Below are positions 1 to 42,309 of a DNA stretch of 42,309 nucleotides, piece after piece. Each line of letters starts with the position of its first letter. Positions within the stretch are counted from its first letter, which is position 1. The translations under genes and the position numbers were made by a program. The notes beneath the pieces are model-generated. The model did not search any database, was not told the DNA's origin, and saw only the letters and a program-made list of their open reading frames with translations. The stretch covers positions 1-42,309 of IMG/VR virus record IMGVR_UViG_3300024264_002659. One strand, 5' to 3'. Source of the DNA: a virus.

Positions 1-73
1 TTTGATGCTTGAGATATGCCGCATAGGCCAAGAGGCCCACGATTGCTATGTAGAACAGTATGCTTGATATCAT
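1..73 (-). CDS. Small membrane protein, partial (runs off left edge)
   Basis: A minus-strand frame opens with ATG at 73-71 and stays open to the window edge, giving 24 residues that begin MISSILFYIAIVGLLAYAAY. This is a typical single hydrophobic transmembrane helix followed by a basic residue. A GGAG sequence lies about 14 nt upstream as a possible ribosome binding site. The C-terminus is outside the window, so size and family are unknown. A competing frame from an ATG at 284 is also open to the edge but has unconvincing composition. Confidence 0.45.
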   Translation of the reverse strand, partial: MISSILFYIAIVGLLAYAAYLKHQ

Positions 74-94
74 GTGTGTATTTAACTCCGCGGC

Positions 95-355
95 TGGTAA
101 GTGTTGGTAATAGCACAATAGAATGGTGGGCGAGCCAGAACGGTGCTTTGGTAGGGAATGGTAAGACCTCCCGCACCAAACCAAATCCCCCAATGGGTTT
201 CGCACCGCGAGCACAGGATCCGGTAATGTTTGGTAGGGATTCCACATGCAAGAACACTTGGTTTTTGGTTTGGTCTCCCGGCATGGTAACGATTGGTAAG
301 CCTCCTGCCTTCTGGGTTTGACCTGTGGCCGTATCGCCTTTACCAACGATTACCA
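95..355. repeat. Array of five paired TGGTAA sites
   Basis: Five 16-bp sites each hold two hexamers close to TGGTAA, exactly 10 bp apart (hexamer, 4-nt spacer, hexamer). They lie at 95-110, 149-164, 221-236, 284-299 and, inverted, 340-355. Variants are TGGTAG in sites 2 and 3 and CGGTAA in site 3. A looser pair with 9-bp period lies at 601-615. The 10-bp period puts both half-sites on one helical face, as expected for a dimeric DNA-binding protein. No convincing gene covers 74-718, so this may be an operator, replication-initiation or packaging/recombination region. The function is inference. Confidence 0.6.
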
Positions 356-682
356 CCGCGGTGGGGGACTAGGGATTGATCATAGTGTAGCAGACATCCA
401 GCACCAAGTGGCTGGGTGGGCCAGCGTGGTTGCCACATGGGCAGTATGGTAAAGGGTTATGTACTGTTAGAACGATCACACAGCGTGGCACAGCGTGGAG
501 AACCGCGAGAGCTATCAGACATAGTCCGACGGCCAGGTCGGTGTCGGAAACGAAAAAGAAAAAAATCTGACCATGGTCGCATAGCATTTTATGAGCATGG
601 TGGTAAAACTGGTAGGGCAATGATAAAATACCCCCATATACAAAAAAATGCACAGCGGAAAAACACCCTGCTATACCCAGGT

Positions 683-711
683 TTGACAACCGTGTCGTTT
701 GACCGTATAAT
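683..711 (+). promoter_or_regulatory. Perfect-consensus sigma-70 promoter
   Basis: TTGACA at 683-688 and TATAAT at 706-711 are separated by exactly 17 bp. Transcription should start near 718, immediately at the ATG at 719. No Shine-Dalgarno sequence fits between the -10 box and that ATG. The promoter faces the micro-gene and ClpP region and probably drives early transcription by host polymerase. Confidence 0.85.
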
Positions 712-718
712 AACCTAC

Positions 719-892
719 ATGCCATACTACTATGTTCTAGCATACAAGGGTACACAGTGCTATCGTTACTACTGTCAATTAGACCCCGAATCCGCTGACG
801 TGCTACACGATGTGCTTGTGAGCCGGTACGATCTAGTGCAAGTGTGTGCGGTTCCTTATAGCAGTGTTGAGCCAGATCTAGTCATTAAATAA
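719..892 (+). CDS. Small protein of unknown function, 57 residues
   Basis: Not recognised. The frame is open from 416, but the upstream part has unconvincing arginine-rich composition, and a perfect promoter has its -10 box 7 nt before the ATG at 719. That ATG is therefore the preferred start. The predicted protein begins MPYYYVLAYKGTQCYRYYC and is rich in tyrosine and cysteine at the N-terminus and acidic in the middle. If the start is right, the mRNA is nearly leaderless. It is followed 4 nt later by another small gene on the same strand. Confidence 0.5.
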   Translation: MPYYYVLAYKGTQCYRYYCQLDPESADVLHDVLVSRYDLVQVCAVPYSSVEPDLVIK

Positions 893-896
893 CCTT

Positions 897-1154
897 ATGC
901 TCTCACGTGTATTGATCATTTACATCTTACTCACATTCAGCACCGATGCTTTGCATTTGAACACGTTCGCTGTGTTTGAACTGAAGGAAGAACTACAGAT
1001 GCTGTACATCAACATGTGGGAATTGCTGACCCAATTGGAGTATGTGACGCCGGATCAGAGACCGGTGGTGTATGAGGATATCCAGCACACACAGTCAGAG
1101 ATACAGCGTGTCATAGCACTGATTGTTGAGCACGATCATCACGAACATCCGTAG
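897..1154 (+). CDS. Small protein with N-terminal hydrophobic segment, 85 residues
   Basis: Not recognised. Residues 1-17 are hydrophobic (MLSRVLIIYILLTFSTDA), resembling a signal peptide or membrane anchor. They are followed by a probably helical region with glutamate- and glutamine-rich heptad-like spacing and a histidine-rich C-terminus (EHDHHEHP). It starts 4 nt after the preceding stop and has no clear Shine-Dalgarno sequence, so translation may depend on the upstream gene. It may be an exported or membrane-anchored early protein. Confidence 0.5.
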   Translation: MLSRVLIIYILLTFSTDALHLNTFAVFELKEELQMLYINMWELLTQLEYVTPDQRPVVYEDIQHTQSEIQRVIALIVEHDHHEHP

Positions 1155-1168
1155 CATATATACTTTAT

Positions 1169-1258
1169 ATGGAATTGTTTTATATACTCACAGGCATATT
1201 TGTTACGGCTATTGTTGTTGCTATAGTATTAGGCAATATCAATGGAACACTGCTATGA
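1169..1258 (+). CDS. Membrane micro-protein, 29 residues
   Basis: The ORF encodes MELFYILTGIFVTAIVVAIV followed by a short polar tail, almost all of it one transmembrane helix. Its stop overlaps the start of the next small membrane gene in an ATGA junction at 1255-1258, a translational-coupling arrangement that supports both genes being real. Such one-helix proteins are common in T4-like phages and mostly uncharacterised. Confidence 0.5.
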   Translation: MELFYILTGIFVTAIVVAIVLGNINGTLL

Positions 1259-1404
1259 TCAAGACGGCCCTTATTGTTATTGCGATCATCACCTGTCCCG
1301 GCATCATAATGGGTCTTATTTCGAGTTACAGGGCGGGCCAAAGACCCCACAGGGACCTGTACCTCAAGATCAAAAAATTTACGCACAGGAAAAATAAAAG
1401 GTAG
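1255..1404 (+). CDS. Small membrane protein with basic tail, 49 residues
   Basis: The start ATG at 1255 overlaps the preceding stop (ATGA). Residues 3-25 form one hydrophobic segment (MIKTALIVIAIITCPGIIMG), followed by a strongly basic cytoplasmic-type tail ending KKFTHRKNKR. The frame is open upstream to 1123, but the coupled ATG and membrane topology favour this start. Function is unknown. Confidence 0.5.
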   Translation: MIKTALIVIAIITCPGIIMGLISSYRAGQRPHRDLYLKIKKFTHRKNKR

Positions 1405-1580
1405 CATACCCGGTCTGGGCATGTTATAATCACACAGTATCAGATACATGGCAACCATGGGTGATTGAATGCGAGAGTGGAAGTCACCCAACGCCATCGC
1501 ATATCACCTATGTGCGTATAGCAGTAGACTTTTGATCTCGAACATGATAAATTAGTGTAAAACAAAGGAACAATCCAAAC

Positions 1581-1766
1581 ATGATATACACAGACCAAGA
1601 ACACCAATGGTTGAGCACACCAGCAAAGAAGAAGCGGGTCAGCAACCAGACAGCGGACGGATCCGCACCCCAAGAGGAAGACGACAGATTATGGCAACGT
1701 TGTTGGGGCATCAAAACGACCATAGAAGTGGACGGCAAGACCTACATCGTGCCCATACAGTTGTAA
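1581..1766 (+). CDS. Small hydrophilic protein, 61 residues
   Basis: Not recognised. The start is supported by AAAGGAAC upstream of the ATG. The sequence is hydrophilic, with a WLSTPAKKKRV stretch near the N-terminus, an acidic middle, and a C-terminal TTIEVDGKTYIVPIQL that looks like a beta strand pair. Its stop overlaps the next start (TAATG at 1764-1768). A -10-like TATAAT lies at 1425-1430 without a good -35 box. Confidence 0.5.
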   Translation: MIYTDQEHQWLSTPAKKKRVSNQTADGSAPQEEDDRLWQRCWGIKTTIEVDGKTYIVPIQL

Positions 1767-1882
1767 TGAGCGAGCGAGAGTTAACAGAACAGTTCAACAG
1801 GATAGAGAAAAACAAGGCGGACACATGGGCGTTCGTGGCGTTCTTCGCCATCATGGGCCTGATCAGTTGGATCAACTCATAA
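1766..1882 (+). CDS. Small membrane protein, 38 residues
   Basis: It starts at the ATG in TAATG, sharing one base with the preceding stop. It has a charged N-terminal half (SERELTEQFNRIEKNKAD) and then one transmembrane segment (WAFVAFFAIMGLISWI). This small coiled region plus helix layout resembles holin-like or membrane-anchored accessory peptides, but there is no family match. It is chained to the next micro-gene by another one-base overlap. Confidence 0.5.
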   Translation: MSERELTEQFNRIEKNKADTWAFVAFFAIMGLISWINS

Positions 1883-1950
1883 TGGCCACACTGATGGCAT
1901 TCATGACCATATTCGTGGTCAGCACCGCACTCAACCTCCTGGTGCTGTAA
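1882..1950 (+). CDS. Hydrophobic micro-peptide, 22 residues
   Basis: The ATG at 1882-1884 overlaps the previous stop by one base (TAATG). The peptide starts MATLMAFMTIFVVSTALNLL and is entirely hydrophobic. It is too short for family recognition. The consistent coupled overlap with two genes upstream is the only reason to list it. Confidence 0.35.
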   Translation: MATLMAFMTIFVVSTALNLLVL

Positions 1951-1969
1951 TAACAGCAGATATTCCAGG

Positions 1970-1998
1970 TTGACCTATACAGGGTTATAGTGTATTAT
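1970..1998 (+). promoter_or_regulatory. Sigma-70-like promoter for clpP
   Basis: TTGACC at 1970-1975 and TATTAT at 1993-1998 are 17 bp apart. The predicted start is close to the ATG at 2005, so the clpP mRNA would be leaderless or nearly so. The -10 box overlaps the region that an alternative GTG start at 1990 would use, which argues for the ATG at 2005. Confidence 0.75.
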
Positions 1999-2004
1999 AA
2001 CACT

Positions 2005-2607
2005 ATGCCACTTACACCAATAGTGATAGAACAGACATCCAAAGGCGAGAGAAGTTACGACATTTTCAGTAGGCTTCTGAAGGACAGGATAATCATGTTG
2101 GAAGGACCGATAGAGGAACACACCGCTTCAGTGCTGTGTGCTCAACTGTTATTCTTGGAATCACAAGATGCCCAGAAGGATATAACCCTTTATATCAATT
2201 CGCCGGGCGGACTGGTAACGGCAGGCATGGCGATATACGACACCATGCAGTATGTGAGATCAGACATACAAACGATAGTGGTGGGCCAGGCTTGTTCTAT
2301 GGGCTCACTCCTAGCAAGTGCGGGCACCCGAGGCAAGCGAATGATGTTGCCACACGCAAGGCACATGATACACCAACCGTTGGGTGGTGCGTCAGGGCAG
2401 GCCACTGATGTTGAGATCAGGGCCAACGAACTGCTACGTTGGAAACGAGAACTCACGGAGATCTATGAGAAGACCACGGGACAACCCCTGGACAAGCTCA
2501 AAGCGGACATGGAGAGAGACAAGTTCATGAACGCCGAGGAGGCAGTGGCATACGGACTGGTTGACCGGATAGTTTCCAGCAGGGCCGATGACGACTCCGA
2601 TAATTAA
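2005..2607 (+). CDS. clpP: ClpP-like ATP-dependent protease proteolytic subunit
   Basis: A serine peptidase of family S14, forming the barrel that degrades proteins fed by a Clp ATPase. At 200 residues it is full length. The catalytic triad is visible as Ser98 in GQACSMG, His123 in MIHQP and Asp172 in ERDKF, almost exactly matching the family numbering. The conserved YINSPGG segment lies at 63-69. The C-terminus is acidic (DDDSDN). The start at 2005 is chosen over the in-frame GTG at 1990 because of the promoter position. No Clp ATPase is seen in the window, so it probably pairs with a host ClpX or ClpA, possibly redirecting host proteolysis during infection. Confidence 0.95.
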
Positions 2608-2613
2608 TAGCAT

Positions 2614-2730
2614 ATGTTTTACATCTGGCACACACTAATAATCGCCACGTTCATAGCGGTGGCATACTACATGGGATACCATCATGGCGGCAAAAAAGCC
2701 AAAGTCAAAGAAACCATACGTAAAAGTTAG
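2614..2730 (+). CDS. Small membrane protein overlapping bL33 gene, 38 residues
   Basis: The ORF begins MFYIWHTLIIATFIAVAYYM, one transmembrane helix, then a histidine/glycine turn and a lysine-rich tail. It overlaps the first 47 nt of the downstream bL33-like gene in another frame, so the lysine-rich tails of both proteins come from the same AAA/AAG-rich DNA. It starts 6 nt after the clpP stop. Function is unknown. Confidence 0.45.
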   Translation: MFYIWHTLIIATFIAVAYYMGYHHGGKKAKVKETIRKS

Positions 2731-2899
2731 ACTGGTACCCGAGGACTCCAAGATGAAGGACCATGGGTTCTACTACTACGCAATGAAACCCGGCAAGGGC
2801 GAGAAGCAGAATCAGAAACTGCGACTTCGCAAGTTCGACCCCATCACACAGAAGCACATATGGTGGGTGGAGAAGAAACTACCACCACATTCCAAGTAG
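2684..2899 (+). CDS. rpmG: Ribosomal protein bL33 homologue
   Basis: The 71-residue basic protein matches the bL33 pattern. After a lysine-rich N-terminus, the HGFYYY segment and the LRLRKFDPITQKHIWWVEKKL block align with the bacterial GHFYTT...LELKKFDPVVRKHVxYKExK core. It lacks the zinc-ribbon cysteines, as in cysteine-free bL33 versions. bL33 sits near the E site of the large subunit. The N-terminus is about 15 residues longer than usual. Other small ribosomal proteins are known in phages, so this could swap into host ribosomes to bias translation; that role is inference. Confidence 0.85.
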   Translation: MAAKKPKSKKPYVKVRLVPEDSKMKDHGFYYYAMKPGKGEKQNQKLRLRKFDPITQKHIWWVEKKLPPHSK

Positions 2900-2913
2900 T
2901 CGAGGGGCAAGGC

Positions 2914-3942
2914 ATGTTCTTCACTATATCAAAAACATCCTGCAATATCTTGTCGGAGCAACACCGCATGGGTGAATGGATAATCTCCACTGACCGCGGT
3001 TGGACCACGCACAGGTCATCGTCGGGCCTGCGACTGGAAAAAGGACTGGGGGACGTCAACTGTGTGCTGACCTGTGACGGTCGCGACTGGGAGATATCAA
3101 CCAAGGCACTGAGACGATTCCCGCTGTGGAGATCGGACTCGGGAGATGTGGTCTCCAACCTGCTGGTGACAGACAACCAGATATGGAATCCCCACTTGGT
3201 CAGTCACTACGACGGACGACTGCATATAGAATTTGGCAACAACCGGCCTGTGAGAGATCAGATAATGGACAGGAAGACTGCGGAAGACAGGCTCTGCGAA
3301 GATCTAGTACGACAAGTCGACGATCTAAAAGGACACGACCTGCCCATCATCGCACCCAACTCCCGCGGTGCCGACTGTGCGTTGGTCAGGGCGGTGCTGG
3401 ATTACAGCGGCGTGGGGTACACCTCCGGTAGGATCAGTGATCAAACGCTGGACCTAGTACAACTGTCCACACAACATCCGTTCCGTTTTTACAGACAACT
3501 ACTCAACGAAGGGTCGCCTCACATACAGGCCACTGGGTTCAACGGTGACGCATACATGTCTCGACTCCCGACATACGTGGCACTGTACCTCAAGAAATGG
3601 AACATAGACCTGACCACGGAGTTTGACAAGGCCGGAGCCACGTACATGCGTAATTCATTTGACAAGGATTATCGAGGCAGGATCGACGTCCTGGCGGAGG
3701 ATCCCGATCAGCAGTTGATCGACATGCTAGTCAACGATTTCCAAGTGTGGCACATAAACGAGTGTCTGACATGGACTCCCTTGACCAACACTGGTATCAT
3801 GGAGACATGTATTAGGTTAGATCCAGAAACAGCAATAGATCAGTGCCTCAACGCTGGTCTCACTAGGTCCTTGATAAAGAGGCTCAGTCCGGACAGGCTA
3901 ACCGAAATACAACAGAACCACAACGGCAATGGACCCGTATAA
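2914..3942 (+). CDS. Unrecognised 342-residue protein, possibly ATP-pyrophosphatase-like
   Basis: The start at 2914 is chosen because GAGGGG precedes it; the frame is open from 2860. No confident family. Residues 147-162 (APNSRGADCALVRAVLDY) resemble a degenerate PP-loop (SGGxDS) followed by a helix, as in asparagine synthetase or other N-type ATP pyrophosphatases. Residues 1-75 are strand-rich with several Trp/Arg motifs, which could be a remnant glutaminase-like fold. The second half (YMSRLPTYVALYLKKWNID and on) is helical. If the PP-loop is real it would adenylate a substrate. It could equally be an unrelated phage family. Confidence 0.6.
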   Translation: MFFTISKTSCNILSEQHRMGEWIISTDRGWTTHRSSSGLRLEKGLGDVNCVLTCDGRDWEISTKALRRFPLWRSDSGDVVSNLLVTDNQIWNPHLVSHYDGRLHIEFGNNRPVRDQIMDRKTAEDRLCEDLVRQVDDLKGHDLPIIAPNSRGADCALVRAVLDYSGVGYTSGRISDQTLDLVQLSTQHPFRFYRQLLNEGSPHIQATGFNGDAYMSRLPTYVALYLKKWNIDLTTEFDKAGATYMRNSFDKDYRGRIDVLAEDPDQQLIDMLVNDFQVWHINECLTWTPLTNTGIMETCIRLDPETAIDQCLNAGLTRSLIKRLSPDRLTEIQQNHNGNGPV

Positions 3943-3956
3943 TCATCTATAAGTAC

Positions 3957-3979
3957 TTGCGAATAATAACTATTCGCAA
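3957..3979 (+). other. Stem-loop before a small gene
   Basis: A perfect 9-bp inverted repeat (TTGCGAATA / TATTCGCAA) with a 5-nt loop lies between the stop at 3942 and the Shine-Dalgarno of the gene at 3993. It has no T-run, so it is not a standard terminator. It could be an mRNA-processing or stability element, or a protein-binding operator. Confidence 0.6.
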
Positions 3980-3992
3980 CTAGGAGAAACAT

Positions 3993-4139
3993 ATGAGTTT
4001 TATACTACATGAACTAATGGAATTGGGATTACTGATCAGTGCTGTTGCAGTGACATGGGCAGTTCCGAGACCAGAGTGGGTATCCAAGTTATACACAAGG
4101 ATCGCAAGGTTCCTTGGATCACAAAAGACATTCAACTAA
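3993..4139 (+). CDS. Small membrane-associated protein, 48 residues
   Basis: A strong TAGGAG site precedes the ATG by 7 nt. The protein begins MSFILHELMELGLLISAVAV, a hydrophobic segment, and continues with a Trp/Pro turn and a basic amphipathic C-terminus (WVSKLYTRIARFLGSQ). Not recognised. It is the last plus-strand gene before a block of convergent minus-strand micro-genes. Confidence 0.6.
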   Translation: MSFILHELMELGLLISAVAVTWAVPRPEWVSKLYTRIARFLGSQKTFN

Positions 4140-4148
4140 TCAATGATG

Positions 4149-4171
4149 GTCAGCGGTGTTGAGCCGCTGGC
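4149..4171. other. Hairpin between converging genes
   Basis: CAGCGG at 4151-4156 pairs with CCGCTG at 4164-4169 around a 7-nt loop, extendable by GU and GC pairs. It sits between the plus gene ending at 4139 and the minus-strand block. No U-tract follows on either strand, so a terminator role is plausible from position only. Confidence 0.45.
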
Positions 4172-4220
4172 TACCTACCAGACACCCAATCTTGTTCTTC
4201 GTCTGTCACAGGCCACATGG

Positions 4221-4385
4221 TTATTGAACCTTCTGCCAGTGTTCCGGCCATTCTGCATGTTCTGATTTTAAATCTACATTCACGACTTTCAACGCTTCCG
4301 GTGTTTCATCCCAACAGCAGTCGTCACGAGAAACACATCTGCTTTCAACATAAACCTTTTTGGTCTTATTCTTGTCTTCGTACAT
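4221..4385 (-). CDS. Small acidic/cysteine-containing protein, 54 residues
   Basis: The minus-strand ORF starts MYEDKNKTKKVYVESRCVSR and has a central SRDDCCWDETPEAL segment and a Trp-rich C-terminus (AEWPEHWQKVQ). AAAGGA precedes the ATG. No family recognised. A further 15-residue frame (4171-4218) follows directly and may or may not be translated. The TTTGTAAATT repeats at 4399-4520 lie immediately upstream and could control it. Confidence 0.55.
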   Translation of the reverse strand: MYEDKNKTKKVYVESRCVSRDDCCWDETPEALKVVNVDLKSEHAEWPEHWQKVQ

Positions 4386-4398
4386 TGTATTGTTTCCT

Positions 4399-4520
4399 TT
4401 TGTAAATTAATGTTTGTAAATTTACTTATAGTAAACATATACACAAAAACCACAAAATCCTAGTCATACATTGTAAACGGAGTAAATCTTTTGTAAATTT
4501 AAATTTACAAAATTTACAAA
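4399..4520. repeat. TTTGTAAATT repeat cluster with 24-bp palindrome
   Basis: The decamer TTTGTAAATT occurs directly at 4399-4408, 4413-4422 and 4490-4499, and inverted at 4502-4511 and 4511-4520. A perfect 24-bp palindrome, with half-site TTTTGTAAATTT, spans 4489-4512, and a 10-bp palindrome GTAAATTTAC spans 4416-4425. A partial copy TTGTAAACGGAGTAAAT lies at 4471-4487. The cluster fills the AT-rich gap between minus-strand genes at 4385 and 4524. It looks like a multi-copy binding site for a dimeric regulator or an origin-type element. Confidence 0.65.
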
Positions 4521-4523
4521 TTG

Positions 4524-4646
4524 TTATTCGTCTGTGAAGCCACCAGAACCTGTGAACCTCTCGTCCATCTCGTCCTCGTCGAACCATTCCCTGTACAGAC
4601 TCCACTCCGGGGCATCAGAGGCGTCCCAGTCGTACCAGTTATCCAT
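4524..4646 (-). CDS. Small acidic protein, 40 residues
   Basis: The minus-strand ORF encodes a Trp/Asp/Glu-rich peptide (MDNWYDWDASDAPEWSLYRE then WFDEDEMDERF and a glycine-rich end). No recognised family. It starts one base beyond the stop codon of the upstream micro-gene (4648-4650), fitting a tightly packed unit. Strong acidity suggests a protein-binding or DNA-mimic-like role, but there is no direct support. Confidence 0.5.
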   Translation of the reverse strand: MDNWYDWDASDAPEWSLYREWFDEDEMDERFTGSGGFTDE

Positions 4647-4647
4647 G

Positions 4648-4809
4648 TTACTTGAGGTAAGGACCTTTTGCTTTTGACGTGGTCCTCAGACGTTTCACTT
4701 TGACGTACTTGTTCTTGCCAAGTTTGTAGACAGTGGGTTTAGGCAAGTCATATGCGTCAATGGTAAACTTCTTGTATCTCTTGAACCATCTTCTGATAAG
4801 TCTGAACAT
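4648..4809 (-). CDS. Small basic protein, 53 residues
   Basis: A GGAGGG Shine-Dalgarno sequence lies about 7 nt before the ATG. The protein is strongly basic (MFRLIRRWFKRYKKFTIDAY, later NKYVKVKRLRTTSKAKG) and probably binds nucleic acid or membrane surfaces. No family recognised. It is followed within 2 nt by an acidic 40-residue gene, so an interacting basic/acidic pair is possible. Confidence 0.6.
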   Translation of the reverse strand: MFRLIRRWFKRYKKFTIDAYDLPKPTVYKLGKNKYVKVKRLRTTSKAKGPYLK

Positions 4810-4831
4810 GCTGAACCCTCCGTCATTGTCA

Positions 4832-4942
4832 TTATTTCTTGAACCACTTGATGGGGTTGATCTTGTCTCCCAGGTTCTCTACTTTCTCGTTGACCCACCA
4901 TCCTGCGATGAAACCAACTATGAATCCTATTGTCAAAAACAT
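4832..4942 (-). CDS. Small membrane protein, 36 residues
   Basis: GGGAG lies 6 nt before the ATG. The first 17 residues (MFLTIGFIVGFIAGWWV) form a transmembrane helix with a GxxxG motif, followed by a charged stretch and FKK end. An AATAAATA sequence on the same strand at 4970-4977 differs by one base from the T4-type late promoter, so late expression is possible. Function is unknown. Confidence 0.55.
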   Translation of the reverse strand: MFLTIGFIVGFIAGWWVNEKVENLGDKINPIKWFKK

Positions 4943-4981
4943 TTGATTCTCCCTTGTTGTTGTGAATGTATTTATTGGATC

Positions 4982-5272
4982 TTAGCGATCCATTTTCTGC
5001 TCATCTTTTCTCTTTTTCAGTGGGCAGTCGCTCGGGTTGAACATGCAACCCAGTGCGTCTACGATGCCCGTGAAGTTGGTAGGTCCGTCATTGTCCTTCA
5101 TGGCCTGCTCTCGGTCCATGGCTTCCATGTCTTTGGTTATGGAGTCATTCATCTCTTGCTCGGTCTCGTGTGGTGGTTGCTTGTCCGGGTGTGGGTTTGG
5201 ACTACACGCAGAAAGACCTACCAGGATGACGGTCAGTAATATGATTATGCACCACTCTAATTTTTTATTCAT
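4982..5272 (-). CDS. Phage lipoprotein, 96 residues
   Basis: The N-terminus (MNKKLEWCIIILLTVILVGL then SAC) is a lipoprotein signal peptide with a lipobox ending at Cys23, so the mature protein should be lipidated and anchored in the envelope. The rest is hydrophilic, with charged helices, two more cysteines (CMFNPSDC) and a basic end. Known phage lipoproteins often block superinfection by occupying receptors or DNA-entry components; that role is inference. A TGTAAATA motif (5279-5286) 6 nt before the ATG resembles a late promoter with one mismatch. Confidence 0.75.
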   Translation of the reverse strand: MNKKLEWCIIILLTVILVGLSACSPNPHPDKQPPHETEQEMNDSITKDMEAMDREQAMKDNDGPTNFTGIVDALGCMFNPSDCPLKKRKDEQKMDR

Positions 5273-5319
5273 ACCGATTATTTACACCAACACGAAGAAC
5301 TATAGTGTGGTGTTAGATG

Positions 5320-5502
5320 TTACTGGAACTTGTTGGCGTCAGTGGCAACCTTGCCAGAGTTCACGCCGTTCTTGATCACATACTTCTGTGTGCCGTTGGC
5401 ACCAGCATTGACTTCCTTACGTAGGTCCTTGAACAGCAACTTCTGTTTGGCCTCACGCATGAGCTTCTGTGCATATGATGTTAATAGTTTTGTGTCTCTC
5501 AT
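5320..5502 (-). CDS. Small basic protein, 60 residues
   Basis: Not recognised. The protein is lysine-rich and probably helical in its first half (MRDTKLLTSYAQKLMREAKQ) and glycine/asparagine-rich in the second. A consensus promoter has its -10 box 6 nt before the ATG and there is no Shine-Dalgarno sequence, so the mRNA is predicted to begin at the start codon. The strong promoter suggests an early gene. Confidence 0.6.
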   Translation of the reverse strand: MRDTKLLTSYAQKLMREAKQKLLFKDLRKEVNAGANGTQKYVIKNGVNSGKVATDANKFQ

Positions 5503-5508
5503 AACTTT

Positions 5509-5536
5509 ATTATATAGATTATTTATGTGTTGTCAA
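5509..5536 (-). promoter_or_regulatory. Consensus sigma-70 promoter, leaderless geometry
   Basis: On the minus strand TTGACA (5531-5536) and TATAAT (5509-5514) are 16 bp apart. The predicted start coincides with the A of the ATG at 5502. A CATAAATA sequence inside the spacer also resembles a late motif with one mismatch. Confidence 0.8.
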
Positions 5537-5691
5537 CATACCAGATATGCGTATAGAACATAGTGCTTCTACAGTGCATTTAAATGCTTGTGTTGGCATA
5601 GATGAACAACTTATCCTGGATGGCCTTTACCATGCGTGTGTGTGCTTCTGTGTGCGTTTAACAGGTAGACTTAAACGGGTTTATCGTGTAA

Positions 5692-5697
5692 TATAAT
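5692..5697 (+). promoter_or_regulatory. Probable -10 box of the tRNA operon
   Basis: A perfect TATAAT lies 9 nt before tRNA-Thr, placing the transcript start 2-4 nt before the mature 5' end. No good -35 hexamer is visible (the best-placed sequence is ACTTAA), so an activator or weak promoter is possible. The gap 5537-5706 holds no convincing gene; a 17-residue minus frame at 5580-5633 is too short to support. Confidence 0.5.
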
Positions 5698-5706
5698 TAC
5701 TGTGAC

Positions 5707-5782
5707 GCCGCTTTAGCTCATTAGGTAGAGCAACTGATTTGTAATCAGTAGGTGCCCAGTTCGAATCCGGGAAGCGGCACCA
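5707..5782 (+). tRNA. tRNA-Thr (anticodon TGT)
   Basis: A full cloverleaf of 76 nt. Acceptor GCCGCTT pairs with AAGCGGC, the discriminator is A, and CCA is encoded. The anticodon TGT is at 5740-5742 in loop TTTGTAA, and the T-loop GTTCGAATC is standard. It reads ACA codons. Confidence 0.95.
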
Positions 5783-5854
5783 CAAATACCAAATTCACCG
5801 TTATTACCATTTACACCAAAATAGTCAATGGTATCAGCAGAGTTTGGTTGGTTT

Positions 5855-5930
5855 GGGGGATTAGCTCATCTGGGAGAGCGCCTGATTTGCATTCAGGAGG
5901 TGGCTGGTTCGAGTCCAGTATCCTCCACCA
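5855..5930 (+). tRNA. tRNA-Ala (anticodon TGC)
   Basis: A full cloverleaf of 76 nt with acceptor GGGGGAT/ATCCTCC, anticodon TGC at 5888-5890 flanked by a CCTGA/TCAGG stem, standard T-loop GTTCGAGTC, and encoded CCA. It reads GCA and wobble codons. Confidence 0.95.
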
Positions 5931-5932
5931 AA

Positions 5933-6007
5933 GGTCCCTTCGTCTATCGGTTAGGACACGTGGTTTTCATCCTCGAAAGAGGGGTTCGACTCCCCTAGGG
6001 ACCGCCA
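5933..6007 (+). tRNA. tRNA-Glu (anticodon TTC)
   Basis: A 75-nt tRNA with acceptor GGTCCCT/AGGGACC, anticodon TTC at 5966-5968, T-loop GTTCGACTC and encoded CCA. The anticodon stem CGTGG/CCTCG carries a central T-T mismatch, a mild oddity. It begins 2 nt after the tRNA-Ala CCA, so processing must cut a very short spacer. Confidence 0.93.
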
Positions 6008-6017
6008 AGTACATAGT

Positions 6018-6094
6018 GGGGGTGTAGCTCAGTTGGTTAGAGCGATCGCCTGTCACGCGATAGGTCGAGGGTTCGAGTCCCTTCACTCCCGCCA
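6018..6094 (+). tRNA. tRNA-Asp (anticodon GTC)
   Basis: A 77-nt cloverleaf with acceptor GGGGGTG/CACTCCC, anticodon GTC at 6052-6054 in loop CTGTCAC with stem ATCGC/GCGAT, T-loop GTTCGAGTC and encoded CCA. Confidence 0.95.
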
Positions 6095-6100
6095 CTTTAT

Positions 6101-6177
6101 GTGCCCGTAGTTCAGTTGGATAGAATACGAGTTTCCTAAACTTGGGGTCGGAGGTTCGAATCCTTCCGGGCACACCA
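6101..6177 (+). tRNA. tRNA-Arg (anticodon CCT)
   Basis: A 77-nt cloverleaf with acceptor GTGCCCG/CGGGCAC, anticodon CCT at 6135-6137 in loop TTCCTAA, T-loop GTTCGAATC and encoded CCA. It decodes AGG, which occurs often as Arg in the phage genes here. A small inverted repeat (ACACAAT/ATTGTGT, 6181-6199) follows and may stop or trim the tRNA transcript. Confidence 0.95.
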
Positions 6178-6197
6178 AAAACACAATAATTAATTGT

Positions 6198-6500
6198 GTG
6201 AAGAAATTTTATTCTATAAAGTTGAAACAGTTCAAGGAGAACATACCACCCGCACTAGCAGAGACAATGTTGCTGGATGAATCCAAATTGGTCAAGTATC
6301 TCTGGAAACACAAGGCACTAGAGTTTAGATATCCCGAGCACAAGGGTAGACTAGACTTGTATGCGGATGAGAAGTATCTCGTAGTAGGCAAGTTAAAATA
6401 TCCACACATGTTTGGTAATAGGAAAAGAATGGGATTTATGGAACTATACATAGTGCATAGGATTAACCAAAGGTTGAGTATAGGAAAAGGAAGCACCTAA
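6198..6500 (+). CDS. Hypothetical protein, 100 residues
   Basis: Not recognised. It uses a GTG start inside the inverted repeat that follows the tRNA cluster; no strong Shine-Dalgarno sequence is present, and a later ATG at residue 24 is possible. The protein is basic with mixed helix and strand predicted by eye (LEFRYPEHKGRLDLYADEKY then a basic GNRKRMG loop). Its stop overlaps the next start (TAATG at 6498-6502), so it is translationally coupled to the SGNH-like gene. Confidence 0.55.
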   Translation: MKKFYSIKLKQFKENIPPALAETMLLDESKLVKYLWKHKALEFRYPEHKGRLDLYADEKYLVVGKLKYPHMFGNRKRMGFMELYIVHRINQRLSIGKGST

Positions 6501-7219
6501 TGGAGTTTGGACACTACAACGATAAGCGATTGCCTCCCATTTCCCCAGTCCCTCAAAACGACGGAGCGACGTATACACTGAACTCACATGGTTACAGATG
6601 TCCGGAATGGTCTCCTATGCCTGATGGCAAGAAGAACGTGGTTATACTAGGATGTTCACACACGTTCGGACAAGGACTCAATGACGACGAACACTGGGCA
6701 CACATCATATCCCAACACAACACCAAACGTCTCAGGTACTGGAATCTAGGTTCGCCTGGAGCAAGTTGTGACTTGGTTGTACGGGTATTGTATGGTTGTG
6801 AGAAGATCATAGACCCGCGGCTGATAATCGTTTGTTGGCCTGAACGTAGCAGGAGAGAAAAGATGTTGACCGAATATACAGTCAACCTAAATGGCAGAGA
6901 CGAGTACCTGCGATACGAGACGGACGAGACGGACCAACAGAACTTCCTCAAGAATGTTTTCTTCGTAGAGAAGTACGCCGAACGTATGGATTGCAAGACT
7001 TTCCACTGTTTCTCAGCAGACTCCTATCACGAGGGTTTGAATGTAGAACACATCCTAAAAGAACAGACACTGACCAATTGTTGGCCATGGTGGGACAAGT
7101 ATAAGCAGAGAGAATTGCATTTAGGAACAAAGGCCAGGGACGGCCTGCACCACGGCATCGAGCATCATCAAAGATTTGCTGAACTGTTCCTGGAAAGATT
7201 TAGATCCAAACTGAAGTAA
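6500..7219 (+). CDS. SGNH/GDSL-like hydrolase family protein
   Basis: The 239-residue protein has the SGNH layout. Block I is GCSHTFGQG (residues 51-59) with nucleophile Ser53, a glycine/asparagine block is NLGSPGAS (82-89), and a C-terminal DGLHHG segment (214-219) can supply the Asp and His. SGNH enzymes are esterases or acyltransferases acting on acetylated sugars or lipids. With glycan-modification genes nearby, adding or removing O-acyl groups on a polysaccharide is a reasonable inference. Its last 52 nt overlap the converging radical SAM gene. Confidence 0.75.
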   Translation: MEFGHYNDKRLPPISPVPQNDGATYTLNSHGYRCPEWSPMPDGKKNVVILGCSHTFGQGLNDDEHWAHIISQHNTKRLRYWNLGSPGASCDLVVRVLYGCEKIIDPRLIIVCWPERSRREKMLTEYTVNLNGRDEYLRYETDETDQQNFLKNVFFVEKYAERMDCKTFHCFSADSYHEGLNVEHILKEQTLTNCWPWWDKYKQRELHLGTKARDGLHHGIEHHQRFAELFLERFRSKLK

Positions 7220-8190
7220 TCATCGATAGTAATATTACGTAATGCATCCTGCCTCTTAATAAATGCTTCCAGTTGTTCACTGTTGTCGTCGTCCACGGCT
7301 ATATCTTCCGGAGACACGTGTTTTGCGACAGTAGTGAATTTGTTTTTATATCTGACGTTCAACACACTCGGTTTATTCAAGAAAGCCCAGTCATGAGGTA
7401 TGTCCGTGTTTTTTGCATAGTCAATTATCTCAGGCAAATTCCCTACGTTTAAACAACTGACCGTGGTCCAGAAATCTAGTTGTAGTAACTTGTATTTTTC
7501 TCGTAGTTCTTTATAGGCATCAACTGTTTTTTTGTAGTCTTTCCATTTGATCGGCCACCTGGTGTAGTCATGTACATTGCCTATGCCGTCTAGGCTCATG
7601 GTGACTATAACCATTATATTTCTCTTAAGAACATGTTCGATTTCTTTGATCATTCTAGAACCATTGGTGTTCATCCTTACTATCTTTGTGTTTGCAGGCA
7701 GTCGGCCTAGCACTTTCTTGTAGTTCCTGCTGGCGGTAGGTTCTCCCCCGTTGACATCTAGCTCTGTCACTCGTTCCAATGGTAGTGTTTGAAACAAATC
7801 GTAGTTGTCAACACGTGGATAGTTTTTGGATGTTAGACTACCTATCTTTGTGCTGAGTCCGGCGGTACATGATTGGCAAGCACTGTTGCACACGTTGTCT
7901 AATACACCACCTACTATGAGGTAGTCCTTGCGTATTGGATACAACATCTTGTGTCTGTCTATGCTGTTGGTCCTTATACTCTCACCTTTGACACGTTCAG
8001 ACTGTTCACATCTCGTACACTCGTCGGGCCATTTGTCCTCTGACATTGTGTCCTTGATATTTTTTATCCATTCACTGTTTTCCATTTCTTCAAAATTTCT
8101 AAAGCCTTTTGCATCGACCATGTGTCCGCACTTGCCCACAGAACCATTTTGATTAAGTCTCACAAAATGATCAAGCCTGGGACAAAACAT
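7168..8190 (-). CDS. Twitch/SPASM-type radical SAM protein
   Basis: A radical SAM enzyme of 340 residues. The cluster motif CNSACQSC (about residues 101-108) is the CxxxCxxC that binds the [4Fe-4S]/S-adenosylmethionine centre, followed by a VNGGEPT motif. An N-terminal cysteine set (CPRLDHF...CGHMV, DECTRCE) could bind extra iron or zinc. An upstream GTG at 8214 is possible, but the ATG at 8190 has AAAGG at the right distance. It is the last gene of an operon running from 11555. Substrate is unknown; such phage enzymes often sit beside glycan genes. Confidence 0.85.
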   Translation of the reverse strand: MFCPRLDHFVRLNQNGSVGKCGHMVDAKGFRNFEEMENSEWIKNIKDTMSEDKWPDECTRCEQSERVKGESIRTNSIDRHKMLYPIRKDYLIVGGVLDNVCNSACQSCTAGLSTKIGSLTSKNYPRVDNYDLFQTLPLERVTELDVNGGEPTASRNYKKVLGRLPANTKIVRMNTNGSRMIKEIEHVLKRNIMVIVTMSLDGIGNVHDYTRWPIKWKDYKKTVDAYKELREKYKLLQLDFWTTVSCLNVGNLPEIIDYAKNTDIPHDWAFLNKPSVLNVRYKNKFTTVAKHVSPEDIAVDDDNSEQLEAFIKRQDALRNITIDDYFSLDLNLSRNSSANL

Positions 8191-8704
8191 TTCGATACCT
8201 TTCAATAAGTTCACCCAGTTCGAGTGTTTGGTTGTAGTGCTTTGTTATTTCATGGTCCACATCGAGAAATGATTTTAATAACGGCACATGTTGGTTTATG
8301 TCGTTGCTATTTTTTTTGTGTACACTTGTTATTTGCTTTATGTAATCAAAAGGCCGTATGGTTATCTCACCTTTGTAAAACTTATACAGATGCAACAACC
8401 ACAGGTATTGTGGTGCGAAATGTCTGTCAACTAATTTGCCTTGTTGGATTAGTTCCCAGATATCTCTAACATCTCGATTGTTATGTCTGCAATATTCGTT
8501 GACCCCAGACACAAAACGATGCTCCGGGTTTCTGATCATCACATCTATGTGATCACAGTTTGTGATTTCCTCGTTAACATATTTCTTATCACACACTGAC
8601 ATCAGTGTGGTGTGGCCCACTCTAAATATTGGATAGATTGTGTGAGGACCTACTTTTACAACTATGCAATCTGTAGTCAATATTTTATTCCATTGTGTGA
8701 TCAT
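8171..8704 (-). CDS. Sulfotransferase-like protein
   Basis: The 177-residue protein carries the two PAPS-binding signatures of the Sulfotransfer_2 type. A 5'-phosphosulfate-like stretch FRVGHTTLM lies at 27-35 and the 3'-phosphate motif RNPEHRFVSG at 58-67. The rest fits a short sulfotransferase, though it is smaller than the usual 220-300 residues. It would sulfate a sugar or lipid. It overlaps the upstream radical SAM gene by 20 nt and the downstream one by about 20 nt, so it is co-translated with two radical SAM enzymes. Confidence 0.7.
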   Translation of the reverse strand: MITQWNKILTTDCIVVKVGPHTIYPIFRVGHTTLMSVCDKKYVNEEITNCDHIDVMIRNPEHRFVSGVNEYCRHNNRDVRDIWELIQQGKLVDRHFAPQYLWLLHLYKFYKGEITIRPFDYIKQITSVHKKNSNDINQHVPLLKSFLDVDHEITKHYNQTLELGELIERYRNVLSQA

Positions 8705-9854
8705 CGAGCTCCTTGAATAATTGAGGGAATGTCGTTCTACTGTCTTGATTCCTTCTTCTATCCATTATTTCTATCTCAGAATAAAACTTTTTAATATCTT
8801 TTTCAAAATTAGTTGTTGTATAATATTTTATAAGATTCTCAAAACTGTTCTTCAAATATCCTTGTGGTTTTTTCTTTAACCTATCTTTTAAATTTTGTAA
8901 AATATTATCTAACATCACTTGCGGGAGGTTCAGTATGTTTAAATGTTTGGCAATGTAAAGTGGTCCTATCACGAAACTATTATCATGAAATCCTTTTTGT
9001 TTAAGAAAATCTATGCAGTCAAAAATGCTTTTGTAGTTTAATATAAAATGTAACATGTTAAAGTTTATCTTGTGACCCAATTTTTTTATTGTCCCTAGGT
9101 TCGTGACAAAATCTTTCCAACTTCCGAGGTGTCTGATGTATTCATATTCTTTCTCAATTGATTCAACGCTAACTGTCCAGTGTACATTTTCAAATGAGCA
9201 TAGCAAATCAAATATTCCGGTACTGGTTGTACTTAGATTTGTGTTAATTCTTATACTACATCCGGGATTTTTATCTTTAAGCAGTGTCAAAAATTCGTAG
9301 TTCTCCTTCATCAGCATGGGCTCACCGCCTGCGAGATACACGTTCTCGAGTCCACTTATGTTTTTAAAAACAAAATCTTTTACCTCTTGTCTTGCTTCCT
9401 TGTTGGATTTGACTTTTTCCCCTAGCTCTTGTGCCCACTTGCTACTGTACTCCGGGCCACAATACACACAGGCCTGGTTGCAAGAGTTGGTCCAACGTAG
9501 GTCGACATGCTTGAGGGAAAAGTTGTTGACATCATCATACAATGTTAGATTGGTCTTTGCTCCGATTTCTTTGAGATAGTAGAGCCTACTACTGATACTG
9601 CTTAAATTAGTTGTGTTTTTCTCTTGCAGGTAACACCCTTCACAGTTAGCAGGCATTTTATCCTTTAACATTGATTGTTTCAACTCTATGTTTTTTTTGC
9701 CATGAACAATGTTTTTTATGTTTGTCTTGTTTATGGTTCCGAGGTTGGTCCTAGAAATGATACAGTTCTTGACAGTGCCACTTGGCTCGAGCTCAAACCC
9801 TGTCCACGGCAAAGTGCAGATACTTTTGTTTTTTAAAAGATCTTTGGCGTCCAC
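8685..9854 (-). CDS. Twitch/SPASM-type radical SAM protein
   Basis: A 389-residue radical SAM enzyme with CNQACVYC at residues 125-132 (CxxxCxxC), an LAGGEPM motif about 50 residues later, and an N-terminal cysteine set (ICTLPW, KNC, NCEGC) typical of phage twitch-domain proteins. It starts with GTG sharing one base with the SDR stop (TAGTG). Codon use is more AT-rich than its neighbours. Its substrate is unknown. It sits in the operon with the sulfotransferase and SDR genes. Confidence 0.87.
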   Translation of the reverse strand: MDAKDLLKNKSICTLPWTGFELEPSGTVKNCIISRTNLGTINKTNIKNIVHGKKNIELKQSMLKDKMPANCEGCYLQEKNTTNLSSISSRLYYLKEIGAKTNLTLYDDVNNFSLKHVDLRWTNSCNQACVYCGPEYSSKWAQELGEKVKSNKEARQEVKDFVFKNISGLENVYLAGGEPMLMKENYEFLTLLKDKNPGCSIRINTNLSTTSTGIFDLLCSFENVHWTVSVESIEKEYEYIRHLGSWKDFVTNLGTIKKLGHKINFNMLHFILNYKSIFDCIDFLKQKGFHDNSFVIGPLYIAKHLNILNLPQVMLDNILQNLKDRLKKKPQGYLKNSFENLIKYYTTTNFEKDIKKFYSEIEIMDRRRNQDSRTTFPQLFKELDDHTME

Positions 9855-10363
9855 TATATTGTGTCCTGTTGTGCCAGCACCTGTTCCACATACGCTTCAG
9901 CGGATATGCTGTCAGGGTCGCTGAAAGTCTGTGTGTTGACACTACCTGGACGAATCAACTTCATCCTGGTGTTGCTAGGTTGGGAATCGAGTTGTTGATG
10001 TGCAAGTTCCAAGGCCATTTTTTGATTACGGTATTGCATGGACTCCCTCATGGTCAGCCCGTTAATCGGCTGGTCATCCTTCCATTCACATACACGTGTT
10101 GATATGTTCCATATGTGATGTGTCTCTTCGCTATATTGCCATCTGTGCCACACCTCGAACAGCAGTTCCGTCTGTGCGTAAAAACTTATGGCGTTGTTGA
10201 TCAGCATGTCACAGGGTTCTATCAGACTGGCCGTGTGTGCAGTCCTCCTGATGTTCTCCCCATCACTCCGGGATATGCCCACTATCTCGTGTCCACGTGC
10301 AGACAACTGTTCCGCAAACGCTCGGCCGATTCCTTTTCTGTGTCCAGTTATTGCTATCTTCAT
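9854..10363 (-). CDS. Short-chain dehydrogenase/reductase
   Basis: An NAD(P)-dependent oxidoreductase of the classical SDR fold. Cofactor motif TGHRKGIG is at residues 6-13, NNA at 56-58, the catalytic YRNQK pair Tyr111/Lys115 follows, and the RPG turn comes after. At 169 residues it is compact compared with the usual 240-260, lacking much of the region between NNA and the active site. It overlaps both neighbours (ATGA and TAGTG). It probably oxidises or epimerises a sugar or lipid intermediate handled by the adjacent enzymes. Confidence 0.85.
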   Translation of the reverse strand: MKIAITGHRKGIGRAFAEQLSARGHEIVGISRSDGENIRRTAHTASLIEPCDMLINNAISFYAQTELLFEVWHRWQYSEETHHIWNISTRVCEWKDDQPINGLTMRESMQYRNQKMALELAHQQLDSQPSNTRMKLIRPGSVNTQTFSDPDSISAEAYVEQVLAQQDTI

Positions 10364-11391
10364 CTATCACTATTTAAAGTTGGCACTTCTACTATGGGAT
10401 CTTTTTCAAATCCCAGGTACGATTTTACCTGTTCCAATCTAGATTGGTAGTCGTTGTGTAAAGGATGTTCCGGACTGAATATGTTCATCTGATCGAAGTT
10501 GTCGAACACGTTCCAGTCCTCCATTTTGTTCAACCAGACCCTATCAGCACCGTACTGCTTGCCTAGGTGAATTATGTCTTCCATCTCATGGTAGTTGTCC
10601 TTCTGCACCACGAAGTGCAGTATGAACCTGAAGCCATGCTTCCGCTTCTGCTCGGCCATGCATTCCAACCCTTCTAGGATCTTTTCCCACTTACCGCCCA
10701 ATCTAAGTTTCTCATATGTTTCTTTGGTCGCTCCGTCTATGCTGACTCCCAGTTCCTGCAGGTTGTTGATCACATAAGGAACTCGGGCATGGAACTCCTT
10801 GAACATCAGTCCGTTGGTCAGTATGCTGTACTTGATGTTGTCTTTTCCGGGCGTCTGCTCCATGAAGTGTCTGTACACATGCGAAGCGAAAGGATCACCG
10901 TCGGAACCTATGTGTACCTGTATGGGGTGTTTGTAGTCGTGCAACCATTTGTTTATTTTGTCCGCGAGTCGTATGCCCAGGTCATATGCCGAACCCTCCT
11001 TGTGGAAGATCATGCCCTTTCTACAACTAGGACACCTCAGGTTGCAACTGTCATCGATGGCGAGTCTGAGATGCTGTATGTGTCCCGGCCGGTCGTGTAA
11101 CACAGCACCCGACTTGATGTATGAACACTGATGTTCGTTGCAGTAACGATACGTGCCATCTGTTATGGAACTTTGTAGATGTTGATGTGTTTCACTGCCA
11201 ATAATATCTGTTAGTGATTTTATCTGTAGGTTTCCTATGCTCTGCGGTAACCAACTGGTACACTCACAGGCATAGCACGATCCTTGTTTGTCGATCAGGA
11301 TAGTGTCCTTGGGACGGGGACACAGATTTTTGATCTTTAAATCCTTCTGGGTGTCAATTTTGTATTGGTCGAACAGTCTCTGATTTATCAT
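10360..11391 (-). CDS. Radical SAM protein with N-terminal cysteine domain
   Basis: A 343-residue radical SAM enzyme with CNLRCPSC at residues 116-123. The usual GGEP motif is replaced by GSDGDPF. An N-terminal cysteine-rich part (LCPRP, SCYACEC, YCNEHQC) resembles an SPASM-type auxiliary cluster placed before the core. It overlaps the preceding 55-residue gene and following SDR by ATGA junctions. The architecture suggests an enzyme handling a peptide or sugar substrate; nothing identifies which. Confidence 0.85.
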   Translation of the reverse strand: MINQRLFDQYKIDTQKDLKIKNLCPRPKDTILIDKQGSCYACECTSWLPQSIGNLQIKSLTDIIGSETHQHLQSSITDGTYRYCNEHQCSYIKSGAVLHDRPGHIQHLRLAIDDSCNLRCPSCRKGMIFHKEGSAYDLGIRLADKINKWLHDYKHPIQVHIGSDGDPFASHVYRHFMEQTPGKDNIKYSILTNGLMFKEFHARVPYVINNLQELGVSIDGATKETYEKLRLGGKWEKILEGLECMAEQKRKHGFRFILHFVVQKDNYHEMEDIIHLGKQYGADRVWLNKMEDWNVFDNFDQMNIFSPEHPLHNDYQSRLEQVKSYLGFEKDPIVEVPTLNSDR

Positions 11392-11555
11392 TTGTCGGGA
11401 TCGGTGATCATGTCCAGCGTGAGCGGTCGTGTCTCGTCAGGCTTCTGCTCCGGCATCTGCTGTGCCTTCTTGCTCCGCCTACGCTGTTCCCGTTCGTGCT
11501 GTTTCTGTAGTTTCTTGGCACCTCTGGTGTTCTTGTAGTCGTAGTGTATGCCCAT
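11388..11555 (-). CDS. Small highly charged protein, 55 residues
   Basis: A GGAGG Shine-Dalgarno sequence lies 6 nt before the ATG. The protein (MGIHYDYKNTRGAKKLQKQH then EREQRRRSKKAQQ) is a basic helix followed by a proline-rich acidic tail. It is the first gene after a consensus promoter and heads the operon of three radical SAM genes, SDR and sulfotransferase. Function is unknown; RNA or protein binding is plausible from charge alone. Confidence 0.7.
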   Translation of the reverse strand: MGIHYDYKNTRGAKKLQKQHEREQRRRSKKAQQMPEQKPDETRPLTLDMITDPDK

Positions 11556-11579
11556 TGTGAACCTCCTTTGCTACCCGTA

Positions 11580-11608
11580 ATTATACACGCAAACGACGGT
11601 GGGGTCAA
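11580..11608 (-). promoter_or_regulatory. Consensus sigma-70 promoter of the radical SAM operon
   Basis: On the minus strand TTGACC (11603-11608) and TATAAT (11580-11585) are 17 bp apart. The predicted start is about 17 nt before the ATG at 11555, leaving room for the GGAGG site. It is divergent from the porin promoter about 30 bp away. Confidence 0.8.
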
Positions 11609-11639
11609 TTTGTTTGGTAATAAAACTTGCACTTAATGG

Positions 11640-11668
11640 TTGCAATTTTGATAAATATGCCTTACAAT
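11640..11668 (+). promoter_or_regulatory. Sigma-70-like promoter of the porin gene
   Basis: TTGCAA (11640-11645) and TACAAT (11663-11668) are 17 bp apart. The spacer contains GATAAATA (11650-11657), one mismatch from the T4-type late motif, so early and late use are both possible. The leader to the ATG at 11733 is about 57 nt. Confidence 0.6.
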
Positions 11669-11732
11669 CCAGAGCGGTCAATAGGCCATTGATCGCATTA
11701 CAATCATAATAGATACGGGAGAAAAACAATCT

Positions 11733-12671
11733 ATGAAAATGACAAAGAAGAAAGCGGCTATTGGTGTGGCGATTATCATCGCACTAGTGGCTATTTGGTC
11801 GGTTATGAAACCGGCACCGGCTGAAGCGGCCGAGATGAAAGTGTATGGTTCATTGAACTACATGCTGTCAAACAATGAGAATGCTTCAGGCGTAGCAACA
11901 TCAAAAGCGGAGAACAACGGTTCAGCGATTGGTGTTGACTTTACTAGCAACATCGCAGAGGGTATCGACGGCTTCGCCAAGTTAGAAGTGGACATCGACG
12001 CGGATGACTCTGGTTCATCACCATTTGACTCTAAACTGGCTTACGCTGGTATTGACATGGGTGACAAAGGTGTGCTATCAGCAGGAAGACAGAACTCTGT
12101 GTTCAAGGGTGCTGTTACATCTAAGACAGATGTGTTCCCAGAATTCGGCGGAAGTGCCGCACAGAAACTGTTCAGCAGAGACTCACACACAGTGGTGTAC
12201 TCGAACAGTTTGGGTGCAATCCAGGTCGACAACTTGGTAAAAGTTGACGGTTCAACTGGTAAATCTGGCGTTGACGTGTACGAGACTGCGGCTTCTATGG
12301 ACATCTCTGACTCACTAAACATCGGTGTTGCATACACGGATGACAAAGTGAACTCAGTTGAGTACATGGGTGCGGGTATCACGTTCGACCTTTCTGATGC
12401 TACAACAATCGGTTACAACCACACAATCAAAGAAGTGGAATCTACTGCTGTAGAGACCACTGCTAATGAAGTAGTTGCCTCACACCTGATCGGTGCGACA
12501 ACTTTCTCAGTTGGTTATGGTGAGATCGAGGATGGCAACAAATACACTACAGTTGGCGCTGAGAAGAAATTCGGCGAGAACTTCAGCATGTATGGTGCCT
12601 ATCAGATGACGGATGTGCCAACAGGTACAGACACAAACGACATGGCGGCTGGAATCAAGTTCACATTCTAG
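11733..12671 (+). CDS. Outer-membrane porin
   Basis: A Gram-negative general porin (Porin_4-like), 312 residues. Residues 1-33 are a signal peptide (basic MKMTKKK, hydrophobic core, APAEAA cleavage region). The mature protein begins with a KVYGSLNYML strand and continues as alternating amphipathic beta strands, for example VDFTSNIAEGIDGFAKLEVD and AYAGIDMGDKGVLSAGRQNS. It ends GIKFTF, with the terminal Phe used by the BAM assembly machinery. A GGGAG site precedes the ATG. It could replace or supplement host porins during infection, for nutrient uptake or to mask a receptor. Likely acquired from a host. Confidence 0.92.
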   Translation: MKMTKKKAAIGVAIIIALVAIWSVMKPAPAEAAEMKVYGSLNYMLSNNENASGVATSKAENNGSAIGVDFTSNIAEGIDGFAKLEVDIDADDSGSSPFDSKLAYAGIDMGDKGVLSAGRQNSVFKGAVTSKTDVFPEFGGSAAQKLFSRDSHTVVYSNSLGAIQVDNLVKVDGSTGKSGVDVYETAASMDISDSLNIGVAYTDDKVNSVEYMGAGITFDLSDATTIGYNHTIKEVESTAVETTANEVVASHLIGATTFSVGYGEIEDGNKYTTVGAEKKFGENFSMYGAYQMTDVPTGTDTNDMAAGIKFTF

Positions 12672-12731
12672 TTCCCAAACACTGTGGAGTCGGTCTAGAT
12701 CCAAAAGTTCAAGGCCGGCTTTACGCTTTTT

Positions 12732-12750
12732 AACGCTTCGCGTTATTTTT
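12732..12750 (+). terminator. Rho-independent terminator after the porin gene
   Basis: AACGC/GCGTT stem with a TTC loop followed by ATTTTT. A second arrangement pairs GCGTT with the following AAAACGC. Related TAACGCTT copies occur at 12731 and 12772. The stem is short but position and T-run support termination. Confidence 0.6.
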
Positions 12751-12770
12751 AAAAACGCATTTCCTAAAAT

Positions 12771-12798
12771 TTAACGCTTTCGCTCCGCTCCTTAAATA
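12771..12798 (+). promoter_or_regulatory. Weak candidate promoter for the 12804 cassette
   Basis: TTAACG (12771-12776) and TAAATA (12793-12798) are 16 bp apart, with the -10 only 5 nt before the ATG at 12804 and no Shine-Dalgarno. This matches the leaderless geometry seen elsewhere but the boxes are poor. Confidence 0.3.
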
Positions 12799-12803
12799 TC
12801 CCT

Positions 12804-13706
12804 ATGCGAGTCGCAGTTATAGAAGATACAGCCAACTACCCTCAGTTCAGAGATGTCCTACAATCATTCGCCAAAGGGTGTGGAGGCGAAATTACCAATA
12901 GTGGTAATACCAAAGGATATGACTGTGCAGTGATATTTGGCAGTTACAAGAAAGAAAGGGGCAGGCCGGCACACCAAGGCAAAGGTAAAATAATAGAGAG
13001 TGGTATTCCATACGTGCAACTTGAAACACAGTTGATAGGTAGGCCCATAGACACAGCATTCCATACTGAGTTCAGGGTTGGTGTAAATGGTTTCCTATGG
13101 GATGATGCCAAGTGGGGTTTTGAACACATGCACACTAACCGATCCAAAAAAGTATTTGGACGAAATGGTTACGATACAGAGTTACCTTGGAAAACTGATG
13201 GCGATTATATCTTACTGTGTATGCAGAAGGTAGGTGACGCCAGTCTACGTGGTGCAGACATTTTCACTTGGACAGAGCAAACTGTAAAGGAAATAAGGCA
13301 ACACACAGAAAGACAGATAATCGTAAGGCCTCATCCGTTGTATAGGAAAAAAACACAACACGCAAAGTGCAAAGAAACAGTTTGTGGATATTTCAACGTG
13401 CAATGGCAAGAAGCCGATATCACAGAAGAAGGATTTGTACCTATACAAGAGCAGTTACAAAATGCTTGGTGTACGGTTACCTACAGTTCGGGTACAGGAG
13501 TTGATGCTGTGATAAATGGAATATCTAATATCGCATGCGACACAGGTAGCATGGTGTATGATGTGAGCAGTACAGACATAGCAGAAATTGAAAATCCATA
13601 CAGAGGGGAGAAGGGTCTATGGTCGAACAAGATAGCACACTGTCAATGGAGCATAGAAGAATTTGAGTCTGGAGAATGTTGGGAACACGTAAGTAAGAGT
13701 ATATGA
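12804..13706 (+). CDS. KpsS/capsule-synthesis-like glycosyltransferase, paralogue A
   Basis: One of five divergent paralogues here. The family layout is a variable N-terminal half, a VRPHP motif (residues 174-178), then YSSGTGVDAVINGISNIACD, a DIAEIENP element and a C-terminal W...QWSIEEF..G.CW signature. This resembles the C-terminal half of capsule polysaccharide synthesis proteins (KpsS/KpsC type, GT-B-like fold). It also has the RVGVNGFLW motif shared with the paralogue at 29117. The reaction and sugar are unknown. It overlaps the SGNH gene by an ATGA junction and is first in a three-gene cassette. Confidence 0.65.
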   Translation: MRVAVIEDTANYPQFRDVLQSFAKGCGGEITNSGNTKGYDCAVIFGSYKKERGRPAHQGKGKIIESGIPYVQLETQLIGRPIDTAFHTEFRVGVNGFLWDDAKWGFEHMHTNRSKKVFGRNGYDTELPWKTDGDYILLCMQKVGDASLRGADIFTWTEQTVKEIRQHTERQIIVRPHPLYRKKTQHAKCKETVCGYFNVQWQEADITEEGFVPIQEQLQNAWCTVTYSSGTGVDAVINGISNIACDTGSMVYDVSSTDIAEIENPYRGEKGLWSNKIAHCQWSIEEFESGECWEHVSKSI

Positions 13707-14494
13707 AGTATCATCTAAGCAACGGCTGTAGTTTCAGCACTAGGAAGAAGTTCAACAGTTGTCACCAACAGTTAGGTAAGTTGTTGAATGTAGACGAACC
13801 AACAATCAGCATGGCCAAAGGTGGCAGGGGCAACGATAGGATAGTGAATACCACAATGCATTGGTTCTTCAAGAACCCTGATAAGATAAAAGACACATTC
13901 GTAAGCATAGGATGGACCACGGGATACAGGTGGGACTACGTGAGTAACTACGTGACTCCAAAAGAAAAAGAAGGCGGAATAAAAGGTGAACTATTGAAGT
14001 TTGACTACCAATGGAGCACCTGGCAACTTTGGCAACACGATTTCTTCATGCGTGACAAGGACATGGATCTCGAACTATCAAGTGCAGTAAAACTGTACAC
14101 CAACATACTGTCCTTACAATACTTCCTGAAGTACCACAGCATACCGTATGTGTTCTATCATGCACTCACAAACGATCTACCCGAAACAGAAGTCAACGGA
14201 AAACAAAGACCTGACCTTAAATTGTTAAAAGATCAGATAGATAGAAAGCACTTTTATAATTTTGAAAGTAGTGAATATTCCAAAGAAAATGTTGAGATAC
14301 AAATGAACAACAGATCATCAGCAGATCATAAAGCGAGGGTACAAAATAAGGATTACGTCCAGAGCCATTTTGAATATGTGGCCAAGAACGGATGGACAAA
14401 AAGTGTAAACGACGGACATCCTAACCAAATTGGCCATCATCATTGGGCTGATTGTCTTTTTAATTTCGTAAAGGAAAATAATCTATGTCCATAA
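13703..14494 (+). CDS. SGNH-like protein, paralogous to the one at 35323
   Basis: The 263-residue protein opens with SNGCSFS (residues 6-12), an SGNH block I with the nucleophile Ser in GCS. It continues with a GGRGNDRI block, an F/VxIGW strand, and ends with DGHPNQIGHHHWA, which provides the catalytic Asp-x-His. The same four blocks occur in the gene at 35323, so both belong to one phage subfamily distinct from the gene at 6500. A role in acylating or deacylating a glycan fits the neighbouring glycosyltransferase and methyltransferase. Confidence 0.7.
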   Translation: MKYHLSNGCSFSTRKKFNSCHQQLGKLLNVDEPTISMAKGGRGNDRIVNTTMHWFFKNPDKIKDTFVSIGWTTGYRWDYVSNYVTPKEKEGGIKGELLKFDYQWSTWQLWQHDFFMRDKDMDLELSSAVKLYTNILSLQYFLKYHSIPYVFYHALTNDLPETEVNGKQRPDLKLLKDQIDRKHFYNFESSEYSKENVEIQMNNRSSADHKARVQNKDYVQSHFEYVAKNGWTKSVNDGHPNQIGHHHWADCLFNFVKENNLCP

Positions 14495-15072
14495 GAGATC
14501 ATTCGTTAGAACACAACAACAGAGGGCACAAGTGCGACTTTACATTGGACTATTTCAAACGAGAACATAATTGTAAGACTTTGTTAGACATAGGAGCAGG
14601 CAAGGGGTTGAATTGTGCCTGGGCCACAAGTCAACACGGATATACAGCGACGGGCATAGAAATAGATAGTGAGTGTACAAAAGTGCATGATGATATTGTT
14701 ATACATAATTTTGTTACGGACAGTGTGTGCGAATTTGATAGAACCTTCGATCTAGGGTGGAGTGTGGCAACCAGCGAACACATAGATGAATCAGGAGCAG
14801 ACGATTATGTCAAAACTTTCTTGGCATGTAAATGGATAGTGTTCACATGGTGCACACCGGGTTATGGTGGATTCCATCATGTTAATGAAAAACCACAATC
14901 ATATTGGATTGAAAAATTTCACACGAACGGGTTTGAATTTGACAGCAGTGTCAGTGAGTTGATTAAAGAAAAAAGTCAGTTAAGAATGATAAAAGACGGA
15001 TCTTCAAAACAGGTTTCAAAAGGATATCTTAAGGATTGGGCAACGGTCTTTAAAAATCCAAATCTTATTTGA
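14485..15072 (+). CDS. SAM-dependent methyltransferase
   Basis: A class I methyltransferase of 195 residues. Motif I is LLDIGAGKGLN (about 33-43), followed by the acidic motif II GIEID, and a motif IV-like region FDLGWSVATSEH. The C-terminal part (HHVNEKPQSYWIEKFHTNGF) resembles sugar or small-molecule methyltransferases of the Methyltransf_11/23 group. It overlaps the SGNH gene by 10 nt and completes the cassette of KpsS-like protein, SGNH and methyltransferase. It converges with the TylF gene, overlapping it by 8 nt. Confidence 0.75.
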   Translation: MSIRDHSLEHNNRGHKCDFTLDYFKREHNCKTLLDIGAGKGLNCAWATSQHGYTATGIEIDSECTKVHDDIVIHNFVTDSVCEFDRTFDLGWSVATSEHIDESGADDYVKTFLACKWIVFTWCTPGYGGFHHVNEKPQSYWIEKFHTNGFEFDSSVSELIKEKSQLRMIKDGSSKQVSKGYLKDWATVFKNPNLI

Positions 15073-15787
15073 TTATTTTTATAGCACCCTGATACATGCA
15101 AGACCTTGCTATAGGTTCTATGACACGATCATGTTTTTTGACCCATTCAAACAATGCTTTCCATTCATGAATAGGCCAATTATTGAGTTTACCGGATAGT
15201 CTAAAGTTGGCTAATTCGTCAAACACGATTATTGTACCGGACTCGATCCTTTCATTTAACGTGTTTAATATATAGATCGCACTAGAGTAAAGATCAGAGT
15301 CAATGTGTAGGTATGCTATCTTTCCGAGGTTATTGTTGCACCATGGTTTCACTGTTTTGTTGAACCATCCCTTATGTAATTTTACATTAGCACCGAAGTT
15401 AGGCATCGGCACAGCCATGGCACCTGCTTGATAATCTTTACCACCGGTTTTCCATTCTTCCGGCAACCCTTCCCAACTGTCGAACCCATGCATCTCTTGT
15501 CCGGGTCTCTCATCAAGTAGCCACCCCATTGTATCGCCACCCCTGACTCCAAACTCTAACCAGTGTCCCTCGAGTGTTACATTTTTGATGACCTCTTTCT
15601 GCCATTTTATTCTAGTACCGACCACATCAAATTTTTCTAACTTACCTTCATACACGGGAGGTAACTTGATAAACTTGTTCAGTATTTCTTTTTCTAACTT
15701 GTTGCTTTCCCTATATTTGTCCAACTGTTTAGGTAGTTCGGATAATATCCTTTCCTGGCTTTTAACTCTTCTAATGTCTTTAGGCAT
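15065..15787 (-). CDS. TylF/MycF-type O-methyltransferase
   Basis: A SAM-dependent macrocin-O-methyltransferase family protein, 240 residues. Signatures are LEFGVRGG (77-84), HGFDSWEGLPEEW (100-112), HIDSDLYSSAI (161-171, metal-binding aspartates) and IIVFDE (186-191). Family members methylate sugar hydroxyls with Mg2+. The start at 15787 is chosen because the ATG shares a base with the preceding stop (TAATG); an upstream in-frame start would run deep into the neighbouring gene. It is co-transcribed with a radical SAM and an FkbM gene. Confidence 0.9.
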   Translation of the reverse strand: MPKDIRRVKSQERILSELPKQLDKYRESNKLEKEILNKFIKLPPVYEGKLEKFDVVGTRIKWQKEVIKNVTLEGHWLEFGVRGGDTMGWLLDERPGQEMHGFDSWEGLPEEWKTGGKDYQAGAMAVPMPNFGANVKLHKGWFNKTVKPWCNNNLGKIAYLHIDSDLYSSAIYILNTLNERIESGTIIVFDELANFRLSGKLNNWPIHEWKALFEWVKKHDRVIEPIARSCMYQGAIKIIK

Positions 15788-16788
15788 TACTGTTCTGTGT
15801 TGTTCCATTGTAAAAATTTTCGATTTTCTGTATGCACTCTTGCAGTTTTCTCTTCGTTCCAATCAAACTTTGCTCTGCTACAAGTGTTACACATCATGTT
15901 TTTTTTAGTTTCTGTATATGTGTTATTGTAGATTAGATCATGATACTGTGCAACATTTTTCCAAACACCACTGATACCAATATCAAACACGTTACCAAAG
16001 TCTGTTTGTCCTGTAGCATCATCACAACACAGTACTGCTTGTCCGGATACTAATACTTCTAGTGTACGCAATATCTTCCCATGCACCATGTCACAACCTT
16101 TTACGAATTGTTTCTCAGATATTTTGAAGTCCAGGCCGTCATCATCAAACTTGTTGTATACTAATCTGTTCTCGAGCCAGTTGGTTTTCTTTTTCACTTT
16201 ACCTAATGTCAGTTGTTGTATCTGTTGTATCACGGGGGCGTAGTGTTCTCGTTTGGGATCCTGTATCTTGTGTTTGACCCCTATGTTCATCTTTCTACTG
16301 ATCGCAGGATACTTGTCACGTATCATTCTTAGTCTCTCCCTGGTCACGTCCCAATCTATGTCCATCCATTCTCTGATTTCATCTTTGGTGTATCCGATTA
16401 TTGATATGTTTATCGTGGCTATGGTGTCTATGTATTTTGATATTAGGTCACACTTCTTCCCCCCAAAGCTCACAGCATTTGTAGTAAGACTTATTTTAAG
16501 TCTGTTCTTCTGACATATCTCGAACACGAGTTCTAGATCGGGACACACTAACGGATCCGAATATCTCCACGGCTTGACTATTGTGTTACTTGGATCTATG
16601 TTGTGCCTTTTGATACCACTGGCAAAGTCTTCGAGCAACACCCTTATCTTCTCTCCTGACATCCTCTTACCTCTGTACTCTTTGTCTTTTTCTAGGTAAG
16701 TGTACGGACAACAGAAACATTTTGCATTACATAAGTTGATAGGTTCAAACGCTAATTCAACAGGTGTAGGTAATGTTAGATTAAACAT
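15787..16788 (-). CDS. Radical SAM/SPASM protein
   Basis: A 333-residue radical SAM enzyme with its cluster motif at the extreme N-terminus (CNAKCFCC, residues 20-27; CxxxCxxC). The C-terminal region has an SPASM-like cysteine set (GCDMV, LCCDD, MCNTCSRAKFDW). The FEPINLCNAKC start is typical of SPASM proteins acting on sugars or peptides. It overlaps the FkbM gene by 8 nt and the TylF gene by one base, so three modification enzymes are translated together. Confidence 0.87.
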   Translation of the reverse strand: MFNLTLPTPVELAFEPINLCNAKCFCCPYTYLEKDKEYRGKRMSGEKIRVLLEDFASGIKRHNIDPSNTIVKPWRYSDPLVCPDLELVFEICQKNRLKISLTTNAVSFGGKKCDLISKYIDTIATINISIIGYTKDEIREWMDIDWDVTRERLRMIRDKYPAISRKMNIGVKHKIQDPKREHYAPVIQQIQQLTLGKVKKKTNWLENRLVYNKFDDDGLDFKISEKQFVKGCDMVHGKILRTLEVLVSGQAVLCCDDATGQTDFGNVFDIGISGVWKNVAQYHDLIYNNTYTETKKNMMCNTCSRAKFDWNEEKTARVHTENRKFLQWNNTEQ

Positions 16789-17374
16789 GAGTCATTATCC
16801 AATCATCCATACCATCGTAGTCGGTGATCTTATAATTGTGTTCTTGTAGCCAACGTACAGCATCACCGTACTTGCCTTTGTTATAGCGTTCTGTGGCATT
16901 GTTCTGTTCTAATACTACTACAGGTTTGTGTGTATCCAGTGTGTTGATCGCACCTTCTAACACTGCCTTCTCATCGCCTTCTACATCTATCTTGATAAAG
17001 TCTACAACCCCAAAATTAAAACTATCTATAGTTCTCAGTGGAGACACTGTGGTGGCCACACCCTCGACCTTCACATTAGTCAGTGCTCCAGCATGTTTCA
17101 CTTCACCTATCTTATTTCCTATTGCACATACATGGAGAGTAACTTTTTTTTTGTTAACGTTCTTCCATTGCATCTTGGGTCGCATATCAAACATGTGTAC
17201 ATGATCAAAGTCCTTGCACATATGTTGAGCGAACGCTCCTCGTTTACTACCAACGTCTAGTGCGATTCTGGTGTTTTTGAAATATGGTCTACACTTTTTA
17301 TAAGTGTACTCGCATATATTGTCTATATTGGAAATAGTCTCCTCGTCTATTCTTGTAAACTTTTCTGATAACAT
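16781..17374 (-). CDS. FkbM-family methyltransferase
   Basis: SAM methyltransferase of 197 residues. The SAM motif ALDVGSKRGAFAQ lies at 38-50 and the FkbM signature VVDFIKIDVEGDEKAVLEGA at 123-142. Family members often O-methylate sugars or polyketides. It is the first gene of the trio that continues with radical SAM and TylF genes. An inverted repeat (AACAGTA/TACTGTT, 17375-17396) sits exactly between the gp41 stop and this ATG. Confidence 0.85.
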   Translation of the reverse strand: MLSEKFTRIDEETISNIDNICEYTYKKCRPYFKNTRIALDVGSKRGAFAQHMCKDFDHVHMFDMRPKMQWKNVNKKKVTLHVCAIGNKIGEVKHAGALTNVKVEGVATTVSPLRTIDSFNFGVVDFIKIDVEGDEKAVLEGAINTLDTHKPVVVLEQNNATERYNKGKYGDAVRWLQEHNYKITDYDGMDDWIMTHV

Positions 17375-17396
17375 AACAGTACTTATTTTTACTGTT
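17375..17396 (-). other. Inverted repeat at the gp41/FkbM junction
   Basis: Seven-base arms AACAGTA (17375-17381) and TACTGTT (17390-17396) flank an 8-nt loop. The repeat overlaps the gp41 stop codon and abuts the next ATG. It may regulate expression across the replication/modification boundary. Confidence 0.4.
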
Positions 17397-18858
17397 CTTC
17401 GTCTGAGTGTAGTTCGTTCAGCAGTTGTCTCAGTTTGCCGCCTTCCACTGTGGCCTTGACCTTTACTCCCAGTGTGTCGCCCTTACGAGGATCCGGCACT
17501 CCTGACCTAGCATCGGTTGATGTATCGGCAGTCACTTTGGATGTCTGCTTCAGCGAGTCGTATATCTTGTTTTTACCTTGTTGATTGTAGCTCTGTGATT
17601 CTTCCTCGTCCAGACTCCTGATCCTCAGGCTGTCAACATCAAACTCCAAGTCCACTTTCTGTCCAACACCAGAACTAGATCTAGTCTTCATGAACTGTAT
17701 TTGATATCTACCACGTTCCTTCATGGCTCTACTTGTGAATATACCTATCACGTTGTCTGCCGTCTGTATCTTGGACAGTCCGCCCGATATGTGACTGTGA
17801 TCAAACTCTATCTCTTCCACACTTGCCCTGTTCAACTGTGATGCTGTTGCCAACACACACTGTTTCTCAACAACCAAGTTCCTTAGTTCCTCACTCACAT
17901 ATTTGTCTTTGATGAACAAGTCTGCCGGACTTATTCTTTTACTCTTTGGCATCATGAGATCCAGGTAGTCAATCAGTATGCAGTCTATTTTCTTCTTGTT
18001 CTTGAGTTCTAGTTCCTTGAGATATGTCCTTACATCCAACACGTTGCTACCACTTGGTAGGTATTTGATCTGTAAGTTACCTGACTTCTTCTTCAACATC
18101 TTGACCTTCATCTCAACGTTTTCTATTTCGGGAAATACTTTTCTTGTTGGAATATTTGTCATCATGGCATCCAATCTCATGGCAGTCAGTTGCTCACTCA
18201 ACTCGAATGATATGTAACACACATTCAGCCCAGCCAATGCCCAGTTGACCGCAAGATTCTGCAAGAACAAACTCTTACCCGCACCCGAACCACCTGCAAA
18301 GATATTCAGTTCGCCTCTGTTGAATCCACCAAACAGTTTCTTGTCCAAGTTGGCCCAACCTGTACTGATCTGTCCGTTGTTGTCTTTGAGTGCTTCGAGT
18401 CTTCCTTTTGGATCTTCGAAGTAGTCCGTGCCGAGATCCCTTGTGAGGCCAACCTGTACTGCTTCCTTGACCATGTCCTCGACTGGACCATAGTCGCCCC
18501 TCTCTAATAGATCAGCAGACGACAGTATTGCTTGTTCAAGTGCTTTGTGTCTACAAAATGTTTCAAACTCGTCCAGCAACCAATTGAAATGGCTTGGGTC
18601 CAAATCCTTCGCTGTTTTTAATTTTATATCATGTGATGCATTGACTATGTCAACTTCTGGCATGACCTTGTACTCGTCCATGTAATCCTTGACGAACTTT
18701 GCAATAGGTTGCAGTTTACGATCAAAAGATCCAGGATTGAATATGTTCTGTGCTCTAGCAAATGATTCTGCATCTGCTAATAACATTTCAATATACAATT
18801 TCTGTACATCAAACGAATAATCTTTAGCCTGCGATTGTTGTTCTTTATATTCAGCCAT
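17389..18858 (-). CDS. 41: T4 gp41-like replicative DNA helicase
   Basis: The DnaB-family hexameric helicase that unwinds DNA at the phage fork and activates the primase. It has 489 residues, close to T4 gp41 (475). The N-terminal helical domain is followed by Walker A GGSGAGKS (189-196), a Walker B-type CILIDYLDLM strand, and the DnaB-like SGGLSKIQTADNVIGIF region. The C-terminal tail is polar and charged. It overlaps the primase gene upstream by 8 nt, the functional partner in the primosome. Confidence 0.93.
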   Translation of the reverse strand: MAEYKEQQSQAKDYSFDVQKLYIEMLLADAESFARAQNIFNPGSFDRKLQPIAKFVKDYMDEYKVMPEVDIVNASHDIKLKTAKDLDPSHFNWLLDEFETFCRHKALEQAILSSADLLERGDYGPVEDMVKEAVQVGLTRDLGTDYFEDPKGRLEALKDNNGQISTGWANLDKKLFGGFNRGELNIFAGGSGAGKSLFLQNLAVNWALAGLNVCYISFELSEQLTAMRLDAMMTNIPTRKVFPEIENVEMKVKMLKKKSGNLQIKYLPSGSNVLDVRTYLKELELKNKKKIDCILIDYLDLMMPKSKRISPADLFIKDKYVSEELRNLVVEKQCVLATASQLNRASVEEIEFDHSHISGGLSKIQTADNVIGIFTSRAMKERGRYQIQFMKTRSSSGVGQKVDLEFDVDSLRIRSLDEEESQSYNQQGKNKIYDSLKQTSKVTADTSTDARSGVPDPRKGDTLGVKVKATVEGGKLRQLLNELHSDEEQ

Positions 18859-19864
18859 ACATCTTTCTCTTCAAATCTATTTTCAGTTTACTGGACTCTG
18901 TCGTTTTCAATATCGATTGTATAGTAAACAGTCTACCATATTTTAACACAGCATCCGCCACATCGCCAACCGTTTTGTCCCATTCTGGAAATGCAACGCT
19001 CCATCCAAACTCCGTCGCTTGGTCTACCAGTTTCTGTCCTGGGGCATCTCTGTCCGGCACAACAATTACCTGTCTACCAAGTCCACTTATCAACTCTCGC
19101 TGTGTGTCATTTATCTCCGATCCCAGTATGCTCACACCAGAAACGGCGATGGCATCAAAAGGTCCTTCCGTGACTATCACAAATTTCCTGGTCCAGTCCT
19201 GTGCGTCCATGTTGAACACATAACCCGGCCATACGTCTGTGTAGTATTTGACAGCATCTGATTCCTCGAACATCCTGCCTGTGAATCCAACCACTTCACC
19301 TCGCCAGTAGAATGGTATCAGTAATCTTTGGTAGATGTCCCACGTCTTGTCAGGAGAGTACATGAAGTCATACCAGTCAGCACCTATGCCTCTACTTTCC
19401 AAGTACTTCAACAATCCGTCTATCTTCTTCCATTGTGGTTCCGTGAGATCTTTGCCCACATACTTTTCCAACCACACATCCAGTTTGTGTGCGTTCTTGG
19501 GCAGTGTCTTGTTCTTAAATGAGACGAATTTCTTCTTCTCGTACTTGACATCTCCTTCTTCCTCACGCATGGCCTCTATGGCCAACTTACGTATGGTGTC
19601 CTCCGGTATGCCTATGTAGCTCATGAACTGTCTCATCTTGTAGGTCAGTTTACGTCCTATTACATAACTGGCCTTGAATCCACAGTTGAAGCAATGATAA
19701 CTCACAGTGCCGTCCGCACTGGTCATCAGTCCCCCACGCTTCTTCTTGTCAGCGGTCTCTCCGTTGTACACACAACAGGGTGCATTGAAACTGACCCATC
19801 CGCTTGGGGTCTTCTTTCTGTTCGCAGGCAGACTAGTCAGAATTGTATTCTGTATCAAATTCAT
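18851..19864 (-). CDS. 61: T4 gp61-like DNA primase
   Basis: Makes RNA primers for lagging-strand synthesis together with gp41. 337 residues. The zinc-ribbon residues are CC at 30-31 and CFNCGF at 58-63. The TOPRIM core shows VIVTEGPFDAIAVSG and VVPDRDAPGQ, holding the catalytic Glu and the Asp pair. The gene starts a two-gene unit with gp41 and has its own consensus promoter only 10 nt from the ATG, without a Shine-Dalgarno sequence. Confidence 0.92.
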   Translation of the reverse strand: MNLIQNTILTSLPANRKKTPSGWVSFNAPCCVYNGETADKKKRGGLMTSADGTVSYHCFNCGFKASYVIGRKLTYKMRQFMSYIGIPEDTIRKLAIEAMREEEGDVKYEKKKFVSFKNKTLPKNAHKLDVWLEKYVGKDLTEPQWKKIDGLLKYLESRGIGADWYDFMYSPDKTWDIYQRLLIPFYWRGEVVGFTGRMFEESDAVKYYTDVWPGYVFNMDAQDWTRKFVIVTEGPFDAIAVSGVSILGSEINDTQRELISGLGRQVIVVPDRDAPGQKLVDQATEFGWSVAFPEWDKTVGDVADAVLKYGRLFTIQSILKTTESSKLKIDLKRKMYG

Positions 19865-19874
19865 ATTCTATACT

Positions 19875-19903
19875 ATTTTACTGTCTATATAGGATTTTGT
19901 CAA
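19875..19903 (-). promoter_or_regulatory. Consensus promoter for primase-helicase, inside a late gene end
   Basis: On the minus strand TTGACA (19898-19903) and TAAAAT (19875-19880) are 17 bp apart. Most of it lies within the last codons of the structural gene ending at 19878. The -10 box is 10 nt from the ATG, leaving a leader of only about 3-4 nt. Confidence 0.8.
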
Positions 19904-20657
19904 TACGACCGGTGGTGCCTGTGTCTCTTACCGCTTTGAATCTCACATTTTGGAAAACACCAGTGAAGTTCAATGTGGATACGCTTGACGAAGCACTCAA
20001 AGTTGAACTGGTAATATCAAAGTAATCATTGTCAGTTTGTGGGTCAGACTCCATTGTACCTTGCACAGTCACGGTACCGGTGAATCCTTTAGGATATATT
20101 GCTATAGTGTGTAGTGCTGTATTATTATTAAGTCCAGGACGCCCTGTAATTGCACTTGATGTAAAAGTGTCACCCGAAAGTGTAAATGTGCTTATTGATG
20201 TGCTTGACACGTGCTGTGCATAGGCTCCATCCAACACTTCAATTGTGCCAGCCGCCGCATAACCAGTGTCTGAGTATGTGATCTCTGGATTGTCCCTGTC
20301 GGTCATATCGCTCACTGAAAAATTATAAAACTTGGCATCCATTTTGAGCAGATCACCATCAGTGATTGTGCAACTGGCATCGCCTTTTGTGCTCACAGTG
20401 GATCCATCGTCAACGATGGTAAGTTCTTTTGTCAATATCGCTTTCTTGCTTTCAGTATCAATTATGTTTAGTTCGTAAGTCTTCCCAACTATGTCTTGAG
20501 CCTTCTGATCCTCGTTTTTGAACGTGAATGTTATAGGATTTGATACCCCTCTATGCAGTGTTAGGCGTCTATCGTACACTTTTGAGTTCCTCCCGTGATA
20601 ACCATTTATGTAGGCTATTACCAATTGATTTATTAAATACCTTTGTACTGTTTGCAT
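19878..20657 (-). CDS. Putative virion structural protein (late gene)
   Basis: A 259-residue, strand-rich protein with serine/threonine/glycine-rich repeats in its second half (ISTFTLSGDTFTSSAITG, STLSASSSVSTLNFTG). The composition is typical of phage fibre, baseplate or head-decoration proteins. The N-terminal 110 residues look like a beta-sandwich (ITFTFKNEDQ...YELNIIDTES). A perfect late promoter lies 16 nt before the ATG, supporting late expression. It is isolated among replication genes. The exact virion role is unknown. Confidence 0.65.
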   Translation of the reverse strand: MQTVQRYLINQLVIAYINGYHGRNSKVYDRRLTLHRGVSNPITFTFKNEDQKAQDIVGKTYELNIIDTESKKAILTKELTIVDDGSTVSTKGDASCTITDGDLLKMDAKFYNFSVSDMTDRDNPEITYSDTGYAAAGTIEVLDGAYAQHVSSTSISTFTLSGDTFTSSAITGRPGLNNNTALHTIAIYPKGFTGTVTVQGTMESDPQTDNDYFDITSSTLSASSSVSTLNFTGVFQNVRFKAVRDTGTTGRIDKILYRQ

Positions 20658-20673
20658 AATACATATTTAACAG

Positions 20674-20681
20674 TATTTATA
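20674..20681 (-). promoter_or_regulatory. T4-type late promoter
   Basis: A perfect TATAAATA on the minus strand, the octamer recognised by the phage late sigma factor (gp55) with gp33/gp45 in T4. It is the only perfect copy noticed in the window, upstream of the structural gene at 20657. It overlaps the leader of the divergent gene at 20690. Confidence 0.75.
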
Positions 20682-20689
20682 GATATAGA

Positions 20690-21064
20690 ATGAACGAAAT
20701 TTTTAACACTCTAAGGGACAAGTTCCCATTCCTAAGCCTGATCAGAAAGGGCGATTTGGAGTATGTGGGCATAGTACAGAACGAGGACGCCAACGTTATC
20801 AGTTTCTATGACTATGGCAGGCTGATGATGCCCCAGGACAAGATGAAGTTCCTAAAATGCGGCGAGACTTGGTGGCACGAATCAAATCGTAAATTACCAA
20901 TTAACATATTCCTTAAGGGAGAGTTCAGGTATTTCCGTTCAACGTTGATAACTCTTAACGTTAAAGATGTAGAGATAGTTCATGGGCCAACTGTGAAACT
21001 TTCTGAAATTTCAAAGAAACGGGTGAAAAGAAGAACTATCCAATTGGTGAGAAGACCTACTTAA
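20690..21064 (+). CDS. Hypothetical protein, 124 residues
   Basis: Not recognised. A basic protein with an N-terminal helix (MNEIFNTLRDKFPFLSLIRK) and alternating strands (YVGIVQNEDANVISFYDYGR), ending in a basic tail (KKRVKRRTIQLVRR). It is divergent from the late structural gene. It is the only plus-strand gene between 15072 and 27900, lying alone between minus-strand replication operons. A weak promoter (TTTGCA, 17 bp, TATTTA) may serve it. RNA or DNA binding is possible from its charge. Confidence 0.6.
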   Translation: MNEIFNTLRDKFPFLSLIRKGDLEYVGIVQNEDANVISFYDYGRLMMPQDKMKFLKCGETWWHESNRKLPINIFLKGEFRYFRSTLITLNVKDVEIVHGPTVKLSEISKKRVKRRTIQLVRRPT

Positions 21065-21224
21065 TCTTATTAAGATCTGTACTGTTCACACCACACACTT
21101 TCTCAACATATTTTGTCAAAGGATTATCGGGTTGATAAGAATCAAGCTCTGATGTTAATGATGAAGCGGTGTTGGATTTCTTACGTTTTTTAGAGATTAT
21201 TTTTTTACGTTTCTGATTGTGCAT
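21057..21224 (-). CDS. Small basic protein, 55 residues
   Basis: The minus-strand ORF starts MHNQKRKKIISKKRKKSNTA and continues with a polar Ser/Asp segment and a TKYVEKVCGV helix. The N-terminus resembles a nucleic-acid-binding basic patch. It overlaps the 3' end of the plus gene by 8 nt and the DnaE-like gene upstream by 20 nt. No family recognised. Confidence 0.5.
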   Translation of the reverse strand: MHNQKRKKIISKKRKKSNTASSLTSELDSYQPDNPLTKYVEKVCGVNSTDLNKIK

Positions 21225-21795
21225 CAAAACTATATTTAGCTCTGTTTATCAGATTCATCTGTACCACTATGGCCTGTGCATATGCCACAGCATGTGATTT
21301 CTTGAAGAAGTAACTGCCATCTGTGGGTTTGATCCAAACTTCTTTCATTATGTCCACCCAGTCCTTGTGCATTAGGTGTCGCTTGGCTGGTCTTATTATT
21401 GCCAACACGGCCGCGAGTTGTTCTATGGTCCTTGGTTCTAACTTGGACACTATGTTGTAATGGCCATTCAGGTGGAATAGGTTTTCCACTGTCTTTGGAT
21501 CTTTCAGCATGTCCCAATCTGGTTCCTGTATCATGAGTTCAACAAGTTCTTGTTCGGATTTGACGTCCTTGTATATGTTCACGTTTAAGCAGTCGATCTT
21601 GAAGTATCCTCGTTCCTCGGCTTGCTTGTAATCTAAACTTGCGTGACCTGTCACAGGATGTTCTGGCACTGCGTGAAAGTACACTCCCGTCTTGTGTTTC
21701 TCTGACTTGCCGTCTTTGATCATTGAAGCAGGCGTGTGTTTGAATAATTTCAATGTGTTGTCTCTATCAAAGAAATCTATGTCTACGTCAGGCAT
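21205..21795 (-). CDS. Miniature DnaE-like protein (PolIII alpha palm remnant)
   Basis: A 196-residue protein with several landmarks of the C-family replicase DnaE in the correct order. PDVDIDF at 2-8 matches the DnaE PDxDxDF motif holding two catalytic aspartates (here Asp5, Asp7). YFKIDCLNV at 64-72 matches the third-aspartate motif KFDFLGL (Asp68). Then come LFHLNG...LEPRTIEQLAAVLAIIRPA (DnaE LFQFES...LALYRPG) and FKKSHAVAYA (DnaE NKSHAAAYA). A full DnaE is over 1000 residues, so fingers, PHP and beta-binding regions are largely absent. It may be a regulatory or non-processive relative; activity is unknown. Confidence 0.75.
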   Translation of the reverse strand: MPDVDIDFFDRDNTLKLFKHTPASMIKDGKSEKHKTGVYFHAVPEHPVTGHASLDYKQAEERGYFKIDCLNVNIYKDVKSEQELVELMIQEPDWDMLKDPKTVENLFHLNGHYNIVSKLEPRTIEQLAAVLAIIRPAKRHLMHKDWVDIMKEVWIKPTDGSYFFKKSHAVAYAQAIVVQMNLINRAKYSFDAQSET

Positions 21796-22028
21796 TAGTG
21801 TACACTCCCTTTGTCTTTCTCTGCATGTTGTATCATCTTATCACGTGATCCTGGTTGCAACACTTCCAACACGTCAAGCAGTTTTTTATAGCCTTCCGTT
21901 TCCAACATATCTTTATTCACCTTTGGCATTATGACTCTTCCTATGGAACCATCCTCTTTTATTATCACAGCACAATCGCCGTCGTTGAACTCTAGGTTAT
22001 CAGATACTTCTAAATCTATCTTAGACAA
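21795..22028 (-). CDS. Small acidic protein, 77 residues
   Basis: Not recognised. It has a strand-rich N-terminal half (LEFNDGDCAVIIKEDGSIGRV) and a helical C-terminal half (GYKKLLDVLEVLQPGSRDKM). It is packed tightly between the zinc-finger gene (8-nt overlap) and the DnaE-like gene (one-base overlap), suggesting a replication-linked accessory role. Confidence 0.6.
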   Translation of the reverse strand: MSKIDLEVSDNLEFNDGDCAVIIKEDGSIGRVIMPKVNKDMLETEGYKKLLDVLEVLQPGSRDKMIQHAEKDKGSVH

Positions 22029-22704
22029 TCTTGGCCTCCCTTGCTGTGTCCTGTACCAACATGTGATCCGCCGGATAACTTTTCAACTTGCTAGGCCAGA
22101 AACTTGTGTTTATGAATCTTTCTATCATCTGTAATTGCTCGTCATTGAATGATTTTAACATCCTTTTGCCTGCGTTGCAACCTAGCAACAACCAAGGACT
22201 TATCTTGCCTTGCTGTATGTGTTGTACTGCTCTGTTCTTGTTCACCAGTCTGAAGTAGTCCGACCACTGTGCATTCTGTTCCGTGGCCCAGTCCATCATT
22301 GTGGCTATGCTTCTCTGTAGTGCGGCCTCCACTGGTTCTGACTTCAGTGCCTCTATCAAGTACAATTCGTAGAGGTCATCCCTGGCCCAATGATCCAGTT
22401 TCACTTTTGATTGTAGCACATAGTCTATGTACTTCTCAGGATACAAAGGGTTGATGTGCATTATGAATCTTCCAAACTTGACGAATGCGTTGTAGTATGA
22501 ACTCTTGACGAAGTCATCATATGTTTTTGTCTTTGAATTGTGCTGGTGTATCTGATAGAATCTCTGGAACACCATGAATGCATTGACCACCCACTTCTCA
22601 TCACGTTGTAGGTATCTCCTTTTGGGTTCACACAAGTGTACCTGTAATGTACGTTCTTTGGCAAACTCCTTACTGCAATAGGTACATTTGTTAGTGCTAG
22701 GCAT
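22021..22704 (-). CDS. C2H2 zinc-finger protein
   Basis: A 227-residue protein beginning with a zinc finger: C7 and C10 (CTYC), then H23 and C25 (HLC), with the finger-like spacing KEFAKERTLQVHL. The remainder is all-helical with many aromatic and basic residues (YQIHQHNSKTKTYDDFVKSS, WSDYFRLVNKNRAVQHI). Similar N-terminal-finger proteins occur in marine T4-like phages without known function. Its position in the replication operon suggests DNA binding. Confidence 0.7.
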   Translation of the reverse strand: MPSTNKCTYCSKEFAKERTLQVHLCEPKRRYLQRDEKWVVNAFMVFQRFYQIHQHNSKTKTYDDFVKSSYYNAFVKFGRFIMHINPLYPEKYIDYVLQSKVKLDHWARDDLYELYLIEALKSEPVEAALQRSIATMMDWATEQNAQWSDYFRLVNKNRAVQHIQQGKISPWLLLGCNAGKRMLKSFNDEQLQMIERFINTSFWPSKLKSYPADHMLVQDTAREAKIV

Positions 22705-23902
22705 TTTGTAATACCCTCATCAAATTCTCATGTTGACTGTTTTCGATCAGTATTTTTTGATTGTGTTTTAATATTGGCATCATTTCTTGGTATAATGAAT
22801 TTATTTCTGTCAAATCCTTTGAACATATTTCTTTTATGATCCCACGTATATGACTAATCTTGTTGTAGTCATCCATGTCATCGTACGATTCATCCCAGTA
22901 GTCGCTGAATGTTTTGTAACCTTGTTTATGTAGGTAATCCAATGAACCGTTGTCGCCATTTATACAGAACGGCGAACCATATACTATTGCTTTCCATGTT
23001 TTTTCAGTTATGTAAACACCGTTGTGATCTGCTTTTTTAGTTTCAGATGCTATCCAAAGAAACGAATCTGAAAAAATTTGAGATTCATCAGACGGATGTT
23101 GATTATCAACCCCGTCGAATGTTAATGGTAGAATATTTTTAAACACATCTTTATTTTTGGTCCAGTCTGTGAAATTGTTCATAAAAGTAGAAGTTCCGAT
23201 CTCGTCGTCAATCCAGTTTGACCATTTTGATTCTGTCAACTCTGCGTACGGCTCGCAACTTACATTGCCTTTGTTGATAAGATTTTCACGCCATATCTCA
23301 TACACAAGGCCAAATCTATGATTACGTGGGTTGCCCCTGCAAAGGCATGAGAAATAATTTTTGAATTTTCTATTTCTAATTTCTGTTCGTTTTGCAAACG
23401 GTTTCATTATTTCTAAAAAATAGTCGTATTGTACGAATTTTGCTTTGATGCTGTAGCCCTTGCCTCGTAAAAATTCTATTTGTTTCAAATGAGCATTCAT
23501 GGGAACCAACCAAGTGATATTTTCTTCGGGAACAGATCTATTTGTAAAATTTTGTATCATTTTACTATATGGTATATTTCCAAAATCCGGAGTAAGATTA
23601 TATTTGTTTTGTTTCCATGCGTAATCATCAAACAGATCCCAGTGTTCCGTTATCATTATGATTAATGGTTTTACTATCCCTTGTTGCATCAATAAGAATA
23701 TATCATTAGGAATCTTTTTGATTATATTTTCTACATCAAATGGTTTCCTTATGTGCAATGGCAAGTAGTTTATAGTATTAGTCGATGCCTGTTTGTAATT
23801 TATAAATTGGAAATCTTCAAATATTTTTTTGCTATAATCGATAGAGCCCCGTGGGGTTCCTTCGTATACGATGTCGTTCTGAATGAGATTAATTGTCGCC
23901 AT
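22697..23902 (-). CDS. Glycosyltransferase-like protein in the replication operon
   Basis: A 401-residue protein whose C-terminal part holds the motif YITEKTWKAIVYGSPFCING followed by LDYLHKQGYKTF. This is the donor-binding signature of GT10/fucosyltransferase-like GT-B enzymes (TEK...A...G.P). The N-terminal half is AT-rich with a Trp/His-rich region (MITEHWDLFDDYAWKQNK) and a basic CRGNPRNHRFG loop. It lies between a gp62-like gene and the zinc-finger gene, overlapping both, an unusual place for a sugar transferase. Acceptor unknown; glycosylation of DNA, protein or envelope glycans is possible. Confidence 0.7.
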   Translation of the reverse strand: MATINLIQNDIVYEGTPRGSIDYSKKIFEDFQFINYKQASTNTINYLPLHIRKPFDVENIIKKIPNDIFLLMQQGIVKPLIIMITEHWDLFDDYAWKQNKYNLTPDFGNIPYSKMIQNFTNRSVPEENITWLVPMNAHLKQIEFLRGKGYSIKAKFVQYDYFLEIMKPFAKRTEIRNRKFKNYFSCLCRGNPRNHRFGLVYEIWRENLINKGNVSCEPYAELTESKWSNWIDDEIGTSTFMNNFTDWTKNKDVFKNILPLTFDGVDNQHPSDESQIFSDSFLWIASETKKADHNGVYITEKTWKAIVYGSPFCINGDNGSLDYLHKQGYKTFSDYWDESYDDMDDYNKISHIRGIIKEICSKDLTEINSLYQEMMPILKHNQKILIENSQHENLMRVLQNA

Positions 23903-24338
23903 GTGCTTCTATCAGTTCCTCTAGTTCTCTGTCTGTAATCACCTTGTCCAATGTCTCTAGGTCTGCTTCCTTCCATGTAGGGTATATTGCCTGCAGTTTC
24001 TTTAGACTCTTGTTGGGCACACGCTTCATGGGTTTTAGCCATGGATGGAACTGCTGTGTCTCTGCTCCACACATGGCGGTCAGTATCCATAACAGTTTCT
24101 TGTGTTTGCCCAGTGTGAAGCAGTGCTTGTTCACGCACTCGTTGACCATCTCTATGTAGTGTTCTACGTAAAAAGTATCCTTGGATGACACATTGGAAAC
24201 GTATCTCATCAGCATGTATGGAGAGTATAACGACTTCTCCTTGTCATCGATCCTGTCGAAGTAGTCCTTGTTCCTGAAGTCTACTGCTTTCAGTCCGTTC
24301 CTTAGATCAAAAAATTTTCTATTTTTTTCTGCTGGCAT
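23889..24338 (-). CDS. 62: Possible T4 gp62-like clamp-loader small subunit
   Basis: A 149-residue helical protein. The SPYMLMRYVS...FYVEHYIEMVNECV...LGKHKKLLWILTAMCG...HPWLKP pattern resembles the marine gp62 layout (PF/YxxNRxLS, NEMN, KxxQFxxLL, KW-K). gp62 joins gp44 to load the gp45 clamp. No gp44 or gp45 gene is in the window, so the usual 62-44-45 neighbourhood is absent and the call stays tentative. Confidence 0.45.
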   Translation of the reverse strand: MPAEKNRKFFDLRNGLKAVDFRNKDYFDRIDDKEKSLYSPYMLMRYVSNVSSKDTFYVEHYIEMVNECVNKHCFTLGKHKKLLWILTAMCGAETQQFHPWLKPMKRVPNKSLKKLQAIYPTWKEADLETLDKVITDRELEELIEAHGDN

Positions 24339-24552
24339 ATTTTAGTGCGAACATCGTACAATCTTTCGCTGTTACAAATGTTAATTTTAGTTTCTTGTTT
24401 TTGTGTTGTAAACCTGAAAATTGGAATTTGTGTTTCCTTATGAAGTCAAAGAAATTGTGCATCCAATCTTCGTCCATCCACACAGCGATCTTGTTGCTGG
24501 TTATCAGGATTGGTGCGTCTATCGTTATTGTTTTTCTACCAGACGGAGCCAT
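24319..24552 (-). CDS. Hypothetical protein, 77 residues
   Basis: Not recognised. The start at 24552 is preferred because upstream frame extension would overlap the preceding gene by about 80 nt. The sequence is strand-rich at first (KTITIDAPILITSNKIAVWM) and has an aromatic helix (WMHNFFDFIRKHKFQF) then a basic strand pair. It overlaps its neighbours by 17-20 nt in a tightly coupled replication operon. Confidence 0.55.
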   Translation of the reverse strand: MAPSGRKTITIDAPILITSNKIAVWMDEDWMHNFFDFIRKHKFQFSGLQHKNKKLKLTFVTAKDCTMFALKYASRKK

Positions 24553-25039
24553 AGTCCACCTGTTCACACTGCCTCGATATATCCTTGACGAAGTAGGCAC
24601 ACATGGGTTTTGGACCATTGTTCAATGGCACGGCCAACATCTGTCCTGATTTGATCTTGGGGAAATACCATTTCACTTCTGTGTATATGTCCACCACGTC
24701 TATGGGATAGAAATCCGGTTTGGGACTTGATAAAGGATTGAATGTGAAGGCATCGAATCCCCTGTCGTTGAGACTTGTTATTGGTAGCACGTGCATCTCA
24801 GATTGTCCTGCCTCACCGATCAGCATCTTCCAATCCAGTGGCATCTTTATCTTGTGTGGTCCGATCTCCAACACCGCCGCCGGTGCGTTGAAGCTCTCAA
24901 GAAATATTAGCGGTATGTAGAAGAAGTCCGGGTTTGCTGGATCTGAATTGTCAAGCACTGCGAATCTAAGTTTCTCATCAACCCATTCAGGTATCTTCTC
25001 TAATGTGTATGTTCTGTTATCCAGTGTAAGGATTTTCAT
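24536..25039 (-). CDS. Hypothetical protein, 167 residues
   Basis: Not recognised. Mostly beta strands: MKILTLDNRTYTLEKIPEWV, then FFYIPLIFLESFNAPAAVLE, HKIKMPLDWKMLIGEAG and AVPLNNGPKPMCAYFVKDIS. This looks like a small barrel or a protein-interaction domain. It overlaps the uvsW gene by 23 nt at its start. Placement in the replication operon suggests a recombination or transcription accessory. Confidence 0.6.
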   Translation of the reverse strand: MKILTLDNRTYTLEKIPEWVDEKLRFAVLDNSDPANPDFFYIPLIFLESFNAPAAVLEIGPHKIKMPLDWKMLIGEAGQSEMHVLPITSLNDRGFDAFTFNPLSSPKPDFYPIDVVDIYTEVKWYFPKIKSGQMLAVPLNNGPKPMCAYFVKDISRQCEQVDYGSVW

Positions 25040-26483
25040 AATTTATCTTTTCTATATTATACGGGTAATTGGCCTCTTTGTAAAACTTTTTCCTTGCCCC
25101 CAAGTGTCTTTTCGCGAACTTGCAACTGCTAGTGATGTCCCAGATCTGCACACTGTCCTTGTCCTCTGCTTTTCTGATACCACGTCCTATGCTCTGTATA
25201 ACCCTCACGAACGACTTGCCCGGTTCTATGAGAACAAGATTAAAAATCCTAGGAATATTAATGCCAACAGCGGCAACTCCATATGTGGCAATAATAACTT
25301 TATTTGTTGCAGTAGATATTTCATCATATTGTTCCTTCCTATCTGTGTTTTTAGTTGATCCAGACACAAACACCGCATCCTCGATCTCCTTTTCTAAAAT
25401 CTCCCCCGCGGATATCCTGTCCACAAGTATCAGTGTGTTGCCCGAACTTGATATGTCCTTGATCGTGTTTGCCACCCATTTCATCCTGGTCTTGTCTGTG
25501 GTCAACCATTTCAATTCCTCACCGTAGGTTTTGAACTGCGGATGATCTTGTGTCTGTAGTACATTCACGTGGCAGTTTGCAAGTACACCTTTGTCTTGTA
25601 GTTCACTTGCCTGTATCCTGTTGGAGACATCACCTATGCTACATTTCAATCCCATGAACTCGTAATCTGCTTTTGGAACAGTTCCTGTAAGTCCCCAACG
25701 TATGCCACAGTGTGCGAATGGTCCTGTGAGTAATCTCTTCAGCACATCTGCCTTGGCCATGTGTACCTCATCTATTATCACTGTGTTGATGCCTTGTATG
25801 GCTTCTAAGAAATCTGTTGTGTGTTCGTCCTTACTTTTCTTTTCAAGCACGTTCAATGATTGCCAGGTTGCTATAGTGTTGAATCTGCCCAGTTCTTTCC
25901 TGTCTCCGTAGTACACACCTACGTCCAAATTACATGCAAGGAAGTCTTCTTCGGTCTGTGTGACAAGACTTTTGTTTGGAACTATTGTCAGTGTACGACC
26001 GTATGGTTCCACCAATTGGCACAAGGCCGCTGTGATTATGGTCTTACCTGCCCCTGTGGCGATTTCCTGTATGCTCTGTGGATGTTCTATAAACTTGTTA
26101 ATTGTTTCTACTTGATAGTCTCTCAATTCTATTGGTTGTCCCGCGGCCGGATGATTCTCTGGCCACGTAATGTGTGATAGGTAATTTTTGTCTACGGCTT
26201 TAAATTCAAAGTTGTGTTGCTCCCTTCTGTCCTCAACATCTATGTACACACCGCCTTCGTCCAGGATAGGAAGTATCTGATCAACGAGATTTAGATATGT
26301 GGTGCCGCCCAATCCAAAGAAACTTACTTTGCCATCCCATCTACCTAACTTAACTGCTGGTAGATGTCTTGCATACGGTATCTCGTATTTGAATTTATTG
26401 GACAGTCGCTTTCGCCATTCGAGGCTTAGGTTCTCGAACTTCACGTTCACTTCATCTTTTATTACTAGTTTACAACTGCTCAT
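25017..26483 (-). CDS. uvsW: UvsW-like recombination DNA helicase
   Basis: A superfamily 2 helicase that in T4 remodels forks and Holliday junctions and unwinds R-loops, shutting off origin replication. 488 residues, slightly shorter than T4 UvsW (about 503). The N-terminal DNA-binding domain is followed by LRDYQ (Q-motif-like), ATGAGKT (142-148), IIDEVHMA, a GLTGT motif, then the second RecA domain with GINIP and QSIGRGIRK (arginine finger region). It follows the upstream gene at 26485 with one base between and overlaps the downstream gene. Confidence 0.93.
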   Translation of the reverse strand: MSSCKLVIKDEVNVKFENLSLEWRKRLSNKFKYEIPYARHLPAVKLGRWDGKVSFFGLGGTTYLNLVDQILPILDEGGVYIDVEDRREQHNFEFKAVDKNYLSHITWPENHPAAGQPIELRDYQVETINKFIEHPQSIQEIATGAGKTIITAALCQLVEPYGRTLTIVPNKSLVTQTEEDFLACNLDVGVYYGDRKELGRFNTIATWQSLNVLEKKSKDEHTTDFLEAIQGINTVIIDEVHMAKADVLKRLLTGPFAHCGIRWGLTGTVPKADYEFMGLKCSIGDVSNRIQASELQDKGVLANCHVNVLQTQDHPQFKTYGEELKWLTTDKTRMKWVANTIKDISSSGNTLILVDRISAGEILEKEIEDAVFVSGSTKNTDRKEQYDEISTATNKVIIATYGVAAVGINIPRIFNLVLIEPGKSFVRVIQSIGRGIRKAEDKDSVQIWDITSSCKFAKRHLGARKKFYKEANYPYNIEKINYENPYTG

Positions 26484-26484
26484 T

Positions 26485-27834
26485 CTAAAGTTTTACTATT
26501 ATGTGATCATGCCAATCCCAACTACTCGGTTGGTGATCACTATAATACAACTTTTTTGGAAGATTTTCAAGCATTCTTTTCAAGTTGTCTGTGCCCGTGG
26601 CATAATAACCACCGCCTATTCCAACCAGCGATGCTTTTGGTTTGATTTTGCTCTTGATCAACGCCCTTGGTATTCTGTTCCTAACGAAGATGATCTTTGT
26701 TTGTTCGTTGATCAACTTGAACTGTTTGCTCATTTGGTGCAACTCGTATAGGTTCTCGAAGAACTCTTCTGATTTTTGATTGTCTAACAGATAAGTCCTT
26801 TCGTTGTTGAAACGTTCTAGGTTTTTCTTGTAGATGGGTTCTTTTACATCAAATCCCCAACTGCATTCATTCAACAGGTCAACACCGTGTGCCTTGAATG
26901 CATTCATCCATTCCCAGAAATCCTTAACATCATCTTCCATGTGTATGTCTCCACTCACTGGCATGATCAATGGGAAACAGTCTAATTCGATGAGACCTTT
27001 GACCACTTCGTTTTTGGAGAAGCCTTTGGAGTCAATCCATAACTTGTGGTAATTGTTGTGTGCTATCTTGTGACCTATCATGGTCTCTGCTGGAACCTCT
27101 ATTCCGTTGGTCGAGATGTCAAAGTTCTTCAACGAGTCCACTTGTGTCAACGCTGACCTATCCTTGAGATTTTCATTCCAATATTCCTGTAGAGATTCTG
27201 GTGCGTTGTCCAACACCACCTCTCCGGCGACCAATCGTGCTGTGGGTTTACGATGTCCGATCACTTGTTTTTTGATCTCTTCGTAGTCGTTGAGTAGACT
27301 GTCGTCTGTGAATTTGAAATCATATCTCACCGCTATCAGGGTTAGGTAGTAGGCAGTGACGTCACTGTGCTGGAATGTCCACTTCTTCTTCTCACCGTCG
27401 TACAACGCATACATTCCTGGCAGGTCACGTTTGTCTTTCATGCAACGTATCAGTTGTATCACTTTCTTGTGATATGGAAATCTCATCTCTATCCTGTCAA
27501 CGTTGTCGTCGTCCGTGTACTTCTCAATGACCTTGTCAAAACTGATCACACGGAAATCGTCATCGTACACAGGGTTGTCCAACAACTTCTTGATGTCCAT
27601 GCCATGGGCTTGGAATTTGGTTAGATATCTTTTCAGTATCACTAATGCCAGTCTGGCCTGCTTCTCAGTCCATGCATACTGTGATTCTGCAAGAGATCTC
27701 ACAGTTTCGTAGTCTTTGGGGTGTGGTTTGATTACGGCTGTATTTCCTATCATTGAAGGATTTGCCCAGAAATAATCGTTATATGCTAGTATTTTAAGTG
27801 CTTCGTTAATTGTTTTTGGCAAATCTGTGTGCAT
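26485..27834 (-). CDS. Hypothetical 449-residue replication-operon protein
   Basis: Not recognised. The first gene of the uvsW operon, after a strong promoter. The N-terminus contains QYAWTEKQARLALVILKRY (about residues 52-70), a helix pair seen in several phage DNA-replication proteins. The middle is helix-rich, and the C-terminal third has IIFVRNRIPRALIKSKIKPKASLVGIGGGYYATG and ends WDWHDHIIVKL. No Walker motif is seen. A DNA-binding or primase/helicase accessory role is an inference from context. Confidence 0.6.
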   Translation of the reverse strand: MHTDLPKTINEALKILAYNDYFWANPSMIGNTAVIKPHPKDYETVRSLAESQYAWTEKQARLALVILKRYLTKFQAHGMDIKKLLDNPVYDDDFRVISFDKVIEKYTDDDNVDRIEMRFPYHKKVIQLIRCMKDKRDLPGMYALYDGEKKKWTFQHSDVTAYYLTLIAVRYDFKFTDDSLLNDYEEIKKQVIGHRKPTARLVAGEVVLDNAPESLQEYWNENLKDRSALTQVDSLKNFDISTNGIEVPAETMIGHKIAHNNYHKLWIDSKGFSKNEVVKGLIELDCFPLIMPVSGDIHMEDDVKDFWEWMNAFKAHGVDLLNECSWGFDVKEPIYKKNLERFNNERTYLLDNQKSEEFFENLYELHQMSKQFKLINEQTKIIFVRNRIPRALIKSKIKPKASLVGIGGGYYATGTDNLKRMLENLPKKLYYSDHQPSSWDWHDHIIVKL

Positions 27835-27868
27835 TTTTAAACCTAGTAATATTGATAATTATTAGTAT

Positions 27869-27896
27869 ATTATAGCATACTTGGTAATATAGTCAA
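27869..27896 (-). promoter_or_regulatory. Consensus promoter of the uvsW operon
   Basis: On the minus strand TTGACT (27891-27896) and TATAAT (27869-27874) are 16 bp apart. The leader to the ATG at 27834 is about 28 nt. The divergent SprT-like gene starts at 27900, next to the -35 box, and has only a weak candidate (TTGATA, 18 bp, CATACT) of its own. Confidence 0.8.
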
Positions 27897-27899
27897 CCC

Positions 27900-28382
27900 A
27901 TGAAAAAGACCAGTAAGAAGACTGTCACAGTCAGGAAACAATTGAAGATCAGATTGGAAAATACTCTGACTATGCGGAAGAATACTAGGAACTTCAGACC
28001 CACCCACTCAATAGTTGTAACTTGGTTTAAACATCTCAACAAGGGATTATTTGGTAATCAGTTACCCACTGTTCCAATGTACTTGGTAAGGATGACCAAT
28101 GACTGGGGCAGATGTTGGGCCAATTGGGACAACAGGAAATGCAGGAAAGGTTCTTACAATCAGAGTGTGATACCCTATGATAAGACCGATGTAACTTTTG
28201 CGATAGAGATACACACCAAGTATCCAACGTTCAGGGACTTTGTAGAAACACTGGCTCATGAGATGGTACATCTATATCAGATGACTGTGCTTAAAGATCC
28301 TTATTCAAATCACAACGCCAACTTCTATGCGTTCAAGAACAAGTTTAAAAGTGCTGGATTGACCTTATCAAGAACCGGCTAA
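27900..28382 (+). CDS. SprT-like zinc metalloprotease
   Basis: A 160-residue SprT/Spartan-type protein with HEMVH at residues 120-124 (HExxH zinc site) and a further His in the SNHNANFYAF region as third ligand. Residues 60-75 (MYLVRMTNDWGRCWANWDN) match the SprT family strand region. Spartan-type proteases cut DNA-protein crosslinks; the phage role is unknown. The last 15 nt overlap the converging gene at 28368. No zinc-ribbon C-terminal domain follows, so it is a minimal version. Confidence 0.85.
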   Translation: MKKTSKKTVTVRKQLKIRLENTLTMRKNTRNFRPTHSIVVTWFKHLNKGLFGNQLPTVPMYLVRMTNDWGRCWANWDNRKCRKGSYNQSVIPYDKTDVTFAIEIHTKYPTFRDFVETLAHEMVHLYQMTVLKDPYSNHNANFYAFKNKFKSAGLTLSRTG

Positions 28383-29117
28383 CACAGTATCCTCAAACTC
28401 TTTGTAACTCATGATTCGACTGTTACCCAGGTCCGTGCCTGTCTGTAGATAATTTAAATATTCCGGTGGATTGTCATGCACCACGGTGTAGTTCACATAT
28501 GGCCTCATCTTCAACATGTCTCTGAATTGTTTCAACCACCCTTCAAATATTTTGTCATCGTCTCGCTCACCATAACAATCTGTTCCTTGATATATGTTGT
28601 TCAGTTCGCCCTTGCCATACTCTCTGAAATCAAATCCTATCAGGTAGATGTTCTTGTGTCCATGCACACCCGCAGTCCAGAAAGCGGCGTTGCCTGATAT
28701 CCAGTGTGGGTTGTTTGGTATGAGATTTATCATGCCCTTGCTCTGTTTCCTGTTGACTTCTAAAGCAGGTCCGTAGTGTACAGTCTTCAAACCCACTTCG
28801 TCTTCCACCATCTGCATAGACATCTTGGTGTCCACAGAGAATATGAAGTCAGGCATGAAATCCCTGTAAAGTGCATTACACCCATAAGTCTGTCCAGTGG
28901 CTTTTAGTTTTGTAAGATCAAAGCCCTTACGTGAAGGACCATTGCCTATAACATAAGCGTTGCCTCGAGGTACCGCTTTGACTTTGTCTTCATAAAATCG
29001 GATATCTCGGAAACGTTTGCCCTGCTTGATTGTAGTATTCACGCATACATCTTCGCCCTCGTATTTTTTCCATTCAATTGGTTCAATTTCTTTTTTACCG
29101 ATGTTAATAGTTTGCAT
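28368..29117 (-). CDS. DUF115/GT42-like glycan protein
   Basis: A 249-residue protein with AYVIGNGPSRKGFDL (54-68), YGCNALYRDFMPDFIFSVD and a YLIGFDFREYG strand. This is the nucleotide-binding layout of DUF115 (MAF/MptE-like) and GT42 sialyltransferase-like proteins, which handle CMP- or nucleotide-activated substrates. It is the last gene of an eight-gene overlapping operon of glycan enzymes, sharing one base with the upstream gene. The exact transferase activity is unproven. Confidence 0.7.
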   Translation of the reverse strand: MQTINIGKKEIEPIEWKKYEGEDVCVNTTIKQGKRFRDIRFYEDKVKAVPRGNAYVIGNGPSRKGFDLTKLKATGQTYGCNALYRDFMPDFIFSVDTKMSMQMVEDEVGLKTVHYGPALEVNRKQSKGMINLIPNNPHWISGNAAFWTAGVHGHKNIYLIGFDFREYGKGELNNIYQGTDCYGERDDDKIFEGWLKQFRDMLKMRPYVNYTVVHDNPPEYLNYLQTGTDLGNSRIMSYKEFEDTVLAGS

Positions 29118-29986
29118 TATATATATTTCTCCTTTAATCTTGCTTGGATTCTAGCCCATGGTAATCCTTGATCTATTTCGTCCTCGAACCATTCTGTATA
29201 TGACAGCCGGTTGGCCCAGGTCAGTCTGTTGGGCATGGCCGGTGTGTTGATGTCTGCCAACTTTATATTACCAACGTCGTGGCACAGGCTGGATTCGGAG
29301 ACGAACACAGGTATTCCCTTTATCACTGCTTCCATGGCAGGGTTGCTGGAATGATTTACCACCGCCCAGGTTCTCTCAAGTGTTGCCTTGAAGTCCGTGT
29401 CATCGTAAGTCCTGTAATCCCTTTTTGGCAATCTCACTTTCACGTTCTTGAATTTTTTTTCATCAAATGTGATAACATTTCTAGGATGAGGTCTTACCAA
29501 TATTGGTCTCGTTGTGTACTTCCGTATTTCCTTTATCTGTTGTTCTATCCAGTTGGACATCCTCGGAAGTCCCTTCCATTGCTCTGATTGGTCGTGCTGA
29601 CCACATATGACAATTAGGTCTCCTGTGGGATTCCATGGACGCAATTCATGATTGAACAAAGGCCAACGTTTGTCATCAAATGTTTGATTGGCAAAGTCGG
29701 CATCTCTGTTTATTCCGTTTATTCCAATTTTGAAACTGAGATTCCTACGCAGTCCTCCTACTTCGATAACAATCACAGGCTTGCCTTGGCTCCTGTATCT
29801 ATCCCAAATCTTTTTGTAATTCTGCATCCTGCCTCTCCACAAAACACTCCAAATCACTGCAACGTCACTATTGGTCTCTTTATTCACATGTACCTCGTCA
29901 CCTGTTTCCTGCATTGACTTTATGAATTTTGCGAAGATATTTTTGCTGTTTAATGGGCCATGCATGGGCCATGCTTCTATCCTCAT
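29117..29986 (-). CDS. KpsS/capsule-synthesis-like glycosyltransferase, paralogue B
   Basis: 289 residues. It carries the family signature: FKIGINGINRD in the middle, ILVRPHPR, then VVNHSSNPAMEAVIKGIPVF, NTPAMPNR and the C-terminal LSYTEWFEDEIDQGLPW. The HSSNPAMEAVxxGIP block is the clearest of the five paralogues and closest to KpsS/KpsC-type capsule proteins. Probably transfers a sugar from a nucleotide or lipid-linked donor; the substrate is unknown. It shares a base with both neighbours (ATG at 29986). Confidence 0.7.
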   Translation of the reverse strand: MRIEAWPMHGPLNSKNIFAKFIKSMQETGDEVHVNKETNSDVAVIWSVLWRGRMQNYKKIWDRYRSQGKPVIVIEVGGLRRNLSFKIGINGINRDADFANQTFDDKRWPLFNHELRPWNPTGDLIVICGQHDQSEQWKGLPRMSNWIEQQIKEIRKYTTRPILVRPHPRNVITFDEKKFKNVKVRLPKRDYRTYDDTDFKATLERTWAVVNHSSNPAMEAVIKGIPVFVSESSLCHDVGNIKLADINTPAMPNRLTWANRLSYTEWFEDEIDQGLPWARIQARLKEKYI

Positions 29987-30906
29987 TAGTTGCCCTGCTT
30001 TCCTTTGGCCACCTTGCTCACTATGTCTTCTGCCTGTTTGGGATCAAACTTCACACCACCAAACGGATCATAGTTCTCCACGTTCTTCCAATAGTCCTCG
30101 TTCCTGTCTCCACGTAGGTCACTCTTGCTACTTTTGCCTTGCACTTTTCTCTTGCCTTTCATGTGGTCCACGTATGCTCCCAGCACACTATTGATGAACA
30201 CGTGATGTCCTTTGACACCTGCACCTTTGCCTATGTCCACTCCGTCGTTGGGTGCTACACGTTTGACACACTGCCAGAACAGGTAACTGTCATGCCATTC
30301 CAGCTCTTTGAATATGGTGTCCTTGATGTAAAGGCCCGTCCAGTACTGCATGAATTCTTTAATCTTTGGATGCTTCTTGTTGTAGCATACCCATCCGCAT
30401 TCCGGATATTTGTCATCCCTGCCCAGGAAGTTTACGAGCTTGTCTTCAGGCAACAGTCCAGTAACGAACTCTGTTGTGATTGGCCTGAATGTGTATGTGT
30501 CGGCATCTAGCCATAGCACATAATCTGTGGTAATTGTTTTTATCGCGTGATCCACTGCAAAGGTCTTGTGTGCGAATCTCACAGCGTCCCATAGGTAAGA
30601 ACCTTTGCCCTTGTCATTTTTGCCTGCGTTAGGGTCTCGTCTGACACCACCCGGTATTTCATTTACCTCACCGTTGGCCACAGGGTCGTCCTTGTGTCTC
30701 TGTTTGAATTTGACCAATTCGATACAGGCATCTTCTATGTTGATAAATTTGATCTTTGGATGTTCTAGTGTTGGTTTCTCGCCCTCGTGATAAGCATATA
30801 GAGTAACGTCGTCTGGCCAGAATTGAATATGGCTTTCCAACATCCTTTTCGCATATGCTGTCCATCTGTTTGGCGGGAAGGTGGTAACTACAGATAATGA
30901 TGTCAT
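29986..30906 (-). CDS. GT-A glycosyltransferase
   Basis: 306 residues from the ATG at 30906, which shares a base with the preceding stop (TAATG). It has a SLSVVTTFPPNRWTAYAKRML start, a GSYLWDAVRFAHKTF helix and the DxD motif in VLWLDADTY (134-136), which binds the metal and nucleotide-sugar. The region GWVCYNKKHPKI and C-terminal DSYLFWQCV fit a small glycosyltransferase of the GT2/GT8-like GT-A type. The C-terminal 60 residues are basic and polar. Sugar unknown. Confidence 0.8.
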   Translation of the reverse strand: MTSLSVVTTFPPNRWTAYAKRMLESHIQFWPDDVTLYAYHEGEKPTLEHPKIKFINIEDACIELVKFKQRHKDDPVANGEVNEIPGGVRRDPNAGKNDKGKGSYLWDAVRFAHKTFAVDHAIKTITTDYVLWLDADTYTFRPITTEFVTGLLPEDKLVNFLGRDDKYPECGWVCYNKKHPKIKEFMQYWTGLYIKDTIFKELEWHDSYLFWQCVKRVAPNDGVDIGKGAGVKGHHVFINSVLGAYVDHMKGKRKVQGKSSKSDLRGDRNEDYWKNVENYDPFGGVKFDPKQAEDIVSKVAKGKQGN

Positions 30907-31889
30907 TATAAGCCTAACCTCTGTTTGAATCTTTTGTACACTGTTCCGTCCCTTATTTCTTGTATGCTCCATAATTTGTAACCCAGATCATTTACCCACT
31001 GTGTCCTGTCGGGTGTCTTTGGTGTTTCTATATCATTGAGATTTTTGTTACACACGTCCCAACACAGTGCAAGATCTGACGTGCAGAACGTTGGTATTCC
31101 CCTTATGCAACTGTCAACACTGGCAGTGGAGTTGTGCGTTACCACAGCATGTGCATTCGCTATTGCTTCCTGGAAATGGAATCTGTAAAACTTCTTTTCA
31201 TCTCCCGCAAAGTGTTGCTGTGTGTACTGAAGCTCAACATCGTCTGGCAAGTCTCCTTTACGTGCCACAATGGATGCGACATGGTTTGGATGCGGACGGA
31301 CTATGAACTTCCTGTCAGTGGCAGGTCTTAGCCTTTCATAAACACTGTTGAACCATTCGATGGGATCTAGTTCGTTCATGCTCCAGTTGTCCTTGGGTTG
31401 CAGTACGAATATTATGGGATCGTCTTGATCAGACTTACGCCATGGTTCGTACTTCACTTTGAATTTTTTCACCATCATCTCCCAACGATCGCTTGGACTG
31501 TTGTCAGATAGGAAGTCGCCGTCGTTCATTGGTGTGTACAAGGACACCCTGAAATGATGATCAGGTGACGTTGACACATTACCAAAACTAGATAAAAGTC
31601 CTCCGTCAAATGTTATCAATGGAATTTTCTTTTCTCTACAGTTATTGGCAAGTTCCCTACGTCTGCCTTTGGTGTGATGCATCTGCTTGTCGCCACCATA
31701 TCCAAACATGGCCGCCATGGGTGCAGTAGGAGTCATCTCGCCTTCCACTGTTGGACCAGTTCTATTTTCGTGTACAATCACGGCTTCGTCACCCGCGGCC
31801 TCTATGCCTTCCTTGAGATGGTAAAGCAACTCGTAACTGTTGCCACGTTTACGGTCCTTCACTGTCCTACGAAAAATTTCAACTTTCAT
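30906..31889 (-). CDS. KpsS/capsule-synthesis-like glycosyltransferase, paralogue C
   Basis: 327 residues, the longest paralogue. Signatures are FIVRPHPNH, VVTHNSTASVDSCIRGIPTF, IETPKTPDRTQW and LGYKLWSIQEIRDGTVY. A middle segment (ITFDGGLLSSFGN, FRVSLYTPMNDGDF) matches the KxGINGI-type region of paralogue B. It overlaps the FkbM gene by 11 nt and the GT-A gene by one base. Function as for the other copies is inferred from family resemblance only. Confidence 0.68.
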   Translation of the reverse strand: MKVEIFRRTVKDRKRGNSYELLYHLKEGIEAAGDEAVIVHENRTGPTVEGEMTPTAPMAAMFGYGGDKQMHHTKGRRRELANNCREKKIPLITFDGGLLSSFGNVSTSPDHHFRVSLYTPMNDGDFLSDNSPSDRWEMMVKKFKVKYEPWRKSDQDDPIIFVLQPKDNWSMNELDPIEWFNSVYERLRPATDRKFIVRPHPNHVASIVARKGDLPDDVELQYTQQHFAGDEKKFYRFHFQEAIANAHAVVTHNSTASVDSCIRGIPTFCTSDLALCWDVCNKNLNDIETPKTPDRTQWVNDLGYKLWSIQEIRDGTVYKRFKQRLGL

Positions 31890-32667
31890 CTACATCCTTC
31901 CTACAAAAAATTACTTCCATCATCGCCTTCAGTCTCTTTCTGTTTACGTACACGTTATATTTGTCTTTGTGCAATTCCACTAGCTCTCTCACTTTATCGA
32001 ACGCCTCATTGTGTGTCATTCCTACATTTAGTTCCATCTCTGCGACCCAGTATTTCACATCTATATCTTTAATTTCTTTACCAACATCGTACCATAATCC
32101 TTCTACGTCTGTTTTTAGTATGTCAATGTGATCCCATCCTAATTCGTCCATGACCGTTTTAATATTTTTACATTCTACTTCTATGTAGCTCTCCGGCCCT
32201 TCGAATGTGTTTACTAGGGAGAAACTAGTACCTATGTCATCTGCACTATTAGTGTCTTCTTGTGCCTTGTAATAAAATTTCATTTTCCCATTAACAGGTG
32301 CATATGCATATGGTTTGAAAGTTAAATTATTTTTTACAATTTCTCTGCTCAACTTATTGCCGTCCGGTAAATCTTTATATATGTGCCATCCACCCCTGTA
32401 AAGTATATCTCCTAGATGCTGGATGGTTTTTGGTGTGGGATCATACATTCTCACATCCAATTGATTGTTATCTATACATATTAGTTTTTCAAAATGAGCA
32501 TCACCTCCCACACCAAAGCTCAATACTTTTTTAGAATTTTTTACCAGTAGTTCCGGTACACAGTAGTTCCTGTAAACCTTGAAGGACTGCTCTTGAAATA
32601 ATTCTTCTTCAAACTTCCTTATACGCTTAACAATTTCTACGTTTTCAGATTTTAACCTATCCGCCAT
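31879..32667 (-). CDS. FkbM-family methyltransferase
   Basis: 262 residues with an FkbM-type signature: VLSFGVGGDAHFE as motif I (47-59), a DVRMYDPT acidic strand, and HIDILKTDVEGLWYDV as the family hallmark. Motif I has SFGVG rather than the usual DIGAN, a moderate departure. It probably methylates a sugar hydroxyl. It overlaps neighbouring KpsS-like genes at both ends (10-11 nt), pairing with them in translation. Confidence 0.8.
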   Translation of the reverse strand: MADRLKSENVEIVKRIRKFEEELFQEQSFKVYRNYCVPELLVKNSKKVLSFGVGGDAHFEKLICIDNNQLDVRMYDPTPKTIQHLGDILYRGGWHIYKDLPDGNKLSREIVKNNLTFKPYAYAPVNGKMKFYYKAQEDTNSADDIGTSFSLVNTFEGPESYIEVECKNIKTVMDELGWDHIDILKTDVEGLWYDVGKEIKDIDVKYWVAEMELNVGMTHNEAFDKVRELVELHKDKYNVYVNRKRLKAMMEVIFCRKDVDES

Positions 32668-33466
32668 TTAACATTCTCCATGCTGTGCCGTTTGCCATTT
32701 CTTGTAGTGTCCAGTTATTATACGCTAGACTGCTGAATAATGCAATCCTATCTCCGTATTTAGGTGTTTCTATCTTGCCGAAATCCGTCTCAGATATGGG
32801 AGCGGCCGCACTGTTGTTGGGATCACAGAACACAGGAACACCGTTTGCCAGGCTAGCAATCATGGTGTTGGAGTTGTAAGTCACTGTTGCATGGTAATCG
32901 CCCCAATTGATATTGCCCTTGTGTACAGTTGGCCTGTCTACTTTTACCGTTGCACCAACATGATCGATTTTGATTGTTGGATTGTATGGTTTTTCCCTTA
33001 CGTCTATTTCTCTGTCAGTGTTCTGTTTGAGTATCATCAATGTGTTGGTTAGCCAATCGTTAGCATCAAAGAAGTTCGCTATTGCATTGGTTGGCGGTAG
33101 GACAAGAATTTTCTTGCCCTTGTTCCATGGTTTGAGATCTTGTTTGAAATGTTTTTCATACCTGTCTGTGGGTCTCTGTTGTAGTATGTTCTGACAGTGT
33201 TTGTTCTTGGTTATACGCAACCAGTGTGGACTGTCATGTGCATTGGTGAAATACCCATGGTCCATGAAATAGAAATCTCTGTGTTCCTTCTCACACCATT
33301 TGTACACTTCACCAGACCCCGCCAGTATGCCGTACATGATTAATGTGTCTTGGGGTAATGATTTTAAATCTCTGAATTGGTAAATCTTGCCTTGTCCGGA
33401 GCCACGAACGAAAGCATCAACGTAACGCTGTGTCCGTGGTTTAGTTGTGTGTATTCCTGAAATCAT
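32657..33466 (-). CDS. KpsS/capsule-synthesis-like glycosyltransferase, paralogue D
   Basis: 269 residues, a more divergent member. RPHP is replaced by VREKPYN, followed by ATVTYNSNTMIASLANGVPVFCD, IETPKYGDR and LAYNNWTLQEMANGTAW. The N-terminus includes YFMDHGYFTNAH, a motif paralleled by WFTDTPYFGRF in paralogue E. Changed His in the RPHP motif may alter or abolish activity. It overlaps the oxygenase and FkbM genes. Confidence 0.65.
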   Translation of the reverse strand: MISGIHTTKPRTQRYVDAFVRGSGQGKIYQFRDLKSLPQDTLIMYGILAGSGEVYKWCEKEHRDFYFMDHGYFTNAHDSPHWLRITKNKHCQNILQQRPTDRYEKHFKQDLKPWNKGKKILVLPPTNAIANFFDANDWLTNTLMILKQNTDREIDVREKPYNPTIKIDHVGATVKVDRPTVHKGNINWGDYHATVTYNSNTMIASLANGVPVFCDPNNSAAAPISETDFGKIETPKYGDRIALFSSLAYNNWTLQEMANGTAWRMLNGG

Positions 33467-34206
33467 TTTTCGTTTACCGTGAACATGTGTGACCTACTTG
33501 CTCTACTGTATTCTGCAATTATGTTTACACTGCGTCTATGTAAACTTGCATTTATTCTTGGAGTCACTCCGTGTATTGCTTTAGTCGAATTATTTACGAA
33601 CATCACGAATGTGTTTGCTTTGTATGGAACTGTTGTGAAAACACTTCCAAGGTTGTGTTCAAAAATTTGTCTTCCCTTCTTCATGTCCACGTCCTGTACG
33701 GGATCAACAGAATTATAGATCTGAAATTCACCTCCTGTACTTGTGTCATCATTGTATGGCATATACAATAGCCCTGCATATATTTCTCTTGGGTTGTCTA
33801 TGTGAGGTGATCTTGTCGTTGTCGCAATGGGCTTGTGCATAACAGTTTGACAATCTGTCCAAATGTGAGCAGACTTATCAACCCAACCCCTAGGTCCCAG
33901 TTCTGGATTATCATGTTTGATGTATTCAGAGAACACAGTTTTTACTTCATTATAGAACGTCATCGATGTATGATATTTGGTGAATTCCTTCCATATATTG
34001 GAAACTTTTCCCGGCTTCAACATCTCATCTGCTTTCAGCCTGTAACATATGCCTGAATCAAACGGCTCCGTGGATAACAGTTGTTCTTTGGGCCACTCCT
34101 TCTCAAGTTGATCGTATACGTCATGGGGTAGTGCATCCTCAATCACAAAATGTGGATAAGGCTCTAGCACAAGTTCAGGTTTCTTTTGTAGCACTGATAG
34201 GTTCAT
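33463..34206 (-). CDS. 2-oxoglutarate/Fe(II) oxygenase
   Basis: 247 residues of the prolyl-hydroxylase-like 2OG-FeII oxygenase superfamily. Iron ligands are His135 and Asp137 (PHIDNP) and His212 (IHGVTP); Arg224/225 (HRRSVNI) binds 2-oxoglutarate. The intervening strands LLYMPY and GGEFQIY complete the jelly roll. Such enzymes hydroxylate proteins, lipids or sugars. It sits second in the glycan operon, overlapping the GT61 gene by an ATGA junction, so a hydroxylated glycan or lipid carrier is possible. Confidence 0.87.
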   Translation of the reverse strand: MNLSVLQKKPELVLEPYPHFVIEDALPHDVYDQLEKEWPKEQLLSTEPFDSGICYRLKADEMLKPGKVSNIWKEFTKYHTSMTFYNEVKTVFSEYIKHDNPELGPRGWVDKSAHIWTDCQTVMHKPIATTTRSPHIDNPREIYAGLLYMPYNDDTSTGGEFQIYNSVDPVQDVDMKKGRQIFEHNLGSVFTTVPYKANTFVMFVNNSTKAIHGVTPRINASLHRRSVNIIAEYSRASRSHMFTVNEK

Positions 34207-35291
34207 TCTAGGTGCTCCATAATTTCGGGTATGTTAATCTTGAAGTTGATCATGTCGCTAAATCTTTTCACTCCTTGTAATTTTTTTCCTTTATCTCGTG
34301 GTATGTCTACAATGTCCGCTAGGTAAAGTTTATGTTTCAAATTTAAGTTGTGTGATAGCAATGGATAAACTTTCTTGTGTATCATGTTTTTGGCTTGGAT
34401 CTCTATGACTTTTGTTCCGGGTTGGCACCATAAGAGATTGATCAGGCCTGCTCCGTGTGCCGCCAGCACATGTGATGCTTCCGCAAATGTTTTTATCTGA
34501 TCCTTTATACTTAGATTTTCAAGTGTGACAGTCTCCCATCCTTTTAGTTTTAGTAACAATTCGTCTGAGTTTAACATCCTTCTGGTTTTGGCCCCCGGCC
34601 TTAGCACGACTATTTTCCTATGAGGTTTTACTCCCTCAATATTGGTCAACCCTTTGAAATGTCGCAACCATGGAGCAAGAGCCGGGGTGGTTATACCATC
34701 TCTCACATTGCTCATGCTAGGCACTATTAGATGTTTGAATTGCCATGTTTCTCCTTTGGGCATTGTAACTATTTTTACATCTGGGAAAAGTTCTTTACAT
34801 ACTTTTTCAAAATATGTACTATGGTTGGCTAGCACAAAGCAATATCTAGCAAAGTTTGTTGACCATCTTTTCTCTAACAATCTAAACTTGGATATAACAT
34901 CAATCCAAATGTGCCATGGATTTTCTTTGCTGTCGTCGTCTACAGGCAACCATACATAAGTTCCGGTCTCATGAAAGAATTTAGTGACCGGTGGCAGTAT
35001 CACATCCACCTTGTCATCCCATTCCGTCCAGAGTTTGTGGCTCTTGTGTGGCTTGTGTCTGCTCTTGTGTGTCAGTTTCCACACATGCTCTGTTATCAAT
35101 TTATTTTCTCTGGTCAACAACAACGGGCAGGTATGCACTTTGCAGTTATGGAACTCCGCCACGAATGTTGGTAAACTTGTGAAGTGTGGATCTATGGAAT
35201 CATGGTAGGGCACGGTGTAATTGTATTCCGGGTCCACCGTCTCCCAACGGTCGAGGAAATACTTCAGCGAGTTTATGTTTTTGGCTAACAT
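34203..35291 (-). CDS. GT61-family glycosyltransferase
   Basis: 362 residues from the ATG at 35291. The frame is open to 35459, but that extension crosses the divergent promoter and gene, so the internal ATG is preferred. Family features are KIVVLRPGAKTRRMLN (donor-site region), LENLSIKDQIKTFAEASHVL and AAHGAGLINLLWCQPG, the DUF563/GT61 hallmark. GT61 enzymes transfer xylose, GlcNAc or related sugars in polysaccharide synthesis. It heads an eight-gene operon ending at 28368. Confidence 0.87.
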   Translation of the reverse strand: MLAKNINSLKYFLDRWETVDPEYNYTVPYHDSIDPHFTSLPTFVAEFHNCKVHTCPLLLTRENKLITEHVWKLTHKSRHKPHKSHKLWTEWDDKVDVILPPVTKFFHETGTYVWLPVDDDSKENPWHIWIDVISKFRLLEKRWSTNFARYCFVLANHSTYFEKVCKELFPDVKIVTMPKGETWQFKHLIVPSMSNVRDGITTPALAPWLRHFKGLTNIEGVKPHRKIVVLRPGAKTRRMLNSDELLLKLKGWETVTLENLSIKDQIKTFAEASHVLAAHGAGLINLLWCQPGTKVIEIQAKNMIHKKVYPLLSHNLNLKHKLYLADIVDIPRDKGKKLQGVKRFSDMINFKINIPEIMEHLE

Positions 35292-35309
35292 TTTATTAAT
35301 AATTATGTT

Positions 35310-35338
35310 ATAGTACACTATTATGATATTATTCTCAA
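35310..35338 (-). promoter_or_regulatory. Divergent promoter region of the glycan operon
   Basis: On the minus strand TTGAGA (35333-35338) and TACTAT (35310-35315) are 17 bp apart, about 19 nt before the ATG at 35291. The reverse reading of the same bases gives TATAGT (35309-35314), a -10 candidate 8 nt before the plus-strand ATG at 35323, without a clear -35. One symmetric element may serve both directions. Confidence 0.55.
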
Positions 35339-35988
35339 ACGGTTGCAGTTTCCTGACTCCCAGACCCAAGGACGGTGTGGACACTTTTACCAGCAAGTTA
35401 ATTGCTGAAAAGTATGGTATGGAACTTGCCAACATAGCGATGGGAGGTCGGGGGAACACGAGGGTAAGTTTCTCATCAAAGGTATGGCTTGAACAAAATC
35501 AAGACAAGGATGTATTCGCTGTGATAGGATGGTCCAGTGCAGTCAGGAATGACTACTTAACGGATGACGGCTGGAAGAAAGGTCGCGTACCAGGCACAGA
35601 TCTCACTTGGCGTACCTGGAAGACATTAGACAACGTTAGTTTTATCAGGAGCCACAAAGGGTGGGATATTGAAAATAATTTAGCAATGAATTTTTTAGAA
35701 AATGTTTTTGACCTACAAAATTATTTTGAACGTAAGCGAATACCTTATGTGATGTATAACTCACTGCCCAACGATTTTGGTAATGGCACAGCAGATTTTG
35801 AAGTCATCAGGAACGCGATAAACATGGATAGATTCTTCAGTCCAACAGTTAGTCATTTAGAATTTGTCATGGACAAGAACTTGATAGTAAGTCCAAATGA
35901 TCCACACCCATCGGCAGAAGGACACCAACAATGGGCAACACAACTAACGGAATTTATAGATGCTAACAATCTACGCACCATTCAGTAA
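35323..35988 (+). CDS. SGNH-like protein, paralogue of 13703
   Basis: 221 residues with the same blocks as the gene at 13703: FSNGCSF (Ser nucleophile), MGGRGNTRV, VIGWSS and C-terminal NDPHPSAEGHQQWA with the Asp-x-His pair. It also shares the NxFxLQNYFxxxxIPYVxYNxLxND segment. It is shorter because a middle loop is missing. It leads a three-gene plus-strand unit with paralogue E and an FkbM methyltransferase. Probably an acyl hydrolase or transferase on a glycan. Confidence 0.72.
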   Translation: MILFSNGCSFLTPRPKDGVDTFTSKLIAEKYGMELANIAMGGRGNTRVSFSSKVWLEQNQDKDVFAVIGWSSAVRNDYLTDDGWKKGRVPGTDLTWRTWKTLDNVSFIRSHKGWDIENNLAMNFLENVFDLQNYFERKRIPYVMYNSLPNDFGNGTADFEVIRNAINMDRFFSPTVSHLEFVMDKNLIVSPNDPHPSAEGHQQWATQLTEFIDANNLRTIQ

Positions 35989-36772
35989 TAAGAAAAGCAA
36001 GGCATGGGAGGTGTTCAACGGTGTTGAGAAGTCGTGGCCAGATCAGATTACGAAGTTAGATAATGCTGTGGAAACGGATCCTGTGAGCAACAGCATGTTT
36101 TGGGGATTCGTCGGCAACAACAGGGAGATGGTCAAGAAGTTGGAAGCACGTAATCACAACTACTGGTTCACTGACACACCTTACTTTGGAAGATTCGATA
36201 ACAACAACCTGAAACCCGACAATCATTATTGGCGTGTGTGTAAGAATGCCATACACGTGCCTTACATAAAAAATTGCAAAGCAGATAGATTTGAGAAGTT
36301 TGGAATGAAGATCAAGGCACCAAACTTTGCAGGCAAACACGTTTTGGTCTGTCCCAGTTCAACAGGTATCCACCAATACCTGAACAGACCCAATTGGACT
36401 AATGAGACAATTGAACAGATTAAGAGATACACGGACAGACCTATCAAACTTCGACACAAACCTAGGGGAAGGGGTACGTCAGGGCCAAGTGAGGCCAAGG
36501 CACCCCTGTCCGAGGACCTCAAGGAAGCGTGGTGTGTGGTCACAAGTTGTAGCATAGTGGCCGTGGAGGCCATGTGTGAAGGAATACCCGTGTTCTGTGA
36601 TAATAAGAGTTTCGCTGTCGATGTCGGGAACGTTGAATTGTCAGACATCGAGAATCCCTACTACGGTGGGCCTGAACCTTGGCTGTACAGCCTAGCATAC
36701 CAGCAGTTCACACCAGAAGAGATAACCAATGGCACGGCGGTAGAAATACTAATGGACAAAGGAATACTATGA
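35960..36772 (+). CDS. KpsS/capsule-synthesis-like glycosyltransferase, paralogue E
   Basis: 270 residues. The family signature is present with RHKPR in place of RPHP, then VVTSCSIVAVEAMCEGIPVFCD, DIENPYYGG and LAYQQFTPEEITNGTAV. The N-terminal WFTDTPYFGRF motif parallels paralogue D. It starts inside the end of the SGNH gene (29-nt overlap) and overlaps the methyltransferase by an ATGA junction. Substrate unknown. Confidence 0.65.
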   Translation: MLTIYAPFSNKKSKAWEVFNGVEKSWPDQITKLDNAVETDPVSNSMFWGFVGNNREMVKKLEARNHNYWFTDTPYFGRFDNNNLKPDNHYWRVCKNAIHVPYIKNCKADRFEKFGMKIKAPNFAGKHVLVCPSSTGIHQYLNRPNWTNETIEQIKRYTDRPIKLRHKPRGRGTSGPSEAKAPLSEDLKEAWCVVTSCSIVAVEAMCEGIPVFCDNKSFAVDVGNVELSDIENPYYGGPEPWLYSLAYQQFTPEEITNGTAVEILMDKGIL

Positions 36773-37374
36773 TGTATGATTATCTAAAAAATCTCAAATC
36801 CAAACAAGAGTTCATGCCTTCGAGGATACTGGATATAGGTGCGTGGAATGGATTCTGGACCAAAAACGTTAAACTCATTTGGCCCGATGCTCATTACACA
36901 TGCATTGAAGCGGGGCCAAAACACGAGAAAAGATTAAAAGAAGTAACCAATGATTATCATATTGCTGTGCTTGGAGACAGTGACAGAGAAATTAAAATGT
37001 ACCTGCGTGAAATTGACAAGGGAAATAGGAAGAAGGTGACATACACCAAAGGTTCAACCGTTTTTAGTATTTTCAAAGACTATGAGATTAGACAGATGAA
37101 AACGTTGGACCAATTAGTGGGTAAGGATGCCCAGTATGATTTGATCAAACAGGATGTTCAGGGTGCTGAGATAATGATCATGAATGGTGCTCCTGACATA
37201 TTCACACGTGCCAAGTATGTGATACAGGAAGTTAATCTATACAAGGATGAGCAGTTTCCGGAGATGCCATCGGAAAATGAAATGGACGAATACATGTTCC
37301 AATTAGGATTCAATGATAGTGAAGTGATCGAGCATAAGGAAAACGCCGATCAGATAGATAAGATTTATTTTTAA
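36769..37374 (+). CDS. FkbM-family methyltransferase
   Basis: 201 residues from the ATG at 36769, which overlaps the preceding stop (ATGA); the frame extension upstream to 36679 lies in the neighbouring gene. Motif I is ILDIGAWNGFWTKN, followed by CIEAGP, and the FkbM signature appears as YDLIKQDVQGAEIMIMNGA, where the usual DVEG is DVQG. It completes the plus-strand cassette of SGNH, KpsS-like and methyltransferase. Confidence 0.82.
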   Translation: MMYDYLKNLKSKQEFMPSRILDIGAWNGFWTKNVKLIWPDAHYTCIEAGPKHEKRLKEVTNDYHIAVLGDSDREIKMYLREIDKGNRKKVTYTKGSTVFSIFKDYEIRQMKTLDQLVGKDAQYDLIKQDVQGAEIMIMNGAPDIFTRAKYVIQEVNLYKDEQFPEMPSENEMDEYMFQLGFNDSEVIEHKENADQIDKIYF

Positions 37375-37376
37375 TT

Positions 37377-38051
37377 CTACGAACTGAACAGATTTATAAG
37401 TTCCTTCTTCCAGTCGTCAGCGTATTCACAATCTCTGTAACCGTCAAACCACGGACCGCCTTCTGTGTAGTGTAGAATTTTAGGTGTGCCGTCTTTGGGT
37501 TCTTTGTACCACTCGACCAACCAATTGTATTCTAGTGGCAACGAACCTATCTCATTGTCTTCCAACCAACTGAACCTGTGTAGGAACTTTGGCGATTCTT
37601 CGTTCAGCAACTCCGGTGTTAGTATTTTGTTCTTTGGATGTTCGCAGTTCCAAAGCACCATGCTGGACCAGTTTTTTCTTGGATAAGAAGTCTGTACTTG
37701 TCCGTCCATCTTGGTCGTTTCCTTGGGTGTGTAATCGTGTTGCACAACCACAACGGCCTTGCTTGAATCACAGTATTTTACAAGTTCATGACTCGGTATC
37801 TTCCAAAGGAAGTCACAATCACAGAACACCGCCCACCCCTTGAAGTCGTTCATGTAAGGGACAAAGAATCTAGTAAAAGTAAACTCGGTTGATGCCAGTT
37901 TGTCTACAGGCCTGGTGTATATTCCTTGGTCACGCATCTGTTTTTGTTTGAGGGGTATTACTTCTGCCGACGGGTCTCTACGTTTGATCGAGTGTTCACA
38001 CACTTGGTATGCTATGTCTTCTCTGCTGTCGTGCCCAACGTAAATTTTCAT
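37377..38051 (-). CDS. GT8-like glycosyltransferase
   Basis: 224 residues from the ATG at 38051, which overlaps the preceding HAD stop by an ATGA junction. The start MKIYVGHDSREDIAYQVCEH and the FCDCDFLW motif (Asp78 and Asp80, DxD) fit a GT-A enzyme of the GT8-like group. The C-terminus has PKILHYTEGGPWFDGY, the His-containing region that closes the active site in GT8 enzymes. It is the last gene of the unit with UvsY and HAD genes. Confidence 0.8.
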   Translation of the reverse strand: MKIYVGHDSREDIAYQVCEHSIKRRDPSAEVIPLKQKQMRDQGIYTRPVDKLASTEFTFTRFFVPYMNDFKGWAVFCDCDFLWKIPSHELVKYCDSSKAVVVVQHDYTPKETTKMDGQVQTSYPRKNWSSMVLWNCEHPKNKILTPELLNEESPKFLHRFSWLEDNEIGSLPLEYNWLVEWYKEPKDGTPKILHYTEGGPWFDGYRDCEYADDWKKELINLFSS

Positions 38052-38674
38052 TTTCTTCCTGAAACTATTTGGTGTATGTCTTTCCAATTACTTACACGGA
38101 TAATGTCAGGATGATCAAAGTCTTGATTGTATGGGTGGTCAATTAATATAGGCTTTAAACCGTATTTGAGCCCGGCTACAGCGTTGTTTGGCTTGTCCTC
38201 GACCCAATACAGCCCGGTATCATGGAACTCCGCTAAAGCACCGTCTTTGTCAGCACCTGTACCTAGTATATGGTAATTTGTGAACACATGATCACCAAAC
38301 AGTTCTCCCAGTCTTCTCTTACGCAACTGCTGTGCTGGTATGTCTGATGTCTGTGATGTTATCGGTATGAACGTCCACCCTTCAGCCGCTAACAGTTTTA
38401 CCCAAGTCTGTGATTCGAGCATCGGTCTCTGTGTTCCCATCCAAGCACTCCTGTTAAACTCCCTAATGTGCTTCCTGATCTCATCTTTGGTCACACCGAA
38501 ACGTTCTGCCATCTCGTATGTATTCTGTTTGTCTGGCAGTAGTCTGTGTGGGTGATATCTTGCACCTCTCTCGTCAAACAGTGTTTTCTGCAACATCCAT
38601 TTAGTGAAGTGATGTTCCCATTCCAACAGTACACCGTCTACGTCTGTGAGTATTATTCTATTTGATGTCGGCAT
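38048..38674 (-). CDS. HAD-superfamily phosphatase-like protein
   Basis: 208 residues from the ATG at 38674 (GGAAG precedes it; the longer frame would overlap uvsY further). HAD motifs are TDVDGVLL (Asp11/Asp13), PITSQT (motif II), a KDG lysine, and YWVEDKPNN (motif IV). HAD enzymes dephosphorylate sugars, nucleotides or proteins. It is placed between uvsY and a glycosyltransferase, so its substrate could be either a nucleotide or a sugar phosphate. Confidence 0.82.
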   Translation of the reverse strand: MPTSNRIILTDVDGVLLEWEHHFTKWMLQKTLFDERGARYHPHRLLPDKQNTYEMAERFGVTKDEIRKHIREFNRSAWMGTQRPMLESQTWVKLLAAEGWTFIPITSQTSDIPAQQLRKRRLGELFGDHVFTNYHILGTGADKDGALAEFHDTGLYWVEDKPNNAVAGLKYGLKPILIDHPYNQDFDHPDIIRVSNWKDIHQIVSGRK

Positions 38675-39119
38675 CTTCCATCCCCGCAACCCTCAGTTTG
38701 ACAATGTTTGTTATCTGCCATTGTTTTTGATCCAGTCCTTTGGTTATGCCCAGCCATTGATTTCTGATTAGTGCGAAGTCGTTAATGATCTTGTCCATGT
38801 CGACAACATCGTCCTCACCGTCTACATACTTCTCTGCATCTCTGCTCGATAGTGCTCTGTTGTAATTTTCTAAGTATTTCCTGAAAGTCTTTGATCTCAG
38901 TCTCCTCAACTCTATGTTTAGGTATTCCAAAATCGCTTCTAGTTGTTGCAGTTGGCTGAATCTCTCTTCCACTATGCCTGGCAGTGACGCACTGGCCCTT
39001 TCCAGGTTACCGTATATCTTGCACTGCTTCCTGGCTTCGATCAATTCCTTGTCGAAGTATGCCACGCAGTCTGGTATCTTGTCTAGGTTCCTGCTGACTT
39101 CGTTGTACCAATTAATCAT
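38658..39119 (-). CDS. uvsY: UvsY-like recombination mediator
   Basis: 153 residues, close to T4 UvsY (137). A helical protein with the block NRALSSRDAEKYVDGEDDVV and RNQWLGITKGLDQKQWQITNIVKLRVAG typical of marine-phage UvsY. UvsY loads UvsX onto gp32-covered single-stranded DNA. It lies directly downstream of uvsX and a small acidic gene, with gp32 further upstream, so the recombination set is clustered. Confidence 0.88.
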   Translation of the reverse strand: MINWYNEVSRNLDKIPDCVAYFDKELIEARKQCKIYGNLERASASLPGIVEERFSQLQQLEAILEYLNIELRRLRSKTFRKYLENYNRALSSRDAEKYVDGEDDVVDMDKIINDFALIRNQWLGITKGLDQKQWQITNIVKLRVAGMEDADIK

Positions 39120-39345
39120 CTTCGCCGTATCCGTCTGACTCTTCGTCTTCCTCGAACACAGTGTTGATCGCTTCTTCTAATTTGGGATCGTATTCAGCAG
39201 ACGCCTTGATCTCGTCGTGCTCCACTCCTATGTCCTCTAGGCTTTTGATGAAGTCTATGGCACAATCCAGTTTCTGTCTCTCTGGAACGTAGTGTGTTAT
39301 GGAGTTCCATAACCTTTCGATGTCCTCGTGTGTAAAGTCTATCAT
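39112..39345 (-). CDS. Small acidic protein between uvsX and uvsY, 77 residues
   Basis: Not recognised. Helical N-terminus (MIDFTHEDIERLWNSITHYV) and strongly acidic tail (FEEDEESDGYGEDD). It shares a base with the uvsX stop and overlaps uvsY by 8 nt. Position suggests a recombination or replication accessory, possibly interacting with a basic DNA-binding surface. Confidence 0.65.
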   Translation of the reverse strand: MIDFTHEDIERLWNSITHYVPERQKLDCAIDFIKSLEDIGVEHDEIKASAEYDPKLEEAINTVFEEDEESDGYGEDD

Positions 39346-40439
39346 TACTCTTCTTTTTTACTCTTTGTTTTTGTTTCTACTTCGACGGGAGCATCAATAT
39401 CTTCCACCTCTTCTACAGGTGCTTCGTCTTTGAACTCCGCCATTATCATATCTAATTTATCACCGGTCCATTGTTTTCTGAAATCGATATGTTCTTTTCC
39501 TTTAGAATCAATATACTTCAATCTGTTTCCTGTCTGTACTAGCAAACCTTTTTTCTCAAATAACTCGACTAGGCCACTGTATGGATCCATTCCTGTGTCA
39601 TAAGGTATCTTGACCTGCACACCTTCAAACGGTTTAGCATATCTAGTTTTCATTACCTTACAAGCGGCTCTGATACCCCTCACGTCTGAGACCTTGTTAC
39701 CTGCTTCGTCTTCTTTAAGTTTTAGTTTTTTCATTGCAACAACAATACTTGATGCATAGATAAATCCTTGTCCGCCTGATATCTTGTCATCCGGATCGAA
39801 CATATCTTGCGATGCGTATGTGTGATTGGTTGCTATAAGTCCCACGTTCCAACTACCAAACATGTTCACACAGTTTCTCACGAGTGCTGTCAAGGCCTTG
39901 GGTTTTCTACCCAAATCACCTTTCATGTCACCTGCTTCAAACTGATTAACGTCTGTTGGTGTAAGCATCATGCCTAGACTGTCTATAACGAATAGCACTT
40001 TAGGTGCACCTTCTTTGTTATCTGCGTGTTGCTCTTTGTAACCTTTCATGAACTCTGAAACAGTTTTTGCCACGTCATCAACCATTGACATACTTAATTT
40101 TAAAAGTTTGTCTTCTGATGTGTCCACTTTCAATGCCTGCAACCATTTCTCATCTAGTGCGTTCTCTGTGTCGATTAGAATAACGAAGATTCCTTGCTCT
40201 TGTGCATTCTTGATTATGTTACCTGATGCTATGTAACTTTTACCTGCTCCTGACTCGCCTGCAAGTACAGTTACCTTACCTAGCGGAATTCCTTTGTTGA
40301 AATCACTGGTCATCAAATAGTTCAATGCGTAATTTCCTGTCGAGATCCAGTCTGTAGGATCGCTGAATCCTATGCCTAAGCCTTGTATAGACTTTGTGAT
40401 ACTCTTTCTAAACTTTGTTGCGTCAAATACTTTTGTCAT
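39345..40439 (-). CDS. uvsX: UvsX (RecA-like recombinase)
   Basis: 364 residues from the ATG at 40439, supported by AAAGGA upstream; the frame extension to 40490 crosses the promoter. It forms filaments on single-stranded DNA and pairs homologous strands. Walker A is GESGAGKS (61-68), Walker B is VLFVIDSLG, and the KISGGQGF region and C-terminal acidic/lysine tail are typical. T4 UvsX is about 390 residues. It is followed by the small acidic gene and uvsY. Confidence 0.93.
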   Translation of the reverse strand: MTKVFDATKFRKSITKSIQGLGIGFSDPTDWISTGNYALNYLMTSDFNKGIPLGKVTVLAGESGAGKSYIASGNIIKNAQEQGIFVILIDTENALDEKWLQALKVDTSEDKLLKLSMSMVDDVAKTVSEFMKGYKEQHADNKEGAPKVLFVIDSLGMMLTPTDVNQFEAGDMKGDLGRKPKALTALVRNCVNMFGSWNVGLIATNHTYASQDMFDPDDKISGGQGFIYASSIVVAMKKLKLKEDEAGNKVSDVRGIRAACKVMKTRYAKPFEGVQVKIPYDTGMDPYSGLVELFEKKGLLVQTGNRLKYIDSKGKEHIDFRKQWTGDKLDMIMAEFKDEAPVEEVEDIDAPVEVETKTKSKKEE

Positions 40440-40461
40440 AATTTTGTCCTTTGTGTCATCT

Positions 40462-40490
40462 ATTTTAGCATACCTAGGCCCTAACGTCAA
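40462..40490 (-). promoter_or_regulatory. uvsX promoter
   Basis: On the minus strand TTGACG (40485-40490) and TAAAAT (40462-40467) are 17 bp apart. The transcript would start about 16 nt before the ATG at 40439, leaving room for AAAGGA. The hairpin at 40476-40501 overlaps the -35 box and spacer. Confidence 0.75.
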
Positions 40491-40501
40491 TATTAGGGCC
40501 T
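40476..40501. other. Hairpin overlapping the uvsX promoter
   Basis: A perfect 9-bp inverted repeat (AGGCCCTAA / TTAGGGCCT) with an 8-nt loop. It could end or stabilise gp32 transcripts, act as an operator on the uvsX promoter, or both. No U-tract follows on the minus strand. Confidence 0.6.
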
Positions 40502-40516
40502 TGGTAAAATGTCAGA

Positions 40517-41512
40517 TTATTTTGCTTGTCTTGATCTAATTAACTTCAAGATGTCTTCTGCTCTCTTGGCACTGTCGCCCGCCGGGGCCGCCGTTGCCGG
40601 AGCCGCCTCAGGTTGTGGTGCTGGTGCACTTTCTGTAACCGGAGCCGCTGTTGGTGCCGCTTCTGCCACTGGTGTCGCCGCTGGAGCCGATGCCGTTGGT
40701 ACTGCTACCTGTGGTTTACCTTGGTAAGCCACGCCCGCCGGTCTGAAGTACTGTCCATACTGCTCGAGATCATAAGCCTCACCTTCCACAGATTTCGCAA
40801 ATAGTTCTGCGATTATCTTAACCTCTGCTTCTGTTGGCTCTTTTGGTCTGAAGTCACCTAGGTTGTGTAAACCATGTGTTTCGATTGCGGCTCTCTCTGC
40901 CTCGTCTAATGCACGTTCTCTTCTTGACCATTTTGATGTTGAGTAATCAGCATAACCACCTTTTGTAGTCTTGGTGATTCTGAAGTCCACGCCTTTCACG
41001 TAATCAGTTGGCATTTCTTCCATCTCTGGATCCATCAATGCTCCTCTGATAATGTTAAAGATCTGAGGTCCAATTATGAATCTTCTGATTGGGTTCTCAG
41101 GAGTTGAGTCCTCTGCTAGTGGATTTGTTGTGACGAAACCTTGGAAAATATAACTTTTCTTTTTCCAATATTTTCTGCCCATGTCTTCCATGCTCTTGTC
41201 TTTGAACCATGGTCTAACTTCTGTTAGTACTGGGCAAGTCTTGCCATACATCTCCATGCAAGGTACTTGCACTGTAACTGGTCTGGAATCAGTCTGACCT
41301 TTGATACCTGCGAAAGGTAATTTGATCATGTTCCTCTCAGTCCAGAAGAATGTGTTGGTCTCGTCCTTGTCTGGTAAGAATCTGACCACTGCTTCTGATC
41401 CTTCTGATATGTTCCAATGTGGATAGATGGCGTTGTCTCCGCCTGTGTTGGAAGTGGAGCGATTCACTTCTTGAGATTTCAACTTCGCTCTTATTTCAGC
41501 CAATGATGCCAT
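40517..41512 (-). CDS. 32: gp32-like single-stranded DNA-binding protein
   Basis: 331 residues. The N-terminal core (MASLAEIRAKLKSQEVNRST, then WNISEGSEAVVRFLPDKD) matches marine T4-like gp32, with Cys85 and Cys93 in the region where T4 gp32 binds zinc. After residue 250 comes a long Ala/Pro-rich linker (PTASAPAATPVAEAAPTAAP and on) and a short terminal helix KRAEDILKLIRSRQAK. T4 gp32 instead ends in an acidic partner-binding tail. The gene has a GGAGG site and is upstream of uvsX. Confidence 0.93.
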   Translation of the reverse strand: MASLAEIRAKLKSQEVNRSTSNTGGDNAIYPHWNISEGSEAVVRFLPDKDETNTFFWTERNMIKLPFAGIKGQTDSRPVTVQVPCMEMYGKTCPVLTEVRPWFKDKSMEDMGRKYWKKKSYIFQGFVTTNPLAEDSTPENPIRRFIIGPQIFNIIRGALMDPEMEEMPTDYVKGVDFRITKTTKGGYADYSTSKWSRRERALDEAERAAIETHGLHNLGDFRPKEPTEAEVKIIAELFAKSVEGEAYDLEQYGQYFRPAGVAYQGKPQVAVPTASAPAATPVAEAAPTAAPVTESAPAPQPEAAPATAAPAGDSAKRAEDILKLIRSRQAK

Positions 41513-41563
41513 AATGTAAGCCTCCTTTATTGTGCCTATGTTTGTTTTAGTTTGCCTAAGTGT

Positions 41564-41592
41564 ATATTAGACATATAGTATATAATATACAA
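41564..41592 (-). promoter_or_regulatory. Candidate gp32 promoter
   Basis: On the minus strand TTGTAT (41587-41592) and TAATAT (41564-41569) are 17 bp apart in an AT-rich gap. GATAAATA just upstream on the same strand is one mismatch from a late motif. The leader to 41512 is about 45 nt and ends in GGAGG. Confidence 0.5.
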
Positions 41593-41636
41593 CTATATTT
41601 ATCTAATGTCTACTACTATTATTGGTAATATTGTCT

Positions 41637-42309
41637 TTAACTACCACAACAAAGCAAACAAGTTTTTATATACGACTTTGTGTCAATAGATTTTTCAATT
41701 TGTCCTTCTACTACTGGAGTTTGTCCAAAATAACAACAAGGTGCAATAATTCCTGATGCGTTCAAAAATAAACTTGACAAAGCCAGGTGCATACAATTCT
41801 TTTTTTCAACTATTTTCTTTACTATTTTATTTCCAGTTGTCTTATTCAGTATTTGACCTTTCCTTGTCCACTGGGTTTGGTGTTTGCTCCATGGTTTAAT
41901 CTCCACAGGATTTCCTGATCTGTAATCATACGACTCGTTAAAATATCTGGCATCTTTTACGAATTCAAATTTTGAGAATCCTAGTGCTGTCGACATTTTC
42001 ATACAATCTTTGATCTGATGTTCATTGTGAGCAAAGGGTATAAATTGCCAAACAGCGTTCCCTCCCGCATTTATGAATGATTTTGCATTGTCAATTATCT
42101 TATTCCAGTCGGTGGCCTGCCTGTAGATTTTATGAGTATCCTCCAAACCATCTATTGCAAACCACACAGATAACTTATCGCCAAACTTTTTGGCTAGGCT
42201 CGCCCACCAATTTGCTGTTCTAAGGCTACCGTTGGTATGTATCTGTAATGACATGTTTGAATCTTTTACAACTTCCAATTGTCTATCAATCAACTTACTA
42301 GCACATGGG
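41637..42309 (-). CDS. Radical SAM/SPASM protein, partial (runs off right edge)
   Basis: The frame is open to the window edge; the first called start is a TTG at 42293, so the true start lies outside. The visible part covers the second half of a radical SAM barrel (LQIHTNGSLRTANWW, WFAIDGLEDTHKIYR) and a C-terminal SPASM-like cysteine set (NCMHL, APCCYFGQTP, CLLCCGS). The N-terminal CxxxCxxC motif is not in the window. It follows the pattern of the other four radical SAM genes, with an unusual CCxxx...CLLCC ending. Confidence 0.8.
   Translation of the reverse strand, partial: PCASKLIDRQLEVVKDSNMSLQIHTNGSLRTANWWASLAKKFGDKLSVWFAIDGLEDTHKIYRQATDWNKIIDNAKSFINAGGNAVWQFIPFAHNEHQIKDCMKMSTALGFSKFEFVKDARYFNESYDYRSGNPVEIKPWSKHQTQWTRKGQILNKTTGNKIVKKIVEKKNCMHLALSSLFLNASGIIAPCCYFGQTPVVEGQIEKSIDTKSYIKTCLLCCGS

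Follow-up and report, generated by a model that had tools for sequence, protein, structure and literature searches.

A predicted glycan operon with a constant gene spine and variable slots between uvsX and uvsW of an uncultured T4-like, probably marine phage

We found that an eight-gene operon on the minus strand (28368–35291) of a 42309-base IMG/VR virus record, the whole of which is called the window here, is built on a constant spine of six genes (GT61, KpsD, KpsC, GT-A, KpsB, and D115). The spine was intact and collinear in 55 related contigs, and the slots between its genes were variably occupied. Our preferred reading, which we hold at about even odds, is that the operon is an early or middle cytosolic pathway that decorates a host LPS/LOS intermediate to block competing phages. 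LPS-type clusters of marine phages have long been listed, and whether they are working genes or filler has been undecided; a locus with a fixed spine and slots makes this question testable. From each slot gene a specific chemical change of one glycan can be predicted (hydroxyl, methyl, amide, or sulfate), and natural pairs that differ by the presence of a slot gene are available.

The relatives were collected as 80 contigs via GT61 (out of 111 matches) and 27 via the 2OG oxygenase gene; all are fragments, and the 55 non-duplicate contigs spanning the locus are the basis of the counts given below. In these contigs the locus was placed between the T4-like core genes uvsX and uvsW. The order was uvsX, g38658, an NT5C-like gene, GT37377, and the divergent FkbM2, KpsE, and SGNH1 (a unit found at the same position in most relatives), followed by GT61, slot, KpsD, slot, KpsC, slot, GT-A, slot, KpsB, slot, and D115, and then by SprT, 26485, and uvsW. 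The slots were occupied by the 2OG gene (40/55), an asparagine-synthase-like gene (29/55), a second GT-A gene with a GDP-mannose 4,6-dehydratase gene (9/55), FkbM (7/55, missing in the nearest relatives), and a DegT aminotransferase gene with an NAD-epimerase gene (3/55); sulfotransferase and methyltransferase genes also occurred. The profile matches were 3.5e-116 for the dehydratase, 2e-77 for DegT, 1.5e-52 for the asparagine synthase, and 1e-12 for the sulfotransferase. At least 5 changes of FkbM and 12 of the asparagine synthase were counted on the KpsC tree, and 7 and 12, respectively, on the GT61 tree. We read these changes as repeated gains, losses, or exchanges.

All eight ORFs of the operon were intact and uninterrupted (Table 1). 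An overlap of 1–11 nt at every junction, as noticed in the sequence-only reading, was confirmed by measurement: 4 nt for GT61/2OG and 2OG/KpsD, 11 nt for KpsD/FkbM and FkbM/KpsC, and 1 nt for KpsC/GT-A, GT-A/KpsB, and KpsB/D115. The value for KpsC/GT-A uses the GT-A start at 30906, which is conserved in the orthologues; the longest ORF would give 67 nt. Overlap as the distinguishing feature of the operon was rejected, because overlaps also occur at 18 of the 27 other same-strand junctions of the window, against 7/7 inside the operon (Fisher p = 0.15). A Shine-Dalgarno-like site lies within the upstream gene for 6 of the 7 internal genes (≤ −5.3 kcal/mol, a level reached by approximately 10% of random positions), and the first gene, GT61, has no such site at this level. 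D115, the last gene, overlaps the convergent SprT-like gene by 15 nt.

Table 1. Features of the operon and its flanks.
Feature	Position	Strand	Remarks
GT61 glycosyltransferase, 362 aa	34203..35291	-	first gene, spine; PF04577 E 9.8e-23
2OG-Fe(II) oxygenase, 247 aa	33463..34206	-	slot gene; PF13640; 40/55 relatives
KpsD, KpsS-like paralogue, 269 aa	32657..33466	-	spine; REKP replaces RxHP; paralogue alignment
FkbM-type methyltransferase, 262 aa	31879..32667	-	slot gene; PF05050 2.5e-7; 7/55 relatives
KpsC, KpsS-like protein, predicted GT-B, 327 aa	30906..31889	-	most conserved spine gene; AF2 model
GT-A-like glycosyltransferase, 306 aa	29986..30906	-	spine; ORF may reach 30972; conserved D[ADG]D in alignment
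KpsB, KpsS-like paralogue, 289 aa	29117..29986	-	spine; RPHP motif
D115, DUF115/GT42-like, 249 aa	28368..29117	-	last gene, spine; GNGPS motif; pelagiphage relatives
Divergent intergenic region, 31 nt	35292..35322	.	AT-rich -10-like bidirectional element, conserved in relatives
Divergent partner unit SGNH1 (DUF6071-like), KpsE (KpsS-like), FkbM2	35323..37374	+	overlapping genes
Glycosyltransferase-like gene (GT37377)	37377..38057	-	46% to Mosig 'putative glycosyltransferase'

The eight genes had been taken for a single co-translated assembly line, and this idea survives in part. It agrees with the glycan-type content of the cluster, with a single promoter-like region in the divergent gap ahead of the first gene, with the clear nucleotide-sugar and decoration genes added in relatives, and with overlaps that re-form upon gene gain or loss. 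The view that the eight genes form a fixed unit was rejected, because slot content varies in the relatives (FkbM as above; 15/55 have nothing or another gene in the 2OG slot) and strands are mixed in distant ones. In the more distant L130, L131, and L133, the same genes lie in the same region with KpsC, KpsD, and KpsE on strands differing from those of their partners, which indicates that a single transcript is not obligatory.

Family support for the enzymes was uneven. GT61 was solid (81.4 bits against a PF04577 cut-off of 27) and FkbM good (31.4 against 22.7 for PF05050, below the stricter TIGR01444 cut-off), and the 2OG protein passed PF13640 barely (27.2 against 27); these earlier family calls held. 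The GT-A, KpsS-like, and DUF115-like calls rest on sub-threshold matches. GT-A matched PF00535 at 0.073, and its relatives were found in phages Mosig and MW202713; KpsD had no Pfam match. D115 gave E 0.0017 and 18.6 bits against PF01973 (cut-off 34.6 bits), which we take to be the former DUF115/Maf family, and its profile matched CstII sialyltransferases weakly (E 0.02 across 30 residues); its structure model had a pLDDT of 40. D115 may be tied, weakly, to the DUF115/MptE-like and GT42 families. In regards to the 2OG protein, H135, D137, H212, R224, and R225 of the HxD...H...RR pattern were invariant in 12 orthologues, giving the iron triad and distal arginine of 2OG-Fe(II) oxygenases. Because KpsC has a predicted Kdo-transferase fold, a Kdo hydroxylase (KdoO-like) identity was weighed for this gene; it is not claimed, as PF13640 was the only credible Pfam family. 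Searches of PDB sequences with KpsC, the paralogue set, KpsA, 2OG, and GT-A yielded nothing useful. Radical SAM/SPASM, TylF, FkbM, and sulfotransferase-like genes were seen elsewhere in the window.

The KpsS-like genes form a set of divergent paralogues, with KpsB, KpsC, and KpsD inside the operon and KpsE (at 35960) and KpsA (at 12804–13706) outside it. KpsC, the one paralogue assessed structurally, gave an AF2 model (pLDDT 78.6) with the modified GT-B fold of GT99, GT107, and GT140. Its top Foldseek matches were retaining β-Kdo transferases (6mgb, 1.2e-7), and its best 15 VIA rows were all Kdo transferases (Z 11.2–12.5 over 236–259 residues), by a modest margin over the next unrelated structure (Z 10.7). 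The best solved matches were bacterial KpsC (GT107), KrkA (GT140), and WbbB (GT99), which share the overall predicted fold and RxHP with the phage protein and differ from it in sequence (10–14% identity). Retaining β-Kdo transferases are recognised by two published motifs (PMC12887879, PMC10148158): (K/R)XHP, which binds CMP, and QXXXD, which holds the nucleophilic Asp. RxHP was present in 56/56 sequences of both KpsC and KpsB. KpsD (mostly REKP at that position) and KpsE (RHKP) have neither motif. At the second motif KpsC has QPKDN (QXXD) and KpsB QHDQS; KpsA, with QKVGD, is the sole paralogue with a QXXXD-type motif. Capsule_synth (PF05159, the KpsS/KpsC family) matched nowhere in the window, and a literature search on KpsS in phages yielded nothing relevant. 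The model therefore suggests that phage KpsC resembles retaining β-Kdo transferases in fold and RxHP, and the missing QXXXD keeps it from being classed as one; the earlier KpsS-like label is borne out by the predicted fold, and the family's full catalytic motif is not there.

We compared the junctions of the relatives to follow the changes in slot content. In most relatives KpsC starts with ATGAAAGTTGA, which, read one frame over, contains the TGA that ends KpsD in contigs lacking FkbM and FkbM in contigs carrying it. Wherever FkbM is present, its start ATGGCGGATAG (with variants) provides the KpsD stop. Most slot changes preserve overlaps in this manner, the upstream stop coming from the start sequence of the downstream gene. 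The window differs from L002, L017, L021, L013, and L008 by exactly 778 nt, which is FkbM minus the shared 11 nt, between flanks of approximately 80–95% identity on both sides; L008 lacks the 2OG gene in the same manner. The DNA identity of the 2OG gene was 67–68% in L002, L017, and L021, between flanks of 78–89%, and 88% in L013, which suggests that 2OG alleles are exchanged too. Among 386 junctions of the relatives, an overlap was seen at 309, and 373 either overlapped or had gaps of ≤20 nt. No other observation speaks as strongly for selection on compact, coupled translation, and compactness alone could yield the same pattern. On these comparisons FkbM reads as a start-codon-bounded cassette. 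Because the conserved start of a spine gene gives a stop to any upstream gene, whole enzymes might be exchangeable seamlessly with translation staying coupled. We put forward tentatively, as an idea that may well prove wrong, that the locus is a serotype-switching system of such cassettes. If so, related phages differing mainly at this locus would show different host-surface glycans, and the locus would parallel, in phages, the capsule and O-antigen loci of bacteria.

The 31-nt gap at the head of the operon is predicted to promote both divergent units, probably through its conserved -10-like element. The T4 late consensus TATAAATA occurs in 11 copies in approximately 288 kb of two relatives, and 9 of the 11 sit 6–64 nt before an ORF, most of these ORFs having structural-type sequences. 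The window's single copy precedes 19878–20657, whose L124 homologue is also preceded by one. No copy was found at the operon, so its expression is probably early or middle.

We propose the following pathway. The single promoter in the divergent gap would drive eight cytosolic enzymes, and the overlapping junctions with embedded Shine-Dalgarno sites would couple their translation. GT61, KpsB, KpsC, KpsD, GT-A, and D115 would build a short oligosaccharide from host nucleotide sugars, with a CMP-activated ulosonic acid, for example Kdo, probably among the donors. The slot enzymes would then fix the final chemistry, by 2OG hydroxylation and FkbM methylation here and by amidation, sulfation, or supply of deoxy- or amino-sugars in relatives. 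The eight proteins lack transmembrane segments, and 288 kb of sequence from relatives gave no recognisable polytopic protein of the polysaccharide-export type. Pfam scans of nine records, all fragments, detected neither a flippase nor an initiating sugar-phosphate transferase nor a CMP-sugar synthetase. These results point to host-made sugar donors and to an acceptor at the cytosolic face, the likeliest being a host LPS/LOS intermediate at the inner membrane. The LPS/LOS core is assembled on lipid A, and the host itself flips the product, which fits this acceptor. With the decorated product flipped and exported by the host, the infected cell would show an altered receptor, and competing phages would be excluded. 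Counting against this reading are QPKDN in place of QXXXD in KpsC, the lack of both motifs in KpsD and KpsE, and the mixed strands of the distant relatives.

A virion protein as cytosolic acceptor fits the absence of export genes equally well. The main rival reading, which we consider possible and somewhat unlikely, is that the glycan is added in the cytosol to a capsid or tail protein, with D115 acting as a Maf/DUF115 flagellin glycosyltransferase and the variable slots altering virion antigenicity or adsorption. It draws on the contact of D115 with PF01973, on the solubility of all the enzymes and the lack of export or initiation genes in the relatives searched, and on the 2OG enzyme, which could hydroxylate a residue ahead of glycosylation. 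However, the PF01973 match lies far under the cut-off, and the locus sits among replication genes without the late promoter that structural-type genes have in relatives. A literature search on virion glycosylation returned no papers. Synthesis of a small secreted or intracellular glycosylated metabolite during a long infection, as for some jumbo cyanophage clusters (PMC7824862), appears improbable: the window's Radical SAM/SPASM, TylF, FkbM, and sulfotransferase-like genes resemble small-molecule biosynthesis, but no core synthase was recognised and six spine genes of glycosyltransferase type suggest an oligosaccharide. We give little credence to hypermodification of phage DNA, in which the glycosyltransferases and the 2OG oxygenase would modify bases against host nucleases. 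T4-type phages can glucosylate DNA and the genes adjoin replication genes, but a base-hydroxylating system was not recognised, the Pfam match of the 2OG protein is to the P4H-like PF13640 and not to a TET/JBP family, the dehydratase, aminotransferase, and sulfotransferase genes of relatives are typical of polysaccharides, and the slot genes are dispensable among close relatives.

Median dN/dS values of the spine genes and 2OG were 0.03–0.09 (GT61, 0.05 with 55 orthologues), similar to those of the neighbours UvsW, UvsX, and 26485 (0.02–0.07; UvsX 0.04, 26485 0.07). The spine genes are under strong purifying selection; as FkbM gave just 3 usable pairs, no claim is made for it. Functionless DNA that fills the head during headful packaging, an idea that PMC3037559 raises for the LPS clusters of cyanophages, would accommodate gene content that differs between close relatives, but the spine's collinearity and these dN/dS values make it scarcely credible.

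The presence of LPS-type clusters in marine relatives, assumed at the outset, agrees with excerpts of two reports (PMC3037559, PMC7029224), in which T4-like cyanophages P-SSM2, S-SSM7, and S-SM2 and the hypervariable regions of pelagimyophages carry LPS-type gene sets, with alteration of the host O-chain or surface proposed for the pelagimyophages. The operon likewise brings glycosyltransferase genes together with sugar-modifying ones within a T4-like genome, is phage-borne, and varies between relatives. In those excerpts, however, the clusters sit near hli03/phoH or in the tail-fibre region, and none is described as having a fixed spine with slots at a site between uvsX and uvsW. Polymorphic glycosyltransferase clusters of jumbo cyanophages for capsular polysaccharide modification, some with 2OG oxygenases, methyltransferases, and carbamoyltransferases (PMC7824862), differ in glycosyltransferase families and belong to a separate phage group. 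Pelagibacter phage Mosig EXVC030M (MT647606.1, 124832–130666), a T4-like SAR11 phage, has a row of overlapping glycan genes that, like the operon and its flanks, includes methyltransferase, GT-A-like, GT37377-like, and two KpsS-like genes (annotated hypothetical), plus a sulfotransferase. The identities are 22–46%, the row has no GT61, 2OG, or D115 gene, and unlike the operon it adjoins ribonucleotide reductase and RuvC genes. Pelagibacter phage HTVC008M (KC465899.1, 752–4983) has a near-contiguous row near gp32 with a D115-like gene (30%), a carbamoyltransferase, and a 2OG-type PhyH dioxygenase; its other enzymes differ, and no KpsS-like or GT61 gene is annotated. The 2OG gene had been considered unusual in such a combination; we rejected this view, since the gene is common in the relatives, is matched in the published jumbo cyanophage clusters, and has a PhyH-type counterpart beside a D115-like gene in the cultured HTVC008M. 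LPS-type clusters, some with 2OG oxygenases, are thus already known. The features that appear new are the constant spine with its slots, the position of this spine between uvsX and uvsW in an uncultured lineage, the group of KpsS-like paralogues with a predicted Kdo-transferase fold (KpsC), and the apparent start-codon-bounded exchange of genes.

The window encodes gp32, UvsX/RecA-like, UvsW, gp41/DnaB-like, and primase-like proteins, which marks its phage as T4-like; the source is probably an uncultured marine virus related to jumbo phages. A nucleotide search gave no DNA-level match to isolated phages, and protein searches gave no match to GT61, 2OG, or FkbM among them. Relatives of KpsC, GT-A, and D115 were nearly all pelagiphages (among 50,697 phage records), with Mosig and HTVC008M the closest cultured ones and a spring-water podovirus known from a metagenome as a further one; this hints at a SAR11-type host, without proof. 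Host assignment via MAG titles was dropped, because the contigs matching KpsC look viral and are binned with MAGs of many phyla; a porin, tried as a host clue, was absent from these MAGs. The best matches of UvsW were jumbo phages (52–54%; Phosso, PA5oct group), and the major capsid protein of the relative L098 (196,581 bases) was 78% identical to that of Phosso and 71% identical to those of the GAP32/CBB group.

Both the QXXXD and RxHP motifs of retaining beta-Kdo transferases are intact in KpsA only among the KpsS-like paralogues. The module that contains KpsA is the second of its kind and mirrors the unit at 35323-37374. A KpsS-like gene adjoins the porin-like gene carried by this T4-like phage, and no counterpart of the porin-like protein was found in the six MAGs compared.

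The late-promoter consensus lies upstream of a structural-looking gene (19878-20657), and the homologue of this gene in the related contig L124 (17464-18258) likewise has the consensus, 17 nt upstream. The contigs L127-L133 of the same phage group were placed in MAG bins whose labels range over Pelagibacter, Verrucomicrobia, Gammaproteobacteria, Rickettsiales, and Pacearchaeota; these appear to be viral contigs inside reference genomes.

Features of the window and of the 91-kb phage relative L125
Feature	Position	Strand	Remarks
Radical SAM/SPASM-type genes (n=5)	7168-11391, 15787-16788, 41637-42308	-	
Porin-like gene (outer membrane)	11733-12671	+	PF00267, 4.7e-11
KpsS-like (KpsA), DUF6071, methyltransferase	12804-15072	+	module
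T4 late-promoter consensus	20674-20681	-	exact; single exact copy in window
Short ORF	21205-21795	-	DNA polymerase III alpha finger-domain, weak match, 0.0089
Two neighbouring 8-TM proteins	L125 5523-7396		LivH/LivM branched-chain amino-acid permease-like (by eye)

The short ORF sits in a region with few other called genes. Interspersed among the radical SAM/SPASM-type genes are one SDR gene (9854) and another gene, sulfotransferase-like as judged by eye (8171).
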